A stretch of 64,000 nt of DNA from Protaetiibacter intestinalis (lineage in GTDB: Bacteria; Actinomycetota; Actinomycetes; Actinomycetales; Microbacteriaceae), in the NCBI RefSeq assembly GCF_003627075.1, contig NZ_CP032630.1, positions 186,001-250,000 on the forward strand, given 5' to 3'. Below, piece after piece: positions 1 through 64,000 of this stretch. The translations under genes and the position numbers were made by a program. The notes under the pieces were generated by a model. The model did not search any database and was not told the origin of the DNA. It worked only from the letters and a program-made list of their open reading frames with translations. Numbering within the stretch: the first letter of the stretch is position 1; each line of letters opens with the position of its first letter.

Positions 1-48
1 GAGCGGCGCGGGCTCCTCGTGGATCTCGGCGAGCAGGGTGCTGAGCAT
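1..48 (-). CDS. N-terminus of a small protein downstream of proA (partial)
   Basis: Only the first 16 codons are in the window, reading MLSTLLAEIHEEPAPL. An ATG ending at 48 is preceded on the minus strand by a GAGGAC ribosome site. It follows proA in the same direction, 50 bases away, so it is probably the next gene of the proline operon. Microbacteriaceae often have a short membrane protein between proA and nadD, and this could be it, but the visible part is too short for a family call. Confidence 0.5.
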   Translation of the reverse strand, partial: MLSTLLAEIHEEPAPL

Positions 49-98
49 GCTGTCCTCTTTCGGATGCGGGTCGCAGCCAGTCTAGCCGCGCGCGCCCG

Positions 99-1364
99 TC
101 AGCCTCGAACCTGGCCCTCGCCCCGCACGATCCACTTCGTGCTGGTGAGCTCGGGCAGACCCATCGGGCCGCGCGCGTGCAGCTTCTGCGTCGAGATGCC
201 GACCTCCGCGCCGAAGCCGAACTCGCCGCCGTCGGTGAAACGCGTCGACGCGTTCACCATGACGACCGCCGAGTCCACCTCGGCGAGGAAGCGGTTCGCG
301 GTGGCCATGTCGTTGGTGACGATCGACTCCGTGTGGTGCGTCGAGTAGTGGCGGATGTGGTCGATCGCCTCGTCGAGGCCGTCGACGACCTTGACCGAGA
401 GGTCGAGGCTCATGTGCTCGGTCGCCCAGTCGTCGTCGGTCACCGGCACGGCATCCGGGAAGAGTTCGCGCGTGCGCGCGTCGCCGTGGATGGTGACGCC
501 GTTGTCGCGGAGCGCCGCGAGCACGGGCGGCAGCAGGCGCTCGGCGGCGTCGGTGTCGACGAGGAGCGTCTCGAGCGCGTTGCAGACGCTCGGGCGCTGC
601 ACCTTCGAGTTGACGGCGATCTCGGAGGCCATGTCCGCATCCGCGGTGCGGTCGAGGAACAGGTGCACGACGCCCGCGCCCGTCTCGATGACGGGCACCT
701 TGGATTCGCGCACGACCGTGTCGATGAGCTGAGCCGAGCCGCGCGGGATGAGCACGTCGACCTGGCCGCGCGCCTGCATGAGCTGAGTCGCGCCCTCGCG
801 ACCGAACTCGTCGATCGTCTGCACGGCATCCGCCGGGAGACCGACGGAGGCGAGTGCGCCCTGGATGAGCTCGACGAGCACCCGGTTGGTGTTCTCGGCG
901 GCGCTGCCGCCGCGCAGCACGACGGCGTTGCCCGACTTGAGGGCGAGCGCGGCGATGTCGATCGTGACGTTGGGGCGGGCCTCGTAGATGGCGCCGACGA
1001 CGCCGAACGGCACGCGCACCTGGGTGAGCTGCAGGCCGTTCGGCAGGGTGGAGCCGCGGAGCACGGTGCCGATCGGGTCGGGCAGCGCGACGATGTCGCG
1101 GGTGGCGGCGGCGAGCCCGGCGAGGCGCGACTCGTCGAGCCGCAGCCGGTCCTGCAGGCCCTGCGTCATCCCGTTCTCGCGGCCGTTCGCGAGGTCGAGT
1201 TCGTTGGCGGGCAGGATGCGCTCGGCCCCCGCCTCCACGGCCTTCGCGATCGCCTCGAGCCCCGCGTTCTTCTGCGCGGTCGACGCCTGCGCGAGCGCGA
1301 TCGAGGCCGTGCGCGCGGCCGTCAGCTTCTCGTCGAGCGTGGGCGCGGTGAGCAATTCCGACAT
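99..1364 (-). CDS. proA: Glutamate-5-semialdehyde dehydrogenase (gamma-glutamyl phosphate reductase)
   Basis: Second step of proline synthesis: NADPH-dependent reduction of gamma-glutamyl phosphate to glutamate semialdehyde in the cytoplasm. The 421-residue length is normal for the aldehyde-dehydrogenase-like ProA family. The family signature KVQRPSVCNALE lies at about residues 254-265, with the likely catalytic Cys at 261, and the conserved NENGMTQG-like stretch is near 62-70. The gene lies downstream of proB but is separated from it by 275 bases filled with palindromic repeats, so it may be transcribed by read-through or from its own weak promoter. The ATG at 1364 gives the usual N-terminus. 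Confidence 0.96.
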   Translation of the reverse strand: MSELLTAPTLDEKLTAARTASIALAQASTAQKNAGLEAIAKAVEAGAERILPANELDLANGRENGMTQGLQDRLRLDESRLAGLAAATRDIVALPDPIGTVLRGSTLPNGLQLTQVRVPFGVVGAIYEARPNVTIDIAALALKSGNAVVLRGGSAAENTNRVLVELIQGALASVGLPADAVQTIDEFGREGATQLMQARGQVDVLIPRGSAQLIDTVVRESKVPVIETGAGVVHLFLDRTADADMASEIAVNSKVQRPSVCNALETLLVDTDAAERLLPPVLAALRDNGVTIHGDARTRELFPDAVPVTDDDWATEHMSLDLSVKVVDGLDEAIDHIRHYSTHHTESIVTNDMATANRFLAEVDSAVVMVNASTRFTDGGEFGFGAEVGISTQKLHARGPMGLPELTSTKWIVRGEGQVRG

Positions 1365-1381
1365 GCCGCGAGTCTAGTTCT

Positions 1382-1630
1382 GTCAAACGCTGCAGCGCCT
1401 GGCCTGCCGCGCCAGGCATCCCTGCAGCGCACCGCCGAAACCTGCAGCGCATCCGGTCCCGTCGGCGCCGCTCGCGCCGCGACGACGGGACGGATGGGTG
1501 AACGCTGCAGCGTTTGACCGACATGCCCACATCGAGGTCCGCACCGCGGCCGCTGCCGACGCGCTACAGGAATGTGCCCGGGGCGCCAGAAATCACCTGC
1601 GCGGGAGGCCAAACGCTGCAGCGTTTGACA
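1382..1630. repeat. Cluster of CTGCAG-centred palindromes between proB and proA
   Basis: The proB-proA gap carries five copies of CTGCAGCG. Three are parts of one longer palindrome, GTCAAACGCTGCAGCG: a left-hand form at 1382-1397, a right-hand form AACGCTGCAGCGTTTGAC at 1501-1518, and a complete one, AAACGCTGCAGCGTTTGACA, at 1611-1630. Two shorter copies lie at 1422-1429 and 1442-1449. The complete copy can fold into a hairpin or act as a dyad protein site. No gene is visible in this gap. Confidence 0.75.
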
Positions 1631-1639
1631 CAGGGGCCG

Positions 1640-2416
1640 TCAGGGGCGGGGGGCGAACCAGGTGCCGGTGGGCTCGCCCGCGAGGGCGGCGGCGACATTC
1701 GCGGTGGAGGCGAGCAGCACGGCGGTGCCGGAGGCGGCGGCGAGCTTCGCGGCCGCGATCTTGGTGCCCGCTCCCCCGGTTCCGACGCCGGCCGCGCCGA
1801 TGTCGCCGATCTCGACACCCGCGAGGTCGTCGTCGAACGGCACGAGCTCGATGGCGCGCGCGCCCGGCTCGTGCGGCGGGCGCGTGTAGAGCGCGTCGAC
1901 GTCCGAGAGCAGCACGAGCAGCTCGGCGCCGATCAGCTCCGAGACGAGGGCCGCGAGGCGGTCGTTGTCGCCGAAGCGGATCTCGTGGGTGGCGACCGTG
2001 TCGTTCTCGTTGACGATCGGCAGGATGCGCAGGTCGATGAGGCGCTCCATGGCACGCTGCGCGTTGCCGCGGTGCGTCGGGTTCTCGAGGTCGCCCGCCG
2101 TCAGCAGCACCTGCGCGGCGACGATCGCGTAGCGGCGCAGCGACTCCTGGTAGCGGTAGATGAGCACGTTCTGCCCGACCGCGGCGGCGGCCTGCTGGGT
2201 GGCGAGGTCGGTGGGGCGCGCGTCGAGCTGCAGGTAGGGCATGCCCGTGGCGATGGCGCCCGACGACACGAGGATCACCTCGGCGCCGCGCGCGTGCGCC
2301 GCCGAGAGGGCGTCGACGAGGGGCTCGATCTGGCCCACGTTGGGCCCCGAGATCGACGAGGAGCCCACCTTCACCACGATGCGCTTCGCCTCGGTGACCG
2401 CCGCGCGCAGGCTCAT
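1640..2416 (-). CDS. proB: Glutamate 5-kinase (short form without PUA domain)
   Basis: First step of proline synthesis: ATP-dependent phosphorylation of glutamate to gamma-glutamyl phosphate. The 258-residue protein has the amino-acid-kinase features KVGSSSI near residue 16, VSSGAIATG near 50, NENDTVA near 134 and GTGGAGTKI near 211. I choose the ATG at 2416 because it overlaps the obgE stop as ATGA, which suggests coupled translation; a longer frame upstream is low-value sequence. The protein ends after the kinase domain. The C-terminal PUA domain of the ~367-residue E. coli type is absent. Confidence 0.95.
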
Positions 2417-3933
2417 CCCTCGTCCTCTTCCCCGGTCCCGAAGCCCTCGTCGTCCGACCACAGGCCCGCCTCGCGCTCGGCGTCGAGCTCCGCGCGCGCG
2501 GCGGCCTTGGCATCCATCCGCTCGTGGTAGCGCTCGCGGCGCTCCGCGCGCGTGGCGCGCTGGTTGTCGTCGAGGCGCGCGTCGGTACCGCGCGGGCTCG
2601 TGATGAGCTCGGCGGCGGAGGTGAGGGTCGGCTCCCAGTCGAACACCATGTCGCCGATGACGACCGTCGAGCCGGGCACCGCGCCCTGCGCGAAGAGCTC
2701 CTCCTCGACGCCCAGCTTCGCGAGCCGGTCGGCGAGGAAGCCCACCGCCTCGTCGTTGGCGAAGTCGGTCTGCTGCACCCAGCGCTCGGGCTTCGCGCCC
2801 GTCACGTGGTACTCGGGCTCGGTGCCGCCGTGCAGGGTGACCGTGAAGTCGACCGCGTCGACCGCGCGCGGGCGGATGACGATGCGCTGCGGCGGCGGGG
2901 CGGCCGCCTTGTCCTTCCGGTCGGCCTCGACGAGCTCGGCGAGCGCGTACGACAGCTGCCGCAGGCCCTCATGGCTCACCGCCGACACCTCGAACACGCG
3001 GTAGCCGCGCTGCTCGAGCTCGGGGCGCACGAAGTCGGCGAGCTCCTTGCCGTCGGGCACGTCGACCTTGTTGAGCGCGACGAGCTGCGGACGCTCGAGC
3101 AGCGGCGTCTGCCCCTCGGGCACCGGATACGCGGCGAGCTCGCCGAGGATCACGTCGAGGTCGCTGATCGGGTCGCGCCCGGGCTCAAGGGTCGCGCAGT
3201 CGAGCACGTGCAGCAGCGCCGAGCAGCGCTCGACGTGGCGCAGGAACTCGAGGCCGAGGCCCTTGCCCTCGCTCGCGCCCTCGATGAGGCCCGGCACGTC
3301 CGCGATCGTGTACCGCACCTCGCCCGCCTCGACGACGCCGAGGTTCGGGTGCAGGGTCGTGAACGGGTAGTCGGCGATCTTCGGCTTCGCGGCCGAGAGC
3401 GCGGCGATGAGGCTCGACTTGCCGGCGCTCGGGTAGCCGACGAGCGCGACATCCGCGACCGTCTTGAGCTCGAGCAGCACGTCGCCCTCGAAACCGGTGG
3501 TGCCGAGCAGCGCGAAACCGGGCGCCTTGCGCTTCGTGGTGGCGAGCGCCGCGTTGCCGAGACCGCCGCGACCGCCCTCGGCGACGACCACCCGCATCCC
3601 GGCGTCGACGAGGTCGGCGAGCTGCTCGCCGTCGGCGGAGGTGACGACCGTGCCGACCGGCACCGGCAGCACGAGCTCCTCGCCCTGGTAGCCCGAGCGG
3701 TGGTCGCCCATGCCGGGCCCGCCGTTGCCGCTCGAGCGGTGCGGGGCGCGGTGGTAGTTCAGCAGGGTGGTGACCTGCGGGTCGGCGACGAGCACGATGT
3801 CGCCGCCGTTGCCGCCGTTGCCGCCGTCGGGGCCGGCCAGCGGCTTGAACTTCTCGCGGCGCACCGACACGCAGCCGTTGCCGCCGTGCCCGGAGCGCAG
3901 GTGCAGCGTCACCCGGTCGACGAAGCTCGCCAT
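2413..3933 (-). CDS. obgE: Obg-family GTPase
   Basis: Ribosome-associated essential GTPase acting in 50S maturation and stress control. Domains in order: glycine-rich Obg fold (about 1-157), GTPase domain with P-loop GYPSAGKSS at about 166-174, DVPGLIEGA switch and NKVD specificity motif, then a C-terminal OCT domain with an acidic tail. The length of 506 residues is typical for actinobacteria. It sits between rpmA and proB on the same strand, the usual neighbourhood for Obg, and its stop overlaps the proB start. Confidence 0.97.
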
Positions 3934-4032
3934 CCGCTGCTCCTTCAGTTCTCGATGCGGGCCGGAGCCCGGGACAAACGACGAAGGGCGAGCCGCAGCC
4001 CGCCCTTCGCGAAGATGATGTCGCCCGGGCGA

Positions 4033-4287
4033 CTACGCCGGGGTGACGATGTTGACGACCTTGCGGCCGCCCTTGGTGCCGAACTCGACGGCGCCCGCCT
4101 CGAGGGCGAACAGTGTGTCGTCGCCACCGCGGCCGACGTTCACGCCGGGGTGGAAGTGGGTGCCGCGCTGGCGGACGAGGATCTCGCCGGCCTTCACGAC
4201 CTGGCCGCCGAACCGCTTCACGCCGAGGTACTGCGCGTTCGAGTCACGACCGTTGCGGGTGGACGATGCGCCCTTCTTGTGTGCCAT
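4033..4287 (-). CDS. rpmA: 50S ribosomal protein L27
   Basis: Large-subunit ribosomal protein whose N-terminus reaches towards the peptidyl-transferase centre. The 84 residues begin [16 protein letters not shown], the highly conserved L27 start, and include KFGGQ-like and [10 protein letters not shown] motifs. There is no cleavable N-terminal leader of the Firmicutes type. It is 15 bases downstream of rplU, in the same transcript. Confidence 0.98.
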
Positions 4288-4302
4288 GTCTTCAGCCCCT
4301 GC

Positions 4303-4611
4303 TTACTTGATGCCGGTGATCTTGACGCGGGTGAGCTCCGAGCGGTGGCCCTGGCGCTTCTTGTACCCGGTCTTGTTCTTGAACTTCTGGATGACGATCT
4401 TCGGGCCGCGCTCGTGGCCGATGACCTCGGCGGTCACCTTGACCTTGGCGAGGGCCTTCTCGTCGTGCGTGATCGTGTCACCGTCGACGAAGAGAACGGG
4501 GGTGAGCTCGACCTTGCCACCGGCCTCGGCCTGAAGGCGGTCGAGCACGACGACCGTGCCCACCTCGACCTTCTCCTGCCGACCACCGGCGCGCACAACT
4601 GCGTAAACCAC
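4303..4611 (-). CDS. rplU: 50S ribosomal protein L21
   Basis: Large-subunit protein of 102 residues, beginning [18 protein letters not shown] and ending with the basic [15 protein letters not shown] stretch typical of L21. It is the first gene of the run rplU-rpmA-obgE-proB-proA. The start is ATG at 4611, with a GGAA-containing site just upstream. Transcription probably begins about 100 bases upstream at the promoter annotated next to it. Confidence 0.98.
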
Positions 4612-4707
4612 GTGAGTTCCTTACGTATGGATGGAAGTCTGTTGCGGCGACGGGCCGGGGCCCGCTCCGCAGGGCGTCAGAATGCGGGCGAAGCCCTGCA
4701 GACACCA

Positions 4708-4743
4708 AGGATCAAGAATAGCCGACGCGGGCGCATCCGGCAA
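4708..4743 (-). promoter_or_regulatory. Promoter of the rplU-rpmA-obgE-proBA operon
   Basis: On the minus strand there is a TTGCCG (4738-4743), a 17-base spacer and TATTCT (4715-4720), a good housekeeping-sigma match. Transcription would start near 4708 and leave a leader of about 97 bases before rplU. That leader has GC-rich inverted stretches (around 4655-4700) which could fold, as expected for an autoregulated ribosomal-protein leader; the regulation is inference. Confidence 0.65.
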
Positions 4744-4749
4744 ACGCGC

Positions 4750-5253
4750 TCAGGAGCGCGGCACGCGGCGCACGACCCACAGCGCGAGCACCACGAGCAT
4801 GACGAGCGGCGCGCTCGCCAGCAGCTCGGGAACGAGGGACGCGAAGGGGTTGAAACCGCCGTAGTACCGCACGTCGCCGAGGCTCCAGATGCCGGTCGAG
4901 ACGAGCGCCACCACGAAGCTCACGACGGTCGACAGCAGCACCCCGGCGGCCGCGGCGGCGAGCCCCTTGCCGAGCACGACGAGCACGCGATCCCCCTGGC
5001 GGGCGGGCAGCAACCACAGCAGCAGGAACACGCCCGCCGAGAAGGCGACCACGTCGACGAGCACGCCGTTCACGAACGGCAACACGACGCCCACGAGGTA
5101 GTCCTGGTCGCCGAGCCAGACGAGCGACTGCGCGAGCGACGCGAGACGCTGCAGCAGGGCCACCCCCGCGACGATCGCCGCCGCGAGCAGCGCCGGACGC
5201 GGATCCCGGCGCGGTACGAGGGTCGTCGGGCGCGCGGAGTCGTGGTGCGTCAT
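4750..5253 (-). CDS. Hypothetical membrane protein (4 predicted helices)
   Basis: A 167-residue protein with a polar N-terminus and about four hydrophobic segments (near 20-45, 55-80, 95-120 and 143-162), ending in VVRRVPRS. I do not recognise a family. It reads away from the divergent gene at 5300 and ends just before the rplU promoter, so it is probably a single-gene transcript. Its codon use matches its neighbours. Confidence 0.75.
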   Translation of the reverse strand: MTHHDSARPTTLVPRRDPRPALLAAAIVAGVALLQRLASLAQSLVWLGDQDYLVGVVLPFVNGVLVDVVAFSAGVFLLLWLLPARQGDRVLVVLGKGLAAAAAGVLLSTVVSFVVALVSTGIWSLGDVRYYGGFNPFASLVPELLASAPLVMLVVLALWVVRRVPRS

Positions 5254-5299
5254 GGCTGCGAGCCTACGAGCGGATGCCGTGGCCGCCTAGGATCGCGGC

Positions 5300-5569
5300 A
5301 TGCCTGTCCTCATCGACGAGGCGATCTGGCCCAACCACGGCACCGTGTGGGGGCACCTGGTCTCCGACACCTCGCTCGAGGAGCTGCACGCCTTCGCGCG
5401 CCGCGCCGGCATCCCGGAGCGCGGCTTCGACCACGACCACTACGACTACCCCGCCGCACGCCGTGACGAGCTCATCGCGCTCGGCGCGGAGCCCGTCACG
5501 GGGCGCGAACTGCTGCGCCGCCTGCAGGCCTCCGGCCTGCGCGTGCGCCAGCGCGACAAGCGCGGCTGA
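5300..5569 (+). CDS. DUF4031 domain protein
   Basis: An 89-residue cytosolic protein beginning MPVLIDEAIWPNHGTVWGHLVSD. The W-x-H-x-G-x-x-W-x-H-L start, the RGFDHDHYD stretch and the C-terminal basic end are characteristic of the DUF4031 family, small actinobacterial proteins of unknown function. An upstream TAGGAT (5287-5292) lies a few bases before the ATG, consistent with a very short leader. No operon partner is visible. Confidence 0.85.
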   Translation: MPVLIDEAIWPNHGTVWGHLVSDTSLEELHAFARRAGIPERGFDHDHYDYPAARRDELIALGAEPVTGRELLRRLQASGLRVRQRDKRG

Positions 5570-5607
5570 GCCGCGCGCCGCATCCGGAGCGCGCGGGCGT
5601 CCGGGCG

Positions 5608-5714
5608 TTCCCATCTCAAGGAGTTCGGGAACCCGTTTCAAGGAGGTGGTGTGACTCCTGTCGCCTCCCGTGGCGGATGTGGCCTATGGGAGGCCGGACT
5701 CCTTGAGATGGGAA
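5608..5714. repeat. 107-bp element with 17-bp perfect terminal inverted repeats
   Basis: TTCCCATCTCAAGGAGT at 5608-5624 is repeated in inverted form at 5698-5714. Between the arms are further CAAGGAG copies and an inner CCTCCC/GGGAGG pair, so the whole unit can fold into a branched hairpin. It lies between the DUF4031 gene and the end of the RNase E/G gene. It could be a terminator-like structure or a small non-coding mobile repeat. Confidence 0.7.
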
Positions 5715-5764
5715 GGCTGAGGTGGGGTGCGGAGTGCGGGGTGCGGAGGCGCGGCTGAGCCTGC

Positions 5765-8002
5765 TCAGCCGGCGGTGGTGTCGGGGGAACCGGCGGAGGA
5801 GGAGGCGCGGCGCGAGCGACGCGAGCGGCCGCGGCCGGGGGCCGCGGGCTCGGGCAGCGAGGCGAGCACGGGGCCGAGCACGGCATCCGGGTCAACCGCG
5901 GGGCGCTCGACGCGCACCGGCTCGATCGGGATGTCGAGGATCTCGACGGGGGCGGCCGCGACCGCCTCCGCCACCTGCTCGGCGGCCGGCTCGGCGTGCT
6001 CGTCGTGGTGCACGGTCTTCGCCGCGATCTTGGCGAGCGCGTTGCGCACGTCGTCGGTGATCTCGTGGGTGCCGCCGCCCGCGGGCTTCGCCGCCGGGGT
6101 GCCCCCGTTGCCGTTCCCGTTGCCGCCTCCGCCGCCGTTGCCCCCGCGACCGCGACGGCTGCGCGAGGAACCGGCGCTCGGCTCGGGCTGGGCGCCGCGG
6201 TGCTTGAAGACCGGGTCGTGGTGCACGATGAGGCCGCGGCCCGCGCACACCTCGCAGGTCTCCGAGAACGACTCGAGCAGGCCCAGGCCCAGCTTCTTGC
6301 GGGTCATCTGCACGAGACCGAGGGAGGTGACCTCGGCCACCTGGTGCTTGGTGCGGTCGCGCGACAGGCACTCGACGAGCCGGCGCAGCACGAGGTCGCG
6401 GTTGGACTCGAGCACCATGTCGATGAAGTCGACGACGATGATGCCGCCGATGTCGCGCAGCCGCAGCTGGCGCACGATCTCCTCCGCCGCCTCGAGGTTG
6501 TTCTTGGTGACGGTCTCCTCGAGGTTGCCGCCGGACCCCACGAACTTGCCCGTGTTGACGTCGACGACCGTCATCGCCTCGGTGCGGTCGATGACGAGCG
6601 AGCCGCCCGAGGGCAGCCAGACCTTGCGCTCGAGCGCCTTCTCGATCTGCTCGGTGATGCGGTGCTTGTCGAAGCTGTCGACCTCGTCCTCGTAGCGCTC
6701 GACGCGGTCGAGCAGATCGGGTGCGACGGCGGCGAGGTACTTCTCGATCGTGCCCTGCGCGTCGTCGCCCGCGATGATGAGCTTCTGGAAGTCCTCGTTG
6801 AAGACGTCGCGCACGATCTTGAGCAGCAGGTCGGGCTCGGAGTGCAGCAGCGCGGGCGCCTGCTGGGTCTCCACGGCACGCTCGATCTCGGCCCACTGCG
6901 AGGTCAGCCGCTGCACGTCGAGCGTCAGCTGCTCCTCGGTGGCGCCCTCGGCGGCGGTGCGCACGATGACGCCCGCGTCATCCGGCAGCACCTCCTTGAG
7001 GATCTTCTTGAGGCGCGCGCGCTCGGTGTCGGGGAGCTTGCGGCTGATGCCGTTCATGGATCCGCCGGGCACGTACACGAGGTAGCGGCCGGGGAGGCTC
7101 ACCTGGCTCGTGAGGCGGGCGCCCTTGTGGCCGACCGGGTCCTTGGTGACCTGCACGAGCACACGGTCGCCGGGCTTGAGGGCGAGCTCGATCTTGCGCG
7201 CCTGGTTCTTCTCGCGGCCCGCCTCCTCGGCGGCGGCCGCGGCGGCCTCCCAGTCGACCTCGCCCGAGTAGAGCACGGCGTTGCGGCCGCGGCCGATGTC
7301 GACGAAGGCGGCCTCCATCGAGGGCAGCACGTTCTGCACGCGCCCCAGGTAGACGTTGCCGATGAGGCTCGCGTCGGCGGCACGGGCGACGTAGTGCTCG
7401 ACGAGCACGCCGTCCTCGAGCACGCCGATCTGGATGCGGCCGAACTTCGAGCGCACCACCATGACGCGGTCGACCGACTCGCGGCGGGCGAGGAACTCGG
7501 CCTCGGTGATGACGGGGCGGCGGCGGCCGGCGTCGCGGCCGTCGCGGCGGCGCTGCTTCTTGGCCTCGAGGCGCGTGGAGCCCTTGACACGCTGCGGCTC
7601 GGTGATGGGGGCGGGCGCCTGGCGGGGCTGGCGCACCCGGACGGTCGTGCCGGGGGCGTCCTCGCCCTCGCGGGGCGCGTCGCCCGCACGACGGCGGCTG
7701 CGACGGCGCGAGGAGCTCGTGCCGGCGGCGGCGGGCTCGTCCTCGGGGGCGCTCGTCGGCGCGGCGGCGCCGGGGGGCGGAGGCGGGGGCGCCTGGAACA
7801 GCAGCGCGAACGGCGAGGCGGGCTCCTCGGCGGCGGGCTCGGCGTCCGCTTCGGGCGCGAGCTCGGCATCCGCCGCGGGCTCCGCCTTCTTCTTCGCGCG
7901 GCTGCGGGCCGGCTTCTTCGCCTTCGGCGCCTCGGCCGCGGGCTGCTGCTCGGCGTCCGGGGCGTTCACCGGGTCGGTCTCGGGTACGTCGTTCTCCACC
8001 AT
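5765..8002 (-). CDS. rne: Ribonuclease E/G family endoribonuclease
   Basis: Single-strand-specific endoribonuclease for mRNA turnover and rRNA maturation. The 745-residue protein has a disordered acidic/Lys-Arg-rich N-terminal extension (about 1-180), an S1 RNA-binding region starting near FGRIQIGVLEDG, the RNase H-like and DNase I-like catalytic regions (VDVNTGKF, IVVDFIDM) and the zinc-link CEVCAGRG, followed by a Gly/Asn-rich tail. I choose ATG at 8002 because GAGGAG precedes it with good spacing; an in-frame ATG at 8092 has no ribosome site. N- and C-terminal disordered arms around the core are typical of actinobacterial RNase E. Confidence 0.95.
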   Translation of the reverse strand: MVENDVPETDPVNAPDAEQQPAAEAPKAKKPARSRAKKKAEPAADAELAPEADAEPAAEEPASPFALLFQAPPPPPPGAAAPTSAPEDEPAAAGTSSSRRRSRRRAGDAPREGEDAPGTTVRVRQPRQAPAPITEPQRVKGSTRLEAKKQRRRDGRDAGRRRPVITEAEFLARRESVDRVMVVRSKFGRIQIGVLEDGVLVEHYVARAADASLIGNVYLGRVQNVLPSMEAAFVDIGRGRNAVLYSGEVDWEAAAAAAEEAGREKNQARKIELALKPGDRVLVQVTKDPVGHKGARLTSQVSLPGRYLVYVPGGSMNGISRKLPDTERARLKKILKEVLPDDAGVIVRTAAEGATEEQLTLDVQRLTSQWAEIERAVETQQAPALLHSEPDLLLKIVRDVFNEDFQKLIIAGDDAQGTIEKYLAAVAPDLLDRVERYEDEVDSFDKHRITEQIEKALERKVWLPSGGSLVIDRTEAMTVVDVNTGKFVGSGGNLEETVTKNNLEAAEEIVRQLRLRDIGGIIVVDFIDMVLESNRDLVLRRLVECLSRDRTKHQVAEVTSLGLVQMTRKKLGLGLLESFSETCEVCAGRGLIVHHDPVFKHRGAQPEPSAGSSRSRRGRGGNGGGGGNGNGNGGTPAAKPAGGGTHEITDDVRNALAKIAAKTVHHDEHAEPAAEQVAEAVAAAPVEILDIPIEPVRVERPAVDPDAVLGPVLASLPEPAAPGRGRSRRSRRASSSAGSPDTTAG

Positions 8003-8348
8003 CTCTGGTGCACTCCTCGCCCGGGGCGGCCGCGCCGGCCTCCGGGTACTCTCCTGCGGTCCCGCGTGATGCGGAACGCCAATCCTGTTCATGGTCCGCG
8101 ACCTCGCAAGGCGGTCGGTCGCGTTCGCCCTCTCACGGCGTGGGCTCTGTCACAGCCCGGGTCCGGCGGACCCGCGGAACTGGCTATCCGTCTGGATGCG
8201 TTTCCCGACGCGGCGGGAGGAGCACCTCTCGGCCCGGTGAAGCCCGGTCAAGCTTGTTGTGGGCCGCCCGTGGGGGCGACTGTCACGATTATCGCACGAG
8301 GATGCCGTTCGCGGCATTTCCTCACCCTCGGCGTGGGAGGATCGCGCC
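8003..8348. promoter_or_regulatory. Divergent control region with long rne leader
   Basis: This 346-base stretch holds no gene. On the minus strand TGCGATAAT (GATAAT at 8288-8293) is a strong extended -10, which would give rne an untranslated leader of about 275 bases with several GC-rich inverted repeats. Long rne leaders are known from enterobacteria and mycobacteria, where RNase E controls its own message; here that role is inferred. The plus-strand VKOR gene begins at its right edge. Confidence 0.5.
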
Positions 8349-9038
8349 ATGACCGACGTCGCCCACCCCGACACCGACTACGACGACGAGCTCGACGACG
8401 AGGAGTTCGACGAGCTCGAGGTTCCGGAGCCCCGCACCTCGGACCGCACGCCGTGGGTGTTCGCCATCTGGCTCATCCTGGCGGGCATCGTCGGCGAGAT
8501 CGCGGCGGCCGCGCTCACGATCGAGAAGATCCACGCGCTGCAGACCCCCGGCTCGGTCGCGAGCTGCGACTTCAACGCCTTCGTGCAGTGCACGAAGAAT
8601 CTCGACTCCTGGCAGGGCAGCGTGTTCGGCTTCCCGAACCCGATCATCGGCCTCATCTGCTGGATGGCGCCCATCGTCGTCGGCGTCTCGGTGCTCGCGG
8701 GCGCCCGGTTCCCGCGCTGGTACTGGACCGTGTTCAACATCGGCGTGCTCGGCGCGGTCGTCTTCGTGATCTGGCTCGCCGCGCAGTCGATCTTCGCCTC
8801 GAACCTGCGCACCCTCTGCCCCTACTGCGTGCTCACCTGGTCGGTCACCTACCCGACCTTCCTCGCGGTGACGTTCCGCAACCTCGCGGCGGGCGTCTTC
8901 GGGGCCCGGGGCGTGACGGTCGGCCGCGCGCTGCTGCCCTGGGTCGCCCCGATCAGCATCGTCATCATGCTCGTGATCTTCGGCATCGCGCAGACCCAGC
9001 TGCCCGTCGTGCAGAGCATCATCCAGATCTTCTCCTGA
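8349..9038 (+). CDS. Vitamin K epoxide reductase (VKOR) family membrane protein
   Basis: Quinone-linked membrane oxidase that re-oxidises a DsbA-like partner, the actinobacterial substitute for DsbB. The 229 residues have a long acidic cytosolic N-terminus, five hydrophobic segments, the paired cysteines C73 and C81, and the active-site CPYC at 157-160. ATG 8349 is chosen over an in-frame start 30 codons earlier because the latter lies in the intergenic control region. The next gene encodes a membrane-anchored CPVC thioredoxin-fold protein, its likely redox partner. Confidence 0.93.
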   Translation: MTDVAHPDTDYDDELDDEEFDELEVPEPRTSDRTPWVFAIWLILAGIVGEIAAAALTIEKIHALQTPGSVASCDFNAFVQCTKNLDSWQGSVFGFPNPIIGLICWMAPIVVGVSVLAGARFPRWYWTVFNIGVLGAVVFVIWLAAQSIFASNLRTLCPYCVLTWSVTYPTFLAVTFRNLAAGVFGARGVTVGRALLPWVAPISIVIMLVIFGIAQTQLPVVQSIIQIFS

Positions 9039-9105
9039 GCCCCCGGTAGACTCCAGGCACCCGTTCCCAGCGTTCTCCGATCCCCACCGAAGCAGGATTT
9101 CACCC

Positions 9106-9978
9106 GTGACCAACGCGCCCAAGCCGACCAAGAACCAGCGCCGCGAGGAGGCCCGCGAGGCAGCCCGCGCGGCCCGCGAGAAGCAGCTCAAGCGTCAGAA
9201 GACGCTCAAGTGGCTCATCCCGACGGTGGCGTCCGTCGCGATCCTCGCCGTCGTCGCCGGGGTCGTCTGGGCCGTCATCGCCTTCCAGCCGGCGCCCAAG
9301 CAGGAGGCCGGCCCGCTCAACATGATCAGCGACGGCATCCTCTTCGAGACGGATGGCGCGGGCGGCGTGCAGCACGTCGAGACGAAGGCGATCGCGAAGG
9401 GCACCGACCCGATCGCGACGACGCCGCGCGACGACGCGCTCAACATCGTCATGTACGTCGACTTCTCCTGCCCGGTCTGCAAGGCCTTCGAGGGCGCCAA
9501 CGCCGACTACATCCAGTCGCTCGTCGCCGACGGCTCGGCCACCCTCGAGGTGCACCCGATCTCGATCCTCGACTACCGCGGCTACACGACCGACTTCGCG
9601 ACCCGCGCCAACAACGCGGGCGCGTGCGTCGCGAACTACGCGCCCGAGTCGTTCCTCGACGTCATGGCCGCCATGTACGAGCAGCAGCCGTCCGAGGGCG
9701 GACCGGGTCTCGGCAACTCGGCGATCGTCGATGTGGTGAAGAGCGCGGGCCTCGACGACGAGGACGTCAACAGCTGCATCCGCGGCGTGAGCTTCGAGCC
9801 CTGGGTGAGCGCGGCGACCGACCGCGCCCTCGCCGGGCCGCTGCCGAACACCGAGCTCGCCAACGTGAGCGGCACGCCGACGATCCTCATCGACGGCCAG
9901 CAGTACACGCCGACCACCTCGTGGGACAGCGCCGAGGAGTTCCAGGCGTTCGTCTACGCGATCTCGCAGGCCGCCTGA
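9106..9978 (+). CDS. Membrane-anchored DsbA-like thiol oxidoreductase
   Basis: A 290-residue protein: charged cytosolic tail, one transmembrane helix (about 37-59), then an extracytoplasmic DsbA/thioredoxin fold with active-site CPVC at 122-125 and the cis-Pro segment SGTPTILI near the C-terminus. It should insert disulfides into exported proteins and be re-oxidised by the VKOR protein encoded 67 bases upstream. Start is GTG 9106. A TAGACT at 9047-9052 may give it a promoter of its own. Confidence 0.93.
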   Translation: MTNAPKPTKNQRREEAREAARAAREKQLKRQKTLKWLIPTVASVAILAVVAGVVWAVIAFQPAPKQEAGPLNMISDGILFETDGAGGVQHVETKAIAKGTDPIATTPRDDALNIVMYVDFSCPVCKAFEGANADYIQSLVADGSATLEVHPISILDYRGYTTDFATRANNAGACVANYAPESFLDVMAAMYEQQPSEGGPGLGNSAIVDVVKSAGLDDEDVNSCIRGVSFEPWVSAATDRALAGPLPNTELANVSGTPTILIDGQQYTPTTSWDSAEEFQAFVYAISQAA

Positions 9979-9988
9979 GCGGCCCCGG

Positions 9989-10792
9989 TCACGCGTCGAT
10001 GAGCAGGCGGTCCGCGAGGGCCGCCTGCTCCGTCTCGCGGATGCCGAGTCCCTCCGCGAAGTAGGCCTCGATGCCGCCGAACTCGGCCCGCATGACGCGG
10101 AACGCCTCGTCGAGGTAGCTGCGGTCGACGCCGAGCACCGGGATCAGCAGTTCGCGCGGGGCGCCGTGCGCGGCGAACCGCTGGAACAGCGGCTCGAGCG
10201 CGGGCAGCAGCTGCTCGTTGGTGAGCAGGTACTCCCGGTAGACGTCGTCCTCCGAGACGCCGAGCAGGGTGAGCAGCGCGGCGGTCGCCCAGCCGGTGCG
10301 GTCCTTGCCGGTCGTGCAGTGGTAGAGCACGGGCACGTCGACCCCGTCGAGCAGCAGCCGGTAGAAGGCCCCGAGCCCCGCGCGGGCGCTCGGCAGCGTG
10401 ATGAACTCGCGGTACGCGGAGCGCATCGCGTCGTCGGCTCGACCGCTCGCGAGGAAGGCGATCGCCTGCGCGGGGTCGCGGAAGAACGCCTGCATCTGGG
10501 CGGGCGCCGCGACCTGGGAGTCGGCGAGCACGTCCTCGACCATCGCGCGCACGCCCGCGAGGGCGCGGTCGGGCTGGTTCACGCGCTCGGTCTCGGTGCG
10601 GAAGTCGACGACGCAGCGGATGCCGTAGCCGGCGAGCGTCGCGGCATCCGCGTCGTCCAGCCGGTCGAGCGCCGTCGAGCGGAACAGCAGGCCCGTGCGC
10701 ACCCGGCGGCCGCCGGCGGCGACCCAGCCGCCCGCGTCGCGGAGGTTCGGCAGCGTCGCGAGCGCGATGTGTGCGCCGGGTGCCGCCGTCAT
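9989..10792 (-). CDS. Tyrosine-protein phosphatase (protein-tyrosine/serine phosphatase family)
   Basis: The 267-residue protein has the Y-phosphatase signature HCTTGKDRTG at 158-167, with the nucleophile C159 and the phosphate-binding R165, preceded by NLRDAGG and VVDFRTETE motifs typical of the bacterial PTP family (Pfam Y_phosphatase3). Its ATG overlaps the ndk stop as ATGA, so it is the last gene of the ileS-folC-ndk run. Substrates cannot be inferred. It ends 10 bases from the convergent DsbA-like gene. Confidence 0.92.
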   Translation of the reverse strand: MTAAPGAHIALATLPNLRDAGGWVAAGGRRVRTGLLFRSTALDRLDDADAATLAGYGIRCVVDFRTETERVNQPDRALAGVRAMVEDVLADSQVAAPAQMQAFFRDPAQAIAFLASGRADDAMRSAYREFITLPSARAGLGAFYRLLLDGVDVPVLYHCTTGKDRTGWATAALLTLLGVSEDDVYREYLLTNEQLLPALEPLFQRFAAHGAPRELLIPVLGVDRSYLDEAFRVMRAEFGGIEAYFAEGLGIRETEQAALADRLLIDA

Positions 10793-11217
10793 CCGCGCGC
10801 CGGGAACCAGAGCGCGAGCTCGCGCGCGGCCGACTCGGGCGCGTCGGAGCCGTGCACGAGGTTCTGCTGCACCTTGAGACCCCAGTCGCGCGCGAGGTCG
10901 CCGCGGATGGTGCCGGGGGCCGCGCTCGTCGGGTCGGTCGTGCCGGCGAGGGCGCGGAAGCCCTCGATGACCCGGTTCCCGGCGACGCGCATCGCGACGA
11001 CGGGGCCCGACTCCATGAACTCGACGAGCGGCTCGTAGAACGGCTTGCCCTCGTGCTCGGCGTAGTGGGCGGCGAGCAGCTCACGGTCGGCCTGCAGCAG
11101 GCGGATGTCGACGAGCTGGTAGCCCTTCGCCTCGATGCGGCGCAGGATCTCGCCCGTGAGGTTGCGGGCCACCCCGTCGGGCTTGACGATGACGAGGGTC
11201 TCTTCCACGGCGGTCAC
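10789..11217 (-). CDS. ndk: Nucleoside-diphosphate kinase
   Basis: Transfers the gamma-phosphate from NTPs to NDPs through a phospho-histidine. At 142 residues it is normal length, with ETLVIVKPDG at the start, RNIIHGSD-type motif NLVHGSD containing the catalytic His, and the C-terminal WF. GTG 11217 is chosen because it overlaps the upstream stop as GTGA. It lies between DUF4233 and a phosphatase in an overlapping operon. Confidence 0.97.
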   Translation of the reverse strand: MTAVEETLVIVKPDGVARNLTGEILRRIEAKGYQLVDIRLLQADRELLAAHYAEHEGKPFYEPLVEFMESGPVVAMRVAGNRVIEGFRALAGTTDPTSAAPGTIRGDLARDWGLKVQQNLVHGSDAPESAARELALWFPARG

Positions 11218-11651
11218 GATGCGTCTCCTTCGGTGTGTGCGGCGGCCTCGGCCTCCGCTTCGGCGTGGGCGGCCAGCCAGGCCGCCTTGCGGGTGTCGAT
11301 CTGGCGGCCGCGCACGTAGCAGTACACCCACATGGCGGCGAAGCCGGAGCCGACGAGGAACATGGCGGGCTCGACGACGCCCGTCGCGATGATGACGAGC
11401 TGCAGGGCCCCGCCCGTCCAGACCCCCCAGCTCCAGCGCTGCAGGCCCGCGACGATCGCGAGCACGAGCATGAGGATGCCGCCGTAGACGAGCGCCGACC
11501 AGTCGGGGTCGAGGCGGTCGAGGCCGAACACCACGAGCGAGGCGAAGAACAGCATGATCGCCTCGAGCACGAGCACGATCGACAGCAGCGTCTCGACGAG
11601 CGAGCGCTCGCGACGCACCCGCGTGCGGGGCGCACGCGGGGCGGCGGTCAC
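11214..11651 (-). CDS. DUF4233 family membrane protein
   Basis: A 145-residue protein with four hydrophobic segments (about 20-110), the central GVVEPAMFLVGSGFAAMWVYC, and a charged Ala/Glu-rich tail. DUF4233 proteins are found in actinobacteria between folC and ndk, exactly as here. Function is unknown. The GTG at 11651 overlaps the folC stop, and its own stop overlaps the ndk start. Confidence 0.9.
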   Translation of the reverse strand: MTAAPRAPRTRVRRERSLVETLLSIVLVLEAIMLFFASLVVFGLDRLDPDWSALVYGGILMLVLAIVAGLQRWSWGVWTGGALQLVIIATGVVEPAMFLVGSGFAAMWVYCYVRGRQIDTRKAAWLAAHAEAEAEAAAHTEGDAS

Positions 11652-13033
11652 TTCCAGCCCCCGTCGCGGGCGAGCGCGATGACGTCGCCGACGAGGGTGA
11701 TCGAGCCGGTCACGACGACGGCGCGGCGGGGCGACTCCGACGCCCACACCCGGGCGGCCTCGACGGCGTCCGCGAGCTCGTGGTGCACGAACACGGCATC
11801 CGGTTCGACGTCGTCGCGCACGAGCTCGGCGAGCTCCTCGGCGTCGACCGCCCGGTCGGAGCTCGACTGCGTGACGTCGACGCGGCTCGCCGTGGCGGCG
11901 AGCTCGGCGACGATCCCGTGGGCGTCCTTGTCGGCGAGCACGCCGAGCACGAAGCCGAACTCGTCGAAGTCGAAGTACTCCTGCAGGGCCGCCGCGAGCG
12001 CGGCCGCGCCGTGCGGGTTGTGCGCGGCGTCCACGAGCACGGTCGGCTCGACGCCGACGAGCTGCAGGCGCCCGGGCGAGGCGACCTGCCCGAAGCCCTC
12101 GGCCACGACATCCGGATCGAGTGCGACGGTGCCGTCGCCGAGGAACGACTCGACGGCGGCGACCGCGACGGCCGCGTTCTGCGCCTGGTGGTCGCCGTAG
12201 AGCGGCAGGAAGACGCTCGTGTAGCGGCCCGCGCGACCGCGGATGTCGACGAGCTGCCCGCCGACGGCGACCGTCGTGGACTCGAGGGCGAAGTCGACGC
12301 GCTCGATCTCGAGCGTCGCCTCGTCGATCGCGGCGGCGGCGCGCAGCTCGTCGAGCGCCTCGATCGGCTGGATCGCGGTGACGACGGTCGCGGCGGGCTT
12401 GATGATGCCCGCCTTGGTGCGCGCGATCTCGGCGACGGTCGAGCCGAGTCGCTGGGTGTGGTCGAGCGCGATGGGCGTGAACACGGCCACCTGCCCGTCG
12501 GCGACGTTCGTCGAGTCCCACTCGCCGCCCATTCCGACCTCGAGCACGACGACGTCGACGGGCGCGTCGGCGAAGCTCGCGAAGGCGAGCACCGTGAGCG
12601 CCTCGAAGAAGGTCAGCGTCTCCTCGCCGTCCGCGGCGAGCTCGGCGTCGACCATGAGCAGGTACGGGCGGATGTCGTCCCAGTTGCGCGCGAAGGCCTC
12701 GTCCGAGATCGGCACGCCGTCGATCATGATGCGCTCGGTGACGCGCTCGAGGTGCGGGCTCGTGAGCAGGCCCGTGCGCAGACCCGTGGCGCGCAGCAGC
12801 GACTCGATCATGCGGCTCGTGGAGGTCTTGCCGTTGGTGCCCGTGACGTGCACGACGGGCGCCGCCCGGTGCACGTCGCCGAGCAGCTCGACGGCGCGGC
12901 GCGTCGGCTCGAGGCGCGGCTGCGGCGCCACCTCGCCCACGCGTCCGAGCAGTTCGGCGTAGGCGGCATCCGCCGCGGCCCGGAACTCGGCGGCCTCGAG
13001 CTCGTCGTAGGCGTCCGGATCGTCTGCGCTCAT
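11648..13033 (-). CDS. folC: Bifunctional folylpolyglutamate / dihydrofolate synthase
   Basis: Adds glutamate to dihydropteroate and to folates. The 461-residue protein has the Mur-ligase-type P-loop TGTNGKTS at about 64-71, the [14 protein letters not shown] motif and a C-terminal glutamate-ligase domain with DAAHNPHG. Length is normal for actinobacterial FolC. ATG 13033 overlaps the ileS stop as ATGA, so it should be translated from the ileS message. Confidence 0.96.
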
Positions 13034-16000
13034 GCGCGCACCACCTCGATCGTCACGGCGGAGGCGTCGCCGACCGGCGTCGCTCCCCCCTCAGCCTCAC
13101 GGGTCACGACGCTCGTGGCAAGGGTCTCGCCCGCGATGAGCCCGCGGTGCGCCTCGACCGCGGCCACCGCATCCGCGTCGCCCGCGAGGGTCAGCAGGAT
13201 GCGGTCGCTCACCTCGAAGCCGGCGTCCTTGCGGGCCTGCTGCACGGCGCGCACGACGTCGCGCGCGAGGCCCTCGGCGGCGAGCTCGGCGGTGACGTGC
13301 GTGTCGAGCACGACGAAGCCGCCCGCGGGCAGGAACGCGATCGCGCTCTCCGGGTCGGCCACGGTCAGTTCGAGCTCGTACTCGCCGGCGAGCAGGTCGA
13401 CCCCGCCCGCGGTGACCCGCTCGCCGTCGACCGACCAGTCGCCCGACTTCGCGGCCTGGATGACGCGCTGCACCTCCTTGCCGAGGCGCGGCCCGAGGGC
13501 GCGCGCGTTGACGGAGAGCCGCCGCTCGATGCCGAAGTCGGCGAGGCTCGACTCGACGAGCGGCGCGAGCGCCACGGCCTTCACGTTGAGCTCCTCGCGC
13601 AGGATGTCGGCGAAGCCGTCGAGGCCCGCGGCATCCGTCGCGACGAACGTGAGCCCCGCGAGCGGCAGGCGCACGCGCAGCCCGCGCGCCTTGCGCAGCG
13701 CGAGTCCCGAGGAGGCGATCTCGCGCACGCGGTCCATCGAGCGCACGAGCTCGGTGTCGACCGGGAACTCGGCGGCGCTCGGCCAGTCCGTCAGGTGCAC
13801 GCTCCGGCCGCCGGTGAGCCCGCGCCAGATCTCCTCCGAGACGAGCGGCAGCAGGGGCGCGGCGAGGCGGGTGACCGTCTCGAGCACCGTGTAGAGCGTG
13901 TCGAAGGCGTCGCGGTCGTCGCCCACCCAGAAGCGCTCGCGGCTGCGCCGCACGTACCAGTTGGTGAGCACGTCGGCGAAGTCGCGCAGCGCCGCGCTCG
14001 CGAGCGGGGTGTCGAAGTCGTCGAGCTGCGCAGTCACCGTCTGCACGAGCTCGCGCGTCTTGGCGAGCAGGTAGCGGTCGAGCGGATGCGCGGAGTCGGT
14101 GCGCCACCCGGCCTCGTAACCGGCCGTGTTCGCGTAGAGGGTGAAGAAGTAGTAGCTCGACCACAGCGGCAGCATGAGCTCGCGCACGCCCTGGCGGATG
14201 CCCTCCTCGGTGACGATGAGGTTGCCGCCGCGGATGACGGAGCTCGCCAGCAGGAACCAGCGCATGGCATCCGCACCGTCGCGGTCGAAGACCTCTGAGA
14301 CGTCGGGGTAGTTGCGCAGCGACTTCGACATCTTCTGCCCGTCGGAGCCGAGCACGATGCCGTGGCTCAGCACGTTCTTGTAGGCCGGGCGGTCGAACAG
14401 GGCCGTCGACAGCACGTGCATCATGTAGAACCAGCCGCGCGTCTGCCCGATGTACTCGACGATGAAGTCGGCCGGGTTGTGGGTGTCGAACCACTCGCGG
14501 TTCTCGAACGGGTAGTGCACCTGCGCGAACGGCATCGACCCGGAGTCGAACCACACGTCGAGCACGTCCTCGATGCGGCGCATGACGCTGCGGCCGGTCG
14601 GGTCGTCGGGGTTCGCGCGGGTGAGCTCGTCGATGTAGGGGCGGTGCAGGTTGGGCTCGCCGTTCTCGTCGAGCGGCAGCCGGCCGAAGTCGCGCTCGAG
14701 CTCCGCGAGCGAACCGTAGACGTCGACGCGCGGGTAGGCGGGGTCGTCCGACTTCCACACCGGGATGGGGCTGCCGAAGTAGCGGTTGCGGCTGATCGAC
14801 CAGTCGCGCGCGTTCGCGAGCCACTTGCCGAACTGGCCGTCCTTGACGTTCTCGGGCACCCAGTTGATGCGCTGGTTGAGCTCGCCCATCCGGTCGCGGA
14901 ACTCGGGCACCCGCACGAACCAGCTCGAGACGGCCTTGTAGATGAGCGGATTGCGGCAGCGCCAGCAGTGCGGGTAGCTGTGCTCGTAGCTCTTGAGCTG
15001 GAGGAGCCGGCCGTTCTCGCGCAGCAGCTGCACGAGCGGCTTGTTCGCCTCGTCCCAGCGCAGCCCCGCGACCTCGGCGACCTCGGGCAGGAAGCGCCCG
15101 CCGTCGTCGAGCGACAGCACGACGGGGATGCCGGCCGCGGCGCAGGTGAGCTGGTCGTCCTCGCCGTAGGCGGGCGCCTGGTGCACGATGCCCGTGCCCT
15201 CGCCCGTGGCGACGTAGTCGGCGACGAGGATGCGGAACGCATCCGGGCCGTAGGCGTCCGCGTAGTGGTCCCACAGCCGGTCGTACTGCACGCCCTCGAG
15301 CTCGGCGCCCGTGAGGGTGCGCTCGACCTCGTGCTCGCCGAGCTCCTTCGCGTAGGCGCCGATCGTGTCGGCGGCGAGCAGGTATTTCGTGCCGTCACCG
15401 GTGCGCACGACGGCGTACTCGATCGCGGGGCCCACGGCGAGCGCGGCGTTCGTCGGCAGCGTCCACGGGGTCGTCGTCCAGGCCAGGGCGTTCACGGCGG
15501 TAAGGCCGAGCGCCTCCGCCTTCTCGCCGACGAGCGGGAAGGTCACCGTGACCGACTGGTCCTGGCGCATCTTGTAGACGTCGTCGTCCATGCGCAGCTC
15601 GTGGTTGCTGAGCGGCGTCTCGTCGTTCCAGCAGTACGGCAGCACGCGGAAGCCCTCGTAGGCGAGGCCCTTCGCGTGGAGCTCGGAGAAGGCCCAGATG
15701 ACCGACTCCATGAAGCTCACGTCGAGGGTCTTGTAGGCGTGGTCGAAGTCGACCCAGCGCGCCTGCCGGGTGACGTAGTCCTCCCACTCCTGCGTGTAGT
15801 GCAGCACCGAGGCGCGCGCCTTCGCGTTGAAGGCGCCGATCCCCATCTGCTCGATCTCGGCCTTGGTCGTGATGCCGAGCTGGCGCATCGCCTCGAGCTC
15901 GGCGGGCAGGCCGTGGGTGTCCCAGCCGAAGCGGCGGTGCACCTGCTTGCCGCGCATCGTCTGGTAGCGCGGGAAGACGTCCTTCGCGTACCCGGTGAGC

Positions 16001-16197
16001 AGGTGGCCGTAGTGCGGCAGGCCGTTGGCGAACGGCGGGCCGTCGTAGAACACCCACTCGGGGGCGCCCTCGCGCTCGTCGATGGACGCCTGGAAGGTGC
16101 CGTCGGCCTTCCAGAAGGCGAGGATGCCGCCCTCGATCTCGGGGAAGCGCGGCGACGCGGGGACGCCGTCTGCGTCGCTGTGGCGGGGGTAGCTCAT
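13030..16197 (-). CDS. ileS: Isoleucyl-tRNA synthetase
   Basis: Class I synthetase charging tRNA-Ile. The 1055-residue protein has the HIGH-type motif HYGH at 62-65, a large CP1 editing domain, the KMSKS motif at 622-626, and a C-terminal region that lacks a four-Cys zinc cluster of the E. coli type, as in the eukaryote-like IleRS class used by many actinobacteria. ATG 16197 follows directly on the T-box leader. It heads the run ileS-folC-DUF4233-ndk-phosphatase. Confidence 0.97.
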
Positions 16198-16204
16198 CCG
16201 GTCC

Positions 16205-16390
16205 GTCCGTATGTCGTGGGCTGCTGCTCTCACGAGGACGACGGATGCCGCGGTACCACCTCGCTTGCCGACCCGGGGGTCGACCGCTCGTTGCACGCGA
16301 TGACGGGCGCACCCGCTCGGTTCTAGTGCCGTCCGGGGACGGGTTCTTCCGAGGACTCCCCGGTGATGGCCGGATCGCAGTCTGTACGGC
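16205..16390 (-). promoter_or_regulatory. T-box riboswitch upstream of ileS
   Basis: The minus strand carries the T-box core AGGTGGTACCGCGG at 16248-16261. Upstream is a stem I with GGCCATCACCGGGGAG, in which ATC (16365-16367) is the likely isoleucine specifier codon. Downstream, CCGTCGT can pair with ACGACATACGG next to the ileS start, so control is probably translational (start-site masking), as is usual in actinobacteria. A TAGAAT at 16392-16397 is the probable -10. Uncharged tRNA-Ile should switch ileS on. Confidence 0.92.
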
Positions 16391-16394
16391 GATT

Positions 16395-17393
16395 CTAGCG
16401 CGCGATGCCGGCGTACGCCGCGAGCAGGGCGGCCCCGGTCTCGGCGTCGTCGACGGTCACGACGAACCGCCGGCCGTCGCGCCGGGTGACCTGGATCGCC
16501 TCGCCGGATCGCGAGACCACGCCGAAGCCGCCGCCGGGCGCCCAGCGCCAGCCCCATCCGCCGAAGTCGGAGAGCGGCTCGACGTGTCCCGTCGTGACGG
16601 CGGCGACCTCGTCGACCGGGATGCGGACGCGCGGCCAGCCGAACGGCGCCGACCGCACCGTGAGCCCGCCGGCGTCGACACGCGCGCGCCACACCGTGCC
16701 GATCGCGCACATCGCGAGGAGCAGCACGGGCACGGCGACGAGCGGCCAGACGAGACCGTCGGAGAGCACGATCGCGAAGACCGTCACGGCGATCGTGAAG
16801 CCGATCGCGGCCGCGATCGTGACGGTCGCACCGGTCGAGAGCCGGGTCGTCGCGATCCAGACGCTGCGCTCGCCCGGCACGAGCGGCAGCGGCTCCGCGG
16901 GCGTGGCGTCGGCATCCCGGCGCACCGCCTTCGGCAGCGCGAACCAGGCGGCGACCGCGACGAGCAGCGCACCGCCGAGTGCGACGCCGAGCCAGCCGCC
17001 GAGCTGCGGCGCGTCGCGGGCGTCGTCGAGGCCGCGCTGCACGCCGAGCGAGGCGGTCACGGCGATGCCGATGAAGACCGCGACGGACAGCGACAGCACC
17101 GCGAGCAGCTTGTGGGTCGCGGTGGGCGCGGGTCCGCGGCCGAGCGCGAGGAAGGCCGCGAACATGGCCGTGAGGCCGAGCGCCAGGCCCGCGGTGAGCG
17201 CGATCGTCGACCAGGCGGGGCCGAAGCCGTCCGGCCCGTCGGCACCCCAGTGGACGGCGATCGGGTCGGGCAGCGAGGGCAGCCAGGCGAACTGCACGGC
17301 CACGAAGGCGGCCGAGACGATGAGCGGCAGCACGACGGCCACCATCCAGACCGCGAGCGGTTGGCGGGTACGGGTGGGGGCGGCGGTCGTCAT
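16395..17393 (-). CDS. DUF1648 domain membrane protein
   Basis: A 332-residue integral membrane protein. The N-terminal helix is followed by [19 protein letters not shown], the hallmark of the DUF1648 family (also seen in SdpI-like immunity proteins). About six further hydrophobic segments and a C-terminal PH-like soluble part follow. Its start overlaps the stop of the GntR gene as ATGA, so the two are one transcript and the regulator probably controls it. Confidence 0.88.
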
Positions 17394-17743
17394 GCGGGGT
17401 ACTCCTCACGGATCAGGGAGACGAGGGTCGGGAGCGCGACGCCTTCGCGACGCGCGGCGGCGACGAGCTCGCGCACGGCATCCGCGAGCGCTCCCCCGCG
17501 GGTGGCGGCGTCGGTGAGCACGGCGCCGCGGCCGCGACGGAGGTCGACGAGCCCCTCGTCGCGCAGCTGCTGGTAGGCGCGCAGCACGGTGTGGATGTTG
17601 ACGTCGAGCGCGTCGGCGAGCTCGCGGGCCGCGGGCAGTCGGTCGCCGGGGTGCAGCACGCCGCGGCTCGCGTCGGAGCGCACGGATGCCGCGATCTGGT
17701 CGTAGATCGCGACACCGGAGGCGGGGTCGACGCGGATGAGCAC
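17390..17743 (-). CDS. GntR family regulator, YtrA-type
   Basis: A small winged-helix regulator (about 117 residues) with [25 protein letters not shown] and [21 protein letters not shown], the GntR HTH, but only a short C-terminal tail, as in the YtrA subfamily that controls membrane-protein genes. I prefer the GTG at 17743 because the -10 lies 6-7 bases upstream and no ribosome site exists; a GTG at 17749 gives two more residues. It is co-transcribed with the DUF1648 gene. Confidence 0.9.
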
Positions 17744-17749
17744 ACCCAC

Positions 17750-17781
17750 ATCCTATTGTTCTAGTTCTACTATCACAACTA
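17750..17781 (-). promoter_or_regulatory. Promoter and probable operator of the GntR-DUF1648 operon
   Basis: Minus strand TTGTGA (17773-17778), 17-base spacer and TAGGAT (17750-17755) form a clear promoter with a predicted start on the GTG at 17743. An inverted repeat TAGTT-N10-AACTA at 17762-17781 overlaps it, placed where a self-repressing YtrA-type regulator would bind. Confidence 0.65.
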
Positions 17782-17791
17782 ACTCCGCGAA

Positions 17792-17843
17792 AGTACGCAC
17801 TTTTGGGTCGATTCCTGGCCCGATCACCCCAAAAGTCCGTACT
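17792..17843. repeat. Inverted repeat with 16-bp arms
   Basis: AGTACGCACTTTTGGG at 17792-17807 is repeated in inverted form at 17828-17843 with a single mismatch and a 20-base loop. It lies just before the start of the Thr/Pro-rich membrane protein gene and beside the GntR promoter. It could be a regulatory dyad or a dispersed intergenic palindrome. Confidence 0.7.
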
Positions 17844-17852
17844 CTCACGGGT

Positions 17853-18539
17853 GTGAGCGACGACACCCCCACGCAGCGCTACCCCGAGGGCTTCCCTCCA
17901 CCCGGCGGCGGCTCCGACCTCCCCACCGAGCGCTTCACGCCCGCGGCGAGCCTGCCGCCCGAGACCGGCGCGACGGCGCCCGCCCCGACGGCGACCGGTG
18001 GGCCGGAGCCGCAGAAGAGCCAGAAGGGCCTCATCATCACCCTCGCCGTGATCGGCGGCGTGCTGCTGCTCACGATCGTCGGGCTGCTGCTGTGGATCGC
18101 GCTCGGCGGGCGCGGCGCGACGCCGGCCCCCACCGACACGCCCACCCCCTCCCCCACGCCGACCCCCACGCCGACCGAGACCGAATCCCCCACCCCGACG
18201 CCCACGCCCACCGAGACGGAGGCGCCCCCGCCGCCGCCGCCCGAGCCGGAGGACGTCATCACGAGCTTCACCTCCTCGAGCGCCACCGTCGACTGCACGG
18301 CATCCGGCGGCGACCCCGTGCCCGTCACCTTCAGCTGGGCGACGACCGGCGAGACCCTGTGGTTCGGCATCGGCACCGACGACGCGCGCAGCGACCCGTA
18401 CGGCGAGTTCCCGCTCAACTACACGACCGACATCGACTACCAGTGCGGGCAGCCCGGCGCCCAGCAGCGCTACACCATCACCGTGCTGCGCGCCGACGGC
18501 AGCACCCAGTCGGAGACGATCATCATCCGCGAGAGCTGA
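17853..18539 (+). CDS. Single-span membrane protein with Thr/Pro-rich stalk
   Basis: A 228-residue protein with a Pro-rich cytosolic N-terminus, one strong transmembrane helix (about 60-85), a low-complexity TPTPSPTPTPTPTETE stalk (about 95-130) and a C-terminal Ig-like beta domain with two cysteines (STVDCTASG and DYQCGQPG) that could form a disulfide. I do not recognise a specific family; a surface or cell-wall role is likely. The GTG at 17853 is chosen because the acidic/Pro-rich N-terminus starts there. Confidence 0.8.
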   Translation: MSDDTPTQRYPEGFPPPGGGSDLPTERFTPAASLPPETGATAPAPTATGGPEPQKSQKGLIITLAVIGGVLLLTIVGLLLWIALGGRGATPAPTDTPTPSPTPTPTPTETESPTPTPTPTETEAPPPPPPEPEDVITSFTSSSATVDCTASGGDPVPVTFSWATTGETLWFGIGTDDARSDPYGEFPLNYTTDIDYQCGQPGAQQRYTITVLRADGSTQSETIIIRES

Positions 18540-18613
18540 CCGGTAGAATCGGGGCAACCCACACTCAGGCACCCCTGGACGCGGTGCCGCACATAGCGAA
18601 CCGGAGTACCTCG

Positions 18614-21226
18614 ATGAGTGTCGCCATCCCCGAGAAGCCCGCCCTCGAAGGGCTCGAGGCCACCTACCGAGAGGTGTGGGAGCGGGAGGGCACCTTCCGG
18701 TTCGACCGGGATGCCGCGCTCGCCGCCGGCAAGGACGCCGTCTTCAGCGTCGACACCCCGCCGCCCACCGCATCCGGCAGCCTGCACATCGGTCACGTGT
18801 TCAGCTACACGCACATGGACCTCATGGCCCGCTACCAGCGCATGCGCGGCAAGCACCTCTTCTTCCCGATGGGTTGGGACGACAACGGCCTGCCCACCGA
18901 GCGCCGCGTGCAGAACTACTACGGCGTGCGCTGCGACCCGACCCTGCCCTACGTGCACGATTTCGTGCCCCCGCAGACCGGCGGCGAGAACAGCTCCGGC
19001 AAGGCCGCCGACCAGCAGCCCATCTCGCGCCGCAACTTCGTGGAGCTCTGCGAGAAGCTCACCGCCGAGGACGAGGTGCAGTTCGAGGAGCTGTGGCGCA
19101 CCCTCGGCCTCTCGGTCGACTGGTCGCTCACCTACCGCACGATCGGCGCGGAGTCGCAGCGGGTCGCGCAGCGCGCCTTCCTGCGCAACCTGGCCCGCGG
19201 CGAGGCCTACCAGGCGGATGCCCCCACCCTGTGGGATGTGACCTTCCGCACCGCGGTCGCCCAGGCCGAGCTGGAGGACAAGGAGCAGCCCGCCGCCTAC
19301 CACCGGGTGAGCTTCCACCAGCCGGGCGGCGGCACGATCGAGATCGAGACGACCCGCCCCGAACTGCTGCCCGCCTGTGTGGCGCTCGTGGCGCATCCGG
19401 ACGACGAGCGCTACCAGGGCCTCTTCGGCACGACCGTCACCACCCCGATCTTCGGCGTCGAGGTGCCCGTGCTCGCACACCACCTCGCCCAGAAGGACAA
19501 GGGGTCCGGCATCGCCATGATCTGCACCTTCGGCGACGTGACCGACGTGGTGTGGTGGCGCGAGCTCGACCTGCCGAACCGCGCCATCATCGGCTTCGAC
19601 GGCCGCATCCTCGCCCAGTCCCCCGCCGAGGAGCTCTTCACGGAGGCCGGCCGCGCCGCCTACGCCGAGCTCGCCGGCAAGACCGTGTTCAGCGCGAAGG
19701 CCCGCATCGTCGAGCTGCTCGCCGAGTCGGGCGACCTGATCGGCGAGCCCCGCAAGATCACCCACCCCGTGAAGTTCTTCGAGAAGGGCGACAAGCCGCT
19801 CGAGATCGTCTCGACCCGTCAGTGGTACATCGCCAACGGCGCGCGCGACGAGGCGCTGCGCGAGGAGCTGCTCGCGGCGGGCCGGGAGCTGCAGTTCCAC
19901 CCCGACTTCATGCGCGTGCGCTACGAGAACTGGGTGGGCGGCCTGACCGGCGACTGGCTCATCTCGCGTCAGCGCTTCTTCGGCGTGCCGATCCCCGTCT
20001 GGTACCCGCTCGACGAGCACGGCGAGGCGCTGCGCGAGCAGCCGATCGTGCCCGACGAGGCATCCCTGCCCGTCGACCCCTCCTCGGATGCCGCCCCCGG
20101 CTACGACGAGTCGCAGCGCGGCGTGCCCGGCGGCTTCGTCGGCGAGCTCGACATCATGGACACCTGGGCCACCTCGAGCCTCACCCCGCAGATCGCGGGC
20201 GGCTGGGTCGACGACCCGGAGCTCTTCGAGCTCGTGTTCCCGTATGCGCTCCGCTCGCAGGGCCAGGACATCATCCGCACCTGGCTGTTCTCGACCGTGC
20301 TGCGCGCCCGCCTCGAGCACGGTGAGACGCCGTGGCGGCACGCCGGCATCTCGGGCTTCATCGTCGACCCCGACCGCAAGAAGATGTCGAAATCGAAGGG
20401 CAACGTGGTGACCCCGCAGGGCCTGCTCGACGAGCACGGCTCGGATGCGGTGCGCTACTGGGCGGCGTCGTCGAAGCTCGGCACGGACGCGGCCTTCGAC
20501 CCGCAGAACCCGAAGACAATCAAGATCGGTCGCCGGCTCGCGATCAAGGTGCTGAACGCCGCGAAGTTCGTGTACGGGTTCCCGAGTGGTTTCGATACGC
20601 CGGCCGCGCCGGCTACTCAACCAGCGGGGGGCGGGGCGACCGTCACCGAGCCGCTCGACGTCGAGCTGCTCGCCGAGCTCGGCCGCGTCGTCGAGGAGGC
20701 GACCCGTGCCTACGAGGCCTTCGACCACGCGCGCGCCCTCGAGGTGACGGAGCAGTTCTTCTGGACCTTCTGCGACGACTACCTCGAGCTCGTCAAGGAG
20801 CGCGCCTACACGGGCGAGGGCGCCGCGCAGGCCTCCGCCGTGGCGGCGCTGCGCACCGCGATCGACGTCATGCTGCGGCTGCTCGCCCCCGTCATCCCCT
20901 TCGCGACCGAGGAGGTGTGGCGCTGGACCCACGAGGGCTCGGTGCACACCGCCGCGTGGCCGTCGACCCTCGAGCTCGGTGCGCACGGCGAGCCCCGCGG
21001 GCTGCTGCCGGCGGTCTCGGCGGCGCTCATCGGCATCCGCCGCGCGAAGACGGATGCCAAGGCCTCGCAGAAGACCGAGGTGCGCTCGGCGACGCTCGCC
21101 GGCCCGGCGCTGCTCGCCGAGGCCGCCGACGACCTGCGCGCGGTGGGCCGCATCGAGCGTCTCGACCTCGTGACGGCCGACGAGGTCGCCGTGACGGATG
21201 TCGTGCTCGCTGAGGCCGCGGAGTGA
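18614..21226 (+). CDS. valS: Valyl-tRNA synthetase
   Basis: Class I synthetase charging tRNA-Val. It has 870 residues, with HIGH at 58-61, WDDNGLPTERR, an editing domain, and KMSKS starting at residue 590. It resembles the shorter ValRS type without an obvious C-terminal coiled-coil arm. ATG 18614 follows a CGGAG site, and a TAGAAT at 18543-18548 is a likely -10. Oddly, residues about 658-670 (SGFDTPAAPATQPA) are encoded by a 37-bp palindrome that looks like an inserted intergenic repeat kept in frame. Confidence 0.96.
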   Translation: MSVAIPEKPALEGLEATYREVWEREGTFRFDRDAALAAGKDAVFSVDTPPPTASGSLHIGHVFSYTHMDLMARYQRMRGKHLFFPMGWDDNGLPTERRVQNYYGVRCDPTLPYVHDFVPPQTGGENSSGKAADQQPISRRNFVELCEKLTAEDEVQFEELWRTLGLSVDWSLTYRTIGAESQRVAQRAFLRNLARGEAYQADAPTLWDVTFRTAVAQAELEDKEQPAAYHRVSFHQPGGGTIEIETTRPELLPACVALVAHPDDERYQGLFGTTVTTPIFGVEVPVLAHHLAQKDKGSGIAMICTFGDVTDVVWWRELDLPNRAIIGFDGRILAQSPAEELFTEAGRAAYAELAGKTVFSAKARIVELLAESGDLIGEPRKITHPVKFFEKGDKPLEIVSTRQWYIANGARDEALREELLAAGRELQFHPDFMRVRYENWVGGLTGDWLISRQRFFGVPIPVWYPLDEHGEALREQPIVPDEASLPVDPSSDAAPGYDESQRGVPGGFVGELDIMDTWATSSLTPQIAGGWVDDPELFELVFPYALRSQGQDIIRTWLFSTVLRARLEHGETPWRHAGISGFIVDPDRKKMSKSKGNVVTPQGLLDEHGSDAVRYWAASSKLGTDAAFDPQNPKTIKIGRRLAIKVLNAAKFVYGFPSGFDTPAAPATQPAGGGATVTEPLDVELLAELGRVVEEATRAYEAFDHARALEVTEQFFWTFCDDYLELVKERAYTGEGAAQASAVAALRTAIDVMLRLLAPVIPFATEEVWRWTHEGSVHTAAWPSTLELGAHGEPRGLLPAVSAALIGIRRAKTDAKASQKTEVRSATLAGPALLAEAADDLRAVGRIERLDLVTADEVAVTDVVLAEAAE
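20587..20623. repeat. 37-bp palindromic repeat inside valS
   Basis: TGGTTTCGATACGCCGGC is followed, after CGC, by GCCGGCTACTCAACCA, so the ends (TGGTT/AACCA) and centre (GCCGGC) pair while the flanks differ. I recall this type of GGTTTCGATACG...TACTCAACC unit as a dispersed palindrome in Microbacteriaceae intergenic DNA. Here it adds a short Pro/Ala/Thr segment to ValRS without shifting the frame. Confidence 0.7.
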
Positions 21227-21663
21227 CCGTGACCGTGCGCGAGCTGCGCGCCGGCGACCTGCCGGTCTGGCGCGAGCTGTTCCGCGCCTACGGCGTCTTC
21301 TACGAGACGGAGTTCTCCGAGGAGCTGCTCGACCGCGTGGGGGCGCTGCTGCTCGAGCCAGGCTCCGGCATCGACGCGCTCGTCGCCGAGCGGGACGGCG
21401 CGGTCGTCGGCTTCGCCCACTACCGCTCGCACCCCGACACCTTCTCGGGCGGGCGCGACTGGTATCTCGACGACCTGTTCGTGACGCCCGAGGTGCGCGG
21501 TACGGGTGCCGGGCGCGCCCTCATCGAGGCGATCGCCGCGAAGACGGAGGGCACCGGCGGGTCGCTGCGCTGGATCACCGCCGACACCAACGAGACCGCG
21601 CAGGCGCTCTACGACAGGGTCGCCACCCGCACCCGCTGGGTCACCTACGAGGTGCGCCGCTGA
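21223..21663 (+). CDS. GNAT family N-acetyltransferase
   Basis: A 146-residue single-domain acetyltransferase. DLFVTPEVRGTGAGRALIEAI (about 86-106) holds the acetyl-CoA pyrophosphate loop R-G-x-G-x-G/A, and the N-terminal beta-alpha region and C-terminal TADTNETAQALYDR are standard for the family. The substrate is unknown. Its GTG overlaps the valS stop (GTGA) and its stop overlaps the next start (TGATG), so the three genes are translationally linked. Confidence 0.92.
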   Translation: MTVTVRELRAGDLPVWRELFRAYGVFYETEFSEELLDRVGALLLEPGSGIDALVAERDGAVVGFAHYRSHPDTFSGGRDWYLDDLFVTPEVRGTGAGRALIEAIAAKTEGTGGSLRWITADTNETAQALYDRVATRTRWVTYEVRR

Positions 21664-21890
21664 TGCAGCTCGGCACGCGGTGGGCGGTCGGCGGCGAGGT
21701 GCCGCCGCGGGTTCCGGATGCGATGGTCGCCGCGATCCGCGAGGTCGAGGCGGAGGTGGCCGGGCTCGACACGGCCCAGTGGCGCTGGACGCTCACCTGG
21801 CTCGAGGGGCGCCCGATCGCCGAGCTCGACGACGGCACCCGGCTGCGGCTCACCGCGGACGGGGCCGTGCTCCGCGACCGGCTCGACTAG
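21663..21890 (+). CDS. Small hypothetical protein
   Basis: A 75-residue protein beginning MQLGTRWAVGGEVPPRVPDAM and containing WTLTWLEGRPIAELDDG. Similar short proteins occur in Microbacteriaceae without a known role. It starts inside the stop of the GNAT gene (TGATG) and its end overlaps the convergent sigma-factor gene by four bases. No membrane segment or metal motif is visible. Confidence 0.75.
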   Translation: MQLGTRWAVGGEVPPRVPDAMVAAIREVEAEVAGLDTAQWRWTLTWLEGRPIAELDDGTRLRLTADGAVLRDRLD

Positions 21891-22777
21891 CGCGAGGCGA
21901 GCTCCGCCTCCGCGTCGAGGTTGCCGAGCTTGTCGGGGTTGGCGATCGAGTGCACCATGGCGACGCGCCCGCCCGCGATCGTGAGGCTCGCGACGCCCAC
22001 GAGCCGCCCGTCGAGCTCCAGCCGGAGGGCCGGCTGGCCGTTGACCCAGGCGGCCGTCGCCACCACGAGGCCCCCCGCCTTCGCCATGCCGCCGACGAGC
22101 AGCCGCGCGAGCCGATCGGCGCCGATGACCGGCCGCCGCGCCGCGCCCCGCACCTTGCCGCCGCCGTCCGCCACCGAGACGACGTCGGGCGCGAGCACGT
22201 CCATGAGCCCCTGCAGGTCGCCCGTGTTGAGGGCGACGACGAGCCGCCCCATCACCTCCTCCTGCTCCGTCCGGTCCACGCTCATCCGCGGACGGCGGGC
22301 GGCGACGTGCTCCTTCGCCCGGTGCGCGATCTGACGCACGGCCGCCGACGACTTGCCGACCGCATCCGCGATCTCCTCGTACGACAGGTCGAACACCTCG
22401 CGGAGCACGAAGACGGCCCGCTCGGCGGGCCCGAGGGTCTCGAGCACGGTGAGCATCGCGATCGACACGTTCTCGGCGAACTCGACGTCGTCGGCGACGT
22501 CGCGGGAGGTGAGGAGCGGCTCGGGAAGCCACTCCCCCACGTAGTCCTCCCGGCGGCGCGAGAGGGTGCGCAGCTGGTTGAGCGCCTGCCGCGTGACGAT
22601 GCGCACGAGGTAGGCGCGCGGCTCGCGGATCTCGGCGCGGTCCACGGTCGCCCACCGCAGCCACGACTCCTGCAGCACGTCCTCGGCGTCGGCCGCGGAG
22701 CCGAGCATCTCGTAGGCGACCGTGAAGAGCAGCCGGCGGTGCACGATGAACGGGTCGTCGCCGTCGTCGTCGGACAT
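21887..22777 (-). CDS. sigJ: ECF sigma factor, SigJ/ECF41 type with SnoaL-like C-domain
   Basis: A 296-residue extracytoplasmic-function sigma factor: sigma region 2 (about 3-65), region 4 with the HTH SYEEIADAVGKSSAAVRQIAHRAK, then a SnoaL/NTF2-like C-terminal domain carrying DGGGK at about 204-208, the diagnostic motif of group ECF41, in which the C-domain tunes sigma activity instead of an anti-sigma factor. It is next to a carboxymuconolactone-decarboxylase-like gene, the standard ECF41 partner. ATG 22777 lies seven bases after TAGGCT, which suggests a leaderless message. Confidence 0.93.
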   Translation of the reverse strand: MSDDDGDDPFIVHRRLLFTVAYEMLGSAADAEDVLQESWLRWATVDRAEIREPRAYLVRIVTRQALNQLRTLSRRREDYVGEWLPEPLLTSRDVADDVEFAENVSIAMLTVLETLGPAERAVFVLREVFDLSYEEIADAVGKSSAAVRQIAHRAKEHVAARRPRMSVDRTEQEEVMGRLVVALNTGDLQGLMDVLAPDVVSVADGGGKVRGAARRPVIGADRLARLLVGGMAKAGGLVVATAAWVNGQPALRLELDGRLVGVASLTIAGGRVAMVHSIANPDKLGNLDAEAELASR

Positions 22778-22787
22778 GAGCGCGAGC

Positions 22788-23378
22788 CTACGCCGCACCC
22801 TGCGCGGCGCCCCGGAGGGCGAGCGGCGGCAGCTCGCAGGCGTCGGCGAACCCCTCCGAGCGGATGCCGAGGGCGACGTTCATGCGCGAGGACATGTTGA
22901 TGAACCCGACGCGCGCCGCCAGCTCGACGAGCGCCGCGGGTCCGAGCTCCGCGAGCAGGGCATCCGACAGCTCGTCGGTGACCGCGGGCGGCGTCTGGCT
23001 GGCGGCCTCCGCGTACTCCATGACCCGCCGTTCGAGCGGGCTGAAGACCTGCGACTCGCGCCAGACCGGCACCTCGCGCACCTTCGCCTCGTCGAGACCG
23101 TGGTTGTGGGCCAGGTAGTAGTTGAAGTCGAGGCAGAAGCTGCACCCGATGAACGCCGCCGCCGCCATCGTCGCGTAGGACGCGAGGTCGGGGTCGAGCT
23201 CGTTCCAGCGCTCGACCTTGCCGCCGAAGCCCATCGCGTCCTTCATGATCGGCCGGTGGTGCCAGAGCACCCCGACCGAGTCGGGGACCCTGCCCACCAT
23301 CCGGCGCGCGGCGAACTTCACGAGCGCGCCGTACAGGCCGGTGACCTCGGTCGGGGGGATGCGGGTGTCGGTGGACAT
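22788..23378 (-). CDS. Carboxymuconolactone decarboxylase / AhpD-like protein (ECF41 target)
   Basis: A 196-residue protein of the CMD/AhpD alpha-helical family. The redox motif C-S-F-C is at 79-82, with His 91 and 93 shortly after (YLAHNHG), the arrangement of AhpD-like disulfide reductases. Its true substrate is unknown. ATG 23378 is preceded by a CAGGAG site. An ECF41-type promoter lies about 40 bases upstream, so the sigma factor encoded just downstream should switch it on. Confidence 0.9.
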   Translation of the reverse strand: MSTDTRIPPTEVTGLYGALVKFAARRMVGRVPDSVGVLWHHRPIMKDAMGFGGKVERWNELDPDLASYATMAAAAFIGCSFCLDFNYYLAHNHGLDEAKVREVPVWRESQVFSPLERRVMEYAEAASQTPPAVTDELSDALLAELGPAALVELAARVGFINMSSRMNVALGIRSEGFADACELPPLALRGAAQGAA

Positions 23379-23417
23379 GTCGTGCTCCTGTCGTCGGATG
23401 GTTTCCTTCGACATGCA

Positions 23418-23444
23418 GACACCGGCCGCGGCCGGCGTGTGACA
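23418..23444 (-). promoter_or_regulatory. ECF41-type promoter of the CMD gene
   Basis: The minus strand reads TGTCACA (23438-23444), exactly 16 bases, then TGTC (23418-23421). The published ECF41 consensus is TGTCACA-N16-CGTC, so only one base differs. The start site would fall near 23410, about 30 bases before the CMD gene. Confidence 0.75.
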
Positions 23445-23453
23445 GCTCGCGCG

Positions 23454-24263
23454 CTACTTCCGGGCGAGGATCTCGCCGTGCGGGAACACCATCCAGCCGT
23501 CGGGGTCCTCGGCCCAGTGCGCCCAGGCCGAGCTGATCGCCTCGAGGTCGGCGCGCGTCGCGAGCTCCTTGCCGAGCGCGTCGCCCGCGAACGCCGAGGC
23601 GAGCACGCGGTCGCGCCACATGCCGCCCCACCAGCTGCGCTCCTCCTCGTCCGAGAAGCACCAGACGGATGCCGTGGAGGCGACCGCGGTGAAGCCCGCC
23701 TCGTGCGCCCACTGCTTGAGCCGGCGGCCGGCATCCGGCTCGCCCCCGTTGCTGCGGTGCACGCGCTGGTAGAGGGTCGCCCAGGCGTCGAGGCCGAGGG
23801 TCTGCGGGTGCAGCACGACGCCCGCGTAGTCGCACTCGCGCACCGCGACGACGCCGCCGTCGGCGACCACCCGGCGGAACTCGACGAGCGCCTCGACGGG
23901 GCGCCCGAGGTGCTGCAGCACCTGGTGGGCGTGCACGACGTCGAACTCTCCGTCGGCGTAGGGCAGCGCGTAGGCGTCGGCGACGTGGAACTCGACGTTC
24001 GTCACGCCGCGCTCGGCGGCGTGGGCGCGCGCCTGCGCGACGACCTCCTCGGAGGCGTCGACGCCGACGACGCGCCCCGGCGCGACGAGCTCGGCGAGGT
24101 CGACCGTGATGGTGCCGGGGCCGGCACCGACGTCGAGAAGCGACATCCCGGGTCGCAGCTCCGGCAGCAGGTAGGCGGCCGAGTTGTGGGCGGTGCGCCA
24201 GATGTGGGAGCGCAGCACGGTCTCGTGGTGGCCGTGGGTGTAGCGCTCGTCGGGGGTGGTCAT
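23454..24263 (-). CDS. Class I SAM-dependent methyltransferase
   Basis: A 269-residue Rossmann-fold methyltransferase of the UbiE/Methyltransf_11/25 group. Motif I is LLDVGAGPGT (about 42-51), followed by VVGVDAS, and motif post-I/II ADAYALPYADGEFDVVHAHQVLQH. The C-terminal half is typical of small-molecule methyltransferases, but the substrate is not evident. ATG 24263 is six bases from a TAGATT -10, so the transcript is probably leaderless. Confidence 0.9.
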   Translation of the reverse strand: MTTPDERYTHGHHETVLRSHIWRTAHNSAAYLLPELRPGMSLLDVGAGPGTITVDLAELVAPGRVVGVDASEEVVAQARAHAAERGVTNVEFHVADAYALPYADGEFDVVHAHQVLQHLGRPVEALVEFRRVVADGGVVAVRECDYAGVVLHPQTLGLDAWATLYQRVHRSNGGEPDAGRRLKQWAHEAGFTAVASTASVWCFSDEEERSWWGGMWRDRVLASAFAGDALGKELATRADLEAISSAWAHWAEDPDGWMVFPHGEILARK

Positions 24264-24269
24264 CGCGCC

Positions 24270-24293
24270 AATCTAGCGGGATCTCCCTAGGCT
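24270..24293. promoter_or_regulatory. Back-to-back leaderless promoters
   Basis: Minus strand TAGATT (24270-24275) ends six bases before the methyltransferase ATG, and plus strand TAGGCT (24288-24293) ends six bases before the M3 peptidase ATG at 24300. Neither gene has a ribosome site. The two -10 boxes are only 12 bases apart, so polymerases at the two promoters should compete. Confidence 0.65.
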
Positions 24294-24299
24294 GGATGG

Positions 24300-26327
24300 A
24301 TGACCAATCCGTTCTTCGCGGACAGCGCGCTGCCCTACCTGCTTCCCGATTTCGCGGCCGTGCGCGACGAGCACTACCGCGAGGCCTTCGACCGCGGGAT
24401 GGCGGATCAGCTCGTCGAGGTCGCGGCGATCACGGCCGATGCGGCGCCGCCCGACTTCGAGAACACGATCGTGCCCCTCGAGCGCTCGGGCGCGATCCTC
24501 GACCGCGTGGCGACCGTGTTCTACACGCTCAGCTCGGCCGACACGACCGAGTACATCCAGGAGCTCGAGGAGGAGCTCGCCCCGCGGCTCGCCGCCCACC
24601 ACGACGCGATCGTGCTGGATGCCGCCCTCTTCGCGCGCATCGACGCCATCCACCGCGCCGCCCAGGAGGACGCGGAACGCCTCGACGACGAACAGCGCTA
24701 CCTCGTGCACCGCCGGCACACCGAGATGGTGCTCGCGGGCGCGGCCCTGGGGGATGCCGACAAGGAGCGCCTGCGCGAGCTGAACCAGCGCATCTCGACG
24801 CTCACGACGCGCTTCGAGAAGCACCTGCTCGACGACACGAACGAGCTCGCGGTGCACCTCACCGACGAGTCGGAGCTCGCGGGCCTCGCGCCGGGCGAGC
24901 TGTCGGCGGCCCACGAGGCGGCCGCCTCGCGCGGCCTCGACGGCTGGCTCGTCACCCTCGTGCTGCCGACCGGCCACCCGTGGCTCGGCACGCTCGAGAA
25001 CCCCACCACCCGGGCGCGCATCATGGCCGCCTCGCGGGCGCGCGGCATCCGCGGCGGCGACCACGACAACACGGACCTCGTGCTCGAGCTCGTGCGGGCC
25101 CGGGCCGAGCGCGCCCGACTGCTCGGCTTCCGCGACCACGCCTCCGTCGTGACGGCGGATGAGACCGCCGGCTCCCCCGCGGCCGTCGCCGCGCTGCTCA
25201 CCCGGCTCGCGCCGCCCGCCGCCCGCAATGCGGACGCCGAACGCGCCGAGCTCGCCGAGGTGACGGGCTCCTCGATCACCGCCTCCGACTGGGCCTTCGC
25301 GGCCTCCGCCGTGCGCCGGGAGCGCTACGACCTCGACACCGCGGCGCTGCGCCCCTGGTTCGAGGCCGAGCGCGTGCTGCAGGACGGCGTGTTCTTCGCC
25401 GCCTCGCGGCTCTTCGGCCTGAGCTTCTTCGAGCGCACGGACCTGCGCGGCTGGAACGACGAGGTGCGGGTGTTCGAGGTGAGCGACGACGACGGCGCCG
25501 TGGGCCTGTTCCTGCTCGACCTCTACACGCGCGACTCGAAGCGCGGCGGGGCCTGGATGAACTCGCTCGTGGCCCGCAACGAGCTGCTCGGGCATCCCTC
25601 GATCGTCACCAACAACCTCAACGTGCCGCGGCCCGCGGCCGGCGAGCCGACCCTGCTGACCCTCGACGAGGTGGAGACGCTGTTCCACGAGTTCGGGCAC
25701 GCGCTGCACGGCCTGTTCGCGCACGCGCGCTACCCGAGCCTCGCGGGCACCCGGGTGTTCCGCGACTTCGTGGAGTTCCCGAGCCAGGTCAACGAGATGT
25801 GGGCGATGTGGCCCGAGGTGCTCGCGAACTACGCGCGGCACCACGAGACGGGCGAGGCGCTCGACGCGGGCGTCGCGCAGCGCCTGCGCGACGCCGAGCG
25901 CTTCGGCCAGGGCTTCCGCACGAGCGAGTACCTGCAGGCGGCGCTGCTCGACCAGGCCTGGCACGGCCTCGACGTCGAGGAGGCCGCCGCGGTGACGGAT
26001 GTCGCCTCCTTCGAGGCGGCGGCGCTCGCGCGCGCGGGGCTCGCCGACGACGCGATCCCCCCGCGCTACGCCACCACCTACTTCGCACACGTGTTCTCGG
26101 GCGGCTACGACGCGGGCTACTACTCGTACATCTGGAGCGAGGTGCTCGACGCCGACACGGTGGAGTGGTTCCGCGAGAACGGCGGCCTGAACCGCGAGAA
26201 CGGCGAGCGTTTCCGGCGCCGGCTGCTGCAGACGGCGGGCACCCGCGATCCGCTCGCGGCGTTCCGCGACTTCCGCGGGCGCGACGCCCGCATCGAGCCG
26301 CTCCTGGAGCGCCGCGGGCTGTCCTGA
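24300..26327 (+). CDS. dcp: M3 family metallopeptidase (peptidyl-dipeptidase Dcp-like)
   Basis: A 675-residue zinc peptidase that should cut dipeptides from short peptides in the cytoplasm. The zinc motif HEFGH is at 463-467, with the downstream Glu in the DFVEFPSQVNEMW segment, and the family C-terminus GYDAGYYSYIWSEV is present. No signal peptide is visible. Length matches bacterial Dcp. It starts at the ATG placed for a leaderless message. Confidence 0.95.
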   Translation: MTNPFFADSALPYLLPDFAAVRDEHYREAFDRGMADQLVEVAAITADAAPPDFENTIVPLERSGAILDRVATVFYTLSSADTTEYIQELEEELAPRLAAHHDAIVLDAALFARIDAIHRAAQEDAERLDDEQRYLVHRRHTEMVLAGAALGDADKERLRELNQRISTLTTRFEKHLLDDTNELAVHLTDESELAGLAPGELSAAHEAAASRGLDGWLVTLVLPTGHPWLGTLENPTTRARIMAASRARGIRGGDHDNTDLVLELVRARAERARLLGFRDHASVVTADETAGSPAAVAALLTRLAPPAARNADAERAELAEVTGSSITASDWAFAASAVRRERYDLDTAALRPWFEAERVLQDGVFFAASRLFGLSFFERTDLRGWNDEVRVFEVSDDDGAVGLFLLDLYTRDSKRGGAWMNSLVARNELLGHPSIVTNNLNVPRPAAGEPTLLTLDEVETLFHEFGHALHGLFAHARYPSLAGTRVFRDFVEFPSQVNEMWAMWPEVLANYARHHETGEALDAGVAQRLRDAERFGQGFRTSEYLQAALLDQAWHGLDVEEAAAVTDVASFEAAALARAGLADDAIPPRYATTYFAHVFSGGYDAGYYSYIWSEVLDADTVEWFRENGGLNRENGERFRRRLLQTAGTRDPLAAFRDFRGRDARIEPLLERRGLS

Positions 26328-26355
26328 CGCGCCACGCGCGGGCGCGGATGCGGGT

Positions 26356-26423
26356 TTGACACGGTGGGGTCCGGTGAGTTTAGGCTTACCTAAGTGCTCC
26401 CGATTTAGGTGAGCCTCACCTCA
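26356..26423 (+). promoter_or_regulatory. Iron-controlled promoter with two DtxR/IdeR-like boxes
   Basis: A TTGACA (26356-26361) is followed by a TAGGCT-type -10 (26381-26386). The -10 is embedded in a first dyad, TTAGGCTTACCTAA (26380-26393). A second, 19-bp box TTAGGTGAGCCTCACCTCA (26405-26423) is almost a perfect palindrome and lies over the early transcribed region. Both match the actinobacterial iron-box consensus, so iron-loaded DtxR/IdeR should shut the operon down. Confidence 0.85.
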
Positions 26424-26447
26424 TCCCCCTCCACCGAAAGGATCCTC

Positions 26448-27467
26448 GTGCGCGTCCTCCGCACCCTTCCGGTCGTCGCCGCCGCAGCCCTCGTGCTGTC
26501 GGCCTGCGCCGGCACCCCCTCCCCCGAGACCCAGCTGGACGCGGCATCCGGAGGCGACGCCTTCCCGGTCACCATCCAGCACGCCTTCGGCGAGACCACC
26601 ATCGCGAGCAAGCCGGAGCGCGTGGCGACGGTCGCCTGGTCGAACCAGGAGGTGCCGCTCGCGCTCGGCGTCGTGCCCGTCGGGATGCCCGAGGTCACCT
26701 GGGGCGACGACGACGGCGACGGCGTGCTGCCGTGGGTGGAGGACAAGCTCGAGGAGCTCGGCGCCGAGACCCCGGTGCTCTTCAACGAGGACGACGGTCT
26801 CGACTACGAGGCCATCGCCGACACGAACCCCGACGTGATCCTCGCGGGCTACTCGGGCCTCACCGAGGAGGAGTACGAGACCCTCTCGAAGATCGCGCCC
26901 GTCGTCGCCTACCCCGAGGTCGCCTGGGGCACCTCGCTCGAGGACATGATCCGCATCGACGCGAAGGCGCTCGGCCTCTCCGATGAGGCGGAGGCCCTCA
27001 TCGACGAGTTGCACGGCGAGATCGACGCGGCGCTCGAGGCGAACGCGGTCATCAAGGACAAGAAGATCGTCTTCAGCTGGATCGACCCGAGCGACTTCAG
27101 CCAGATCGGCTTCTACACGACCCTCGACACCCGCCCCGGCTTCCTCAAGGACCTCGGCCTGCCGGTTCCGGAGGTCGTCGAGCAGGAGTCGGCCGGCACC
27201 GACTCGTTCTACACGAGCGTGAGCGCCGAGGAGGCCGACCGCTTCGCCGACGTCGACATCTTCGTGACCTACGGCGATCCGGGCAGCGACATCGTCGCCC
27301 AGATGCAGGCCGACCCGCTGCTGTCCAAGATCCCGGCGATCGCCGCGGGCCACGTCGTGATCCTGCCGGACGCGACGCCGCTCGCCGCATCCGCCAACCC
27401 CTCGCCGCTCTCGATCGGGGCCACCATCGGCGACTACTTCGCCCTGTTCGCCGCCCAGGCCGGGTGA
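26448..27467 (+). CDS. Iron-siderophore ABC transporter substrate-binding lipoprotein
   Basis: A 339-residue lipoprotein of the FepB/FatB-type periplasmic-binding family. The signal peptide ends in the lipobox LSAC with the lipidated Cys at 20, and the mature protein carries FGETTIASKPERVATV and GATPLAASANPSPLS-type segments. GTG 26448 is chosen because AAAGGA precedes it, whereas an earlier in-frame ATG lies inside the iron box. It is the first gene of a five-gene iron operon and overlaps the first permease gene. Confidence 0.93.
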   Translation: MRVLRTLPVVAAAALVLSACAGTPSPETQLDAASGGDAFPVTIQHAFGETTIASKPERVATVAWSNQEVPLALGVVPVGMPEVTWGDDDGDGVLPWVEDKLEELGAETPVLFNEDDGLDYEAIADTNPDVILAGYSGLTEEEYETLSKIAPVVAYPEVAWGTSLEDMIRIDAKALGLSDEAEALIDELHGEIDAALEANAVIKDKKIVFSWIDPSDFSQIGFYTTLDTRPGFLKDLGLPVPEVVEQESAGTDSFYTSVSAEEADRFADVDIFVTYGDPGSDIVAQMQADPLLSKIPAIAAGHVVILPDATPLAASANPSPLSIGATIGDYFALFAAQAG

Positions 27468-28510
27468 CGACCGCACTCGGCTCCCTGACGCCGCCGGACG
27501 CCGCCTCGCTGCGGCGTCCGGCGGTCGTCCGCGTCGCCTGGTTCCTCGCCGCGCTCGCCCTGCTGGCCGTCGCCTCGGTGCTCTCGCTCGCGATCGGCAC
27601 GCGCGTCGTCTCGCTCGACGAGGTGCTCGCGGGGCTCGGCGGCGACACGAGCACGATCGGCGCGGCCGCGGTCGCCGTGCGCATCCCGCGCACCGTGCTC
27701 GCGATCCTCGTCGGCGCGGCCCTCGCGCTCTCGGGCACCACCCTGCAGGGCGTCACCCGCAACCCGCTCGCCGACCCCGGCATCCTCGGCCTCTCGGCGG
27801 GCGCCTCGCTCGCGGTCGTCACCGGGATGGCGTTCTTCGGGCTGTCGAACCCCGTCGCCGTGCTCGTCGTGGCGATCGTCGGCTCGGCCGCCGCCGGCGT
27901 CTTCGTCTACGCGATCGGCTCGCTCGGCCGGGAGGGCGCGACACCCCTCAAGCTCGCCCTCGCGGGCGCCGCGACGACCGCGGCGCTCGGCTCGCTCGTG
28001 AGCGCGATCCTGCTGCCGCGCATCGAGGTCATGAACTCGTTCCGGTTCTGGCAGATCGGCGGCGTCGGCGGCGCCGTCTGGGACCGCATCCTCCTCGTGC
28101 TGCCCGCCCTCGTGGTCGGCGCCGTGCTCGTGCTCGTCATGGCGCGCGGCATGAACTCGCTCGCGCTCGGCGACGACGTCGCCACGGGCCTCGGCGAGCA
28201 CGTCGGCCGCACTCGCCTCATCTCGGCGCTCGGCGCCTTCATCCTGTGCGGCGCGGCCACCGCGATCGCGGGCCCCATCGGCTTCGTCGGCCTCATCGTG
28301 CCGCACCTGTGCCGGCTCGTCGTCGGCACCGACCATCGCTGGCTGCTGCCGTTCACGGCCGTCACGGGCGCCGTGCTGCTGACCGCGGCGGATGTCGTGG
28401 GCCGCGTCATCGCGCGCCCCGACGAGGTCGAGGTGGGCATCGTCACGGCGCTCATCGGCGCCCCCGTCTTCATCGCGCTCGCCCGGCGCCGGAAGGTGCG
28501 TGAACTGTGA
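27464..28510 (+). CDS. FecCD-type iron-siderophore permease, first subunit
   Basis: A 348-residue integral membrane protein of the BtuC/FecCD fold, with about nine or ten helices, the GVTRNPLADPGILGLSAGAS motif near 100-120 and the C-terminal FVGLIVPHLCRLVVGTDHR that contacts the ATPase. GTG 27464 overlaps the binding-protein stop. It should pair with the next gene product to form the translocation channel. Confidence 0.94.
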   Translation: MTTALGSLTPPDAASLRRPAVVRVAWFLAALALLAVASVLSLAIGTRVVSLDEVLAGLGGDTSTIGAAAVAVRIPRTVLAILVGAALALSGTTLQGVTRNPLADPGILGLSAGASLAVVTGMAFFGLSNPVAVLVVAIVGSAAAGVFVYAIGSLGREGATPLKLALAGAATTAALGSLVSAILLPRIEVMNSFRFWQIGGVGGAVWDRILLVLPALVVGAVLVLVMARGMNSLALGDDVATGLGEHVGRTRLISALGAFILCGAATAIAGPIGFVGLIVPHLCRLVVGTDHRWLLPFTAVTGAVLLTAADVVGRVIARPDEVEVGIVTALIGAPVFIALARRRKVREL

Positions 28511-29580
28511 GCGCCGCCACGGCATCCCCCGCCCGCCCCGCACCGGTCGCCCCCGACGCCCTCGCGACCGTCGTCGCCGGGCGTCGCGCGCGCGGTCGCC
28601 GCCGCCTCTGGCGCACCGTCGCGCTCGCCGCGCTCGTCGTCGCGGCGTTCGCGACGACCCTCATGGTCGGCAACACCTTCTACGGACCGGATGCCGTCAT
28701 CCGGGTGATCCTCGGGCAGCAGGTTCCCGGCGCCTCGTTCACGGTCGGCGAGCTGCGCCTGCCGCGAGCGAGCCTCGGCGTGCTCGCGGGCTTCGCGTTC
28801 GGCGTCGCGGGCGTCACCTTCCAGACCATGCTGCGCAACCCGCTCGCCTCCCCCGACATCATCGGCATCACCTGGGGCGCGAGCGCCGCGGCCGTCGTCG
28901 GCATCGTCGTGCTGTCGCTCGGCGACACGGGCGTCTCGGTGCTCGCGCTCGCGGGCGCGCTCGTCACCGCCCTCGCCGTGTACCTGCTCGCCTACCGGCG
29001 CGGGTTCTCGGGGGCGCGGCTCATCCTCATCGGCATCGGGGTGGCGGCGATGCTCGAGAGCGTCGTGTCGTGGGTGCTCTCGCGCGCCTCCGAATGGGAC
29101 ATGCCCGCCGCGATGCAGTGGCTCGCGGGCAGCCTCAACGGCGCCGACTGGGACGGCATCGCCCCGCTCGCGTGGGCCTCGCTCGTGCTCGTGCCCGTCA
29201 TGTTCGTGCTCTCGCGCGAGCTCGGGCCGCTGCGCCTCGGCGACGACTCGGCCGCCGCCCTCGGCGTGCGCGTGCAGTTCGTGCGGCTCGCGCTCATCCT
29301 GGGCGCCGTCGCGCTGCTCGCCTTCGCGACCGCGGCCGCCGGCCCCATCTCCTTCGTCGCCTTCATGGCCGGCCCCATCGCGGGCCGCCTGCTCGGCCCC
29401 GGCGCCCCGCTGCTGCTGCCGGCTGGCCTCGTGGGCGCGCTGCTCGTGCTCGTCGCCGACCTGGTCGGCCAGTTCGCCTTCGACGCCCGCTACCCGGTCG
29501 GCGTCGTCACCGGCGCCCTCGGGGCGCCGTTCCTCATCTACCTGCTCGCCCGCACGAGCCGCCGCGGAGGCACGCTATGA
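28507..29580 (+). CDS. FecCD-type iron-siderophore permease, second subunit
   Basis: A 357-residue homologue of the preceding permease, with a longer basic N-terminus and the corresponding motifs TMLRNPLASPDIIGITWGAS and ISFVAFMAGPIAGRLLGPG. Two different FecCD subunits per transporter is the normal arrangement for actinobacterial siderophore importers. GTG 28507 overlaps the previous stop as GTGA. Confidence 0.94.
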   Translation: MSAATASPARPAPVAPDALATVVAGRRARGRRRLWRTVALAALVVAAFATTLMVGNTFYGPDAVIRVILGQQVPGASFTVGELRLPRASLGVLAGFAFGVAGVTFQTMLRNPLASPDIIGITWGASAAAVVGIVVLSLGDTGVSVLALAGALVTALAVYLLAYRRGFSGARLILIGIGVAAMLESVVSWVLSRASEWDMPAAMQWLAGSLNGADWDGIAPLAWASLVLVPVMFVLSRELGPLRLGDDSAAALGVRVQFVRLALILGAVALLAFATAAAGPISFVAFMAGPIAGRLLGPGAPLLLPAGLVGALLVLVADLVGQFAFDARYPVGVVTGALGAPFLIYLLARTSRRGGTL

Positions 29581-30377
29581 CCCTCGACCACCGCCTCGAA
29601 GCGCGCGAGGTCACGCTCGCCTACGGCGACCGCACGGTCGTCGAGCGGCTGAGCCTCGACGTCGCACCCGGGCGCATCACCGCGATCGTCGGGGCGAACG
29701 GCTGCGGCAAGTCGACGCTGCTGCGCGCCCTCGCCCGCCTGCTCTCCCCCGCGAGCGGCGAGGTGCTGCTCGACGATGCCCCGCTGTCCGCGCGGCCCTC
29801 CAAGCAGCTCGCCCGCGTGCTGGGGCTGCTGCCGCAGAGCCCCGTCGCACCCGAGGGCATCACGGTCGCCGACCTCGTGGGCCGCGGGCGGCATCCACAC
29901 CAGCGCCTGCTCGCCCGCTGGAACGCCCACGACTACGAGGCCGTCGCCGCCGCGCTCGCCGCGACCGGCACGACCGAGCTGGCCGACCGCAGCGTCGACG
30001 AGCTCTCGGGCGGCCAGCGGCAGCGGGTGTGGATCGCGCTCGCGCTCGCCCAGGAGACCGACATCCTGCTGCTCGACGAGCCGACGACCTTCCTCGACGT
30101 CGCCCACCAGATCGAGGTGCTCGACCTGCTCGCCGAGCTCGGCCGCGACCGCGGCACCACGATCGTCATGGTGCTGCACGACCTGAACCTCGCCGCCCGC
30201 TACGCCGACCAGCTCGTCGCCATGCACGAGGGACGCATCGTCGCGAACGGCGCACCCTCGGACGTGCTGACACCCGAGCTCGTGGAGCAGGTGTTCGGCA
30301 TCCGCAGCCACGTCATCCCCGACCCGGTCTCCGAGACCCCGCTCATCGTCCCCATCGGAAGGCACCATGTCCGCTGA
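29577..30377 (+). CDS. Iron-siderophore ABC transporter ATP-binding protein
   Basis: A 266-residue FecE/FepC-type ATPase. Walker A GANGCGKST (about 38-46), signature LSGGQRQRVW, Walker B ILLLDEPTTFLD and the switch His in VLHDLN are all present. It couples ATP hydrolysis to import through the two FecCD subunits. ATG 29577 overlaps the permease stop as ATGA, and its 3' end overlaps the next gene by 11 bases. Confidence 0.95.
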   Translation: MTLDHRLEAREVTLAYGDRTVVERLSLDVAPGRITAIVGANGCGKSTLLRALARLLSPASGEVLLDDAPLSARPSKQLARVLGLLPQSPVAPEGITVADLVGRGRHPHQRLLARWNAHDYEAVAAALAATGTTELADRSVDELSGGQRQRVWIALALAQETDILLLDEPTTFLDVAHQIEVLDLLAELGRDRGTTIVMVLHDLNLAARYADQLVAMHEGRIVANGAPSDVLTPELVEQVFGIRSHVIPDPVSETPLIVPIGRHHVR

Positions 30378-31284
30378 AACCCTCGCCCGCCCCGTGACCG
30401 AACCGTGGGGGTTCTTCCGCGTCGAGGTGGTGCGCATCGACGAGCTGACGCCCACCTTCCGCCGCTTCCTGCTGCGGCCGGTCGGCGAGGAGCGCCTCGC
30501 CGACCCCGGCTTCGACCAGCGCATCAAGGTCGTGCCGCCGAGCCCGCAGGGCATCGACGCGATGCCGACCGACCCGGAGTGGTACGCGGCCTGGCGCGCC
30601 CTGCCCGCCGAGCAGCGCCCGCCGTTCCGCACATACACGATCCGCGGCTTCGAGGGCGAGGGGCTGCTCGTCGACTTCGCGCTGCACGGACCCGACGGCC
30701 CCGCCGCCCGCTGGGCGATCGACGCGGCGCTCGGCGACGAGCTGCTCGTGCTCGGCCCGCGGGCCGTGCACCCCGGCCCCCACGGCGGCATCGACTTCGT
30801 GCCGCCCGCGAGGAGCGACCACCACCTCCTCGCGGGCGACGAGACGGCCGCGCCCGCGATCGCCCGCATCCTCGAGCAGCTGCCGGCGGATGCGCGCGGC
30901 ACCGTCGTCGTGGAGCTCCCGGAGGAGGCGGATGCCGCCTACCTGCCCGCGCATCCGGGGTTCACGGTGCACGCCCTCGCGCGCGGCGGGCGTCCGCACG
31001 GCGAGGCGCTCGTCGAGCGGGTCGCGGCCGTCGCCGCGGAGCACCTCGAGGCGCATCCGGGTGCCGAACCGGAGGAGGTCGACATCGACGAGGGCCTGCT
31101 CTGGGAGGTGCCGCGCAACGCGCGCGGCGGGGCGGCGCTCAAGAGCGCACCGCTGTACGCGTGGCTCGCGGGCGAGGCGGGCACCATCACCGCGATCCGG
31201 CGTCACCTCGTGAAGGAGCTCGGCATCGACCGCCGCGCCGTCGCGTTCATGGGGTACTGGCGGCAGGGTCGCGCCGAGAACTGA
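30367..31284 (+). CDS. Siderophore-interacting protein (FAD-dependent ferric reductase)
   Basis: A 305-residue SIP-family flavoprotein that reduces ferric siderophores to release iron after import. The FAD-binding RTYTIRGF (about 78-85) and the NAD(P)H-binding HLLAGDETAAPAI (about 153-165) are clear, and the C-terminal GYWRQGRAE matches ViuB-type proteins. It ends the iron operon and its 3' end runs 38 bases into the convergent MFS gene. Confidence 0.94.
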   Translation: MSAETLARPVTEPWGFFRVEVVRIDELTPTFRRFLLRPVGEERLADPGFDQRIKVVPPSPQGIDAMPTDPEWYAAWRALPAEQRPPFRTYTIRGFEGEGLLVDFALHGPDGPAARWAIDAALGDELLVLGPRAVHPGPHGGIDFVPPARSDHHLLAGDETAAPAIARILEQLPADARGTVVVELPEEADAAYLPAHPGFTVHALARGGRPHGEALVERVAAVAAEHLEAHPGAEPEEVDIDEGLLWEVPRNARGGAALKSAPLYAWLAGEAGTITAIRRHLVKELGIDRRAVAFMGYWRQGRAEN

Positions 31285-32539
31285 GCTGCGCCGCGGAGCG
31301 GTAGGCGACCCCCGTCACGCCGACCGCCGAGACGAGGAACATCGCGCCGAGCAGCAGCCAGCCCGCGAGACCGTGCTCGAGCGCGGTGACGGCGATCACG
31401 AGGGGCGCCGCGAGCCCCGCGAGCGAGAAGCCCATCGCGTAGACGCCCTGGTAGGCGCCCGCGGATGCCGGGTCGGCGAGCTCGAAGCTGAGCCCCCACG
31501 CCCCCGCCTGGGAGAGGATCTCGGCGAGGGCGTGCAACACGGTGCCGGCGAGCAGCAGCACCACGGCGAGCGCGAGCCCCGCACCTCCCGCACCGCCGTA
31601 GGCGGCGCAGGCGAGCGCCATGAGCACACCCGAGACGGCCGTCACCGTGCCCGCGCGCCGCAGATCGTGCGTGCCGCGCGAGAGCGGCACCTGCAGCGCG
31701 ATCACGAGCACCGTGTTGGCGATGAGCATGATCGACAGCAGCCACTCGGGCGCGACCGTGTCGTGCACGAGCCAGAGCGGGATGCCGACGTTCGTCACGG
31801 CGAACTGGATCGCGAAGACGGCGGCGAACGCCGAGAACAGCAGGTAGCGGCGGTCGCGCCACGGCGACCGGCCGGCGCCCACGGGGGCAGGCTCCGCCGC
31901 ATCCGCCTCCCCTTCGGCGGGTCCGTCGACGCGCGCCGGCAGACGCAGCAGCGCGAGCGCGCACAGCGCGTAGGCGGTGCCGCCGACGAGCAGGATCGCC
32001 CGGTACGCCTCGGGGGTGCCGAGCGCGAGGGCGATCGCCGCGACGCCGCTGCCGATCGTGATGCCGATGTTCGTCACGGTGCGCAGCACGGCGCGGCTCG
32101 TCACCCGGCCCTGCCCGACGAAGGCGTGCGCGATGATCGCGGCGCGCACGGCCCCGTTGGCGGACATGCCGATCGAGGCCGCGACCTCCGCGAGGATCGC
32201 CTGCCAGAGCTCCGTCACGAGCACGAAGCTCGCGAGCGCGAGACCCGTGAGCACGACGCAGCCGATGAGCAGGCGCCGGGCGGAGACCCGGTCGGCGAGA
32301 TGCCCGCCGAGGTAGGAGAACAGCACCGACACCGCGGCGCCCACCGTGAAGACGAGCGCCACCTGGTCCGCCGGCAGCCCCACGATGATCGTGAGGTACA
32401 GCACGACGAGGGTCAGCGTGATCCCGCGTCCCACCGTGCTGATGAGCGTCGCGACGGTGAGGGCGCGCAGCACGGGCTCGGCGAGCGTCGCCCGGATCCG
32501 TTCGAGGAGCGGAGGCCGGGCGGGGGTGGTGCGGGTCAC
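31247..32539 (-). CDS. MFS transporter
   Basis: A 430-residue major-facilitator protein with about twelve helices, the loop 2-3 motif GGHLADRVSARRLL (about 78-91) and a central charged cytosolic loop. Substrate is unknown; drug or metabolite efflux is the usual role. Start is GTG 32539. It is divergent from an ArsR-type regulator with a palindromic operator between them, so that regulator probably controls it. It converges on, and overlaps, the siderophore-reductase gene. Confidence 0.9.
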   Translation of the reverse strand: MTRTTPARPPLLERIRATLAEPVLRALTVATLISTVGRGITLTLVVLYLTIIVGLPADQVALVFTVGAAVSVLFSYLGGHLADRVSARRLLIGCVVLTGLALASFVLVTELWQAILAEVAASIGMSANGAVRAAIIAHAFVGQGRVTSRAVLRTVTNIGITIGSGVAAIALALGTPEAYRAILLVGGTAYALCALALLRLPARVDGPAEGEADAAEPAPVGAGRSPWRDRRYLLFSAFAAVFAIQFAVTNVGIPLWLVHDTVAPEWLLSIMLIANTVLVIALQVPLSRGTHDLRRAGTVTAVSGVLMALACAAYGGAGGAGLALAVVLLLAGTVLHALAEILSQAGAWGLSFELADPASAGAYQGVYAMGFSLAGLAAPLVIAVTALEHGLAGWLLLGAMFLVSAVGVTGVAYRSAAQLSSRRDPAASTP

Positions 32540-32577
32540 CGGTCAGTTCTCGCACAGTCGCCGTGGCTGCGGTAACG

Positions 32578-32596
32578 ATGTAGCGTTGCGCTACAT
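32578..32596. promoter_or_regulatory. Perfect palindromic operator between MFS and ArsR-type genes
   Basis: ATGTAGCG-TTG-CGCTACAT is a perfect dyad with 8-bp arms. It lies 10 bases before the regulator ATG and 39 bases from the MFS start, where a winged-helix dimer would block both genes. Confidence 0.7.
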
Positions 32597-32605
32597 GGTG
32601 GGCGC

Positions 32606-33562
32606 ATGGTGCTGAGGTACCGGCTCGTGGACGCCGACATCGGCGGCATCCGGTTCGGCATCTCGCCGCTGTGCGAGCTGGGGCTGTCACTGCGCGCCAT
32701 CCGCGACCCCGGCGCCTTCCCGTTGCAGCTCGGCTGGCTGCGCCGCACCGAGGCGGCGCGCAGCCGCATCGACATGACGACCCTCATGGCGCTCATCGAC
32801 GACCGGCTGTGGACGCCCGACTTCCTGAACCCGCGCCCCGCATCCCCCCTCACCCGCATCGACGAGGAGTTCGCGGCGCTCGAGGCACTCGACCCCGACG
32901 TCTTCACCCACGACCTCGAGGCCGTGCACGGCCGGGTGCCGGCCCCGCTGCGCGGCGACCGGCCGGCCGCCATCCGGCGCACCGTCCGCGCCCTCCGCCA
33001 GCTCTGGGACGAGGCGTTCGCCCCGCACTGGCCGCGCATGCGCGCCGTGCTCGAGGCGGATGTCGTGTACCGCGGGCGCCGCATCTCGCGGCACGGCCTG
33101 GCCGACATGTTCGGCGGGCTGTCGTCGACGGTGTCGTTCGACGGCACCGTCGTGTCGATCGCGCTGCGCGATCCCACCGACCGCGAGTACGCGGGCGCGG
33201 GCCTCACCCTCGTGCCGACGATGTTCACCCGCCGCGCCTCGGCCCCCGTCGGTGACGGCCCGCCCATGCTCATGTACCCGGCCCGGGGCCAGGGCGCCCT
33301 GTGGGAGACCGAGGCGGTGCCGGACGTCGACGCCGTCGCCGCGCTGCTCGGCGCCTCGCGCACGCGCCTGCTCGCGGCGCTCGGCCAGCCGGCATCGTCG
33401 ACGGAGCTGGCGGTGCGCTTCGACGTGACCCCCTCGGCCGTCAACCAGCACCTGCGCGTGCTGCGCGACGCCGGCCTGCTGACGGCCGTGCGCTACGGCC
33501 GCAGCGTGCTCTACCTGCGCTCGGAGCTCGGCTCGGCGCTGCTCGCCGCGGGCGGCGCGTGA
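32606..33562 (+). CDS. ArsR-type winged-helix regulator with DUF5937-like N-domain
   Basis: A 318-residue regulator. The N-terminal ~230 residues (GISPLCELGLSLRAIRDPG...) match the DUF5937-type effector domain of actinobacterial ArsR-like proteins. The C-terminal HTH is LAVRFDVTPSAVNQHLRVLRDAGLL, with the wing VRYGRSVLYLR. There are no metal-binding cysteines, so the signal is probably not a metal. It is divergent from the MFS gene and adjacent to a perfect palindrome, so MFS repression is the likely role. Confidence 0.88.
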   Translation: MVLRYRLVDADIGGIRFGISPLCELGLSLRAIRDPGAFPLQLGWLRRTEAARSRIDMTTLMALIDDRLWTPDFLNPRPASPLTRIDEEFAALEALDPDVFTHDLEAVHGRVPAPLRGDRPAAIRRTVRALRQLWDEAFAPHWPRMRAVLEADVVYRGRRISRHGLADMFGGLSSTVSFDGTVVSIALRDPTDREYAGAGLTLVPTMFTRRASAPVGDGPPMLMYPARGQGALWETEAVPDVDAVAALLGASRTRLLAALGQPASSTELAVRFDVTPSAVNQHLRVLRDAGLLTAVRYGRSVLYLRSELGSALLAAGGA

Positions 33563-33656
33563 CCCGCCGACGCACCCGCGGCGGTTCGCGCGCGATAGCC
33601 TGACCCGACCGCACGTTCCGCCCGCCCCGGAGGCCGCCCTGTTCTCTCTCACCCGG

Positions 33657-36600
33657 TTGCGACGGCACGCGGGCGTCTTCGGCAGCCTGCTGGCCGTCGC
33701 GGCGATCGTCACGGGCCTCGCCCTCGGGGTGCTCGGCATCATCGACCGCGCCTCGGCGACCGGGGTGCGCGCGGAGCTCGCCGACCGCACGGGCGAGGAG
33801 GGTGCGCTGCGGGCGACGCTGCGGCTGACGGGCGATCCCGTCTCCTCCGATACGCGGATGCGGGCGGCGATCGCCGACACCTTCCGCGACGGCGACCGCG
33901 AGGTGCCGGTGACCGTGCGCCACGAGCTGCGCTCGGGCCGCGCCGTGCCGTTCACCCGCGTCGACCCGGGCGATGCCGCGGCATCCGATGCTCCGGCTGC
34001 GACTCTCGCGCTCGCGGGCATCCCCGACCTCGCCGACGCCGCGGAGCTCACGGCCGGCCGGTGGCCCGCATCGGCCGCCGAGGCCGCGCTGCAGGCGGAT
34101 GCGGCGACCGCGCTCGGTCTCGACGCCGGCGACCGGATCGAGCTCGCCGGCCGGGTGCTCGAGATCTCGGGCCTGTGGCGGGTCTCGGACGCGCTCGACC
34201 CGCGCTGGGTGGCGGATCCCCTGCTCGTCTCGGGCGACGACGGCACGGGCCGCGGCAACCTCGGGCCGCTCGTCGTCGACGAGTCGGTGGGGGCCGCCGT
34301 CGGCGCCGACCGCCTCGACTCCTGGACGATCGTCCCCCGCGTCGCCGAGCTCGAGCCGCACGACCTCGCCGCCATCGCGATCGCGTGGGGCGCTTTCCCC
34401 GACACGGCCGATGCCCTCGACCTCGGTGCGCTCGTCGACCAGGACGGCCTGCTCGCCATCACCGCACGCGACCTCGACCGCCGCGTGCGCGCGCTCGACG
34501 CGACCGGCCCCGCGTCGCTGCTGCTCGTCGCCATGATCGCGCTCGTGACCTTCGTCGAACTCGGCCGGCTGCTCTCCGAGGTGCGCCTGCGCGAGCTCGG
34601 CCTGCTGTGGGCGCGCGGCGCGACGCCCGGCGAGGTCGCCGCCGCGACCGCGGCCGAGGCGGCCATCGCCGCCGGTGCCGGTGCGGCGCTCGGCGCCGGC
34701 CTCGCCGCGACGCTCGTCGCGGCGGGCGACCCGGGCGGCCTCGCCCGGCTCGGCGCGAGCTGGGGTGCGATCCCGGCGGGCGTCGTCGCGGCCGCCGTGC
34801 TCGCCGTCGCCGCGCACGGCCTGCTCGCGACACGACGCGCCGCCCGTCCCGACGACCCCGCGCGGACGGGGCGCGGCCAGCGCATCGCCGGCGGCGGCCT
34901 CGTGGTGCTGGTCGCCCTCGCCGCGGGGCTCGCGACGTGGCAACTGCGCCTCTACGGCTCGCCCGTGACCCGCGATGCCGAGGGGGGCAGCTCCGTGGAC
35001 GCGATCGCGGTGAGCGCCCCCGCGCTGCTCGTCGCGGCGCTCGCGCTGGGCGGCCTCCTGCTCTTCCCCCGGATCGCACGGGCCGCCGAGCGACGCGCGT
35101 CACGCGATCCGCGGGCCATGCGCGCTCTCGTGGCGCGCAGCCTCGCGCGGCGTCTCGCACTCGCCGCGACCCCCATCGCGCTCGTCGCGCTCGCGGGCTC
35201 GCAACTGCTCGTCGCGGCCGGCTACGCCGGTTCGTGGGAGCGCTCCCACGCCCAGACCCACGCCCTCCGCGCCGGCGCCGAGCTGCGCGTCGACGCCGGC
35301 CCCGTGGGCCTCGACGGCACCGCGCTCGCGACGCTCGCGGCCACCCCCGGCGTCGACCGGGTCGCCCCCTCCCCGCGCGACCTCGTCGAACTCGCCGACG
35401 AGGACGTGCGCGTCGTCGGCATCGGCGCCGACGCGCTGCGCGAGCTCGGACTCGACGGCGGCACGCTCGACCTCGCGGCGCTCGCCGACGGCATCCGCGT
35501 CGCCCCCGCCGGCACCGCCCTCCCGGTGGGCGCCGCACGCGTCGCCGCCGTGCTGAGCACCCCCGAAGGACTCGCGCCGGTGCGGGTGACGCTCTGGCTG
35601 CAGACGGCCGACGGCCTGCTGCTGCGCGCCGACGCCACCCCCGGCCCGGACGGCTACACGGTGCCGGTCCCCTCGCGACCCGACACCGAGTGGCGGCTCG
35701 TGGCCCTCGACGTCGAGCTGCCGTTCTCGATGGATGCCTTCGACGGCATCCCGGTCGAGCTCGACTCGCTGCGGGTGGACGGCGCCGCACTCGCCGTGGG
35801 CGCCGGCTGGCGCGGCACGAGCCTGTTCGACGGCTCGGCGCTCGAGGCGACCGGGACGAACGGCGCCGTCGTGCTGCCCGGCGGGGGCGCCCGGTTCATG
35901 CAGGCCGGCCCGGACCGGGCGGTACCGATCGCGGTGTCGCGCACCGTGGCCCGGCTCATGGGTTCGACCGTCGGCACCGAGTTCGCCCTGCCGCTCACGG
36001 GCGGCGACCTGCGCGTGAGCGTCGCGGCGATCGTCGACGGCGTGCCGGGATCCGACCGCAGCGCCGCGATCCTCGTCGACGCCGGGACGCTCGAACTCGC
36101 CGCGCTCCGCAGTCTGCCTGAGCCACCCGACCCGGAGGTGGTCTGGGTGGGATCCGCGCAGCCGGCCGGGACGGCCGAGGCGCTGCGGGACGCCCTCGGC
36201 GGCGGTGTGCGCGTCGTGCTCGCGAGCGACGACCCGGTCGCCCGCATGCTCGCCGCCTCGCGCGTCGTGTTCTGGGCGACGGCCGCCGGGTCCGCGGCGC
36301 TCGCGCTCGTCGCCCTCGGGGCGGTCGCGGGGGCCCAGCTCGGATCCCGCCGCGACGAGACCGCCGTGCTGCGCGCGCTCGGCTTCTCGGCGCGGCAGCA
36401 GGGCGCCCAGCGGCGCCGCGAGCTCGGGGCGGTCGTCGGCTACGGCGCGCTCGTCGGACTCGTCGCGGGAGCAGTCGTCGTGGCCGTGCCGATCTCGACC
36501 TTCGTGCGGGCCGCGATCCCCGACGTGTACGACTCGGTCGCGACGGAGGTGCGCGTCGACCTCCTCGGGCTCGCGATCGGCGCGGGCGCGTTCGGGCTCG

Positions 36601-36683
36601 CCGTGGCGATCCTCATCGCCGGCTACGGCGCGATCGTCGAGCGTCAGGCCCTCGGCGCCCGGGTTCCGGAGGACTCCCGATGA
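33657..36683 (+). CDS. FtsX-type ABC transporter permease (large)
   Basis: A membrane protein of at least 1008 residues: N-terminal helix, a long extracellular region, then paired FtsX-like helical blocks (around 290-420 and 860-1000), an arrangement of MacB/LolCE-type mechanotransmission permeases. I list the TTG at 33657, but a CTG at 33639 in the same frame sits five bases after GGAGG and would give the natural MFSLTRLRRHAG-type start, so CTG may be the true one. It is first in a four-gene ABC cassette. Confidence 0.85.
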   Translation: MRRHAGVFGSLLAVAAIVTGLALGVLGIIDRASATGVRAELADRTGEEGALRATLRLTGDPVSSDTRMRAAIADTFRDGDREVPVTVRHELRSGRAVPFTRVDPGDAAASDAPAATLALAGIPDLADAAELTAGRWPASAAEAALQADAATALGLDAGDRIELAGRVLEISGLWRVSDALDPRWVADPLLVSGDDGTGRGNLGPLVVDESVGAAVGADRLDSWTIVPRVAELEPHDLAAIAIAWGAFPDTADALDLGALVDQDGLLAITARDLDRRVRALDATGPASLLLVAMIALVTFVELGRLLSEVRLRELGLLWARGATPGEVAAATAAEAAIAAGAGAALGAGLAATLVAAGDPGGLARLGASWGAIPAGVVAAAVLAVAAHGLLATRRAARPDDPARTGRGQRIAGGGLVVLVALAAGLATWQLRLYGSPVTRDAEGGSSVDAIAVSAPALLVAALALGGLLLFPRIARAAERRASRDPRAMRALVARSLARRLALAATPIALVALAGSQLLVAAGYAGSWERSHAQTHALRAGAELRVDAGPVGLDGTALATLAATPGVDRVAPSPRDLVELADEDVRVVGIGADALRELGLDGGTLDLAALADGIRVAPAGTALPVGAARVAAVLSTPEGLAPVRVTLWLQTADGLLLRADATPGPDGYTVPVPSRPDTEWRLVALDVELPFSMDAFDGIPVELDSLRVDGAALAVGAGWRGTSLFDGSALEATGTNGAVVLPGGGARFMQAGPDRAVPIAVSRTVARLMGSTVGTEFALPLTGGDLRVSVAAIVDGVPGSDRSAAILVDAGTLELAALRSLPEPPDPEVVWVGSAQPAGTAEALRDALGGGVRVVLASDDPVARMLAASRVVFWATAAGSAALALVALGAVAGAQLGSRRDETAVLRALGFSARQQGAQRRRELGAVVGYGALVGLVAGAVVVAVPISTFVRAAIPDVYDSVATEVRVDLLGLAIGAGAFGLAVAILIAGYGAIVERQALGARVPEDSR

Positions 36684-38791
36684 GCAGACTGTCGACGCCG
36701 GGCCTGCTCGGCACCCACCTGCGCTCCGGCATCGGGGCGGATGCGCTCATCGCCGTGCTCGTGGCGATCACGGTGTTCGCGGCGGCCGCGGTGCCGAGCG
36801 CGCTCGCGGCGCTCACCACCGCGCAGCTGCGGTACGCGGCATCCGAGCTCACCGCGGCGCGCCGCGACCTCACCGCGACCGGGCCGCTCGGCGCGCAGTT
36901 CGGCGAGACGACCGACCCCGCCGCCCGGCTCGACCACCTCGACCGCAGCGTCGACGGCTTCCCCGCCTGGTACGGCGAGCCGCTCGACAGCGCGCTCGGC
37001 GACGGTTTGTGGGTCGCCACGGCGCGGCCCGACGCGGCCTCGCCGCGCGAACCCGCCGTCTCCGCGCCGCCGCTCACCCTGCAGCTCGCCCTCGATCCCG
37101 GCTGGGACTCCCGGGTGCGACTCGTCGCCGGATCGCCGCCCGCGACGTGGGACGACGCGGACGATCCGCTGCCCATCGCGATCTCGGCGGGTCTCGCCCG
37201 GCAGCTCCAGCTCGAGGTGGGCGAGCTGATCGACAGCACCGAGGTGCTCGAGGTCGCCGCGATCTACGAGGCCAGCGACCCCGCCGACCCCTACTGGCAG
37301 CACATGCCGCTGCTGCTCGAACCGCTCACCGCGGCACCGCCGGGGGCATCCATCTCCGCCGCGACGTACGTCGCACCGGAGAGCGCCCGCCTGCTCGCCC
37401 CGCGGCTCGGGAGCGCCACCGTGACCACGTGGTGGCCGGTGCTGACCGACCAGCTCACCGCGGCGGGGACGCCGGCGCTGCTCGCCTCGCTCCGCGAGAC
37501 CCCCGCGCTCGGCCGCTACGTGATCTCGGGCACCGAGCTGCGCTTCGCGAGCGAGCTGCCGGACGCCCTCGACACCGCGACGGCGCGGACCGGATTCGTC
37601 GTCGCCCTGTTCGCGCTCCTCGCCACGGGACCGCTCGGCGTCGTGCTCGCGGTCGACGGGCAGGCGGCGCACGCCGTCGTCGCCCGACGCCGCGCCGCGC
37701 TCGCCCTCTCCGCCGCGCGAGGCGCCTCCGCCCGGCAGCTGCGCGGCGCGATGGCCGTCGAGGGTCTGCTCATCGGCGTACCCGCGGCGGCCCTCGGCTA
37801 CCTCGCGACGCGGCTCGCCTTCCCGGGCGAGTTCTCGTGGACGGGCGCGGGCTTCGCGATCCTCTTCGGGCTCGCCCCCGCGGTGCTGCTCGCGGTGCTC
37901 AGCCCGGTGCGGGCGGGCGCGGGCGAGCGGGCCGACCTCGCCGTGCGCTCCCGGAGCGGGGCACGCTGGGTCGCCGAAGCGGCGGTGCTCGGGGTCACCG
38001 CACTCGCGGTGTTCCTCGTCTTCCGTCGCGGTCTCGCCGCCTCGGCCGCACAGGTGGGGGTCGACCCCCTGCTCACCGCGGTGCCCCTGCTGCTCGCGGT
38101 CTCGGGCTGCGTGCTCACGCTGCGCCTCTACCCCGCCCTCCTGCTGCTCGTGCACCGCACGGCGCGGGCCCGGCCGGGCGCCGTCCCGCTGCTCGGCGCG
38201 GCACGTGCCGTGCGCACGCCCGCGCTCGGCTTCGCGACCGGGTTCGCCCTGCTCGTCGGCATGTCGATCTCGGTGTTCTCGGTCGGCGTCGCCTCAACCA
38301 TCCAGTCGGCGCTCGACACCGCCGACCCCGCCGCGGGCGCGATCTCGCCCGACGAGCCGGTGCTCGCGGGGCTGCGGCTGACGCTGCTGCTGGGGGCGGT
38401 CGCGGCGATCCTGCTCGGGGCGCTCGCCGTCGTGCTCGGCTCGGTCGCCGCATCCGGTCCGCGCAACCGTCTGCTGGGCGTCGCGCGCGTGCTGGGCTTC
38501 TCGCGGCGCCAGCTCGGAGCGCTCGTCGGCTGGGAGCTCGCGCCGCTCGCGATCGTCGCGCTCGTCGTCGGCACGGCGGTGGGCGCGGGCGAGCTGCTGC
38601 TCGTCGTCGCGGCGTTCGACCTGCGCCCCTTCCTCGGGACCACGGATGCCGTGCTCCCCGTCCTCGACCCGGTGCAGGTCGGGCTCGTGGTCGCGGTGTT
38701 CGCGGCCGTCGTGCTCGCGGCCGGCCTCGCGACCGCGTCGATCGCCCGCCGGGTAAGCCCCGTGAGCAGCATCAAGATGGGAGCGGAATGA
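36680..38791 (+). CDS. FtsX-type ABC transporter permease (second)
   Basis: A 703-residue protein of the same overall build as the preceding gene: N-terminal helix, large extracellular segment, then about seven more helices with an FtsX core near the C-terminus (RVLGFSRRQLGALVGWELAPL), ending RVSPVSSIKMGAE. ATG overlaps the previous stop as ATGA. With the larger permease it probably forms a heterodimer that moves or transduces force on a cell-envelope substrate, which cannot be identified here. Confidence 0.85.
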   Translation: MSRLSTPGLLGTHLRSGIGADALIAVLVAITVFAAAAVPSALAALTTAQLRYAASELTAARRDLTATGPLGAQFGETTDPAARLDHLDRSVDGFPAWYGEPLDSALGDGLWVATARPDAASPREPAVSAPPLTLQLALDPGWDSRVRLVAGSPPATWDDADDPLPIAISAGLARQLQLEVGELIDSTEVLEVAAIYEASDPADPYWQHMPLLLEPLTAAPPGASISAATYVAPESARLLAPRLGSATVTTWWPVLTDQLTAAGTPALLASLRETPALGRYVISGTELRFASELPDALDTATARTGFVVALFALLATGPLGVVLAVDGQAAHAVVARRRAALALSAARGASARQLRGAMAVEGLLIGVPAAALGYLATRLAFPGEFSWTGAGFAILFGLAPAVLLAVLSPVRAGAGERADLAVRSRSGARWVAEAAVLGVTALAVFLVFRRGLAASAAQVGVDPLLTAVPLLLAVSGCVLTLRLYPALLLLVHRTARARPGAVPLLGAARAVRTPALGFATGFALLVGMSISVFSVGVASTIQSALDTADPAAGAISPDEPVLAGLRLTLLLGAVAAILLGALAVVLGSVAASGPRNRLLGVARVLGFSRRQLGALVGWELAPLAIVALVVGTAVGAGELLLVVAAFDLRPFLGTTDAVLPVLDPVQVGLVVAVFAAVVLAAGLATASIARRVSPVSSIKMGAE

Positions 38792-39669
38792 CCGCGCAGA
38801 TCCGGTGCACCGACCTGGTGCGCATCTACACCGCCGTCGGGGTGGAGGTGCAGGCCCTGCAGGGTCTGACCCTCGAGGTCGAGCGGGGCGAGCTCACCGC
38901 GATCGTCGGCGCCTCCGGCTCCGGCAAGTCGACCCTGCTCGGCATCCTCTCCGGGCTCGACACCCCGACGGCCGGCCGCGCCGAGGTCGCCGGGCACGAC
39001 CTGCTCACGATGACGGCCCGCGAGCGCACCCGGTACCGGCGCGAGACCGTGGGCTTCGTCTTCCAGCAGACCGCGCGCAACCTGCTGCCGTACTACACGG
39101 CGGCCCAGAACATCGCCCTCGCCCTCGCGCTCGCCCACCGTCCGCGCGCCGAACGCGCGCCGCGCGTCGACGAGCTGCTGGGGCTGCTCGGCATCGAGGG
39201 GGTGCGCGACCGGATGCCCGCGCAGATGTCGGGGGGCCAGCAGCAGCGCGTGGCGATCGCGGTGGCCCTCGCGAACTCCCCCGAGGTACTGCTCGCCGAC
39301 GAGCCGACGGGCGAGCTCGACGAGGCGAACTCGGTGCTCGTGCTCGAGACGCTGCGCGACGTCAACGAGCGGCTCGGGGTGACGGTGCTCATCGTGACCC
39401 ACGACGACACGGTCTCGGGCCACGTGCGCCGGACCGTGCAGATCCGCGACGGCCGCACCTCGACCGAGGTGCTCCGCCACACGCGCACCGACGAGACGGG
39501 CGCCGAGCACCACGTCGAGCGAGAGTACGCGGTGCTCGACCGGGTGGGGAGGCTCCAGCTGCCGCACGAGTACCTCGAGCGCCTCCGGATGCGCGACCGC
39601 GTGCGCCTCGAGCTCGAACGCGACCACGTGCAGGTGCACCCGACGGGCGACGAGGAGGACGGGCGATGA
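38788..39669 (+). CDS. ABC transporter ATP-binding protein (MacB/LolD type) with C-terminal extension
   Basis: A 293-residue ATPase: Walker A GASGSGKST (about 41-49), Q-loop VFQQTARNLLPYYTAAQN, signature MSGGQQQRVAI, Walker B VLLADEPTGELD, and H-loop VTHDD. After the nucleotide-binding domain there is a ~65-residue charged extension (LDRVGRLQLPHEYLERLRMRDRV), which is longer than usual for this type. It is translationally linked on both sides by ATGA overlaps. Confidence 0.9.
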   Translation: MTAQIRCTDLVRIYTAVGVEVQALQGLTLEVERGELTAIVGASGSGKSTLLGILSGLDTPTAGRAEVAGHDLLTMTARERTRYRRETVGFVFQQTARNLLPYYTAAQNIALALALAHRPRAERAPRVDELLGLLGIEGVRDRMPAQMSGGQQQRVAIAVALANSPEVLLADEPTGELDEANSVLVLETLRDVNERLGVTVLIVTHDDTVSGHVRRTVQIRDGRTSTEVLRHTRTDETGAEHHVEREYAVLDRVGRLQLPHEYLERLRMRDRVRLELERDHVQVHPTGDEEDGR

Positions 39670-40424
39670 GCGAGGTCGGGACGGGCGAGGTCGTGCTACG
39701 CGCGGACGGGCTCAGCCGCAGCTACGGCGCGGGCGAGACGGCCGTGCACGCGCTCGTCGACGCATCCCTCACCCTCGGCTCGGGTGAGCTCGTGATCGTG
39801 CGCGGCGCCTCGGGCTCCGGCAAGACGACCCTGCTGAACCTGCTCGGCGGGCTCGACACGGCGGATGCCGGGCGCGTGCGCCTCGGAGACACCGAGCTCA
39901 CGACCGCGTCGGAGGCGGAGCTCGTCGAGGTGCGGCGGCGGCGGATCTCCTATGTGTTCCAGTCGTTCGCCCTGCTGCCGGCGCTCTCGGCGGCCGAGAA
40001 CGTCGAGATCCCGCTGCGGCTGCTCGCCGTCCCCGCCGCCGAACGCGACGCGCGGGTGCGCGAGCTGCTCGAGCTCGTGGGCCTCGCGGGTCACGCCGAG
40101 CAGCGGCCCGCCGAGCTCTCGGGCGGTCAGCAGCAGCGGGTCGCCCTCGCCCGTGCACTCGCCAACCGTCCCGAGCTGCTCATCGCCGACGAGCCGACCG
40201 GCCAGCTCGACTCGCGCACCGCCGAGGCGATGATGACCCTCATCGCCGCCCTCGTGCACGAGCAGGGGGTCGCCGCGATCCTCACGACGCACGACCCGCG
40301 CATGGTCGCGGCGGCCGACCGGCTGCTCGAGATGCACGACGGGCACCTCACCGAGATCCCCCTGGAACGCGGCCGCCACCGGGCCCGCGCCGAGACCTCG
40401 ACAGGCGCCGACGCCTCCCGTTAG
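39666..40424 (+). CDS. ABC transporter ATP-binding protein (LolD/MacB type)
   Basis: A 252-residue ATPase with Walker A GASGSGKTT (about 44-52), signature LSGGQQQRVALARAL, Walker B LLIADEPTGQLD and H-loop TTHDPR. It is the second ATPase of the cassette. Two distinct permeases and two distinct ATPases suggest an asymmetric heteromeric transporter, or two that share parts. It ends 35 bases before the next gene. Confidence 0.9.
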   Translation: MSEVGTGEVVLRADGLSRSYGAGETAVHALVDASLTLGSGELVIVRGASGSGKTTLLNLLGGLDTADAGRVRLGDTELTTASEAELVEVRRRRISYVFQSFALLPALSAAENVEIPLRLLAVPAAERDARVRELLELVGLAGHAEQRPAELSGGQQQRVALARALANRPELLIADEPTGQLDSRTAEAMMTLIAALVHEQGVAAILTTHDPRMVAAADRLLEMHDGHLTEIPLERGRHRARAETSTGADASR

Positions 40425-40459
40425 GGTGACGGCAACGACCGTTCGGGGAAGGGAACCTC

Positions 40460-40948
40460 ATGTCTGCGCAGTCCACCACCGTCGTCCTGCCGGCCCGCGC
40501 CGCCGGGCTCGCCCGGCTCACCGGGCTCGCCGGGATCCTGGGCGGCATCCTGCTGATCATCACGGCCGCCGCCGTCTGGATCACCGTCTCGACCGAGCTG
40601 CGCGCCGAGAACATCGTCATCCCCGACGACGCGATCGCCTTCCAGGGCAAGGTCGTCGACGGCCCCATCGACGCCCTCATCCAGGCGGAGATCATCCGCG
40701 AGCACGCGCTCGACGCGAGCGACGGCAAGACCTATGCGGAGCTCGACCGCGAGGACCCGCTGCGCGCGACGGTCATGAACGCCTCGTTCCTGCGCACCTC
40801 GCTGTTCACCTCGGTCGTCTCGTTCGGCGTCGCCCTGCTCGCCGCCGGCGTCGGGGTGCTGTTCATCCTGTTCGGGCTCTCGCTGCGCGCGGTGGTCCCG
40901 TCGCCGCGCAAGGCGGCAGCGCCCGTCGCGCCCGCGACCGACGTCTAG
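40460..40948 (+). CDS. Hypothetical two-helix membrane protein
   Basis: A 162-residue protein with transmembrane helices at about 18-43 and 112-142 and an extracellular loop between them, containing AFQGKVVDGPIDALIQAEIIREHALD. Similar actinobacterial proteins are common and of unknown function. It has a strong ribosome site (GGGAAGGGAA) before ATG 40460 and follows the ABC cassette on the same strand, so it could be its last member. Its end overlaps the convergent benE gene by four bases. Confidence 0.78.
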   Translation: MSAQSTTVVLPARAAGLARLTGLAGILGGILLIITAAAVWITVSTELRAENIVIPDDAIAFQGKVVDGPIDALIQAEIIREHALDASDGKTYAELDREDPLRATVMNASFLRTSLFTSVVSFGVALLAAGVGVLFILFGLSLRAVVPSPRKAAAPVAPATDV

Positions 40949-42126
40949 GCGGTGACGCGGCGGGGCCGCCGCCCGTTGAGCCCCAGCATCGCGACCCCGC
41001 CCGCCACGAGGCCCCAGAACGCCGAGCCGACGCCCGCGACGGCGATCCCGGATGCCACGACGAGGAAGGTGATGACGGCCACGAGCCGCGTCGCCGGCTC
41101 CTCGAACGCCGTCGTCGCCGCGCTCGCGAACGCGCCGAAGAGCGCGAGCCCCGCGACGGCCGTGATGAGCAGCGGCGGGCTCACCGCCACGAGCACGGTC
41201 GCGGCACCCGCCCCGACGCCGAGCACGAGATAGGCGGCGCCCGCGGTGACCGACGCGATCCAGCGCCGTCCGCGATCCGGATGCGCGTCGGGGCCCGCCA
41301 TGAGCGCGGCCGTCAGCGCCGCGAGGTTGATCGTGTAGCCGCCGAAGACGGCGCCCGCGGCGGTCGCCGCACCCGTGCTCGCGAGGATCGCGCGGGCGGG
41401 CGGGTGCGGGTAGCCGAACGTCGTGAGCACCGCGAAGCCGGGCACGTTCTGCCCCGCCATCGTGACGACGTAGAGCGGGATCCCGAGCCCCACGAGCACG
41501 GCCGGGTCGAACACCGGCCAGGTCACCGTCACCGTCGGCAGCAGCTGCGCGCCCGCGAGGTCGGCGCCCTCGCCCGAGACGATCACGACGACGACCGTCA
41601 TGACGACCGCGGCCGGCACCGCCCACCGCGGCGCGAGGCGGGCCAGCAGCAGCCAGACGCCGACGACCGGCAGCGCGAGCGCCGGCAGCTGCACCGAGGC
41701 GAGCACGGGCGCCACGCAGATCGGGAACAGGATGCCGGCGAGCATGGCGCTCGCGATCGGCTTCGGGATGCGCGTCATCGTCCGGGCGAGCGCGGGCCAC
41801 AGCCCCGTCACGAGCAGCAGCACGCCGCACAGCAGGAAGGCGCCCACCGCCGCCCGGTAGTCGCCCGTCGTCGCCTCCGCCGCGACGAGCACGGCGGCAC
41901 CCGGCGTCGACCACGCGAAGCTCAGCGGCATCCGATACCGGAGCCCCAGCACGATCGCGACCACGCCCTGCATGACGCACAGGGCGAGCAGACCGGATGC
42001 GGCCTCGGCGTCCGAGGCTCCGACGGCGTGCAGGCCCGCCACGACGATCGCGAAAGAGCTCGCGAAGCCCGTGACGGCCCCCACGATCCCCGCGCCGATC
42101 GGCTGGGCGACATCCGATGCGCTCAT
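40945..42126 (-). CDS. benE: Benzoate/H+ symporter BenE family transporter
   Basis: A 393-residue membrane protein with about twelve hydrophobic segments and the BenE-family features FASSFAIVVAGLHAVGAS near the N-terminus, MPLSFAWSTPGAAVLVA, and MAGQNVPGFAVL. BenE proteins import benzoate with protons; actual substrate here is unproven because no catabolic genes are nearby. ATG 42126 follows TAGGCT by eight bases, so the leader is minimal. Confidence 0.9.
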   Translation of the reverse strand: MSASDVAQPIGAGIVGAVTGFASSFAIVVAGLHAVGASDAEAASGLLALCVMQGVVAIVLGLRYRMPLSFAWSTPGAAVLVAAEATTGDYRAAVGAFLLCGVLLLVTGLWPALARTMTRIPKPIASAMLAGILFPICVAPVLASVQLPALALPVVGVWLLLARLAPRWAVPAAVVMTVVVVIVSGEGADLAGAQLLPTVTVTWPVFDPAVLVGLGIPLYVVTMAGQNVPGFAVLTTFGYPHPPARAILASTGAATAAGAVFGGYTINLAALTAALMAGPDAHPDRGRRWIASVTAGAAYLVLGVGAGAATVLVAVSPPLLITAVAGLALFGAFASAATTAFEEPATRLVAVITFLVVASGIAVAGVGSAFWGLVAGGVAMLGLNGRRPRRVTA

Positions 42127-42192
42127 GGGGAACGAGCCTAGGGGCCGCTCCGCCGTGTGACGGCGGGCCGCCTGCGCACCCGTGGCCGGGGG

Positions 42193-42984
42193 CTACGGGG
42201 CGGTATCGAGGGCGCGGGCGAGCAGTTCGCGGGCGAACTGCTCGCGCGGCACGCCGGCCGTCTGCGCCGCGGCGTCGAGCCGCGCCGCGAGCTCGGGGTC
42301 GAGCGCGAGCATGTCGGGAGCCGGCGGCACCGCCTCGTGCGGCGCGTGGCCGGCGCCCTCCCGCCGCAGCACGAGGCCGAGCACGGGCAGCGCGATCGTG
42401 CCGAGCACGTCGAGGATCGCGATGACGCCGAAGATGCGCCAGTAGGTCTCCCCGTTCTCGTAGCCCGGGATCTCCCCGTCGCTCAGCGTCGGCACGGCGA
42501 GCATCACGGCGACCACCGCGATCGCGACCAGCGTGATCCCGAGGGCGATCCGGATCGCGAGCTGCGGTCGGTCGGCGAGCAGCAGCAGCAGGTTCGCCTG
42601 GGCGAGGCTCAGCGCGGCGATGGAGAGCACGGCGAGCGCCTTCCACCAGAAGGTCGCCCCGTCGTCCCACTGGGAGCCGATGTAGTACCAGATGAGCACG
42701 AGCGCGCTCGCCGCCGCCCCCACGCTCACGGCGATGCCGACGTAGCCGACCGCGCGCACGGCGCGGCGCACGACCGCCAGATGGCACAGCGCCGTGGTGC
42801 CGAAGGCCGCCACGGTGAGCGTCGTCAGCAGGATCTGGCCCTGCAGTTGCCCGAAGTCGCCGCTCAGCAGGGCGAAGATGCCGAGCGCCGCCGCGACGAC
42901 GAGCGAGACGATGATCGCGATCACGGCGACGCGGCGCACACCGCGCAGCACGGACAGGGCGGGTGCGACGGCGGTGTCGGTCAT
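42193..42984 (-). CDS. Hypothetical membrane protein with cytosolic C-tail
   Basis: A 263-residue protein with about six hydrophobic segments (15-205) and a soluble C-terminal tail containing LDPELAARLDAAAQTAGVPREQFARELLARAL, which looks like a short helical, ribbon-helix-helix-like region. No family is recognised. ATG 42984 lies six bases after TAGGCT, so it is probably leaderless and transcribed separately from clpX. Confidence 0.75.
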   Translation of the reverse strand: MTDTAVAPALSVLRGVRRVAVIAIIVSLVVAAALGIFALLSGDFGQLQGQILLTTLTVAAFGTTALCHLAVVRRAVRAVGYVGIAVSVGAAASALVLIWYYIGSQWDDGATFWWKALAVLSIAALSLAQANLLLLLADRPQLAIRIALGITLVAIAVVAVMLAVPTLSDGEIPGYENGETYWRIFGVIAILDVLGTIALPVLGLVLRREGAGHAPHEAVPPAPDMLALDPELAARLDAAAQTAGVPREQFARELLARALDTAP

Positions 42985-43000
42985 GCCCCGAGCCTAACCA

Positions 43001-43017
43001 CACCGCCGGAGGCGGTG
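43001..43017 (-). terminator. Short hairpin downstream of clpX
   Basis: CACCGCC (43001-43007), loop GGA, and GGCGGTG (43011-43017) form a compact stem 32 bases past the clpX stop. There is no T tract, as is usual in this GC range. Confidence 0.45.
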
Positions 43018-43048
43018 GCTGAGCTCCGCACCCGCGATCCGGGACGGG

Positions 43049-44326
43049 TTACGCGGACTTCTCGGCGCGACGCGCCGGACGCGGCACGATCGTGGGGGCC
43101 GCGTTGTCGATGACGGCCTCCTTGGTGACCACCACGCGGGCCACCTCGTCGCTCGACGGCACCTCGAACATGATCGGCCCGAGCACCTCCTCCATGATGG
43201 CGCGGAGGCCGCGGGCACCCGTCTGGCGGAGCACCGCGAGGTCGGCGATCGCCTCGAGCGCCTCGGGCTCGAACTCGAGCTCGACGCCGTCGATCTGGAA
43301 CATGCGCTGGTACTGCCGCACGAGCGCGTTCTTCGGCTCGGTGAGGATCTCCATGAGCGCCGACTGGTCGAGCGGCGACACGGTCGTCACGACCGGGAGC
43401 CGGCCGATGAACTCGGGGATTAGGCCGAACTTGTGCAGGTCTTCCGGAAGCACCTCGGAGAACAGCGTGGCCTCGTCGCGCTTGCTGTGCAGCGGGGCGC
43501 CGAAGCCGATGCCGCGGCGGCCGACGCGCGCCGAGATGATGTCCTCGAGGCCCGCGAACGCGCCCGCCACGATGAACAGCACGTTCGTCGTGTCGATCTG
43601 GATGAACTCCTGGTGCGGGTGCTTGCGCCCGCCCTGCGGCGGCACCGAGGCGACCGTGCCCTCGAGGATCTTCAGCAGCGCCTGCTGCACGCCCTCGCCC
43701 GAGACGTCGCGCGTGATCGACGGGTTCTCGGCCTTGCGGGCGATCTTGTCGACCTCGTCGATGTAGATGATGCCGTTCTCGGCCCGCTTGACGTCGTAGT
43801 CGGCGGCCTGGATGAGCTTCAGCAGGATGTTCTCGACGTCTTCGCCGACGTAGCCCGCCTCGGTGAGCGCCGTGGCATCCGCGACCGCGAACGGCACGTT
43901 GAGCCGCTTCGCGAGGGTCTGGGCGAGGTACGTCTTGCCGCAGCCGGTGGGGCCGATGAGCAGGATGTTGGACTTCGCGATCTCGACGTCGTCGAGCATC
44001 GAGTCGGCGGCCGTGAGGGTCTGGCGGGCGCGGATGCGCTTGTAGTGGTTGTAGACCGCGACCGAGAGCGCGCGCTTGGCGGCCTCCTGGCCGATCACGT
44101 ACTCCTCGAGGAAGGCGAAGATCTCCTTCGGCTTCGGGAGGTCGAACTCGCTCGAGGTCTCCTCGCCGGCCTCGGCCAGACGCTCCTCGATGATCTCGTT
44201 GCAGAGCTCGACGCACTCGTCGCAGATGTAGACGCCGGGGCCCGCGATGAGCTGCTGCACCTGCTTCTGGCTCTTGCCACAGAAGGAGCACTTGAGCAGG
44301 TCGGCGCTCTCACCGATGCGTGCCAT
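43049..44326 (-). CDS. clpX: ATP-dependent Clp protease ATP-binding subunit ClpX
   Basis: AAA+ unfoldase that feeds substrates to ClpP. The 425-residue protein has an N-terminal zinc domain (Cys 13, 16, 35, 38), Walker A GPTGCGKT at 125-132, Walker [11 protein letters not shown], the pore and IGF-type ClpP-binding loop (GIGFGAP), and the C-terminal small domain. It is near, but not in one operon with, clpP2-clpP1; copper-protein genes lie between them on the other strand. Confidence 0.97.
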
Positions 44327-44499
44327 CCCGGTCTCCCTCCGAAGCGGTACCGGCAGCCTAACCCGTCCCGGTGACGGAGGTGGACGTCTGAGGAAATCCC
44401 GTGTCGGCGCGCCGCCCCCGGTTCGCGTGGCACGCGTTCGCGGGGCACCGGCCGCGGATGTCGGGGGCCGGATGCCGCGCCCGCGGCTACCCTGGAGTC

Positions 44500-45096
44500 A
44501 TGACGCCGAGAGCCGCCCGCCTGCTGCGCGGCAGCGTGCTCGGCCTCGTCGCGACCGCGCTCGCCGCCGTGTCGCACCTCGCGGCGGGCGGGCCCGCCCC
44601 CACCACGCTCGCGCTCGTGCTCGGCGCGGTGTTCGCGGTCGCCGTCGGCACCGCCGCGGTCGGGCGCGCCGCGGCCGCCCGACCGATCGGCCTCGCGCGC
44701 ACCGTCGTCGCCGTCGTCATCGCGCAGCTGGCCTTCCACCTCGTCTTCTCGCTGCTCGGCTCGGGCGCGACGGTCGCCCGGGGCGGCGGCCACCACCACG
44801 AGGTCCTCACCCTCCTCGCCGACCCGCAGGGCGCCGTCGCGCAGGGCGGCGCGAGCATGTGGCTCGCGCACCTCGGCGCCGGGGCGCTCACCGTGCTGTA
44901 CCTGCGCCACCTCGAGCGCCGGGTCTGGGCGCTGCTCGCGCGCGTCGGGGCCTACCTCGTGCGCGTCCCCGGCATCCGGATGCCTGCCGCGGCCCGCGCG
45001 GTCGTCACGCGCATCCCCGCGACGGGTCGACCCGCGCTCGACCCGCTGCGTCACGCGATCGCGCGGCGCGGACCCCCGGCACCCTCCCGCGTCTGA
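44500..45096 (+). CDS. Hypothetical membrane protein in the copper cluster
   Basis: A 198-residue protein with about four helices and a His-rich loop (GGGHHHEVL, near 92-100) that could bind copper. It precedes YcnI and CopC genes on the same strand. ATG 44500 is preceded by TACCCT, six bases away, and also by GGAG, so either a leaderless or ribosome-site start works; an in-frame start 33 codons earlier has neither. A role in copper handling is inferred from context and the His cluster. Confidence 0.8.
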   Translation: MTPRAARLLRGSVLGLVATALAAVSHLAAGGPAPTTLALVLGAVFAVAVGTAAVGRAAAARPIGLARTVVAVVIAQLAFHLVFSLLGSGATVARGGGHHHEVLTLLADPQGAVAQGGASMWLAHLGAGALTVLYLRHLERRVWALLARVGAYLVRVPGIRMPAAARAVVTRIPATGRPALDPLRHAIARRGPPAPSRV

Positions 45097-45161
45097 GGCG
45101 GCCCGTTCGCGGCCGCCGTGACGCGCGCCGCGAACCCACCCGCATCGACCCCAGGAGAACC

Positions 45162-45938
45162 ATGTCCCGCACCACCCGGCGCGGCGTCGGCGCGCTCGTC
45201 GCCGTCGCCGCCGCGAGCGCCCTCGCGCTCGCCGCACCGCTGTCCGCGAGCGCCCACGTCTCGCTCGAGGAGAACACCGCCGAGCCCGGCAGCTACGCGC
45301 TGCTGACCTTCAAGGTGCCGAACGAATCCGAGACCGCCGAGACCGTCTCGCTCACCCTCACCCTGCCCGCCGACACGCCCTTCACGAGTGTGCGCACGGT
45401 GCCCGTCCCCGGCTGGACGGCCGAGCTCGTGCGCGAGACGCTGCCCGAGCCCGTGACGGTCGGCGACACGGAGATCACCGAGGCGGTCACCCGCATCGTG
45501 TGGACGGCGGATGCCGACGCCGGGCTCGGCGACGGCGAGCTCGGTCTGTTCCCCGTCTCGCTCGGGCCCGTGCCCGACACCGGCTCGGTCGTGCTGCCCG
45601 TCGACCAGGGCTACAGCGACGGGACCACGGTCTCGTGGAGCGGAACCGGCGACGGGGCCGAACACCCCGCCCCCGTGCTGTACGTCAACGACGCGCCCGC
45701 GGCCGACCACCACGGCGGCTCCGACGCCGACGGCGACCACGCGACGCCCGAGGTGACGAGCGAGCCCGACGCGACCGCACCCGGCACCGCGACGCAGGTC
45801 GACGCGCTCGCCCGCGTGCTCGGCATCGCCGGCCTCGCGGTCGGGGCGGTCGGGGTCGTGCTCGCCGTCGTCTGGCGGCGGCGCGCCGCGGATGCCGGGG
45901 CCGGCCCGCGGCATCCGCAGGACGGCGGCGACGCGTGA
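45162..45938 (+). CDS. YcnI-family (DUF1775) copper-associated membrane protein
   Basis: A 258-residue exported protein: signal peptide ending near ASA-HVSLEENTAEPGSYALLTFKVPNES, so the mature protein starts with the His that begins the copper site in DUF1775 domains. A beta-rich domain with TVPVPGWTAE, an acidic/His linker, and a C-terminal transmembrane helix (about 212-240) follow. It binds Cu(II) outside the membrane in relatives. AGGAGA precedes ATG 45162. It overlaps copC. Confidence 0.93.
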   Translation: MSRTTRRGVGALVAVAAASALALAAPLSASAHVSLEENTAEPGSYALLTFKVPNESETAETVSLTLTLPADTPFTSVRTVPVPGWTAELVRETLPEPVTVGDTEITEAVTRIVWTADADAGLGDGELGLFPVSLGPVPDTGSVVLPVDQGYSDGTTVSWSGTGDGAEHPAPVLYVNDAPAADHHGGSDADGDHATPEVTSEPDATAPGTATQVDALARVLGIAGLAVGAVGVVLAVVWRRRAADAGAGPRHPQDGGDA

Positions 45939-46534
45939 CGCGCACGATGCGCGCCCTCGCCGCGGCGGCTTCGGTCGCCGCGGCGGGCCTCGCGCTCGCC
46001 CTCGTCGCCGCCCCCGCGGCGGAGGCCCACAGCGTGCTCGTCTCCTCGACGCCCGCGGCGGGTTCGACGATCTCGGAGCTCCCGGCCGAGTTCTCGGTCA
46101 CCATGAACGAGACGCTGCTCTCCGGCGCGGGCGACGCCGCCTTCGCCCTGCGCGTCGTCGACGGCGACGGCCGCTACTACGGCGACGGCTGCCTCACCCT
46201 CGTCGACGACACGATGTCGACGGCCGCCGCGATCGGGCCCGCGGGCGACTACACCCTCGAGTGGCAGGTCGTGTCGGCGGACGGGCATCCGGTGAGCGGC
46301 GAGATCCCGTTCAGCTGGACGGGCGAGGCGACCGCCGACGGCACGAGCGCGCCCGCCGTGTGCCACGAGGCGGCCGCGACCGGCGACCCGGACGACGCAT
46401 CCGGCCATCATGACGACGCCGCAGGGTCCGACATCCCCCTCGGCGACGTGGTGTGGATCGTGGTCGCCGTGCTCGTCGTGGCCGTGGCGGTCACGATCGC
46501 CCTCGTCGCCACCCGCCGCCGGCCCCGCGCGTAG
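45935..46534 (+). CDS. copC: CopC domain copper-binding membrane protein
   Basis: A 199-residue exported protein: signal peptide ending AEA-HSVLVSSTPAAGSTI, giving the N-terminal His of the CopC Cu(II) site, followed by the CopC beta-barrel with WQVVSADGHPVSGEIPFSW, a His-rich linker, and a C-terminal membrane helix. There is no fused CopD. GTG 45935 overlaps the YcnI stop as GTGA. The pair probably delivers or buffers copper at the cell surface. Confidence 0.93.
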   Translation: MTRTMRALAAAASVAAAGLALALVAAPAAEAHSVLVSSTPAAGSTISELPAEFSVTMNETLLSGAGDAAFALRVVDGDGRYYGDGCLTLVDDTMSTAAAIGPAGDYTLEWQVVSADGHPVSGEIPFSWTGEATADGTSAPAVCHEAAATGDPDDASGHHDDAAGSDIPLGDVVWIVVAVLVVAVAVTIALVATRRRPRA

Positions 46535-46550
46535 CGGACGGGGAAACGCC

Positions 46551-46582
46551 GAGGCGGCGGGAGCAGTTGCTCCCGCCGCCTC
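46551..46582. terminator. Bidirectional terminator between copC and clpP2
   Basis: GAGGCGGCGGGAGCA (46551-46565) is perfectly complementary to 46568-46582, a 15-bp stem with a tiny loop. It stands between two convergent genes and could stop transcription from both. A related GGTTGCTCCCGCCGA run recurs just downstream (46627-46641). Confidence 0.75.
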
Positions 46583-46653
46583 GCTGCATGTCCGCCCGCT
46601 GGGCGCACAACCCCCGCCGATGGCGCGGTTGCTCCCGCCGAACGGGTCGGCGC

Positions 46654-47328
46654 TCAGGCCTTGGTGAGGGCCGCCTGCACGTTCTTGCGGCTCGTGAGCA
46701 CCTGGTCGATGAGGCCGTAGTCGAGCGCCTCGTCGGCCGACAGGATGCGGTCGCGCTCGATGTCGGCGTTGACCTCCTCCTGGCTGCGGTTCGAGTGGCG
46801 CGACAGGGTCTCCTCGAGCCAGGTGCGCAGGCGCAGGATCTCCTTCGCCTGGATCTCGATGTCGGACGCCTGCCCGCGCCCGGCCTCGCCGACCGCCGGC
46901 TGGTGGATGAGGATGCGCGCGTTCGGCAGCGCGAGGCGCTTGCCGGGGGTGCCCGCGGCGGCGATCACGGCGGCGGCCGAGGCGGCCTGGCCGAGTACGA
47001 CCGTCATGATGTGCGGACGGATGTACTGCATCGTGTCGTAGATCGCCGTCATGGCCGTGAACGAGCCGCCCGGCGAGTTGATGTACATCATGATGTCGCG
47101 GTCGGGGTCCATCGACTCGAGCACGAGCAGCTGCGCCATGATGTCGTCGGCCGACGCGTCGTCCACCTGCACGCCGAGGAAGATGATGCGGTCCTCGAAG
47201 AGCTTCGCGTACGGGTCCTGACGCTTGAAGCCGTAGGCCGTGCGCTCCTCGAAGCTCGGCAGGATGTAGCGCGACTGGGGCATGCGCGAGGCGAGGTCTC
47301 CGCCCGCCATGAACGTGGGGGTCTCCAT
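46654..47328 (-). CDS. clpP2: ATP-dependent Clp protease proteolytic subunit 2
   Basis: A 224-residue serine peptidase subunit with Ser117 in GQAASAAAV, His142 in LIHQPAVG, and an N-terminal pro-region. Actinobacteria use a mixed ClpP1P2 barrel; this downstream member, 26 bases after clpP1, fits clpP2. It docks to ClpX or ClpC. Confidence 0.95.
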   Translation of the reverse strand: METPTFMAGGDLASRMPQSRYILPSFEERTAYGFKRQDPYAKLFEDRIIFLGVQVDDASADDIMAQLLVLESMDPDRDIMMYINSPGGSFTAMTAIYDTMQYIRPHIMTVVLGQAASAAAVIAAAGTPGKRLALPNARILIHQPAVGEAGRGQASDIEIQAKEILRLRTWLEETLSRHSNRSQEEVNADIERDRILSADEALDYGLIDQVLTSRKNVQAALTKA

Positions 47329-47354
47329 GTGATTCGTCCTTGTCTCTCTCGCGC

Positions 47355-47957
47355 TCAGTTCTTGCCTGCCGACTTGGCGTCCGTGCCGGCGCCGCCCACG
47401 ACATCCGCCGCCGAGGCCCGGATGTGGTCGACGAAACCGTAGGCGAGCGCCTCCTCCGCGGTGAACCAGCGGTCGCGGTCGCCGTCGGCGTTGACCTGCT
47501 CGATCGTCTTGCCGGTCTGCTCGGCGGTGATCGCCGCGAGGCGGTTCTTCATGTCGATGATGAGCGCGGCCTGGGTCTGGATGTCGGAGCTGGTGCCGCC
47601 GAATCCGCCGTGCGGCTGGTGCAGCAGCACGCGCGCGTTCGGGGTGATGTAGCGCTTGCCCTTGGTGCCGGCGGTCAGCAGCAGCTGGCCCATCGAGGCG
47701 GCCATGCCGATGCCGACGGTGACGACGTCGTTCGGGATGAACTGCATCGTGTCGTAGATGGCCATGCCCGCGGTGATCGAGCCGCCGGGGCTGTTGATGT
47801 AGAGGTAGATGTCCCTCTCGGGGTCCTCCGCGGCGAGCAGCAGCAGCTTCGCCGCGATCTCGTTGGCGTTCTCGTCGCGCACCTCCGAGCCGAGCCAGAT
47901 GATGCGGTCCTTGAGGAGGCGGTCGAACACACTCGGCGTGAAGGCCGGTTCTGCCAT
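47355..47957 (-). CDS. clpP1: ATP-dependent Clp protease proteolytic subunit 1
   Basis: A 200-residue serine peptidase subunit with Ser88 in GMAASMG, His113 in LLHQPHG, and [16 protein letters not shown]. It is first in the clpP1-clpP2 transcript; a TAGATT -10 (47991-47996) is about 35 bases upstream and GGAG precedes the ATG. Clp genes are usually under ClgR in actinobacteria; I see only a weak candidate site upstream. Confidence 0.96.
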
Positions 47958-48069
47958 GGGAGGAGCTCCTTGTCTCTGTTTCCGCTCACGAATCTACCGG
48001 CGCGCCCTCGGCCGCTCGGCCGTGTTCGCCGTGGGCAGACCGCGCGCCGCGCGCGGCTACGGTGAAGGG

Positions 48070-48549
48070 ATGGAGTGGCGCGTGCGGATGGCGGCGGTGT
48101 GGGCCGAGGCGGACCGGTTGGAGGGTGCCGAGTTCGTGCGCCGGGTGGATGAGTTGGCCGCCGAGCGGCCGGATGACCCGCTCGCGCTGTTCGAGCAGGG
48201 CGGCTCCCGCGACTCCACGGGCGACGAGGCGGGGGCCGAGCGGTTCTACCGCGCCGCCCTCGCCGCGGGGCTCCCGGCGGACGAGCGGGCGCAGTGCGTC
48301 ATCCAGCTCGCCAGCACGGTGCGCAACCTCGGCCGCCCCGAGGAGTCGCTCGAACTGCTGCGCGAGGAGTTCGAGGGCCGCCCCGACTCCCCCTACGCGG
48401 ATGCCGGGGTCGCGTTCGCGGCGCTCGCCCTCGTCGACCTCGGCCGCCCCGTCGAAGCCGTCGCCGCGCTGCTGCACGCGCTCACCCCGCACCTGCCGCG
48501 CTACCACCGCTCGGTGCCCGCCTACGCGGACGCGCTGCTCGAGCGCTGA
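48070..48549 (+). CDS. Tetratricopeptide-repeat protein
   Basis: A 159-residue all-helical protein with about three TPR-like units (LALFEQGGSRDSTGDEAGAERFYRAAL, VIQLASTVRNLGRPEESLELL, and FAALALVDLGRPVEAVAALLHAL). It matches small TPR-5-type actinobacterial proteins, probably a protein-binding scaffold. ATG 48070 is chosen because its N-terminus begins the helical region. It stands alone. Confidence 0.85.
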   Translation: MEWRVRMAAVWAEADRLEGAEFVRRVDELAAERPDDPLALFEQGGSRDSTGDEAGAERFYRAALAAGLPADERAQCVIQLASTVRNLGRPEESLELLREEFEGRPDSPYADAGVAFAALALVDLGRPVEAVAALLHALTPHLPRYHRSVPAYADALLER

Positions 48550-48656
48550 CGCGGCGTCGCGTCCCGCGCCCGGCCGCCGCATCCCCCGGCCGCCTTCCCC
48601 GGCCGCCGCATCCCCCGGACCGCCGCCTCCCCCAGCCGCCTCCCCCGCGGCAATGC

Positions 48657-48739
48657 CAGAAATGCAGGAGAAACTGCAGCCGCGGAGGCAGTGGCCGCCA
48701 GAACAGGCACCTCCGCCCGGCGGCGTCCTGCATTTTCTG
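48657..48739. repeat. 83-bp palindromic element
   Basis: CAGAAATGCAGGA (48657-48669) is repeated in inverted form as TCCTGCATTTTCTG (48726-48739), differing by one extra T. The 56-base interior has further CTGCAG and GGAGG/CCTCC pairs. It follows a low-complexity CCCCCGGCCGCCGCATC run (48570-48645) and lies between convergent genes. No gene is seen in 48550-48755. Confidence 0.65.
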
Positions 48740-48755
48740 AGGTGGATGGCGGGGC

Positions 48756-49964
48756 TCAGCGGGGCCCGAAGGTCGCGTCGAGGGCCTGGGCGAGGTCGGC
48801 GATGAGGTCGGCGGCGTCCTCGAGGCCGACCGAGAAGCGCAGGTGGCCGAGTCGGCGGAACGGCTCCGGGTAGAAGGCGACGCGCGGGCCTCCCGTGCCG
48901 ACGTGCACGATGAGCGACTCGTCGTGCCCGAGCGACACCGCCGAGGTGATGAGCCGCAGCGCCGCCACGAAGCGGTTCTGCGTGTCGGGGTCGCCGTCGA
49001 CCGCGAAGGCGATCATCGCGCCGGCACCCTCCGGCAGCAGGCGCGCGGCGTCCGCGTGCTGCGGATGCGAGGAGAGCCCCGGGTAGGCGACGAACGCGAC
49101 GCGCGGGTCGGCCTCGAGGAACCGCGCCACCTCGGCCGCCGTCGCGACGTGCTGCCGGATGCGCAGCGGCAGGGTGACGGAGCCGCGCAGGATGAGCCAC
49201 GCGTTGAAGGGGCTGATGACGCCGCCCACGTCGACCATCGCCTCCGCCTTGATGCGCTGGATGAGCTCGCGCGAGCCGGCGACCGAGCCGCCCATGGCAT
49301 CCCCGTGGCCGTTGATGTACTTGGTGAGCGAGTGCACCACGAGGTCGGCGCCGTGATCGAGCGGGCGGGCGAGCGGCGGCGGGGTGAAGGTCGAGTCGAC
49401 CGAGAGCAGGGCGCCCGCCTCGTGGGCGATCGTCGCGAGGGCGGCGACGTCGGCCACCCGGGTGGTGGGGTTCGCGACCACCTCGGTGTGGATGAGGCGG
49501 GTCTCCGGGCGGATGGCGGCGCGCACCGCGTCGAGGTCGGAGGTGTCGACGAAGGTGGCCTCGATGCCGTACTTCTGCGGCAGCAGCTCGGCGAACAGCT
49601 TGTAGACGGCCTCGTAGCCCTGGTCGGCGACGACGACGTGGTCGCCCGTGCGGAGCAGGGTGAAGAACACGGCGTGCAGGGCCGCGACCCCGCTCGCGAG
49701 CACGACGGCATCCTCGGCGTGCTCGAGCGCGGCGAGCTTGCGCTGCAGCCCGAGCTGGTTGACGCCCGAGTTGCGGGTGTAGAGCGGGACGTCGGTGCCC
49801 GACCAGCTGATGCCGGAGGGGTCGTCGGGCAGGGCGTACGAGTTCGCCATCGTGATGGGCGTGCGGATGGGGCCGCCCGGCTCCCCCGCGTCGTTGCCGC
49901 CGTGCACGGCGAGGCTGTTCTCGCCGAGGGTCGATTCCTGGTGCCTGTCGGGTCGCGCGCTCAC
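48756..49964 (-). CDS. Trans-sulfuration enzyme (cystathionine gamma-synthase/lyase family)
   Basis: A 402-residue PLP enzyme of the Cys/Met metabolism family. The PLP-binding lysine is K215 in VHSLTKYINGHGD, with the phosphate-binding SGVAALHAVFF and VDSTFTPPPLARPLDHGADL motifs. Gamma-lyase, gamma-synthase and methionine gamma-lyase cannot be told apart by eye. Start is taken at GTG 49964 next to GGAGGG. It appears monocistronic. Confidence 0.92.
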   Translation of the reverse strand: MSARPDRHQESTLGENSLAVHGGNDAGEPGGPIRTPITMANSYALPDDPSGISWSGTDVPLYTRNSGVNQLGLQRKLAALEHAEDAVVLASGVAALHAVFFTLLRTGDHVVVADQGYEAVYKLFAELLPQKYGIEATFVDTSDLDAVRAAIRPETRLIHTEVVANPTTRVADVAALATIAHEAGALLSVDSTFTPPPLARPLDHGADLVVHSLTKYINGHGDAMGGSVAGSRELIQRIKAEAMVDVGGVISPFNAWLILRGSVTLPLRIRQHVATAAEVARFLEADPRVAFVAYPGLSSHPQHADAARLLPEGAGAMIAFAVDGDPDTQNRFVAALRLITSAVSLGHDESLIVHVGTGGPRVAFYPEPFRRLGHLRFSVGLEDAADLIADLAQALDATFGPR

Positions 49965-50003
49965 CCCTCCACGCTATGACCCCGCGCGGAGTGTGACGCC
50001 GCC

Positions 50004-50519
50004 TCAGGCGAGCAGCTTGTCGAGGGTGTTGACGTTGCGGCTCGTGAGGTGCGGCTTGTAGGCGGCCTTGCCGATCGCGGTGCCGAGCTTCGAGTCGAGG
50101 GTGTCGCCCTTCGGCACCGTCCAGTAGACGACGCCGTCACCGGATGCGGCGCGCTCGTGTGCGGGGTCGAGTTCGAGCGCGAGCAGCTTGTCGTGCACCT
50201 CCGGGTCGAGCACGAACAGCACGTAGTCGTGCCAGCCCTCGCGCCCGCGGCCGAAGGGGTAGCCGTCGACGACGGCCCGCAGCCCGGCGGTGGTCAGCAC
50301 GTGCACCCAGGCGTCGTAGCCGAAGCGCTCCCGCAGGGCGGCCTCGACATCCGTCTTCACGGTGGCGGCGGATGCGGCGGTGCTGACGAGCGCGTTGCCG
50401 CTCGCGAGCACCGTCTTCACCTCGTCGTAGCCGAGCCCCTCGAGCACCTCGCGCAGCTCGGCCATCTTGACGGTCACGCCGCCCACGTTGACGCCGCGCA
50501 GGAGGATCACGTACCGCAT
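50004..50519 (-). CDS. DUF1697 family protein
   Basis: A 171-residue protein beginning MRYVILLRGVNVGGVTVKMAELRE and containing TVLASGNALV, the defining DUF1697 features (alpha/beta, ferredoxin-like). Function is unknown in the family. It is preceded by, and separated from, tig by two large hairpins. Confidence 0.92.
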   Translation of the reverse strand: MRYVILLRGVNVGGVTVKMAELREVLEGLGYDEVKTVLASGNALVSTAASAATVKTDVEAALRERFGYDAWVHVLTTAGLRAVVDGYPFGRGREGWHDYVLFVLDPEVHDKLLALELDPAHERAASGDGVVYWTVPKGDTLDSKLGTAIGKAAYKPHLTSRNVNTLDKLLA

Positions 50520-50551
50520 CCGGTCACCCTACGCCGCGCCCCTGCGAGCAC

Positions 50552-50614
50552 CCTGGCGCGGTTTCGGCCAGATGGTGCGCCTACGCCGGTGCCATCCGGC
50601 CGAAACCGCGCCAG
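50552..50614. repeat. Inverted repeat with 23-bp arms
   Basis: The arm at 50552-50574 (CCTGGCGCGGTTTCGGCC then A-GATGG) is matched by its inverse at 50592-50614 with one mismatch, around a 17-base loop. It may serve as a terminator beyond tig, but its size and the GCGCGGTTTCGGCC core suggest a dispersed palindrome. Confidence 0.7.
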
Positions 50615-50622
50615 GAAGACGC

Positions 50623-50657
50623 GTGGGGCGCCCCGGGATGATCCCGGAGCGCCCCAC
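50623..50657 (-). terminator. Terminator of tig
   Basis: GTGGGGCGCCCCGGGAT (50623-50639) pairs with 50641-50657 with one wobble, a 15-17 bp stem directly behind the tig stop codon. It is very stable and the obvious end of the tig message. Confidence 0.8.
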
Positions 50658-50672
50658 GGCGTGGTTCGGAGC

Positions 50673-52046
50673 TCAGTGCGAGTGGCCCTCGTGGTCGTCG
50701 TGCTCGTGCTCGACGCCCGTGAGGTCGGTCTCCTCGATGATCTCGGAGTCGTCCGAGCCGTCGCCGAGCACCGCGGTGGTGAGGGCCGAGACGTCGACCG
50801 CCTTGCCCTTCTCGTCGACGACCTTCGCCTTCGACAGCGCGACCGCGATCGCCTTCGAGCGGGCGACCTCGCCCACCATCGACGGGATCTGGCCCGACTG
50901 GCTGAGCGCCTGGATGAACTCGGCCGGCTCCATGCCGTACTGGGCGGATGCCTGCACGAGGTAGCCGGTGAGCTCGTTCTGGCTCACCTTCACCTCCTCG
51001 GCCTCGACGATCGCGTCGAGCAGCAGCTGGCGGCGGAACACCTTCTCCGACTCCTCCGCCACCTCGGCGCGGTGCACGTCGTCCTCGAGGCGGTTCTCGT
51101 TCTCAAGGTGACGGTGCACCTCGGCGTCGATGAGGCCCTGCGGCACGGGGATGTCGGCCTTCTCGACGAGCAGCTCGACGAGCTTGTCGCGTGCGGCGGC
51201 CGCCTGGCCGAACTCGGCCGACTTCTCGAGCTGCTCCTTGATGTCCTTGCGGAGCTCGCCGATGGTGTCGAACTGGGAGGCGATCTGGGCGAAGTCGTCG
51301 TCGGCCTCGGGAAGCTCGCGCTCCTTCACCGACTGCAGGGTGACGGCGATCTGCGCCTTCTCGCCCTGGTGGTCGCCGCCCACGAGCTCCGACTCGAAGG
51401 TCGTCGACTCGCCCGCGGTGAGCGTGTCGAGCGCCTCGTCGATGCCCTCGATGAGCTCGCCCGAGCCGATCTCGTAGGAGATGTTGGATGCCGTGTCGAT
51501 CTCCTCGCCGCCGATGGTGGCGACCAGGTCGAGCTGCGCGAAGTCGCCCTTCTTGGCGGGGCGGTCGACGGTCACCAGGGTGCCGAAGCGGCTGCGCAGG
51601 TTCTCGAGCTCGGCCTCCACCTCATCCGGGCCGACCTTGGCCGTCTCGACCTCGACCTTGAGGCCGTCGTACTTGGGCACCTCGAACTCGGGGCGCACGT
51701 CCACCTCGACGGTGAACTCGAGGTCGCCCGTGAAGTCCTTCTCGCTGGGCCACGTGGTGACGTCGGCCTCGGGGCGGCCGAGGGGCTTCAGCTGCTCGGC
51801 CGCAGCGGCCTCGCGGTAGTAGCGCTCGAGGCCCTCCGACACGGCGTGGTTGAGCACCTCGGCCCGGCCGACGCGCTGGTCGATGATGGGCGGCGGCACC
51901 TTGCCCTTGCGGAAGCCGGGGATGTTAACCTGCTCGGCGATGTGCTTGTAGGCGTGCTCGATGGAGGGCTTGAGCTCCTCCGGCGTCACGGTGATGTTGA
52001 GCTTGACGCGGGTCGGCGAGAGCTTCTCGACGGTCGTGGTGACCAT
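50673..52046 (-). CDS. tig: Trigger factor (ribosome-associated chaperone and prolyl isomerase)
   Basis: A 457-residue protein: ribosome-binding domain ([34 protein letters not shown]), FKBP-type PPIase domain ([19 protein letters not shown]...[11 protein letters not shown]) and a long helical C-terminal domain, with a His/Asp-rich tail. ATG 52046 is chosen; 33 further in-frame codons run into the tRNA-Pro gene and cannot be coding. It lies just downstream of tRNA-Pro. Confidence 0.96.
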
Positions 52047-52086
52047 GGGGGATGTATCTCCTGGGTTTCGTTTCGCTGATGTTCCG

Positions 52087-52161
52087 TCGGGGCGACAGGA
52101 TTTGAACCTGCGACCTCCCGCTCCCAAAGCGGGCGCTCTAGCCAAGCTGAGCTACGCCCCG
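52087..52161 (-). tRNA. tRNA-Pro(TGG)
   Basis: A 75-base cloverleaf: acceptor CGGGGCG/CGCCCCG, D-arm GCTC/GAGC, anticodon stem CCCGC/GCGGG with loop TTTGGGA (anticodon TGG), and T-arm GCAGG-TTCAAAT-CCTGT. The discriminator is A and CCA is not encoded. Confidence 0.95.
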
Positions 52162-52292
52162 GATGTCCGGTCTTCCGTAGCCGCCGGCTGTCGGGCGGGG
52201 TGACGGAAGCGATCTCCGGCCCGAAAACGGCCTCGCATAGTCTAGCCGGTGCCGCGCGCGCCTACGCTCCGATGTCGGAGGCGGGGCGCACC

Positions 52293-52472
52293 ATGGGCGG
52301 CATGGCGAACATCGAGATCCTCGAGGTGCGGGCGTTCGAGCCGCGCTGCCTCGACTGCGGCGAGACCGGCCCCATCGAGTCGAGCGCCTTCTGGGCGATG
52401 GCGTGGGAGGAGGCGCACGTGTGCGTCGCCGCCCGCATCGACTCCGAGGCCCCGGAGCTCATCAGCGCCTGA
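52293..52472 (+). CDS. Small protein with a CLDCG motif
   Basis: A 59-residue protein (start ATG 52293 after GGAGGCGGGG; ATG 52302 is also possible) with ANIEILEVRAFEPRCLDCG near residues 5-22 and one more Cys near the middle. The CxxC could bind zinc, but there is no second CxxC pair. It is not recognised. It lies between tRNA-Pro and the split tRNA-Gly, outside the inserted element. Confidence 0.6.
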   Translation: MGGMANIEILEVRAFEPRCLDCGETGPIESSAFWAMAWEEAHVCVAARIDSEAPELISA

Positions 52473-52495
52473 GCGGAGACCACCCGGCCCTGCGT

Positions 52496-52501
52496 TAGAC
52501 T
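52496..52501 (+). promoter_or_regulatory. Promoter -10 of the tRNA-Gly locus
   Basis: TAGACT lies 36 bases before the first base of the tRNA-Gly 5' half. Transcripts would run through the broken half into the intact tRNA-Gly carried by the element, about 200 bases downstream on the same strand. No good -35 is visible. Confidence 0.45.
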
Positions 52502-52537
52502 CGCGGGGTTGCCTGCGGCCGTTCACGGCGGGGCTTC

Positions 52538-52576
52538 GGGGATGTAGCTCAATGGTAGAGCCTCAGTCTTCCAAAC
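52538..52576 (+). pseudogene. 5' half of the host tRNA-Gly(TCC) gene (attL)
   Basis: GGGGATG acceptor strand, TA, D-arm GCTC-AATGGTA-GAGC, anticodon 5' stem TCAGT, and loop CTTCCAA are intact. After the core GTCTTCCAAAC (52566-52576) the sequence becomes CGGACGGGCTGAGG and no T-arm follows. Joined to 57552-57583 it makes a complete tRNA with perfect acceptor and anticodon stems. Confidence 0.9.
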
Positions 52577-52704
52577 CGGACGGGCTGAGGTCGCACCAGC
52601 GGTTAGTGGCCCGGAAACGGTGAGAAGGCCGAGCAGGGCTCGCCAGGCCGGACGACAAATCCGGGCGAGAACCGGGCCAGATCACCAAAAACTGAACACA
52701 GCAC

Positions 52705-52775
52705 GGGGCGGTAGCTCAATGGTAGAGCCTTAGTCTTCCAAACTAATTACGCGGGTTCGATTCCCGTCCGCCCCT
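52705..52775 (+). tRNA. Element-borne tRNA-Gly(TCC)
   Basis: A 71-base cloverleaf: acceptor GGGGCGG/CCGCCCC, D-arm GCTC/GAGC, anticodon stem TTAGT/ACTAA with loop CTTCCAA, T-arm GCGGG-TTCGATT-CCCGT, discriminator T. The D- and T-arms equal those of the split host gene. The acceptor and anticodon stems differ but with compensating changes, so it is a separate, apparently functional tRNA that can replace the broken one. Confidence 0.93.
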
Positions 52776-52871
52776 CCAGCCTGGCCCCCTGTGCGGGCGC
52801 GCAATGTCGGCCCTTCCCTCTACGCTCGGTGCTGAACACCCGAGCGGCACGTCAAGGATGGGGCAATAGCA

Positions 52872-54008
52872 ATGAGCCTTCAGGAAGAGATCGAGCAGCG
52901 CGCTCAAGAGATCCACACTGACGCCTACAGCATGTCGATCAACGAGGCCGTGGCGATGTACACAGAGGGCGATCTCGACGTCCACCCCGAATTTCAGCGC
53001 ATCTTCCGGTGGACTCTGGAACAACAGAGCAAGCTGATCGAGAGCATTTTTCTGGGGATCCCGATCCCACCGATCTTCGTGGCGACACGCAAGGATGGCG
53101 TGTGGGACGTGGTCGACGGCGTGCAGCGTCTGTCCACCATCTTCCGCTTCATGGGCGTCCTTACAGATGAATCGGGGGCCATAGACATACCTGCCCCGCT
53201 GAAGGCTGGGGAGTACCTCGACGCTCTCCAAGGAACCGTCTACTCAGCCGAGCCGTTTGACGACGCACTTCCCGCAAACAGTTTCGAGCTGGATGATGCG
53301 CAGCGCCGTCTCTTCAAGCGCGCTCGACTCGACTTCCAAATCGTTCAGAAGGAGAGTGACGAACAAGCCAAGTACGACCTGTTCCAACGTCTGAACAGCG
53401 GGACTCGTCTCTCCGAGCAAGAGGCGCGGAACTGCCTCGCGGTGATGCTTGACGCGACCTTCTCGAGATGGATCGACAGCCTCGCGGCAGACGAACACTT
53501 CTCCAACGTGATGAACATCAGCGACCGGCAGCACGATGAGGCCTACGACGCCGAGAGCGTACTGAGATTCCTCGCTATCACCGAGGCCTCAGGGGAAGAG
53601 CGGCAACGTATGGGTGACGTCGGTGAGTTCCTGACCCAATCTCTGCGCAAGTTCATCGCAGACCCAGACTTCGATCGAAGCTTCCAAGAAGCACGATTCC
53701 GCGAAATCTTCGCTGCTCTTGATGACGCGCTTGGTTCAGACGCATTCCGGCGCCATGACCCGCAGCGGGATCGGTACAGCGGAAGGTTCAGCGTGTCCGC
53801 CTTCGAGACGGTCGCGAGCGGTCTCGCACGCCACTGGGATGGATGGCGGGCGCTCGATGCAACTGAGCGTTCTCACGAACTTCAACGCCTTGTCCCGACG
53901 GTTTGGCAGGACCCGACCTTCATCCAGCGGGCTGGCGGCGGTAAGGCTGCCGAACGACGAATTCCTTGGATGGTCGAGATCGGCGAACGCATATTCAGTA
54001 GGCCCTAA
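52872..54008 (+). CDS. DUF262 domain protein (predicted GmrS-like nuclease/NTPase component)
   Basis: A 378-residue protein with the DUF262 signatures: PEFQRIFRW at 39-47, IESIFLGIPIPPIFV at 56-70, VDGVQR (the D-G-x-Q-R motif) at 81-86, and FQRLNSGTRLSEQEARN at 171-187. DUF262 is the ParB-like domain of the GmrS half of GmrSD type IV restriction and of many uncharacterised defence genes. There is no DUF1524 HNH domain. The next gene, a HEPN predicted RNase, begins directly at its stop codon, so the two should act together. Confidence 0.9.
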   Translation: MSLQEEIEQRAQEIHTDAYSMSINEAVAMYTEGDLDVHPEFQRIFRWTLEQQSKLIESIFLGIPIPPIFVATRKDGVWDVVDGVQRLSTIFRFMGVLTDESGAIDIPAPLKAGEYLDALQGTVYSAEPFDDALPANSFELDDAQRRLFKRARLDFQIVQKESDEQAKYDLFQRLNSGTRLSEQEARNCLAVMLDATFSRWIDSLAADEHFSNVMNISDRQHDEAYDAESVLRFLAITEASGEERQRMGDVGEFLTQSLRKFIADPDFDRSFQEARFREIFAALDDALGSDAFRRHDPQRDRYSGRFSVSAFETVASGLARHWDGWRALDATERSHELQRLVPTVWQDPTFIQRAGGGKAAERRIPWMVEIGERIFSRP

Positions 54009-54644
54009 GTGCACACACCGCAAGACGTACAGGACGCCCTGGATTCCGACCTCGCCTGGCGTCGGGTTGAGATGCACACGATCTTGGACGATGCGAGGAG
54101 CGCGCGGGGACCGAGACAAGAGGCATTGACGCGCGCGGGAGTAGCACTGCTATATGCCCATTGGGAGGGCTACACGAAGAACGCCCTGAGCCTGTACGTA
54201 AAGTTCGTCTCCAGACGACGCCTCAAACTCAACGAACTGACCCCGGGATTCGCAGGCATGGCAGCCGATAGCGAGGTGCGACGACGCCAGAAGCTGAGTA
54301 ACCAGCGCCACCGGACCGCGCTAGTGCAGCTTCTCATGGACGATTCCGATTCACGGCTCTCGATTCCGAGCAAGGAGGTGAACACGCAGGGGAACCTCAA
54401 CAGCGACCTCTGTCGCGAACTACTAGAAACGTTTGGACTGGACTTCGAGCCCTTCGTCACAAAGACAGCGCTCATCGACTACAACCTTCTCCGAGCGAGA
54501 AATGATATTGCGCACGGACGGTGGGCATCCGTACGTATCGACGACTACGAGAGCCTGAATTCCCAAGTTCTCACCCTCATTGAGACGGTCAGGAATCTCG
54601 TTTTGACGGCTGTGGACAACGGCGGCTATAGGCGCGCTGGTTAG
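54009..54644 (+). CDS. MAE_28990/MAE_18760-type HEPN predicted RNase
   Basis: A 211-residue helical protein. YAHWEGYTK (49-57) and the HEPN catalytic motif R-N-D-I-A-H (R164...H169, R-x4-H) in LLRARNDIAHG match the MAE_28990-like HEPN family, which is found next to DUF262 genes in other genomes. HEPN domains with an intact R-x4-6-H usually cut RNA. Start is GTG 54009, immediately after the TAA of the DUF262 gene. It converges on the integrase gene 32 bases away. Confidence 0.85.
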   Translation: MHTPQDVQDALDSDLAWRRVEMHTILDDARSARGPRQEALTRAGVALLYAHWEGYTKNALSLYVKFVSRRRLKLNELTPGFAGMAADSEVRRRQKLSNQRHRTALVQLLMDDSDSRLSIPSKEVNTQGNLNSDLCRELLETFGLDFEPFVTKTALIDYNLLRARNDIAHGRWASVRIDDYESLNSQVLTLIETVRNLVLTAVDNGGYRRAG

Positions 54645-54676
54645 GAGGTGAGGGTCGGCAGCCCTCGATCCCCTTA

Positions 54677-55813
54677 TCATCCGTCGGCGACGAACGCCTC
54701 GAAGCGGGCGATCTGGTCGGTGTAGTCGCTCGGGTACAGATGCCCGTAGATGCCGTCGGTCGTGCTGACGTTCGCGTGGCCCATCCAGCGGCTGACCTCA
54801 TACGGTTTGAAACCCGCGGCGAGCATGAGGCTCGCGTAGGTATGCCGGAGGTCGTGCATGCGCATATGGCCGACGATCTTGAGCCGCTGCGCTGCCGGGA
54901 CGAGGTAGTACTGCCGCACTCCGCCGACGTCTATTGGACGGGTCCAGTCGAGGCGGCGTGAGCCGTTCGCCCGCCCCGGCCAGAACAGGGCGTCGGGGTC
55001 GCCGCTGTTCGGGTTTGAGAGGAGGACCGTCCGCAGCTCTGTCACGAGAGCTCGGTTCAGGAGCGGCACCTGCCGTGTGCTCCGAGCGGACTTCGGTGTG
55101 CCGACTACCCATTCCCTGCCGAGGCGCTTGACGGTCTGACGAACCTCGATGTGACCAGCAGCGAGGTTCACGTCCCGTACCCTCAGCCCGGCGATCTCTG
55201 CGGCGCGGAGGCCGGTGTAGGCGGCGAAGCGGATGAGAGTGCCGAGCGGCTTGGTCTTATCCAGCTCTGCGGCGATCGTCTCGACCTGAGCCGCAGTGAG
55301 GAACACCGGCGCGAAGTCCTCACGGACGGTGACCTTCGGGAGCTCGACAGCCTCGCAGGGGTTGTGGGCGATGAGCCGGTGGCGGAGGGCGTAGCGGAAC
55401 AGCTTGTTCAGCGCCACGTAGTAGTTGTGGACGGTGTTCGGGGCGAGCCCGGCCTTCACCAGGTCGGCGATCCACTTCTCGATCTCCTGAGAGCCGACTC
55501 CGGCGATGCGCTTGGCGCCGAACCGCGGTGCGATCTGGGCAGCGTAGAGCGTCCGGTAGCCCGCGAGCGTGCCCGGCTTCAACCGCTGTGCGCTCGCGGC
55601 GAGGGACGCCTCGATGACCTGCGCGACGGTCTGGCCCCTGCTGATGAGCGGTTCCGTCGAACGGCCTTCGGCTTTCTCGAGCTCAACACGGGCAGCGAAC
55701 TTCTCGGCCTCCTTCCGCAACCGGAAGGTACGCATCTTCTTGACGTCCGCGTCACGCCAGTGGACCTCGAAGGCGGTTCCCTTCTTGCGTCCGACCTCGG
55801 TGATGTGCGCCAT
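54677..55813 (-). CDS. int: Tyrosine recombinase / integrase
   Basis: A 378-residue site-specific recombinase: N-terminal arm-binding AP2-like region (GTAFEVHWRD...RLRKEAEKFA), core-binding domain (about 60-160), and catalytic domain with R203 (TGLRAAE), H320xxR323 (HDLRHTY), H346 (MGHANVS) and Tyr356 (GIYGHLY). All catalytic residues are present, so it may be active. It should act at the tRNA-Gly anticodon-loop core. Its ATG overlaps the stop of the gene upstream (TGATG). Confidence 0.95.
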   Translation of the reverse strand: MAHITEVGRKKGTAFEVHWRDADVKKMRTFRLRKEAEKFAARVELEKAEGRSTEPLISRGQTVAQVIEASLAASAQRLKPGTLAGYRTLYAAQIAPRFGAKRIAGVGSQEIEKWIADLVKAGLAPNTVHNYYVALNKLFRYALRHRLIAHNPCEAVELPKVTVREDFAPVFLTAAQVETIAAELDKTKPLGTLIRFAAYTGLRAAEIAGLRVRDVNLAAGHIEVRQTVKRLGREWVVGTPKSARSTRQVPLLNRALVTELRTVLLSNPNSGDPDALFWPGRANGSRRLDWTRPIDVGGVRQYYLVPAAQRLKIVGHMRMHDLRHTYASLMLAAGFKPYEVSRWMGHANVSTTDGIYGHLYPSDYTDQIARFEAFVADG

Positions 55814-56247
55814 CAGCAGTCCTTCCCTTCGAAGATCGAGAGGAATCGAACCCTGCCTAATCCGAGTTTCGCTACTCGTCTCCGAGAATCCGACGTAGGG
55901 CCATCGAAAGGGCCGGGGATGGGCACGGCCACCAGAAGGCCGCCGTTCGCCACGCTATGGGCCGAATAGCCCCAATCCCGCTCAGACGACACGAACGGCG
56001 ACTCGTAAAGGCCGAGGATTGAATCGACTAGTCCGGGAAATACCTCCACGAGCACCTGCCGGGGAGGCGCACCTCCGGGCGGGACGGCGACCCGAGAGCC
56101 CAGCACTGTCAGGGGGCGGTGAGGGCGGCGGGGACGGCGATGCCCGCACTCGCACACGGGCACCCAGGTGCGCCGCCCCGACCTCCCCCGCCGCCCTCCT
56201 CCGCGCTTGGCCTGCACGACGACCGCCCCGCGCCGCCCGCCGCTCAC
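55813..56247 (-). CDS. Possible small Arg-rich protein upstream of the integrase
   Basis: A 144-codon frame whose GTG overlaps the previous gene's stop (GTGA) and whose stop overlaps the integrase ATG (TGATG), suggesting a coupled chain. The N-terminal half is extremely Arg/Gly/Pro-rich with a CECGHRRPRR cluster, and codon use is odd, so I am unsure it is real. If real, a DNA-binding or recombination-direction role is conceivable from position only. Confidence 0.4.
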   Translation of the reverse strand: MSGGRRGAVVVQAKRGGGRRGRSGRRTWVPVCECGHRRPRRPHRPLTVLGSRVAVPPGGAPPRQVLVEVFPGLVDSILGLYESPFVSSERDWGYSAHSVANGGLLVAVPIPGPFDGPTSDSRRRVAKLGLGRVRFLSIFEGKDC

Positions 56248-56579
56248 AAGCGTGACGCCTTCCGATAGGCGGTGCCGTCGGTGTCGCCGCTGCGGGCGGC
56301 CTTCGACTCCAACTCACCGCTCGCCACCATCTCGCCGAGCACATCGTCCAGGACGTCGCGCTGCGCGGATGAGAGCTTCCGGGCGATGTAGCTGCGGCTG
56401 ATCCACTCCGGCCCGACGACCCCGCGGAGTCGCATGCGGCAGCTCGCCCGCCGTTCCTCGTCGGCAGCCTCGGAACGGACGATCTGGGCTAACTTCTCGA
56501 CCAGCGGGTGCTGGGTGATGGTCGAAAAACCGTAGGTGATCTCCGCCGGGTCGACGGGCTGCTGCGTGTGCTTGGGCAC
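56244..56579 (-). CDS. Hypothetical element protein
   Basis: A 111-residue soluble protein with helical content, including LVEKLAQIVRSEAADEERRA and YIARKLSSAQRDVLDDVLGEMVASGELESKAARSGDTDGTAYRKA, which looks like a winged-helix-type region. I choose GTG 56579, because AAAGGAG lies eight bases before it; an ATG ten codons upstream has no site. It is second in the chain leading to the integrase. Control of excision or integrase expression is possible. Confidence 0.65.
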   Translation of the reverse strand: MPKHTQQPVDPAEITYGFSTITQHPLVEKLAQIVRSEAADEERRASCRMRLRGVVGPEWISRSYIARKLSSAQRDVLDDVLGEMVASGELESKAARSGDTDGTAYRKASRL

Positions 56580-56641
56580 GAGTGAGTCTCCTTTGTTTGC
56601 TACTTCCATGGGAAGCGGCAGGAGTTACTCGAACGCTGGCG

Positions 56642-56938
56642 CTAGGCAGCGACCCCGACCGCGGAGAGCGCAGCGGGGAGGTTCGGCGAGTTGGGAGATG
56701 CCGAAAGGAGAAGCAACGAAGGTTCGTCGCGCGGGATGACGTCAGCGGAATCAGCGACGACTGTCAGCATCGCCACCACCGCGCGCTCACGCCCGAGGCG
56801 ATCGACGGCTACGAGCGCGGCCTCGCGGAGCGCGTTCAACTTGCGAGCCCGTCGCGTCCGGGTGAACGCCACGCTCGCCCGCATGTCATCACCGGGCATG
56901 TGTTCCTTCGCCCGGACGCCGTACCGGATGATCTTCAT
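56642..56938 (-). CDS. Hypothetical element protein
   Basis: A 98-residue protein beginning MKIIRYGVRAKEHMPGDDMRAS, with a basic helical region (FTRTRRARKLNALREAALVAVDRL). GAAGGAGGTG before the ATG is the strongest ribosome site in the element. It is first in the minus-strand chain to the integrase. Size and basic helix would fit a small regulator, but there is no family match that I can see. Confidence 0.65.
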   Translation of the reverse strand: MKIIRYGVRAKEHMPGDDMRASVAFTRTRRARKLNALREAALVAVDRLGRERAVVAMLTVVADSADVIPRDEPSLLLLSASPNSPNLPAALSAVGVAA

Positions 56939-57032
56939 GGCTGTTCACCTCCTTCCGCGGAAGACTCCATGAGAGCACAAGCCGCGACTGCACGTCCACG
57001 TTGTGGCGGGAACTGGTAGAAATTGGTGCCCG

Positions 57033-57235
57033 TCAGGCGTTGGCGAGGGCTGCCGCGTGACGGATCGCGGTGGAGAACTGCGCGCGCCGACCATCACGCA
57101 CCAGCCCCTGTGCCGATGGGTGATGGGTCTCGACCACGACGGGGCCGGGGCCGTCGATCAGCCCTGATGTGTACCTGCGCCACCCGCGTCGCGCGTAGTC
57201 ACCGCAGAGCACAATGACCATGACCTCCGGCAGCA
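57033..57235 (-). pseudogene. C-terminal remnant of a uracil-DNA-glycosylase-like gene
   Basis: The minus strand ends in VIVLCGDYARRGWRRY then a short gap and VVVETHHPSAQGL, followed by AIRHAAALANA and a stop. The G-x-x-A and H-P-S-x motifs in this order resemble the C-terminus of UDG-superfamily proteins. Upstream of about 57220 the frame loses all resemblance. I call it a truncated fragment with modest certainty. Confidence 0.45.
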
Positions 57236-57323
57236 GATCGAGAGCGGCCAGCGCAACGTCACCCTCGACAACATCCACCGGCTCGCAGCCGCGCTCGGTG
57301 TCTCGGCACGCGAACTGTTCTGA
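57219..57323 (+). pseudogene. C-terminal remnant of an XRE-type HTH regulator
   Basis: In one plus frame the sequence encodes DLRQQIESGQRNVTLDN then IHRLAAALGVSARELF and a stop. This is the second half of a Cro/CI-type HTH (end of recognition helix through helix 5). The first two helices are missing: a stop and unrelated sequence lie upstream. It abuts the opposing glycosylase-like fragment, so a deletion or insertion joined the two. Confidence 0.7.
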
Positions 57324-57540
57324 GCGCTCTCGCGAGCCGGTCGCGCTCAGGCAAGAAACTGGCAGCGCCGAGTCGCGGCAACCGGGCGGGAACCGGTCCA
57401 CCCGGTCGCACCGCCTGGTTCTACGACGCTCCGATTCGCACCACCCGCCACTCACACGTTGGCCGGACTCACCCATAAAATCGGCGCATCACGGCTGACG
57501 CCGGTAGCAGTCGGATTCACTCAGCGCGGCCCACTGGAAG

Positions 57541-57583
57541 GTCTTCCAAACTGATTACGCGGGTTCGATTCCCGTCATCCCCT
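57541..57583 (+). pseudogene. 3' half of the host tRNA-Gly(TCC) gene (attR)
   Basis: The core GTCTTCCAAAC is followed by the 3' anticodon stem, variable loop, T-arm GCGGG-TTCGATT-CCCGT, and acceptor strand CATCCCC with discriminator T. CATCCCC pairs with the GGGGATG of the left half, not with the GGGGCGG of the element tRNA. This proves the left and right pieces are the two halves of one gene. Confidence 0.9.
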
Positions 57584-57652
57584 CTTCCGAGATTTGCTCG
57601 ATCGAACCAATCCCCTCCACTAGGCTCGCGCCAGACCGAGGGGAGTCGACCC

Positions 57653-58105
57653 ATGACCTTCATCCGCGTGATGTCGGGGATCGCCGTCGCGGCGGCCGCG
57701 GTGACGCTCGCGGGCTGCACATCGGCTCCCGCGACCACCGACGACGAGGCGGCGCAGGCGTCAGCCCCCAGCGACGAGCAGATGTGCTGGCAGTACGCCG
57801 ACACCCAGACGCTCATCTGGAACATGCAGCTCGCGAACGATGAGGGCCGACTGGTCGGCAACGAGTGGGATGGGATCGTGCGTCTCGCGATGCGCGAACT
57901 GGACTACATCCCGGTGGATGCGTCGACCGACGTCGGGAAGGCGATCGCCGCCCTCCAGGATGAGATCCCCGACTCCCGCGGCGGTCAGATGGGGCAGGAT
58001 CCGGAGCTCGACAGCGACACCTGGGTCGACGGCAACGCGGCCATCAGCGCCGCCTGCCAGGCGGCGGTCGAGGAGTGGGGCACCGAGGGATGGGTCGGTG
58101 GCTGA
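57653..58105 (+). CDS. Hypothetical lipoprotein
   Basis: A 150-residue exported protein with a lipobox LAGC (lipidated Cys 22), a short Ala/Thr linker and a helical domain with two further cysteines (MCWQYADTQ and SAACQAAVEEWG), which may pair. GGGGAG precedes the ATG. No family is recognised. It is the first host gene after the element. Confidence 0.8.
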   Translation: MTFIRVMSGIAVAAAAVTLAGCTSAPATTDDEAAQASAPSDEQMCWQYADTQTLIWNMQLANDEGRLVGNEWDGIVRLAMRELDYIPVDASTDVGKAIAALQDEIPDSRGGQMGQDPELDSDTWVDGNAAISAACQAAVEEWGTEGWVGG

Positions 58106-58128
58106 CCGTGTGGGCGAAGGCCTGATCG

Positions 58129-58944
58129 TCAGCCGGCCGTACCGGTGACGCGGATGCGGCCCTCGGTGGGGATGTCGACGATGAGCCTCGAGGGGTGGCC
58201 CGTCTCGGCGCCCTGATCGATCGTGATCGTGGCGGGGACGGCGAGGTCGCTGCGTGCGCGCAGCACCGAGCCGAGACCCGCGGCAGCCGAGCCGGTGGCC
58301 GGATCCTCGCGGATGCCGCCGCGCGGGAACGGGTTGCGGGAGACGAAGGCGGTCGGCGCGAGGCGGTGCACGACCGGCACCGTGCCGTCCCAGCCCTCGC
58401 GGTCCTGCAGGGCGAGCACGGCATCCGCGTCGTGGTCGAGCCGGTCGAGCACCCCGGGGAGCACGAACACGACCGGATGCGGGTTGGCGCCCGTCACGAA
58501 CGCGGGCGCCAGCTCCGGGTCGAGGTCGGCGTGGTCGAGGCGCAGGGCGGCGAGCAGTTCGTCGAGCAGCGGCTCGGCGAGCGCCGCGACCCGCTCGTCG
58601 ACCGCGATGAGGGTGGCCCGCTCGGCCGTCGCCTCCACCGGCACCTCGCCCACCGGCGTCGCGAGCCGCACGACCGGGGCGGCGCCCCGCCGCGCGAGCG
58701 CGACCGCGGAGGCGATCGTCGCGTGCCCGCAGAAGCCGATCTCGGCACGCGGGCTGAAGTAGCGGATGGTCGCCGCATCCGGCGTGATCGCCGTCAGGAA
58801 CGCGGTCTCGCTGTAGCCGAGCTCCGCGGCGATCGCGAGCATCCCCGCCTCGTCGAGGCTCTCGGCATCGAGCACGACGCCCGCCGGGTTGCCGGATGCC
58901 GGGTCGTCGCCGATCGTGAAGGCACGCAAGCGCAGGATCTCCAT
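58129..58944 (-). CDS. PhzF family isomerase
   Basis: A 271-residue protein with the PhzF/diaminopimelate-epimerase-like double fold. SGNPAGVVLDAESL is near 18-31 and the catalytic Glu46 lies in GYSETAFL; GFCGHATIASA and DPATGSAAAGLG are the other conserved blocks. Most non-phenazine PhzF homologues have unknown isomerase activity, and no phenazine genes are present here. Confidence 0.92.
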   Translation of the reverse strand: MEILRLRAFTIGDDPASGNPAGVVLDAESLDEAGMLAIAAELGYSETAFLTAITPDAATIRYFSPRAEIGFCGHATIASAVALARRGAAPVVRLATPVGEVPVEATAERATLIAVDERVAALAEPLLDELLAALRLDHADLDPELAPAFVTGANPHPVVFVLPGVLDRLDHDADAVLALQDREGWDGTVPVVHRLAPTAFVSRNPFPRGGIREDPATGSAAAGLGSVLRARSDLAVPATITIDQGAETGHPSRLIVDIPTEGRIRVTGTAG

Positions 58945-59123
58945 CGGCCCAGCCTCGCCCGCGCAGCGCCCCGGCCGCGCGGTCCGATCGGCACCCCGCG
59001 GCCCGCACCCCCTTGCTCCGCCCCGCGCAGCGCCTCGCCGCCGCGTGCCGCTGCTCCCCGGAGCTGCGCGAGGTCATGCACGACCCGGCGAGGCGAGCAC
59101 CCGACACCTGCCAGGATCGCCGT

Positions 59124-59537
59124 ATGCAGATCCTGCGCGCGTCGGTGATCGTGGCGATCGCACTCGCAGCGTCGACGCTGACCGCGTGCGGCGCGCTGCT
59201 GCCGCCCTCGGAGGATGACATCGCCGGCAGCTACTCCGCCGCCGGGGCGACGGTCGTGATGGACGCCGACGGCAGCTGCGAGGTGAGCGGCTTCCCCGCA
59301 TCCGTCGATGTCGGGCCCGACGGTGAGCCCGTGTTCGGGACGGAACTCATCGACGGGTCGTGCACGTGGGAACTCGGGGAGCTGCTTTACAGCGGCGCCT
59401 GGGAGCTCCAGGTGGTGACGACCGACGCGGTCGGCGATGACCTGCAGCTCCAGTGGCTGCACCCGTTCGGCGAAGACGGATGCCTCGTGCGCACGCTGGG
59501 CGACCCCGACGGGGGTGAGTACTGGCGCCTGTGCTGA
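59124..59537 (+). CDS. Hypothetical lipoprotein
   Basis: A 137-residue exported protein. I choose ATG 59124 because it starts a clean signal peptide (MQILRASVIVAIALAAS) that ends in the lipobox LTAC, Cys 22; an earlier in-frame start adds sequence that spoils it. The mature part is beta-rich (DIAGSYSAAGATVVMDADGSCE...) with a C-terminal YWRLC, so a disulfide is likely. Function unknown. Confidence 0.8.
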   Translation: MQILRASVIVAIALAASTLTACGALLPPSEDDIAGSYSAAGATVVMDADGSCEVSGFPASVDVGPDGEPVFGTELIDGSCTWELGELLYSGAWELQVVTTDAVGDDLQLQWLHPFGEDGCLVRTLGDPDGGEYWRLC

Positions 59538-59778
59538 GGCTCCCGGACTATTCCGCGCGACCGAGGATGTCGCGGATCGTCGCCTCATACCCGGCGCGAT
59601 CGAACGTCACCGTGACCGGCGTCTGGTCGCCTCCCGCGTGCGAAACAGGCGACGCGTGACTTCGACACCCTCGTACCGAGCTCGCACGGTTCCGAGTCTC
59701 GAGAGGGCATCCACGCCGGCACCCTGTTCCGGGCCGGCGGCACGTCTGCAGCCGCGCCGCCGGGGTTCTCTCGCCTGC
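59538..59778. other. Intergenic region without a clear gene
   Basis: About 240 bases between a plus-strand lipoprotein and the minus-strand Cys-rich peptide. One minus-strand frame ends TPVTVTFDRAGYEATIRDIL with a stop near 59550, which looks protein-like, but no start or ribosome site goes with it, so it may be a gene remnant. Confidence 0.4.
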
Positions 59779-59850
59779 TCAGCAGCAACCGGAGTCGCAC
59801 GAGCCAAGCACGGTCGGGTCGCACAGCGGCGACTCGCAGCATCCGTCCAT
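59779..59850 (-). CDS. 23-residue Cys-rich peptide divergent from arsR
   Basis: The minus strand reads a 23-codon frame with six cysteines at positions 4, 5, 10, 18, 22 and 23, i.e. CC...C...C...CC ends. GAAGGAGG lies seven bases before the ATG, a near-ideal ribosome site. It is divergent from the arsR-arsC pair, whose regulator also has a CC motif. A soft-metal or arsenite-binding role is inferred. I know of no named family; the peptide is too short for routine gene finders. Confidence 0.65.
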   Translation of the reverse strand: MDGCCESPLCDPTVLGSCDSGCC

Positions 59851-59903
59851 GGCTGCCTCCTTCCTCGTTCGGCGGGCGGGGATGCCGTCGAGGGTCTCGT
59901 TAA

Positions 59904-59944
59904 ACATCGATGCTTGTCAATATTTATGGATGTCGATGTATGCT
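59904..59944 (+). promoter_or_regulatory. arsR promoter and operator
   Basis: TTGTCA (59914-59919), a 19-base spacer and TATGCT (59939-59944) put the start site on the GTG at 59951. ACATCGA (59904-59910) and TCGATGT (59933-59939) are inverted repeats flanking the -35 and touching the -10, where ArsR would bind. This AT-richer stretch stands out from its surroundings. Confidence 0.6.
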
Positions 59945-59950
59945 GGACGC

Positions 59951-60301
59951 GTGATCCCCGTCGCGACCATCCAGGGCGAGGCATGCTGCGCGCCGCTCGC
60001 CGAGGCGCCGCTCAGCGCCGACGACGCCGAAGCGCTCGCCCGCTCACTCAAGGCCCTCGCCGACCCCGCGCGGCTGCGCATCCTGTCGCTCGTCGCCGCG
60101 TCGGCGGGCGGCGAGCTGTGCGTCTGCGAGCTGCCCGCGCCGCTCGGCCTCAGCCAGCCCACCGTCTCGCACCACCTCAAGGTGCTCGTCGAGGCGGGCT
60201 TCCTCGAGCGCGAGAAGCGCGGCACCTGGGCGTGGTTCCGCCTCGTGCCGGGCTCGCTCGACGCGATCACCCGCCCCCTCGCGGAGCCCGTGCCCGCGTG
60301 A
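59951..60301 (+). CDS. arsR: ArsR-family arsenic/metal-responsive repressor
   Basis: A 116-residue winged-helix repressor. The HTH is LSQPTVSHHLKVLVEAGFLERE, with the inducer-site pair C57-V-C59 (ELCVCEL) in the alpha-3 position used for arsenite by classic ArsR, plus an N-terminal Cys12-Cys13. GTG 59951 is chosen because the predicted transcript starts on it (leaderless). Its stop overlaps the arsC start. Confidence 0.92.
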   Translation: MIPVATIQGEACCAPLAEAPLSADDAEALARSLKALADPARLRILSLVAASAGGELCVCELPAPLGLSQPTVSHHLKVLVEAGFLEREKRGTWAWFRLVPGSLDAITRPLAEPVPA

Positions 60302-60702
60302 CCGCGCCCACGGTCCTCTTCGTCTGCGTGCACAACGCCGGCCGCTCCCAGATGGCGGCGGGCTACCTGCGCGCCCTCGCGGGCGACCGCATCCGCGTGC
60401 TCTCGGCCGGCTCGGAGCCGGCGGATGCCGTGAACCGCATCGCCGTCGCCGCGATGGCCGAGGAGGGCATCGACATCGCGAGCGCCGAGCCCGAGCTGCT
60501 CGATCCGGATGCGGTGCGCGCCTCCGACGTGGTCATCACGATGGGCTGCGGCGACGCCTGCCCGGTGTTCCCCGGCATCCGCTACGAGGACTGGGCGCTC
60601 GACGACCCCGCCGGGCTGCCGCTCGAGCGCGTACGCCCCATCCGCGACGCGATCCGCGCCCGCGTCGAGGCGCTGCTCGCCGAGCTCGAGCCCGCACACT
60701 GA
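60298..60702 (+). CDS. arsC: Arsenate reductase, low-molecular-weight phosphatase type
   Basis: A 134-residue enzyme with the LMW-PTP P-loop CVHNAGRS (nucleophile Cys10, Arg16), the redox pair Cys84 and Cys88 in TMGCGDACP, and the EDWALDDPAG acid loop. This is the thioredoxin- or mycothiol-linked arsenate-reductase class of Gram-positives. GTG 60298 overlaps the arsR stop as GTGA. No arsenite efflux gene (arsB/acr3) is adjacent, so export must be encoded elsewhere. Confidence 0.92.
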   Translation: MTAPTVLFVCVHNAGRSQMAAGYLRALAGDRIRVLSAGSEPADAVNRIAVAAMAEEGIDIASAEPELLDPDAVRASDVVITMGCGDACPVFPGIRYEDWALDDPAGLPLERVRPIRDAIRARVEALLAELEPAH

Positions 60703-60851
60703 CAGCCGACTGCCAGGCACGCATCAGGCTCGCGGCATGTGCCCGTGGTTAGGCTCGATCAAGTCGACCGGCGACCCGCCCTTGGCTTTCATCCGGCTCT
60801 CGGGCTGCCCAGCGGACGGACCCCGTCATCTCCTCCTCCACTCCGGCGTTC

Positions 60852-61934
60852 GTGCCGGGGCGTCTGCGTCAGACGACCCCGCGCACCGCGAACGCGATCG
60901 ACCCCATCCGCACCTTCACCGCCGTGTCGCGCACCGTGAAGGAGACCGGGCTGCTGCGTCGCAGCCACGGCTTCTACCTCACGCTCGGCATCGCACTCGC
61001 GCTCGCGCTCGGCGGCGCCATCACCGGCTTCGTGCTGTTCGGCGCCAGCTGGTACCAGCTGCTCATCGCGGGCGGGCTCGGCATCGTGCTCACCCAGGCC
61101 GCGTTCCTCGGGCACGAGGCCTCGCACCGGCAGGTGCTGGCATCCGGGCCCGCCAACGACCGCCTCGGCCGCCTCATCGTGACCCTCGGCGTGGGCATGA
61201 GCTACCAGTGGTGGATGACGAAGCACACCCGCCACCACGCGAACCCCAACCGCGTGGGCCGTGACCCCGACATCGAGATCGACACGGTCGCGTTCACCGC
61301 GGAGTCCGCCGCCACCCAGCGCGGCCTGCTCGCCTGGATCACCCGCCGCCAGGGGTGTCTGTTCTACCCGCTGCTGCTGCTCGAGGGCCTCAACCTGCAC
61401 GCCCACTCGCTGCGCTCGCTCGTGCGGCGCGGCCGGGTCGAAGGCCGCTGGTTCGAGCTCGGGATGCTGGCGCTGCGCTGGACCGTCTACCTCGGCGCCC
61501 TGTTCTGGGTGCTACCGCTCGGGATGGCGTTCGCCTTCCTCGGCGTGCAGCTCGCGGTGTTCGGCTTCTACATGGGCAGCTCGTTCGCCGTGAACCACAC
61601 CGGGATGCCGATCATCCCGGCGGACGCGAAGCTCGACTTCTTCACGAAGCAGGTGCGCACCTCCCGCAACATCGCGGGCGGATGGTGGGCATCCGCCCTG
61701 CTCGGCGGGCTCAACTACCAGGTCGAGCACCACCTGTTCCCCAACATGGCTCGCCCGCACCTGGCCCGTGCCCGCGAGATCGTGCGGGAGTACTGCGCCA
61801 CCCACGAGATCCCCTACACGGAGATGAGCCTCGCCCGCGCCCACGCGGCCGTGGTGCGGCACATGCACGAGGTGGGCCGCGCGGCGGTCGACCCGTTCAC
61901 CTGCCCGCTCGTGGCGTCGTACCGGCGCGCCTGA
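60852..61934 (+). CDS. Membrane fatty-acid desaturase
   Basis: A 360-residue di-iron membrane desaturase with three His boxes: HEASH at 88-92, HTRHH at 125-129, and QVEHH with His 293-294. It has the usual two pairs of helices between boxes. It should introduce double bonds into acyl lipids of the membrane. The start is uncertain: GTG 60852 is listed, no good ribosome site is visible, and the frame remains open for about ten codons upstream. Confidence 0.93.
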   Translation: MPGRLRQTTPRTANAIDPIRTFTAVSRTVKETGLLRRSHGFYLTLGIALALALGGAITGFVLFGASWYQLLIAGGLGIVLTQAAFLGHEASHRQVLASGPANDRLGRLIVTLGVGMSYQWWMTKHTRHHANPNRVGRDPDIEIDTVAFTAESAATQRGLLAWITRRQGCLFYPLLLLEGLNLHAHSLRSLVRRGRVEGRWFELGMLALRWTVYLGALFWVLPLGMAFAFLGVQLAVFGFYMGSSFAVNHTGMPIIPADAKLDFFTKQVRTSRNIAGGWWASALLGGLNYQVEHHLFPNMARPHLARAREIVREYCATHEIPYTEMSLARAHAAVVRHMHEVGRAAVDPFTCPLVASYRRA

Positions 61935-61972
61935 CGCGCCCCGCTCGCGCCGCCCCCACCCGAGGAGACGCT

Positions 61973-62241
61973 GTGTCCACCACCCCGCGCGAGCGCGCCG
62001 ACAGCCCCGAGATTCGTGCCGATCGGTCGGAATACAGGGCCGGAATCGACCATCTCGCACGAATCCCGGACAGGCCGGAGAGGGTGCGCTCGTCACCTGG
62101 CAGGCGCTGCGCGGGCAGCCGGTCACGGCCCCGGATGCGGCCACCCTCGTCGCCGCGGGCGGCATCCTGCTGGCCGCCGCCGCCGGGGTGACCGCGAGCG
62201 TCGCGGCGGGCCGGCGAGAACTCGCCCGCGTGACGATCTGA
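61973..62241 (+). pseudogene. Small membrane-protein gene interrupted by an inverted repeat
   Basis: GTG 61973, after GAGGAG, starts STTPRERADS. Then comes an inverted-repeat segment (62011-62065) and the frame continues out of phase. In another phase the downstream DNA encodes EGALVTWQALRGQPVTAPDAA, then a clear hydrophobic helix, ending AAGRRELARVTI and a stop at 62241. The two parts look like ends of one short membrane protein whose frame was broken by the repeat. Confidence 0.65.
62011..62065. repeat. 55-bp inverted repeat inserted in a small gene
   Basis: GATTCGTGC (62011-62019) and GCACGAATC (62057-62065) are perfect inverted ends, followed inwards by GGTCG and CGACC. It is flanked by coding sequence on both sides. 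Its compact palindromic form suggests a small non-autonomous repeat. Confidence 0.7.
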
Positions 62242-62260
62242 CACCCGCGAAAACTGGGCA

Positions 62261-62290
62261 TTGCCCCCCGCGTTCGGGGGGCAGTACCAT
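62261..62290 (+). promoter_or_regulatory. Promoter overlapping a GC hairpin upstream of the DUF2510 gene
   Basis: TTGCCC (62261-62266), an 18-base spacer and TACCAT (62285-62290) are spaced as a promoter. TGCCCCCC (62262-62269) and GGGGGGCA (62276-62283) form a perfect 8-bp hairpin filling the spacer. This could be an operator dyad for a repressor or the terminator of the upstream gene; both fit. Confidence 0.5.
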
Positions 62291-62355
62291 GCCCTCAGCC
62301 GCAATCGCTCTCCCCCTGCCCCCGCGGCTGAACCCGTCCCCCCAGGAGCGAACCC

Positions 62356-62535
62356 ATGACCGTCATGCCCTCCACCTCAGCCGCCCCCGCCGGCTGGTAC
62401 CGCGACCCCCTCGGCATCCCCCAGCTGCGCTGGTGGAACGGGATCGCCTGGACGAACCACATCCAGGAGAACCGTCCCGAACTGCAGGCCTGGACCGCCG
62501 ACTTCGGCGCCGGAACGCACTCCTCCGTCGCCTGA
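62356..62535 (+). CDS. DUF2510 mini-protein
   Basis: A 59-residue protein with the DUF2510 motif APAGWYRDPLGIPQLRWWNG followed by IAWT. DUF2510 is a short Trp-rich actinobacterial domain, usually fused to membrane helices; here it is almost the entire protein, with no membrane segment. CAGGAG precedes the ATG. Function unknown. Confidence 0.85.
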   Translation: MTVMPSTSAAPAGWYRDPLGIPQLRWWNGIAWTNHIQENRPELQAWTADFGAGTHSSVA

Positions 62536-62561
62536 TCCGAAGGCACCACAACCCCCGAGCC

Positions 62562-62600
62562 GACAGCCGGTACGCCTGACGGGTGGGCGTACCGCCTGTC
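62562..62600 (+). terminator. Terminator-like hairpin after the DUF2510 gene
   Basis: GACAG-C-CGGTACGCC (62562-62576) pairs with GGCGTACCG-C-CTGTC (62586-62600), a 15-base stem with one C-C mismatch and a 9-base loop, 27 bases beyond the stop. Confidence 0.6.
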
Positions 62601-62697
62601 AGTCGACGCGCGGGCGTCGATCCCCGGATCCGCCCGCGCGTCGGCACCTTCGCGCACGCCCTGTTCCGCGCGCCGATCCGGCTCTTATGCTGAGCCC

Positions 62698-64000
62698 ATG
62701 TCAGCCGTGAGCGAGCCGGACGCGCTCGTCGGCCGCGCGGCGGACCTGGAGCGGATCTCCTCGCTGCTGACCTCGGGTGGCGCGCTGCTGCGCGGCCCGG
62801 CGGGTATCGGCAAGAGCGCCATCCTCCGGCGGATCGCACGGGACCGTGCCGAGTCCGGTCGCGTCGTCGGCATCGAGGGGAACGAGGCCTCGGGCGCCGT
62901 CCCCTTCGGCCCCTTCGCCCAGGTGCTCACCGGCCGGGATCCCGGGGCCGGGCCCGAACCGATCGACCGCGCGGCAGCCGTCCGGGACGCGCTCGAGGGC
63001 ACCACCCTGCTCGTCGTCGACGACGCCCACCGGCTCGACGCGGCCTCCGCGGGACTCGTGCACCGGCTGGCGGACGAGGGCGTCACCCTGCTGGTCGCGG
63101 TGCGCGCGGGCGAACAGCTGCCGCCGGCGATCGAGTCGCTGTGGACCCGCGGCCTGCTGACCTCGCACGAGGTGACGCCGCTCGACGCCGAGGCGATCGA
63201 GGCCTACACGGCCTCGCGGCTCGGCGGACCGGTGGATGCCGGCCTCGTCCGCGCCCTCCGGCACGCCTCCGGCGGGGTGCCGCTCTATGCGCGCGAGCTG
63301 CTGCGTGGCGGGCTGGACAGCGGCGCGATCCGGCACCACCGGGGGGTGTGGGTGCTGCGCGGGCAGCTCACCGCGGGGGGCGGCCTCGCCTCGGCGCTGC
63401 GCGACCACCTCGGCTCCCAGCCGCCCGGGATCCGCCGCGCGGTGCACTGCCTCGCCCTCACCGAGCCGATCGGCCTCGAGCTGATGGCCTCCCTCATGAC
63501 CGAGGCGGAGCTCGAGCGCGCCGAGCTGGAGGGTCTGCTGCGCATCGACGGCGACGCCGAGCACGCCGTCGTGCGGCTCGGCCACCCCCTGTACCGCAGC
63601 GTCGTGACCGCGGAGTTGACCCTGTCACGGCGGAGGCGCCTCGCCGACCTGCTGCTGCGCTCCGTCGACCGGCTCGGCACGGAGGTCGACCCGACCCTGC
63701 TGGCGAGGTGGCGCCTCGAACGCGGCGACGACCGCTCCCCCGACGAGTGGCTGCAGGCGGCCCACCGGGTCACCCCCACCGATCTGACCCTGGCGGAGGC
63801 GTTCGTGCGCGCCGCCGTCGCGGCGGGCGGCGGTCCGGCCGCCCTCCTCGCCCTCGCGAGCCTGCTGACCCACCAGCACCGGCTCGAGGAGGCGGAGACG
63901 GTCTTCGGCGAGCTCGCCGCGATCCCGGTTCCCCCCGAGGTGCGCATCGCGATCGCCTCGGTGGAGGCGTTCCTGCTCGCGATGCCGGGTCAGCGACCCG
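62698..64000 (+). CDS. Large AAA-type (LAL/LuxR-like) transcriptional regulator, 5' part
   Basis: Open to the window end: 434 residues are visible. VGRAADLERI is followed by Walker A GPAGIGKS at 33-40 and Walker B LLVVDDAH near 104-111, then an ATPase of the STAND/AAA_16 type (ASGGVPLYARELL) and the start of a helical-repeat region. Such N-termini belong to MalT/LAL regulators ending in a LuxR HTH, which would lie beyond the window. A TATGCT at 62685-62690 lies close to ATG 62698. Confidence 0.85.
   Translation, partial: MSAVSEPDALVGRAADLERISSLLTSGGALLRGPAGIGKSAILRRIARDRAESGRVVGIEGNEASGAVPFGPFAQVLTGRDPGAGPEPIDRAAAVRDALEGTTLLVVDDAHRLDAASAGLVHRLADEGVTLLVAVRAGEQLPPAIESLWTRGLLTSHEVTPLDAEAIEAYTASRLGGPVDAGLVRALRHASGGVPLYARELLRGGLDSGAIRHHRGVWVLRGQLTAGGGLASALRDHLGSQPPGIRRAVHCLALTEPIGLELMASLMTEAELERAELEGLLRIDGDAEHAVVRLGHPLYRSVVTAELTLSRRRRLADLLLRSVDRLGTEVDPTLLARWRLERGDDRSPDEWLQAAHRVTPTDLTLAEAFVRAAVAAGGGPAALLALASLLTHQHRLEEAETVFGELAAIPVPPEVRIAIASVEAFLLAMPGQRP

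Follow-up and report, generated by a model that had tools for sequence, protein, structure and literature searches.

How a cell can carry a tRNA-Gly(TCC) gene that is split in its anticodon arm is the question raised by this locus. The window (the whole 64,000-nucleotide stretch of DNA that was analysed) belongs to a Microbacteriaceae genome consisting of a single contig of 3,097,107 bp (labelled G000 in comparisons), and the interruption is caused by a 4,975-bp element. The 5′ half of the host gene (52538–52576, + strand; acceptor strand GGGGATG) ends in an 11-bp core, GTCTTCCAAAC (52566–52576), at attL. The right junction (57541–57583, + strand; sequence comparison) consists of the same core (57541–57551) followed by the host 3′ half with acceptor strand CATCCCC. 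A third copy of the core lies at 52733–52743, within a tRNA gene of the element itself, and these three, all at the element locus, are the only exact copies of GTCTTCCAAAC in the genome. A sequence-only reading of the locus had held that target and element are identical only in this core, that neither junction rebuilds the tRNA and that the two acceptor strands pair only with each other, and all of this was borne out: at both junctions attP and attB cease to agree beyond 11 bp, leaving a short core in the anticodon arm; each acceptor half pairs only with the other; and ARAGORN and Rfam, applied to each junction, gave no tRNA at attL or attR, which rules out rebuilding at a junction. The 3′ tRNA block of canonical rebuilding elements is absent from both junctions. 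The insertion breaks the host gene because attP has only the 11 bp of GTCTTCCAAAC in common with attB.

When the flanks were joined, ARAGORN called tRNA-Gly(tcc); either half alone gave no call. The joined halves (71 nt) are identical to the intact gene of the congener G004 at 71 of 71 positions, and one intact tRNA-Gly(TCC) gene adjoining tRNA-Pro(TGG) was found in all eight congeners, as expected if the empty site is the joined 71-base tRNA. The neighbours foreseen for this empty site were recovered in part: the CLDCG gene is present at six of the eight congener loci, but the lipoprotein gene at none of them within 0.8–1.5 kb downstream.

The insertion is survivable because a complete tRNA-Gly(UCC) comes with it. 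This gene (52705–52778, + strand; ARAGORN, Rfam 73.1 bits) has the acceptor GGGGCGG/CCGCCCC and the anticodon-stem pair T28:A42, and it starts 128 nt inside the left end, where the earlier reading had placed it, in the same direction as the host gene and separated from the core by a spacer (52577–52704, + strand). The tRNA model gave 46 matches in the genome, to 45 of which ARAGORN assigned an anticodon; the glycine tRNAs among these 45 are one TCC (the element copy), one GCC and one CCC, and one weak match (30.2 bits) drew no ARAGORN call. A second Gly(TCC) gene elsewhere in the genome was sought and rejected, none being present among the 45 of 46 matches with an anticodon, and to that extent, with the core occurring only three times in the genome, the supposition that the host's only Gly-TCC gene is affected holds. 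We infer that the single copy observed is functional, essential and now the only reader of GGA codons, and the cell appears, from its gene content, to depend on the element's copy of tRNA-Gly(UCC).

The locus is very probably a small integrase element that swaps the host's only tRNA-Gly(UCC) for its own copy, as in tRNA-dependent lysogeny. In the proposed mechanism the only tRNA-Gly(UCC) gene of the host is the target of a tyrosine recombinase, with the crossover in its anticodon stem-loop; that the insertion destroys this gene is shown by the junction sequences. The host tRNA promoter in front of the broken 5′ half would probably drive at least part of the transcription of the replacement tRNA, which RNase P would cut from that transcript. 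An addiction-like dependence would result, in which only precise excision, rejoining the host halves, would lose the element without loss of the tRNA. Such excision may still be possible because the window has an integrase of full length and two exact cores.

Upstream of the left half, and starting 42 nt before it, the host tRNA-Gly promoter still has its probable −10 box, TAGACT (52496–52501, + strand); it fits TANNNT, which we take to be a −10 promoter motif. TAGACT is also found upstream of the left half in the related genomes G040 and G017, and TACACT in G114. The 128 GC-rich spacer bases lack a TANNNT box on the + strand, an absence that counts for little, and such a box is present in the spacer of G040. 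A simple σ70 scan found no promoter in the 128-nt spacer or near the host gene, and the transcription route of the replacement tRNA is for this reason a guess.

tRNA-dependent lysogeny was described in mBio in 2024 for temperate actinobacteriophages (Fionnbharth, Cluster L phages, Gaia and BrutonGaster), with genetic support from mycobacteriophages (PMC10865867). Like these phages, the element encodes a tyrosine-family integrase, has its attB in a host tRNA gene with a short core only, rebuilds no tRNA at attL or attR and carries a complete tRNA-Gly(tcc) (52705–52778) for which no other host copy of the isotype was found (45 of 46 tRNA matches read). Unlike them, it is only 5 kb long and has no recognised phage genes, it has a probable defence pair as cargo and its tRNA is oriented like the host gene, with 128 nt between it and the core; the isotype is Gly-TCC, whereas the tRNA-dependent rows of Table 2 in that report give Lys-TTT, Ile2-CAT and Leu-CAA, and the Gly-TCC phages Whitney and Kuwabara rebuild their tRNA (PMC10865867). 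The mechanism is already known in phages, where it was recently shown for temperate members; what is new is that a small element which carries defence genes, and in which no phage genes are recognisable, makes use of it. Further differences are the isotype, the placing of the tRNA close behind the junction and in line with the host promoter, and the signs that the relatives G040 and G017 are entrenched. In Sinorhizobium meliloti, tRNA-Leu(UAG) is inactivated by an insertion and a foreign-looking copy on a prophage replaces the host gene, and some islands carry tRNA genes too (PMC11476347); this case differs in phylum and in that the prophages concerned are similar to a Mesorhizobium phage, the account of the replacement describing no 5-kb defence element (PMC11476347).

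The tyrosine integrase (54677–55813, − strand; 378 aa) is uninterrupted and matches PF00589 (7e-20) and the PHROG 1 integrase family (3.7e-63). The cargo begins with a GmrSD_N/DUF262 protein (52872–54008, + strand; 378 aa; PF03235, 3.6e-23) that is NsnA-like in PADLOC (2.4e-59, the model match covering residues 7–353), followed by a HEPN protein of the RiboL-PSP/MAE_28990 type (54009–54644, + strand; 211 aa; PF18735, 1.4e-29; PF18737, 2.3e-29), which has no PADLOC match and contains the motif RNDIAH (Rx4H). No GmrD-type second domain was found by Pfam, fused or adjacent, the 378-aa protein being GmrSD_N only and its neighbour HEPN, and no methylase is present among the element ORFs searched. 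From these families, the pair is probably an anti-phage module. The DUF262–HEPN pairing has a described counterpart, since the MAE_28990 HEPN domain is listed in an operon alongside DNA methylase genes and a ParB nuclease, a ParB domain being equated elsewhere with DUF262 (PMC3710099); in the element neither a methylase nor a GmrD-type domain is among the matches found, and the defence role of the pair is a predicted one. The resemblance to the GmrSD type IV restriction enzyme extends to the DUF262 N-terminal domain but not to the GmrD-type domain.

For two small ORFs (56244–56609, 121 aa, and 56642–56938, 98 aa; both − strand), searches of Pfam, PADLOC, NCBIfam and PHROGs gave no family match. 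Near the right end lies a probable remnant of a gene of the uracil-DNA-glycosylase superfamily (57054–57281, − strand), recognised by tblastn of ORF 57033–57476 to regions of G017 and G114 that encode 203-aa proteins with PF03167 matches; the fragment by itself has no Pfam match. Another remnant (57222–57323, + strand; PF01381, 4e-06, profile positions 28–55 of 55) corresponds to the C-terminal part of an HTH_3 (XRE-type) regulator. Because the regulator and UDG-like pieces show decay, the element may no longer move.

Three of the 398 family genomes have the split 5′ half, namely G000, G040 and G017, the latter two from two other genera, and in an order-level sample the split junction was found in one of 396 genomes, the window itself. 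The split-junction pattern used for both sets presumes this anticodon arm and, being built on it, can miss other cases. A pattern search gave one complete Gly(TCC) gene in each of the three genomes, and the replacement tRNA is identical among them (74/74), whereas the spacers from core to tRNA (107 nt in G040, 108 nt in G017) have pairwise identities of 49/85 to 67/107. Identity of the tRNA amid diverged spacers could reflect selection on the tRNA, with recent common origin as the alternative. G040 and G017 have the left-end design of the element but different cargo. The integrase match in G040 is ∼100 aa long, and no right half of the host gene was detected there; the G017 element (∼5.7 kb) contains no tyrosine integrase in an assembly that is 86% complete with 5% contamination. 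For these reasons the G000 element alone among the three looks autonomous.

That the element is by now immobile and kept only for a tRNA that the host needs is a possibility to be held tentatively. The short integrase piece of G040 and its undetected right half, the G017 element without an integrase and a further genome, G244, are in its favour; the native-locus tRNA of G244 is identical to the element copy (74/74), with no element seen there, and all eight other genomes of its genus that were tested differ from it in this respect. The full-length integrase and the two exact cores in the window argue against it.

Returning to a small integrase element as the agent of the swap, its origin could also lie in a phage with tRNA-dependent lysogeny whose virion genes have since been lost. 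The known cases of tRNA-dependent integration are phages, each of its three proteins with an assigned family (integrase, GmrSD_N, HEPN) has a PHROG match, and the regulator and UDG-like pieces resemble debris; a degenerate prophage is nevertheless improbable, since the six element ORFs searched (Pfam, PHROGs) include no structural, replication or lysis family, the small size recurs with other cargo in G017, and no viral contig carried the tRNA signature or the split-junction motif. Five stretches on viral contigs matched the integrase pattern, none of which was confirmed as a relative. Phage records (1,441) match the integrase at <60% identity only, and no tRNA match >95% identical was obtained in phage records (268) or, likewise, in plasmid records (49).

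The notion of an ordinary tRNA-targeting island, which would rebuild the host gene as usual and carry its internal tRNA as cargo or as a surplus copy, gains something from the rebuilding block found in 10 of 19 loci with related integrases and can be set aside almost entirely, since here neither junction gives a tRNA, the shared sequence is only 11 bp long, the acceptor strands GGGGATG and CATCCCC have no pairing partner except each other and no other Gly(TCC) gene was found. Canonical tRNA-gene islands and prophages have related integrases, but their 3′ rebuilding block is absent from this element. The G000 and G040 integrases are sisters (support 97/90; 27% of the alignment columns are filled for G040), and their relatives in the tree lie near tRNA genes. 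Partial tRNA copies were looked for at 19 of the 24 loci L090–L113; L091 and L098 (whose stretches include no tRNA gene), L095 (right half only) and L093 and L094 (the same loci as L107 and L109) were left out. The ten loci of the ordinary rebuilding design, in which a 3′ block repeats 40–59 nt of the tRNA nearby, include L102, L107 and L113 at tRNA-Gly(TCC); L109 is the split locus; and L090, L096, L099, L100, L104, L108, L111 and L112 have no block >14 nt within the stretch examined. Among the phages, too, certain close integrase relatives of tRNA-dependent members rebuild instead, and the evolutionary relation of the two modes is called unclear (PMC10865867).

For the tRNA swap, the related loci offer states by which events may be ordered: rebuilding relatives; G114, in which the tRNA gene is rebuilt and a second, decayed-looking tRNA is present; full replacement, in the window and G017; G040, with replacement, most of the integrase lost and the right half probably lost; and G244, a possible trace without an element. 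A route to islands that are hard to lose is suggested, in which an essential host tRNA is turned into a property of the element. T28:A42 occurs in six of the 398 family genomes, in three element tRNAs and three native genes, and because the element tRNAs of the three genomes are identical it probably arose in one event; that it immunises the tRNA gene against the integrase is only an idea. The HEPN cargo is unlikely as the cause of this tRNA variant because G040 and G017 have the identical tRNA without a GmrSD_N or HEPN match. A broader and rather doubtful reading would be a Microbacteriaceae lineage of small non-phage elements with tRNA replacement as stabiliser, in which the copy captures the host promoter and a compensatory change from C28:G42 to T28:A42 blocks integrase attack; cargo and integrase would turn over (G040, G017) around a constant tRNA, which may become the host's own gene (G244).

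Across the core of the reconstructed attP, GCTGAG (52584–52589, + strand) and its inverted partner CTCAGC (57520–57525, + strand), are both recognised from the sequence only, CTCAGC being a candidate accessory site for the integrase; GCTGAG overlaps GGCTGA, which follows the core at equal distance in G000, G040 and G017.

In the single-contig genome of P. intestinalis (G000; 3,097,107 bp), of which the window forms G000:C1:186001-250000, the 5' half of the host tRNA-Gly(TCC) ends at 52576 and its 3' half restarts at 57552; the intervening 4,975 bp comprise the element plus one core. No tRNA was found at either junction, whereas the joined flanks gave one that is identical over 71/71 nt to the intact gene of the congener G004. 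This agrees with the sequence-only reading, in which the host gene was described as truly split and the empty site was predicted to be the joined 71-base tRNA. One intact tRNA-Gly(TCC) adjoining tRNA-Pro(TGG) is present in all eight congeners. The neighbours predicted for the empty site were recovered in part: the upstream CLDCG gene is common to the window and 6/8 congeners, but the downstream lipoprotein gene was seen in none of the eight within the 0.8–1.5 kb examined. As had been proposed, identity between target and element is limited to the 11-bp core GTCTTCCAAAC, which takes in the loop of the anticodon arm plus the inner two base pairs of its stem and has three copies genome-wide, all at this locus (one at each junction and one in the tRNA carried by the element). 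The original observation is real and well described. At the level of sequence, the insertion demonstrably lies within the anticodon arm, with the host gene lost and a single complete replacement supplied.

This replacement, correctly placed by the earlier reading inside the left end of the element (52705-52778), scored 73.1 bits and ranked fifth among 46 genome tRNA-model hits. Anticodons were assigned by ARAGORN to 45 of these hits, the remaining one being weak and without a call; Gly(TCC), Gly(GCC) and Gly(CCC) occur once each among the 45, and the Gly(TCC) gene is the element copy. By standard wobble rules GGA can be read only by a UCC anticodon. GGA was counted once in 468 codons of the gene at 50676-52079, not at all in 271 codons at 58132-58944, and three, five and five times in the element genes for GmrSD_N, HEPN and integrase, respectively; from these counts in host-flank and element genes, GGA codons are rare yet in use.

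Downstream of the replacement tRNA the element encodes a GmrSD_N/DUF262 protein (PF03235, 3.6e-23; PADLOC NsnA, 2.4e-59), followed by a HEPN protein of the RiboL-PSP/MAE_28990 type and, on the opposite strand to both, a full-length tyrosine integrase. Beyond the integrase lie two small ORFs without family assignment, an HTH_3 C-terminus remnant and a gene remnant matching UDG-superfamily genes of the related genomes G017 and G114. The UDG-like piece and the HTH_3 piece lie on opposite strands and overlap at 57054-57323, close to the right end, which is a sign of earlier rearrangement. Of six element ORFs searched, none matched a phage structural, replication or conjugation family, and one further ORF, also searched, gave no match.

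An integrase match at E <= 1e-30 was obtained in 68/398 family genomes, and the related integrases of loci L090-L113 (Microbacteriaceae) are located close to tRNA genes for Gly, Ser, Lys, Thr, Tyr, Met, Asn and Pro. Nineteen integrase-relative loci were tested for partial tRNA copies: ten carry a 3' block of 40–59 nt (rebuilding-type), eight have no block longer than 14 nt within the stretch examined and one, L109 of G040, has the split configuration. Integrase pieces and a tRNA-Gly right half, with no left half recognised nearby, were also seen in L095 (8001-10305). A pattern search for a tRNA-Gly 5' half without its 3' half after it matched 3/398 family genomes, namely the window genome, G040 and G017, the latter two belonging to other genera, and 1/396 genomes of the order sample, the window alone. 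At the G040 locus (L109, G040:C11, 9836-12817) a tRNA that matches the window element copy at 74/74 positions begins after a 107-nt spacer beyond the left half. The integrase piece is short (~100 aa, 91% identical), and the cargo differs from that of the window and includes a DUF6932 protein. The right host half was found neither in ~33 kb of contig on the element side nor in the whole assembly of ~20 contigs, which besides the element tRNA contains one two-mismatch site. The ~5.7 kb element of G017 (L123, G017:C1:2886500-2906400, 4338-10136; assembly 86% complete, 5% contamination) has both halves and the replacement, with a spacer of 108 nt, a tRNA again identical at 74/74 positions and the right half ~5.7 kb further; no tyrosine integrase lies between the halves, and the cargo includes a UDG-superfamily protein and a protein weakly resembling nucleoside deoxyribosyltransferases. 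By pattern, each of the three genomes has one Gly(TCC) gene. Pairwise spacer identities among them are 60/106, 67/107 and 49/85 aligned positions. The G000 and G040 integrases are sisters (support 97/90) in a 21-row tree that includes several truncated sequences and in which the G040 row fills 27% of the columns.

The core is flanked by CTCAGC/GCTGAG inverted repeats in the reconstructed attP, and GGCTGA follows it at equal distance in all three split junctions, features that might be expected of recombinase sites. Crossover by the integrase would occur within the 7-nt anticodon loop. TAGACT is retained at -42 of the host left half, and the host promoter may transcribe through the broken half and the spacer into the replacement tRNA; that the G000 and G017 spacers contain no TANNNT box hints weakly at such read-through, and the G040 spacer has one.

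Insertion of the phage Fionnbharth, whose core is 10 bp long, disrupts a tRNA-Lys(TTT) gene that the host has only once, and deletion of the phage tRNA showed that efficient lysogeny depends on the copy carried by the phage; further phages with 8–17-bp cores are recorded in the same paper (Guerrero-Bustamante & Hatfull, PMC10865867). In its Table 2 the tRNA-dependent mode is given for Lys-TTT, Ile2-CAT and Leu-CAA and the Gly-TCC phages rebuild, whereas the window element replaces Gly-TCC. In the open-licence literature consulted, this mode was not found described for any small non-phage defence element. The mechanism is of a known kind and its setting, a small defence element, is new; worth following are where the promoter lies, the altered stem pair and the entrenched relatives.

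At the tandem locus of the related genome G114 (L113, G114:C21:36200-56100, 3432-12882) an intact host tRNA-Gly is followed 95 nt on by a second tRNA-Gly with several changes and then by two right halves ~4.6 kb apart. These are tandem insertions that rebuilt the host gene, with a decayed-looking second tRNA, and the locus resembles an intermediate between rebuilding and replacement. In another relative, G244, the native-locus tRNA-Gly(TCC) (L120, G244:C1:1533000-1552900, 9704-9777) is identical to the element copy at 74/74 positions, with no sign there of an element or a spare half. The 8/8 other tested genomes of its genus have instead the ATG/CAT acceptor and C28:G42. G244 may represent the donor lineage or carry an element-derived replacement, and we think that the latter takes fewer steps. 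The G244 gene is possibly a domesticated replacement without its element.
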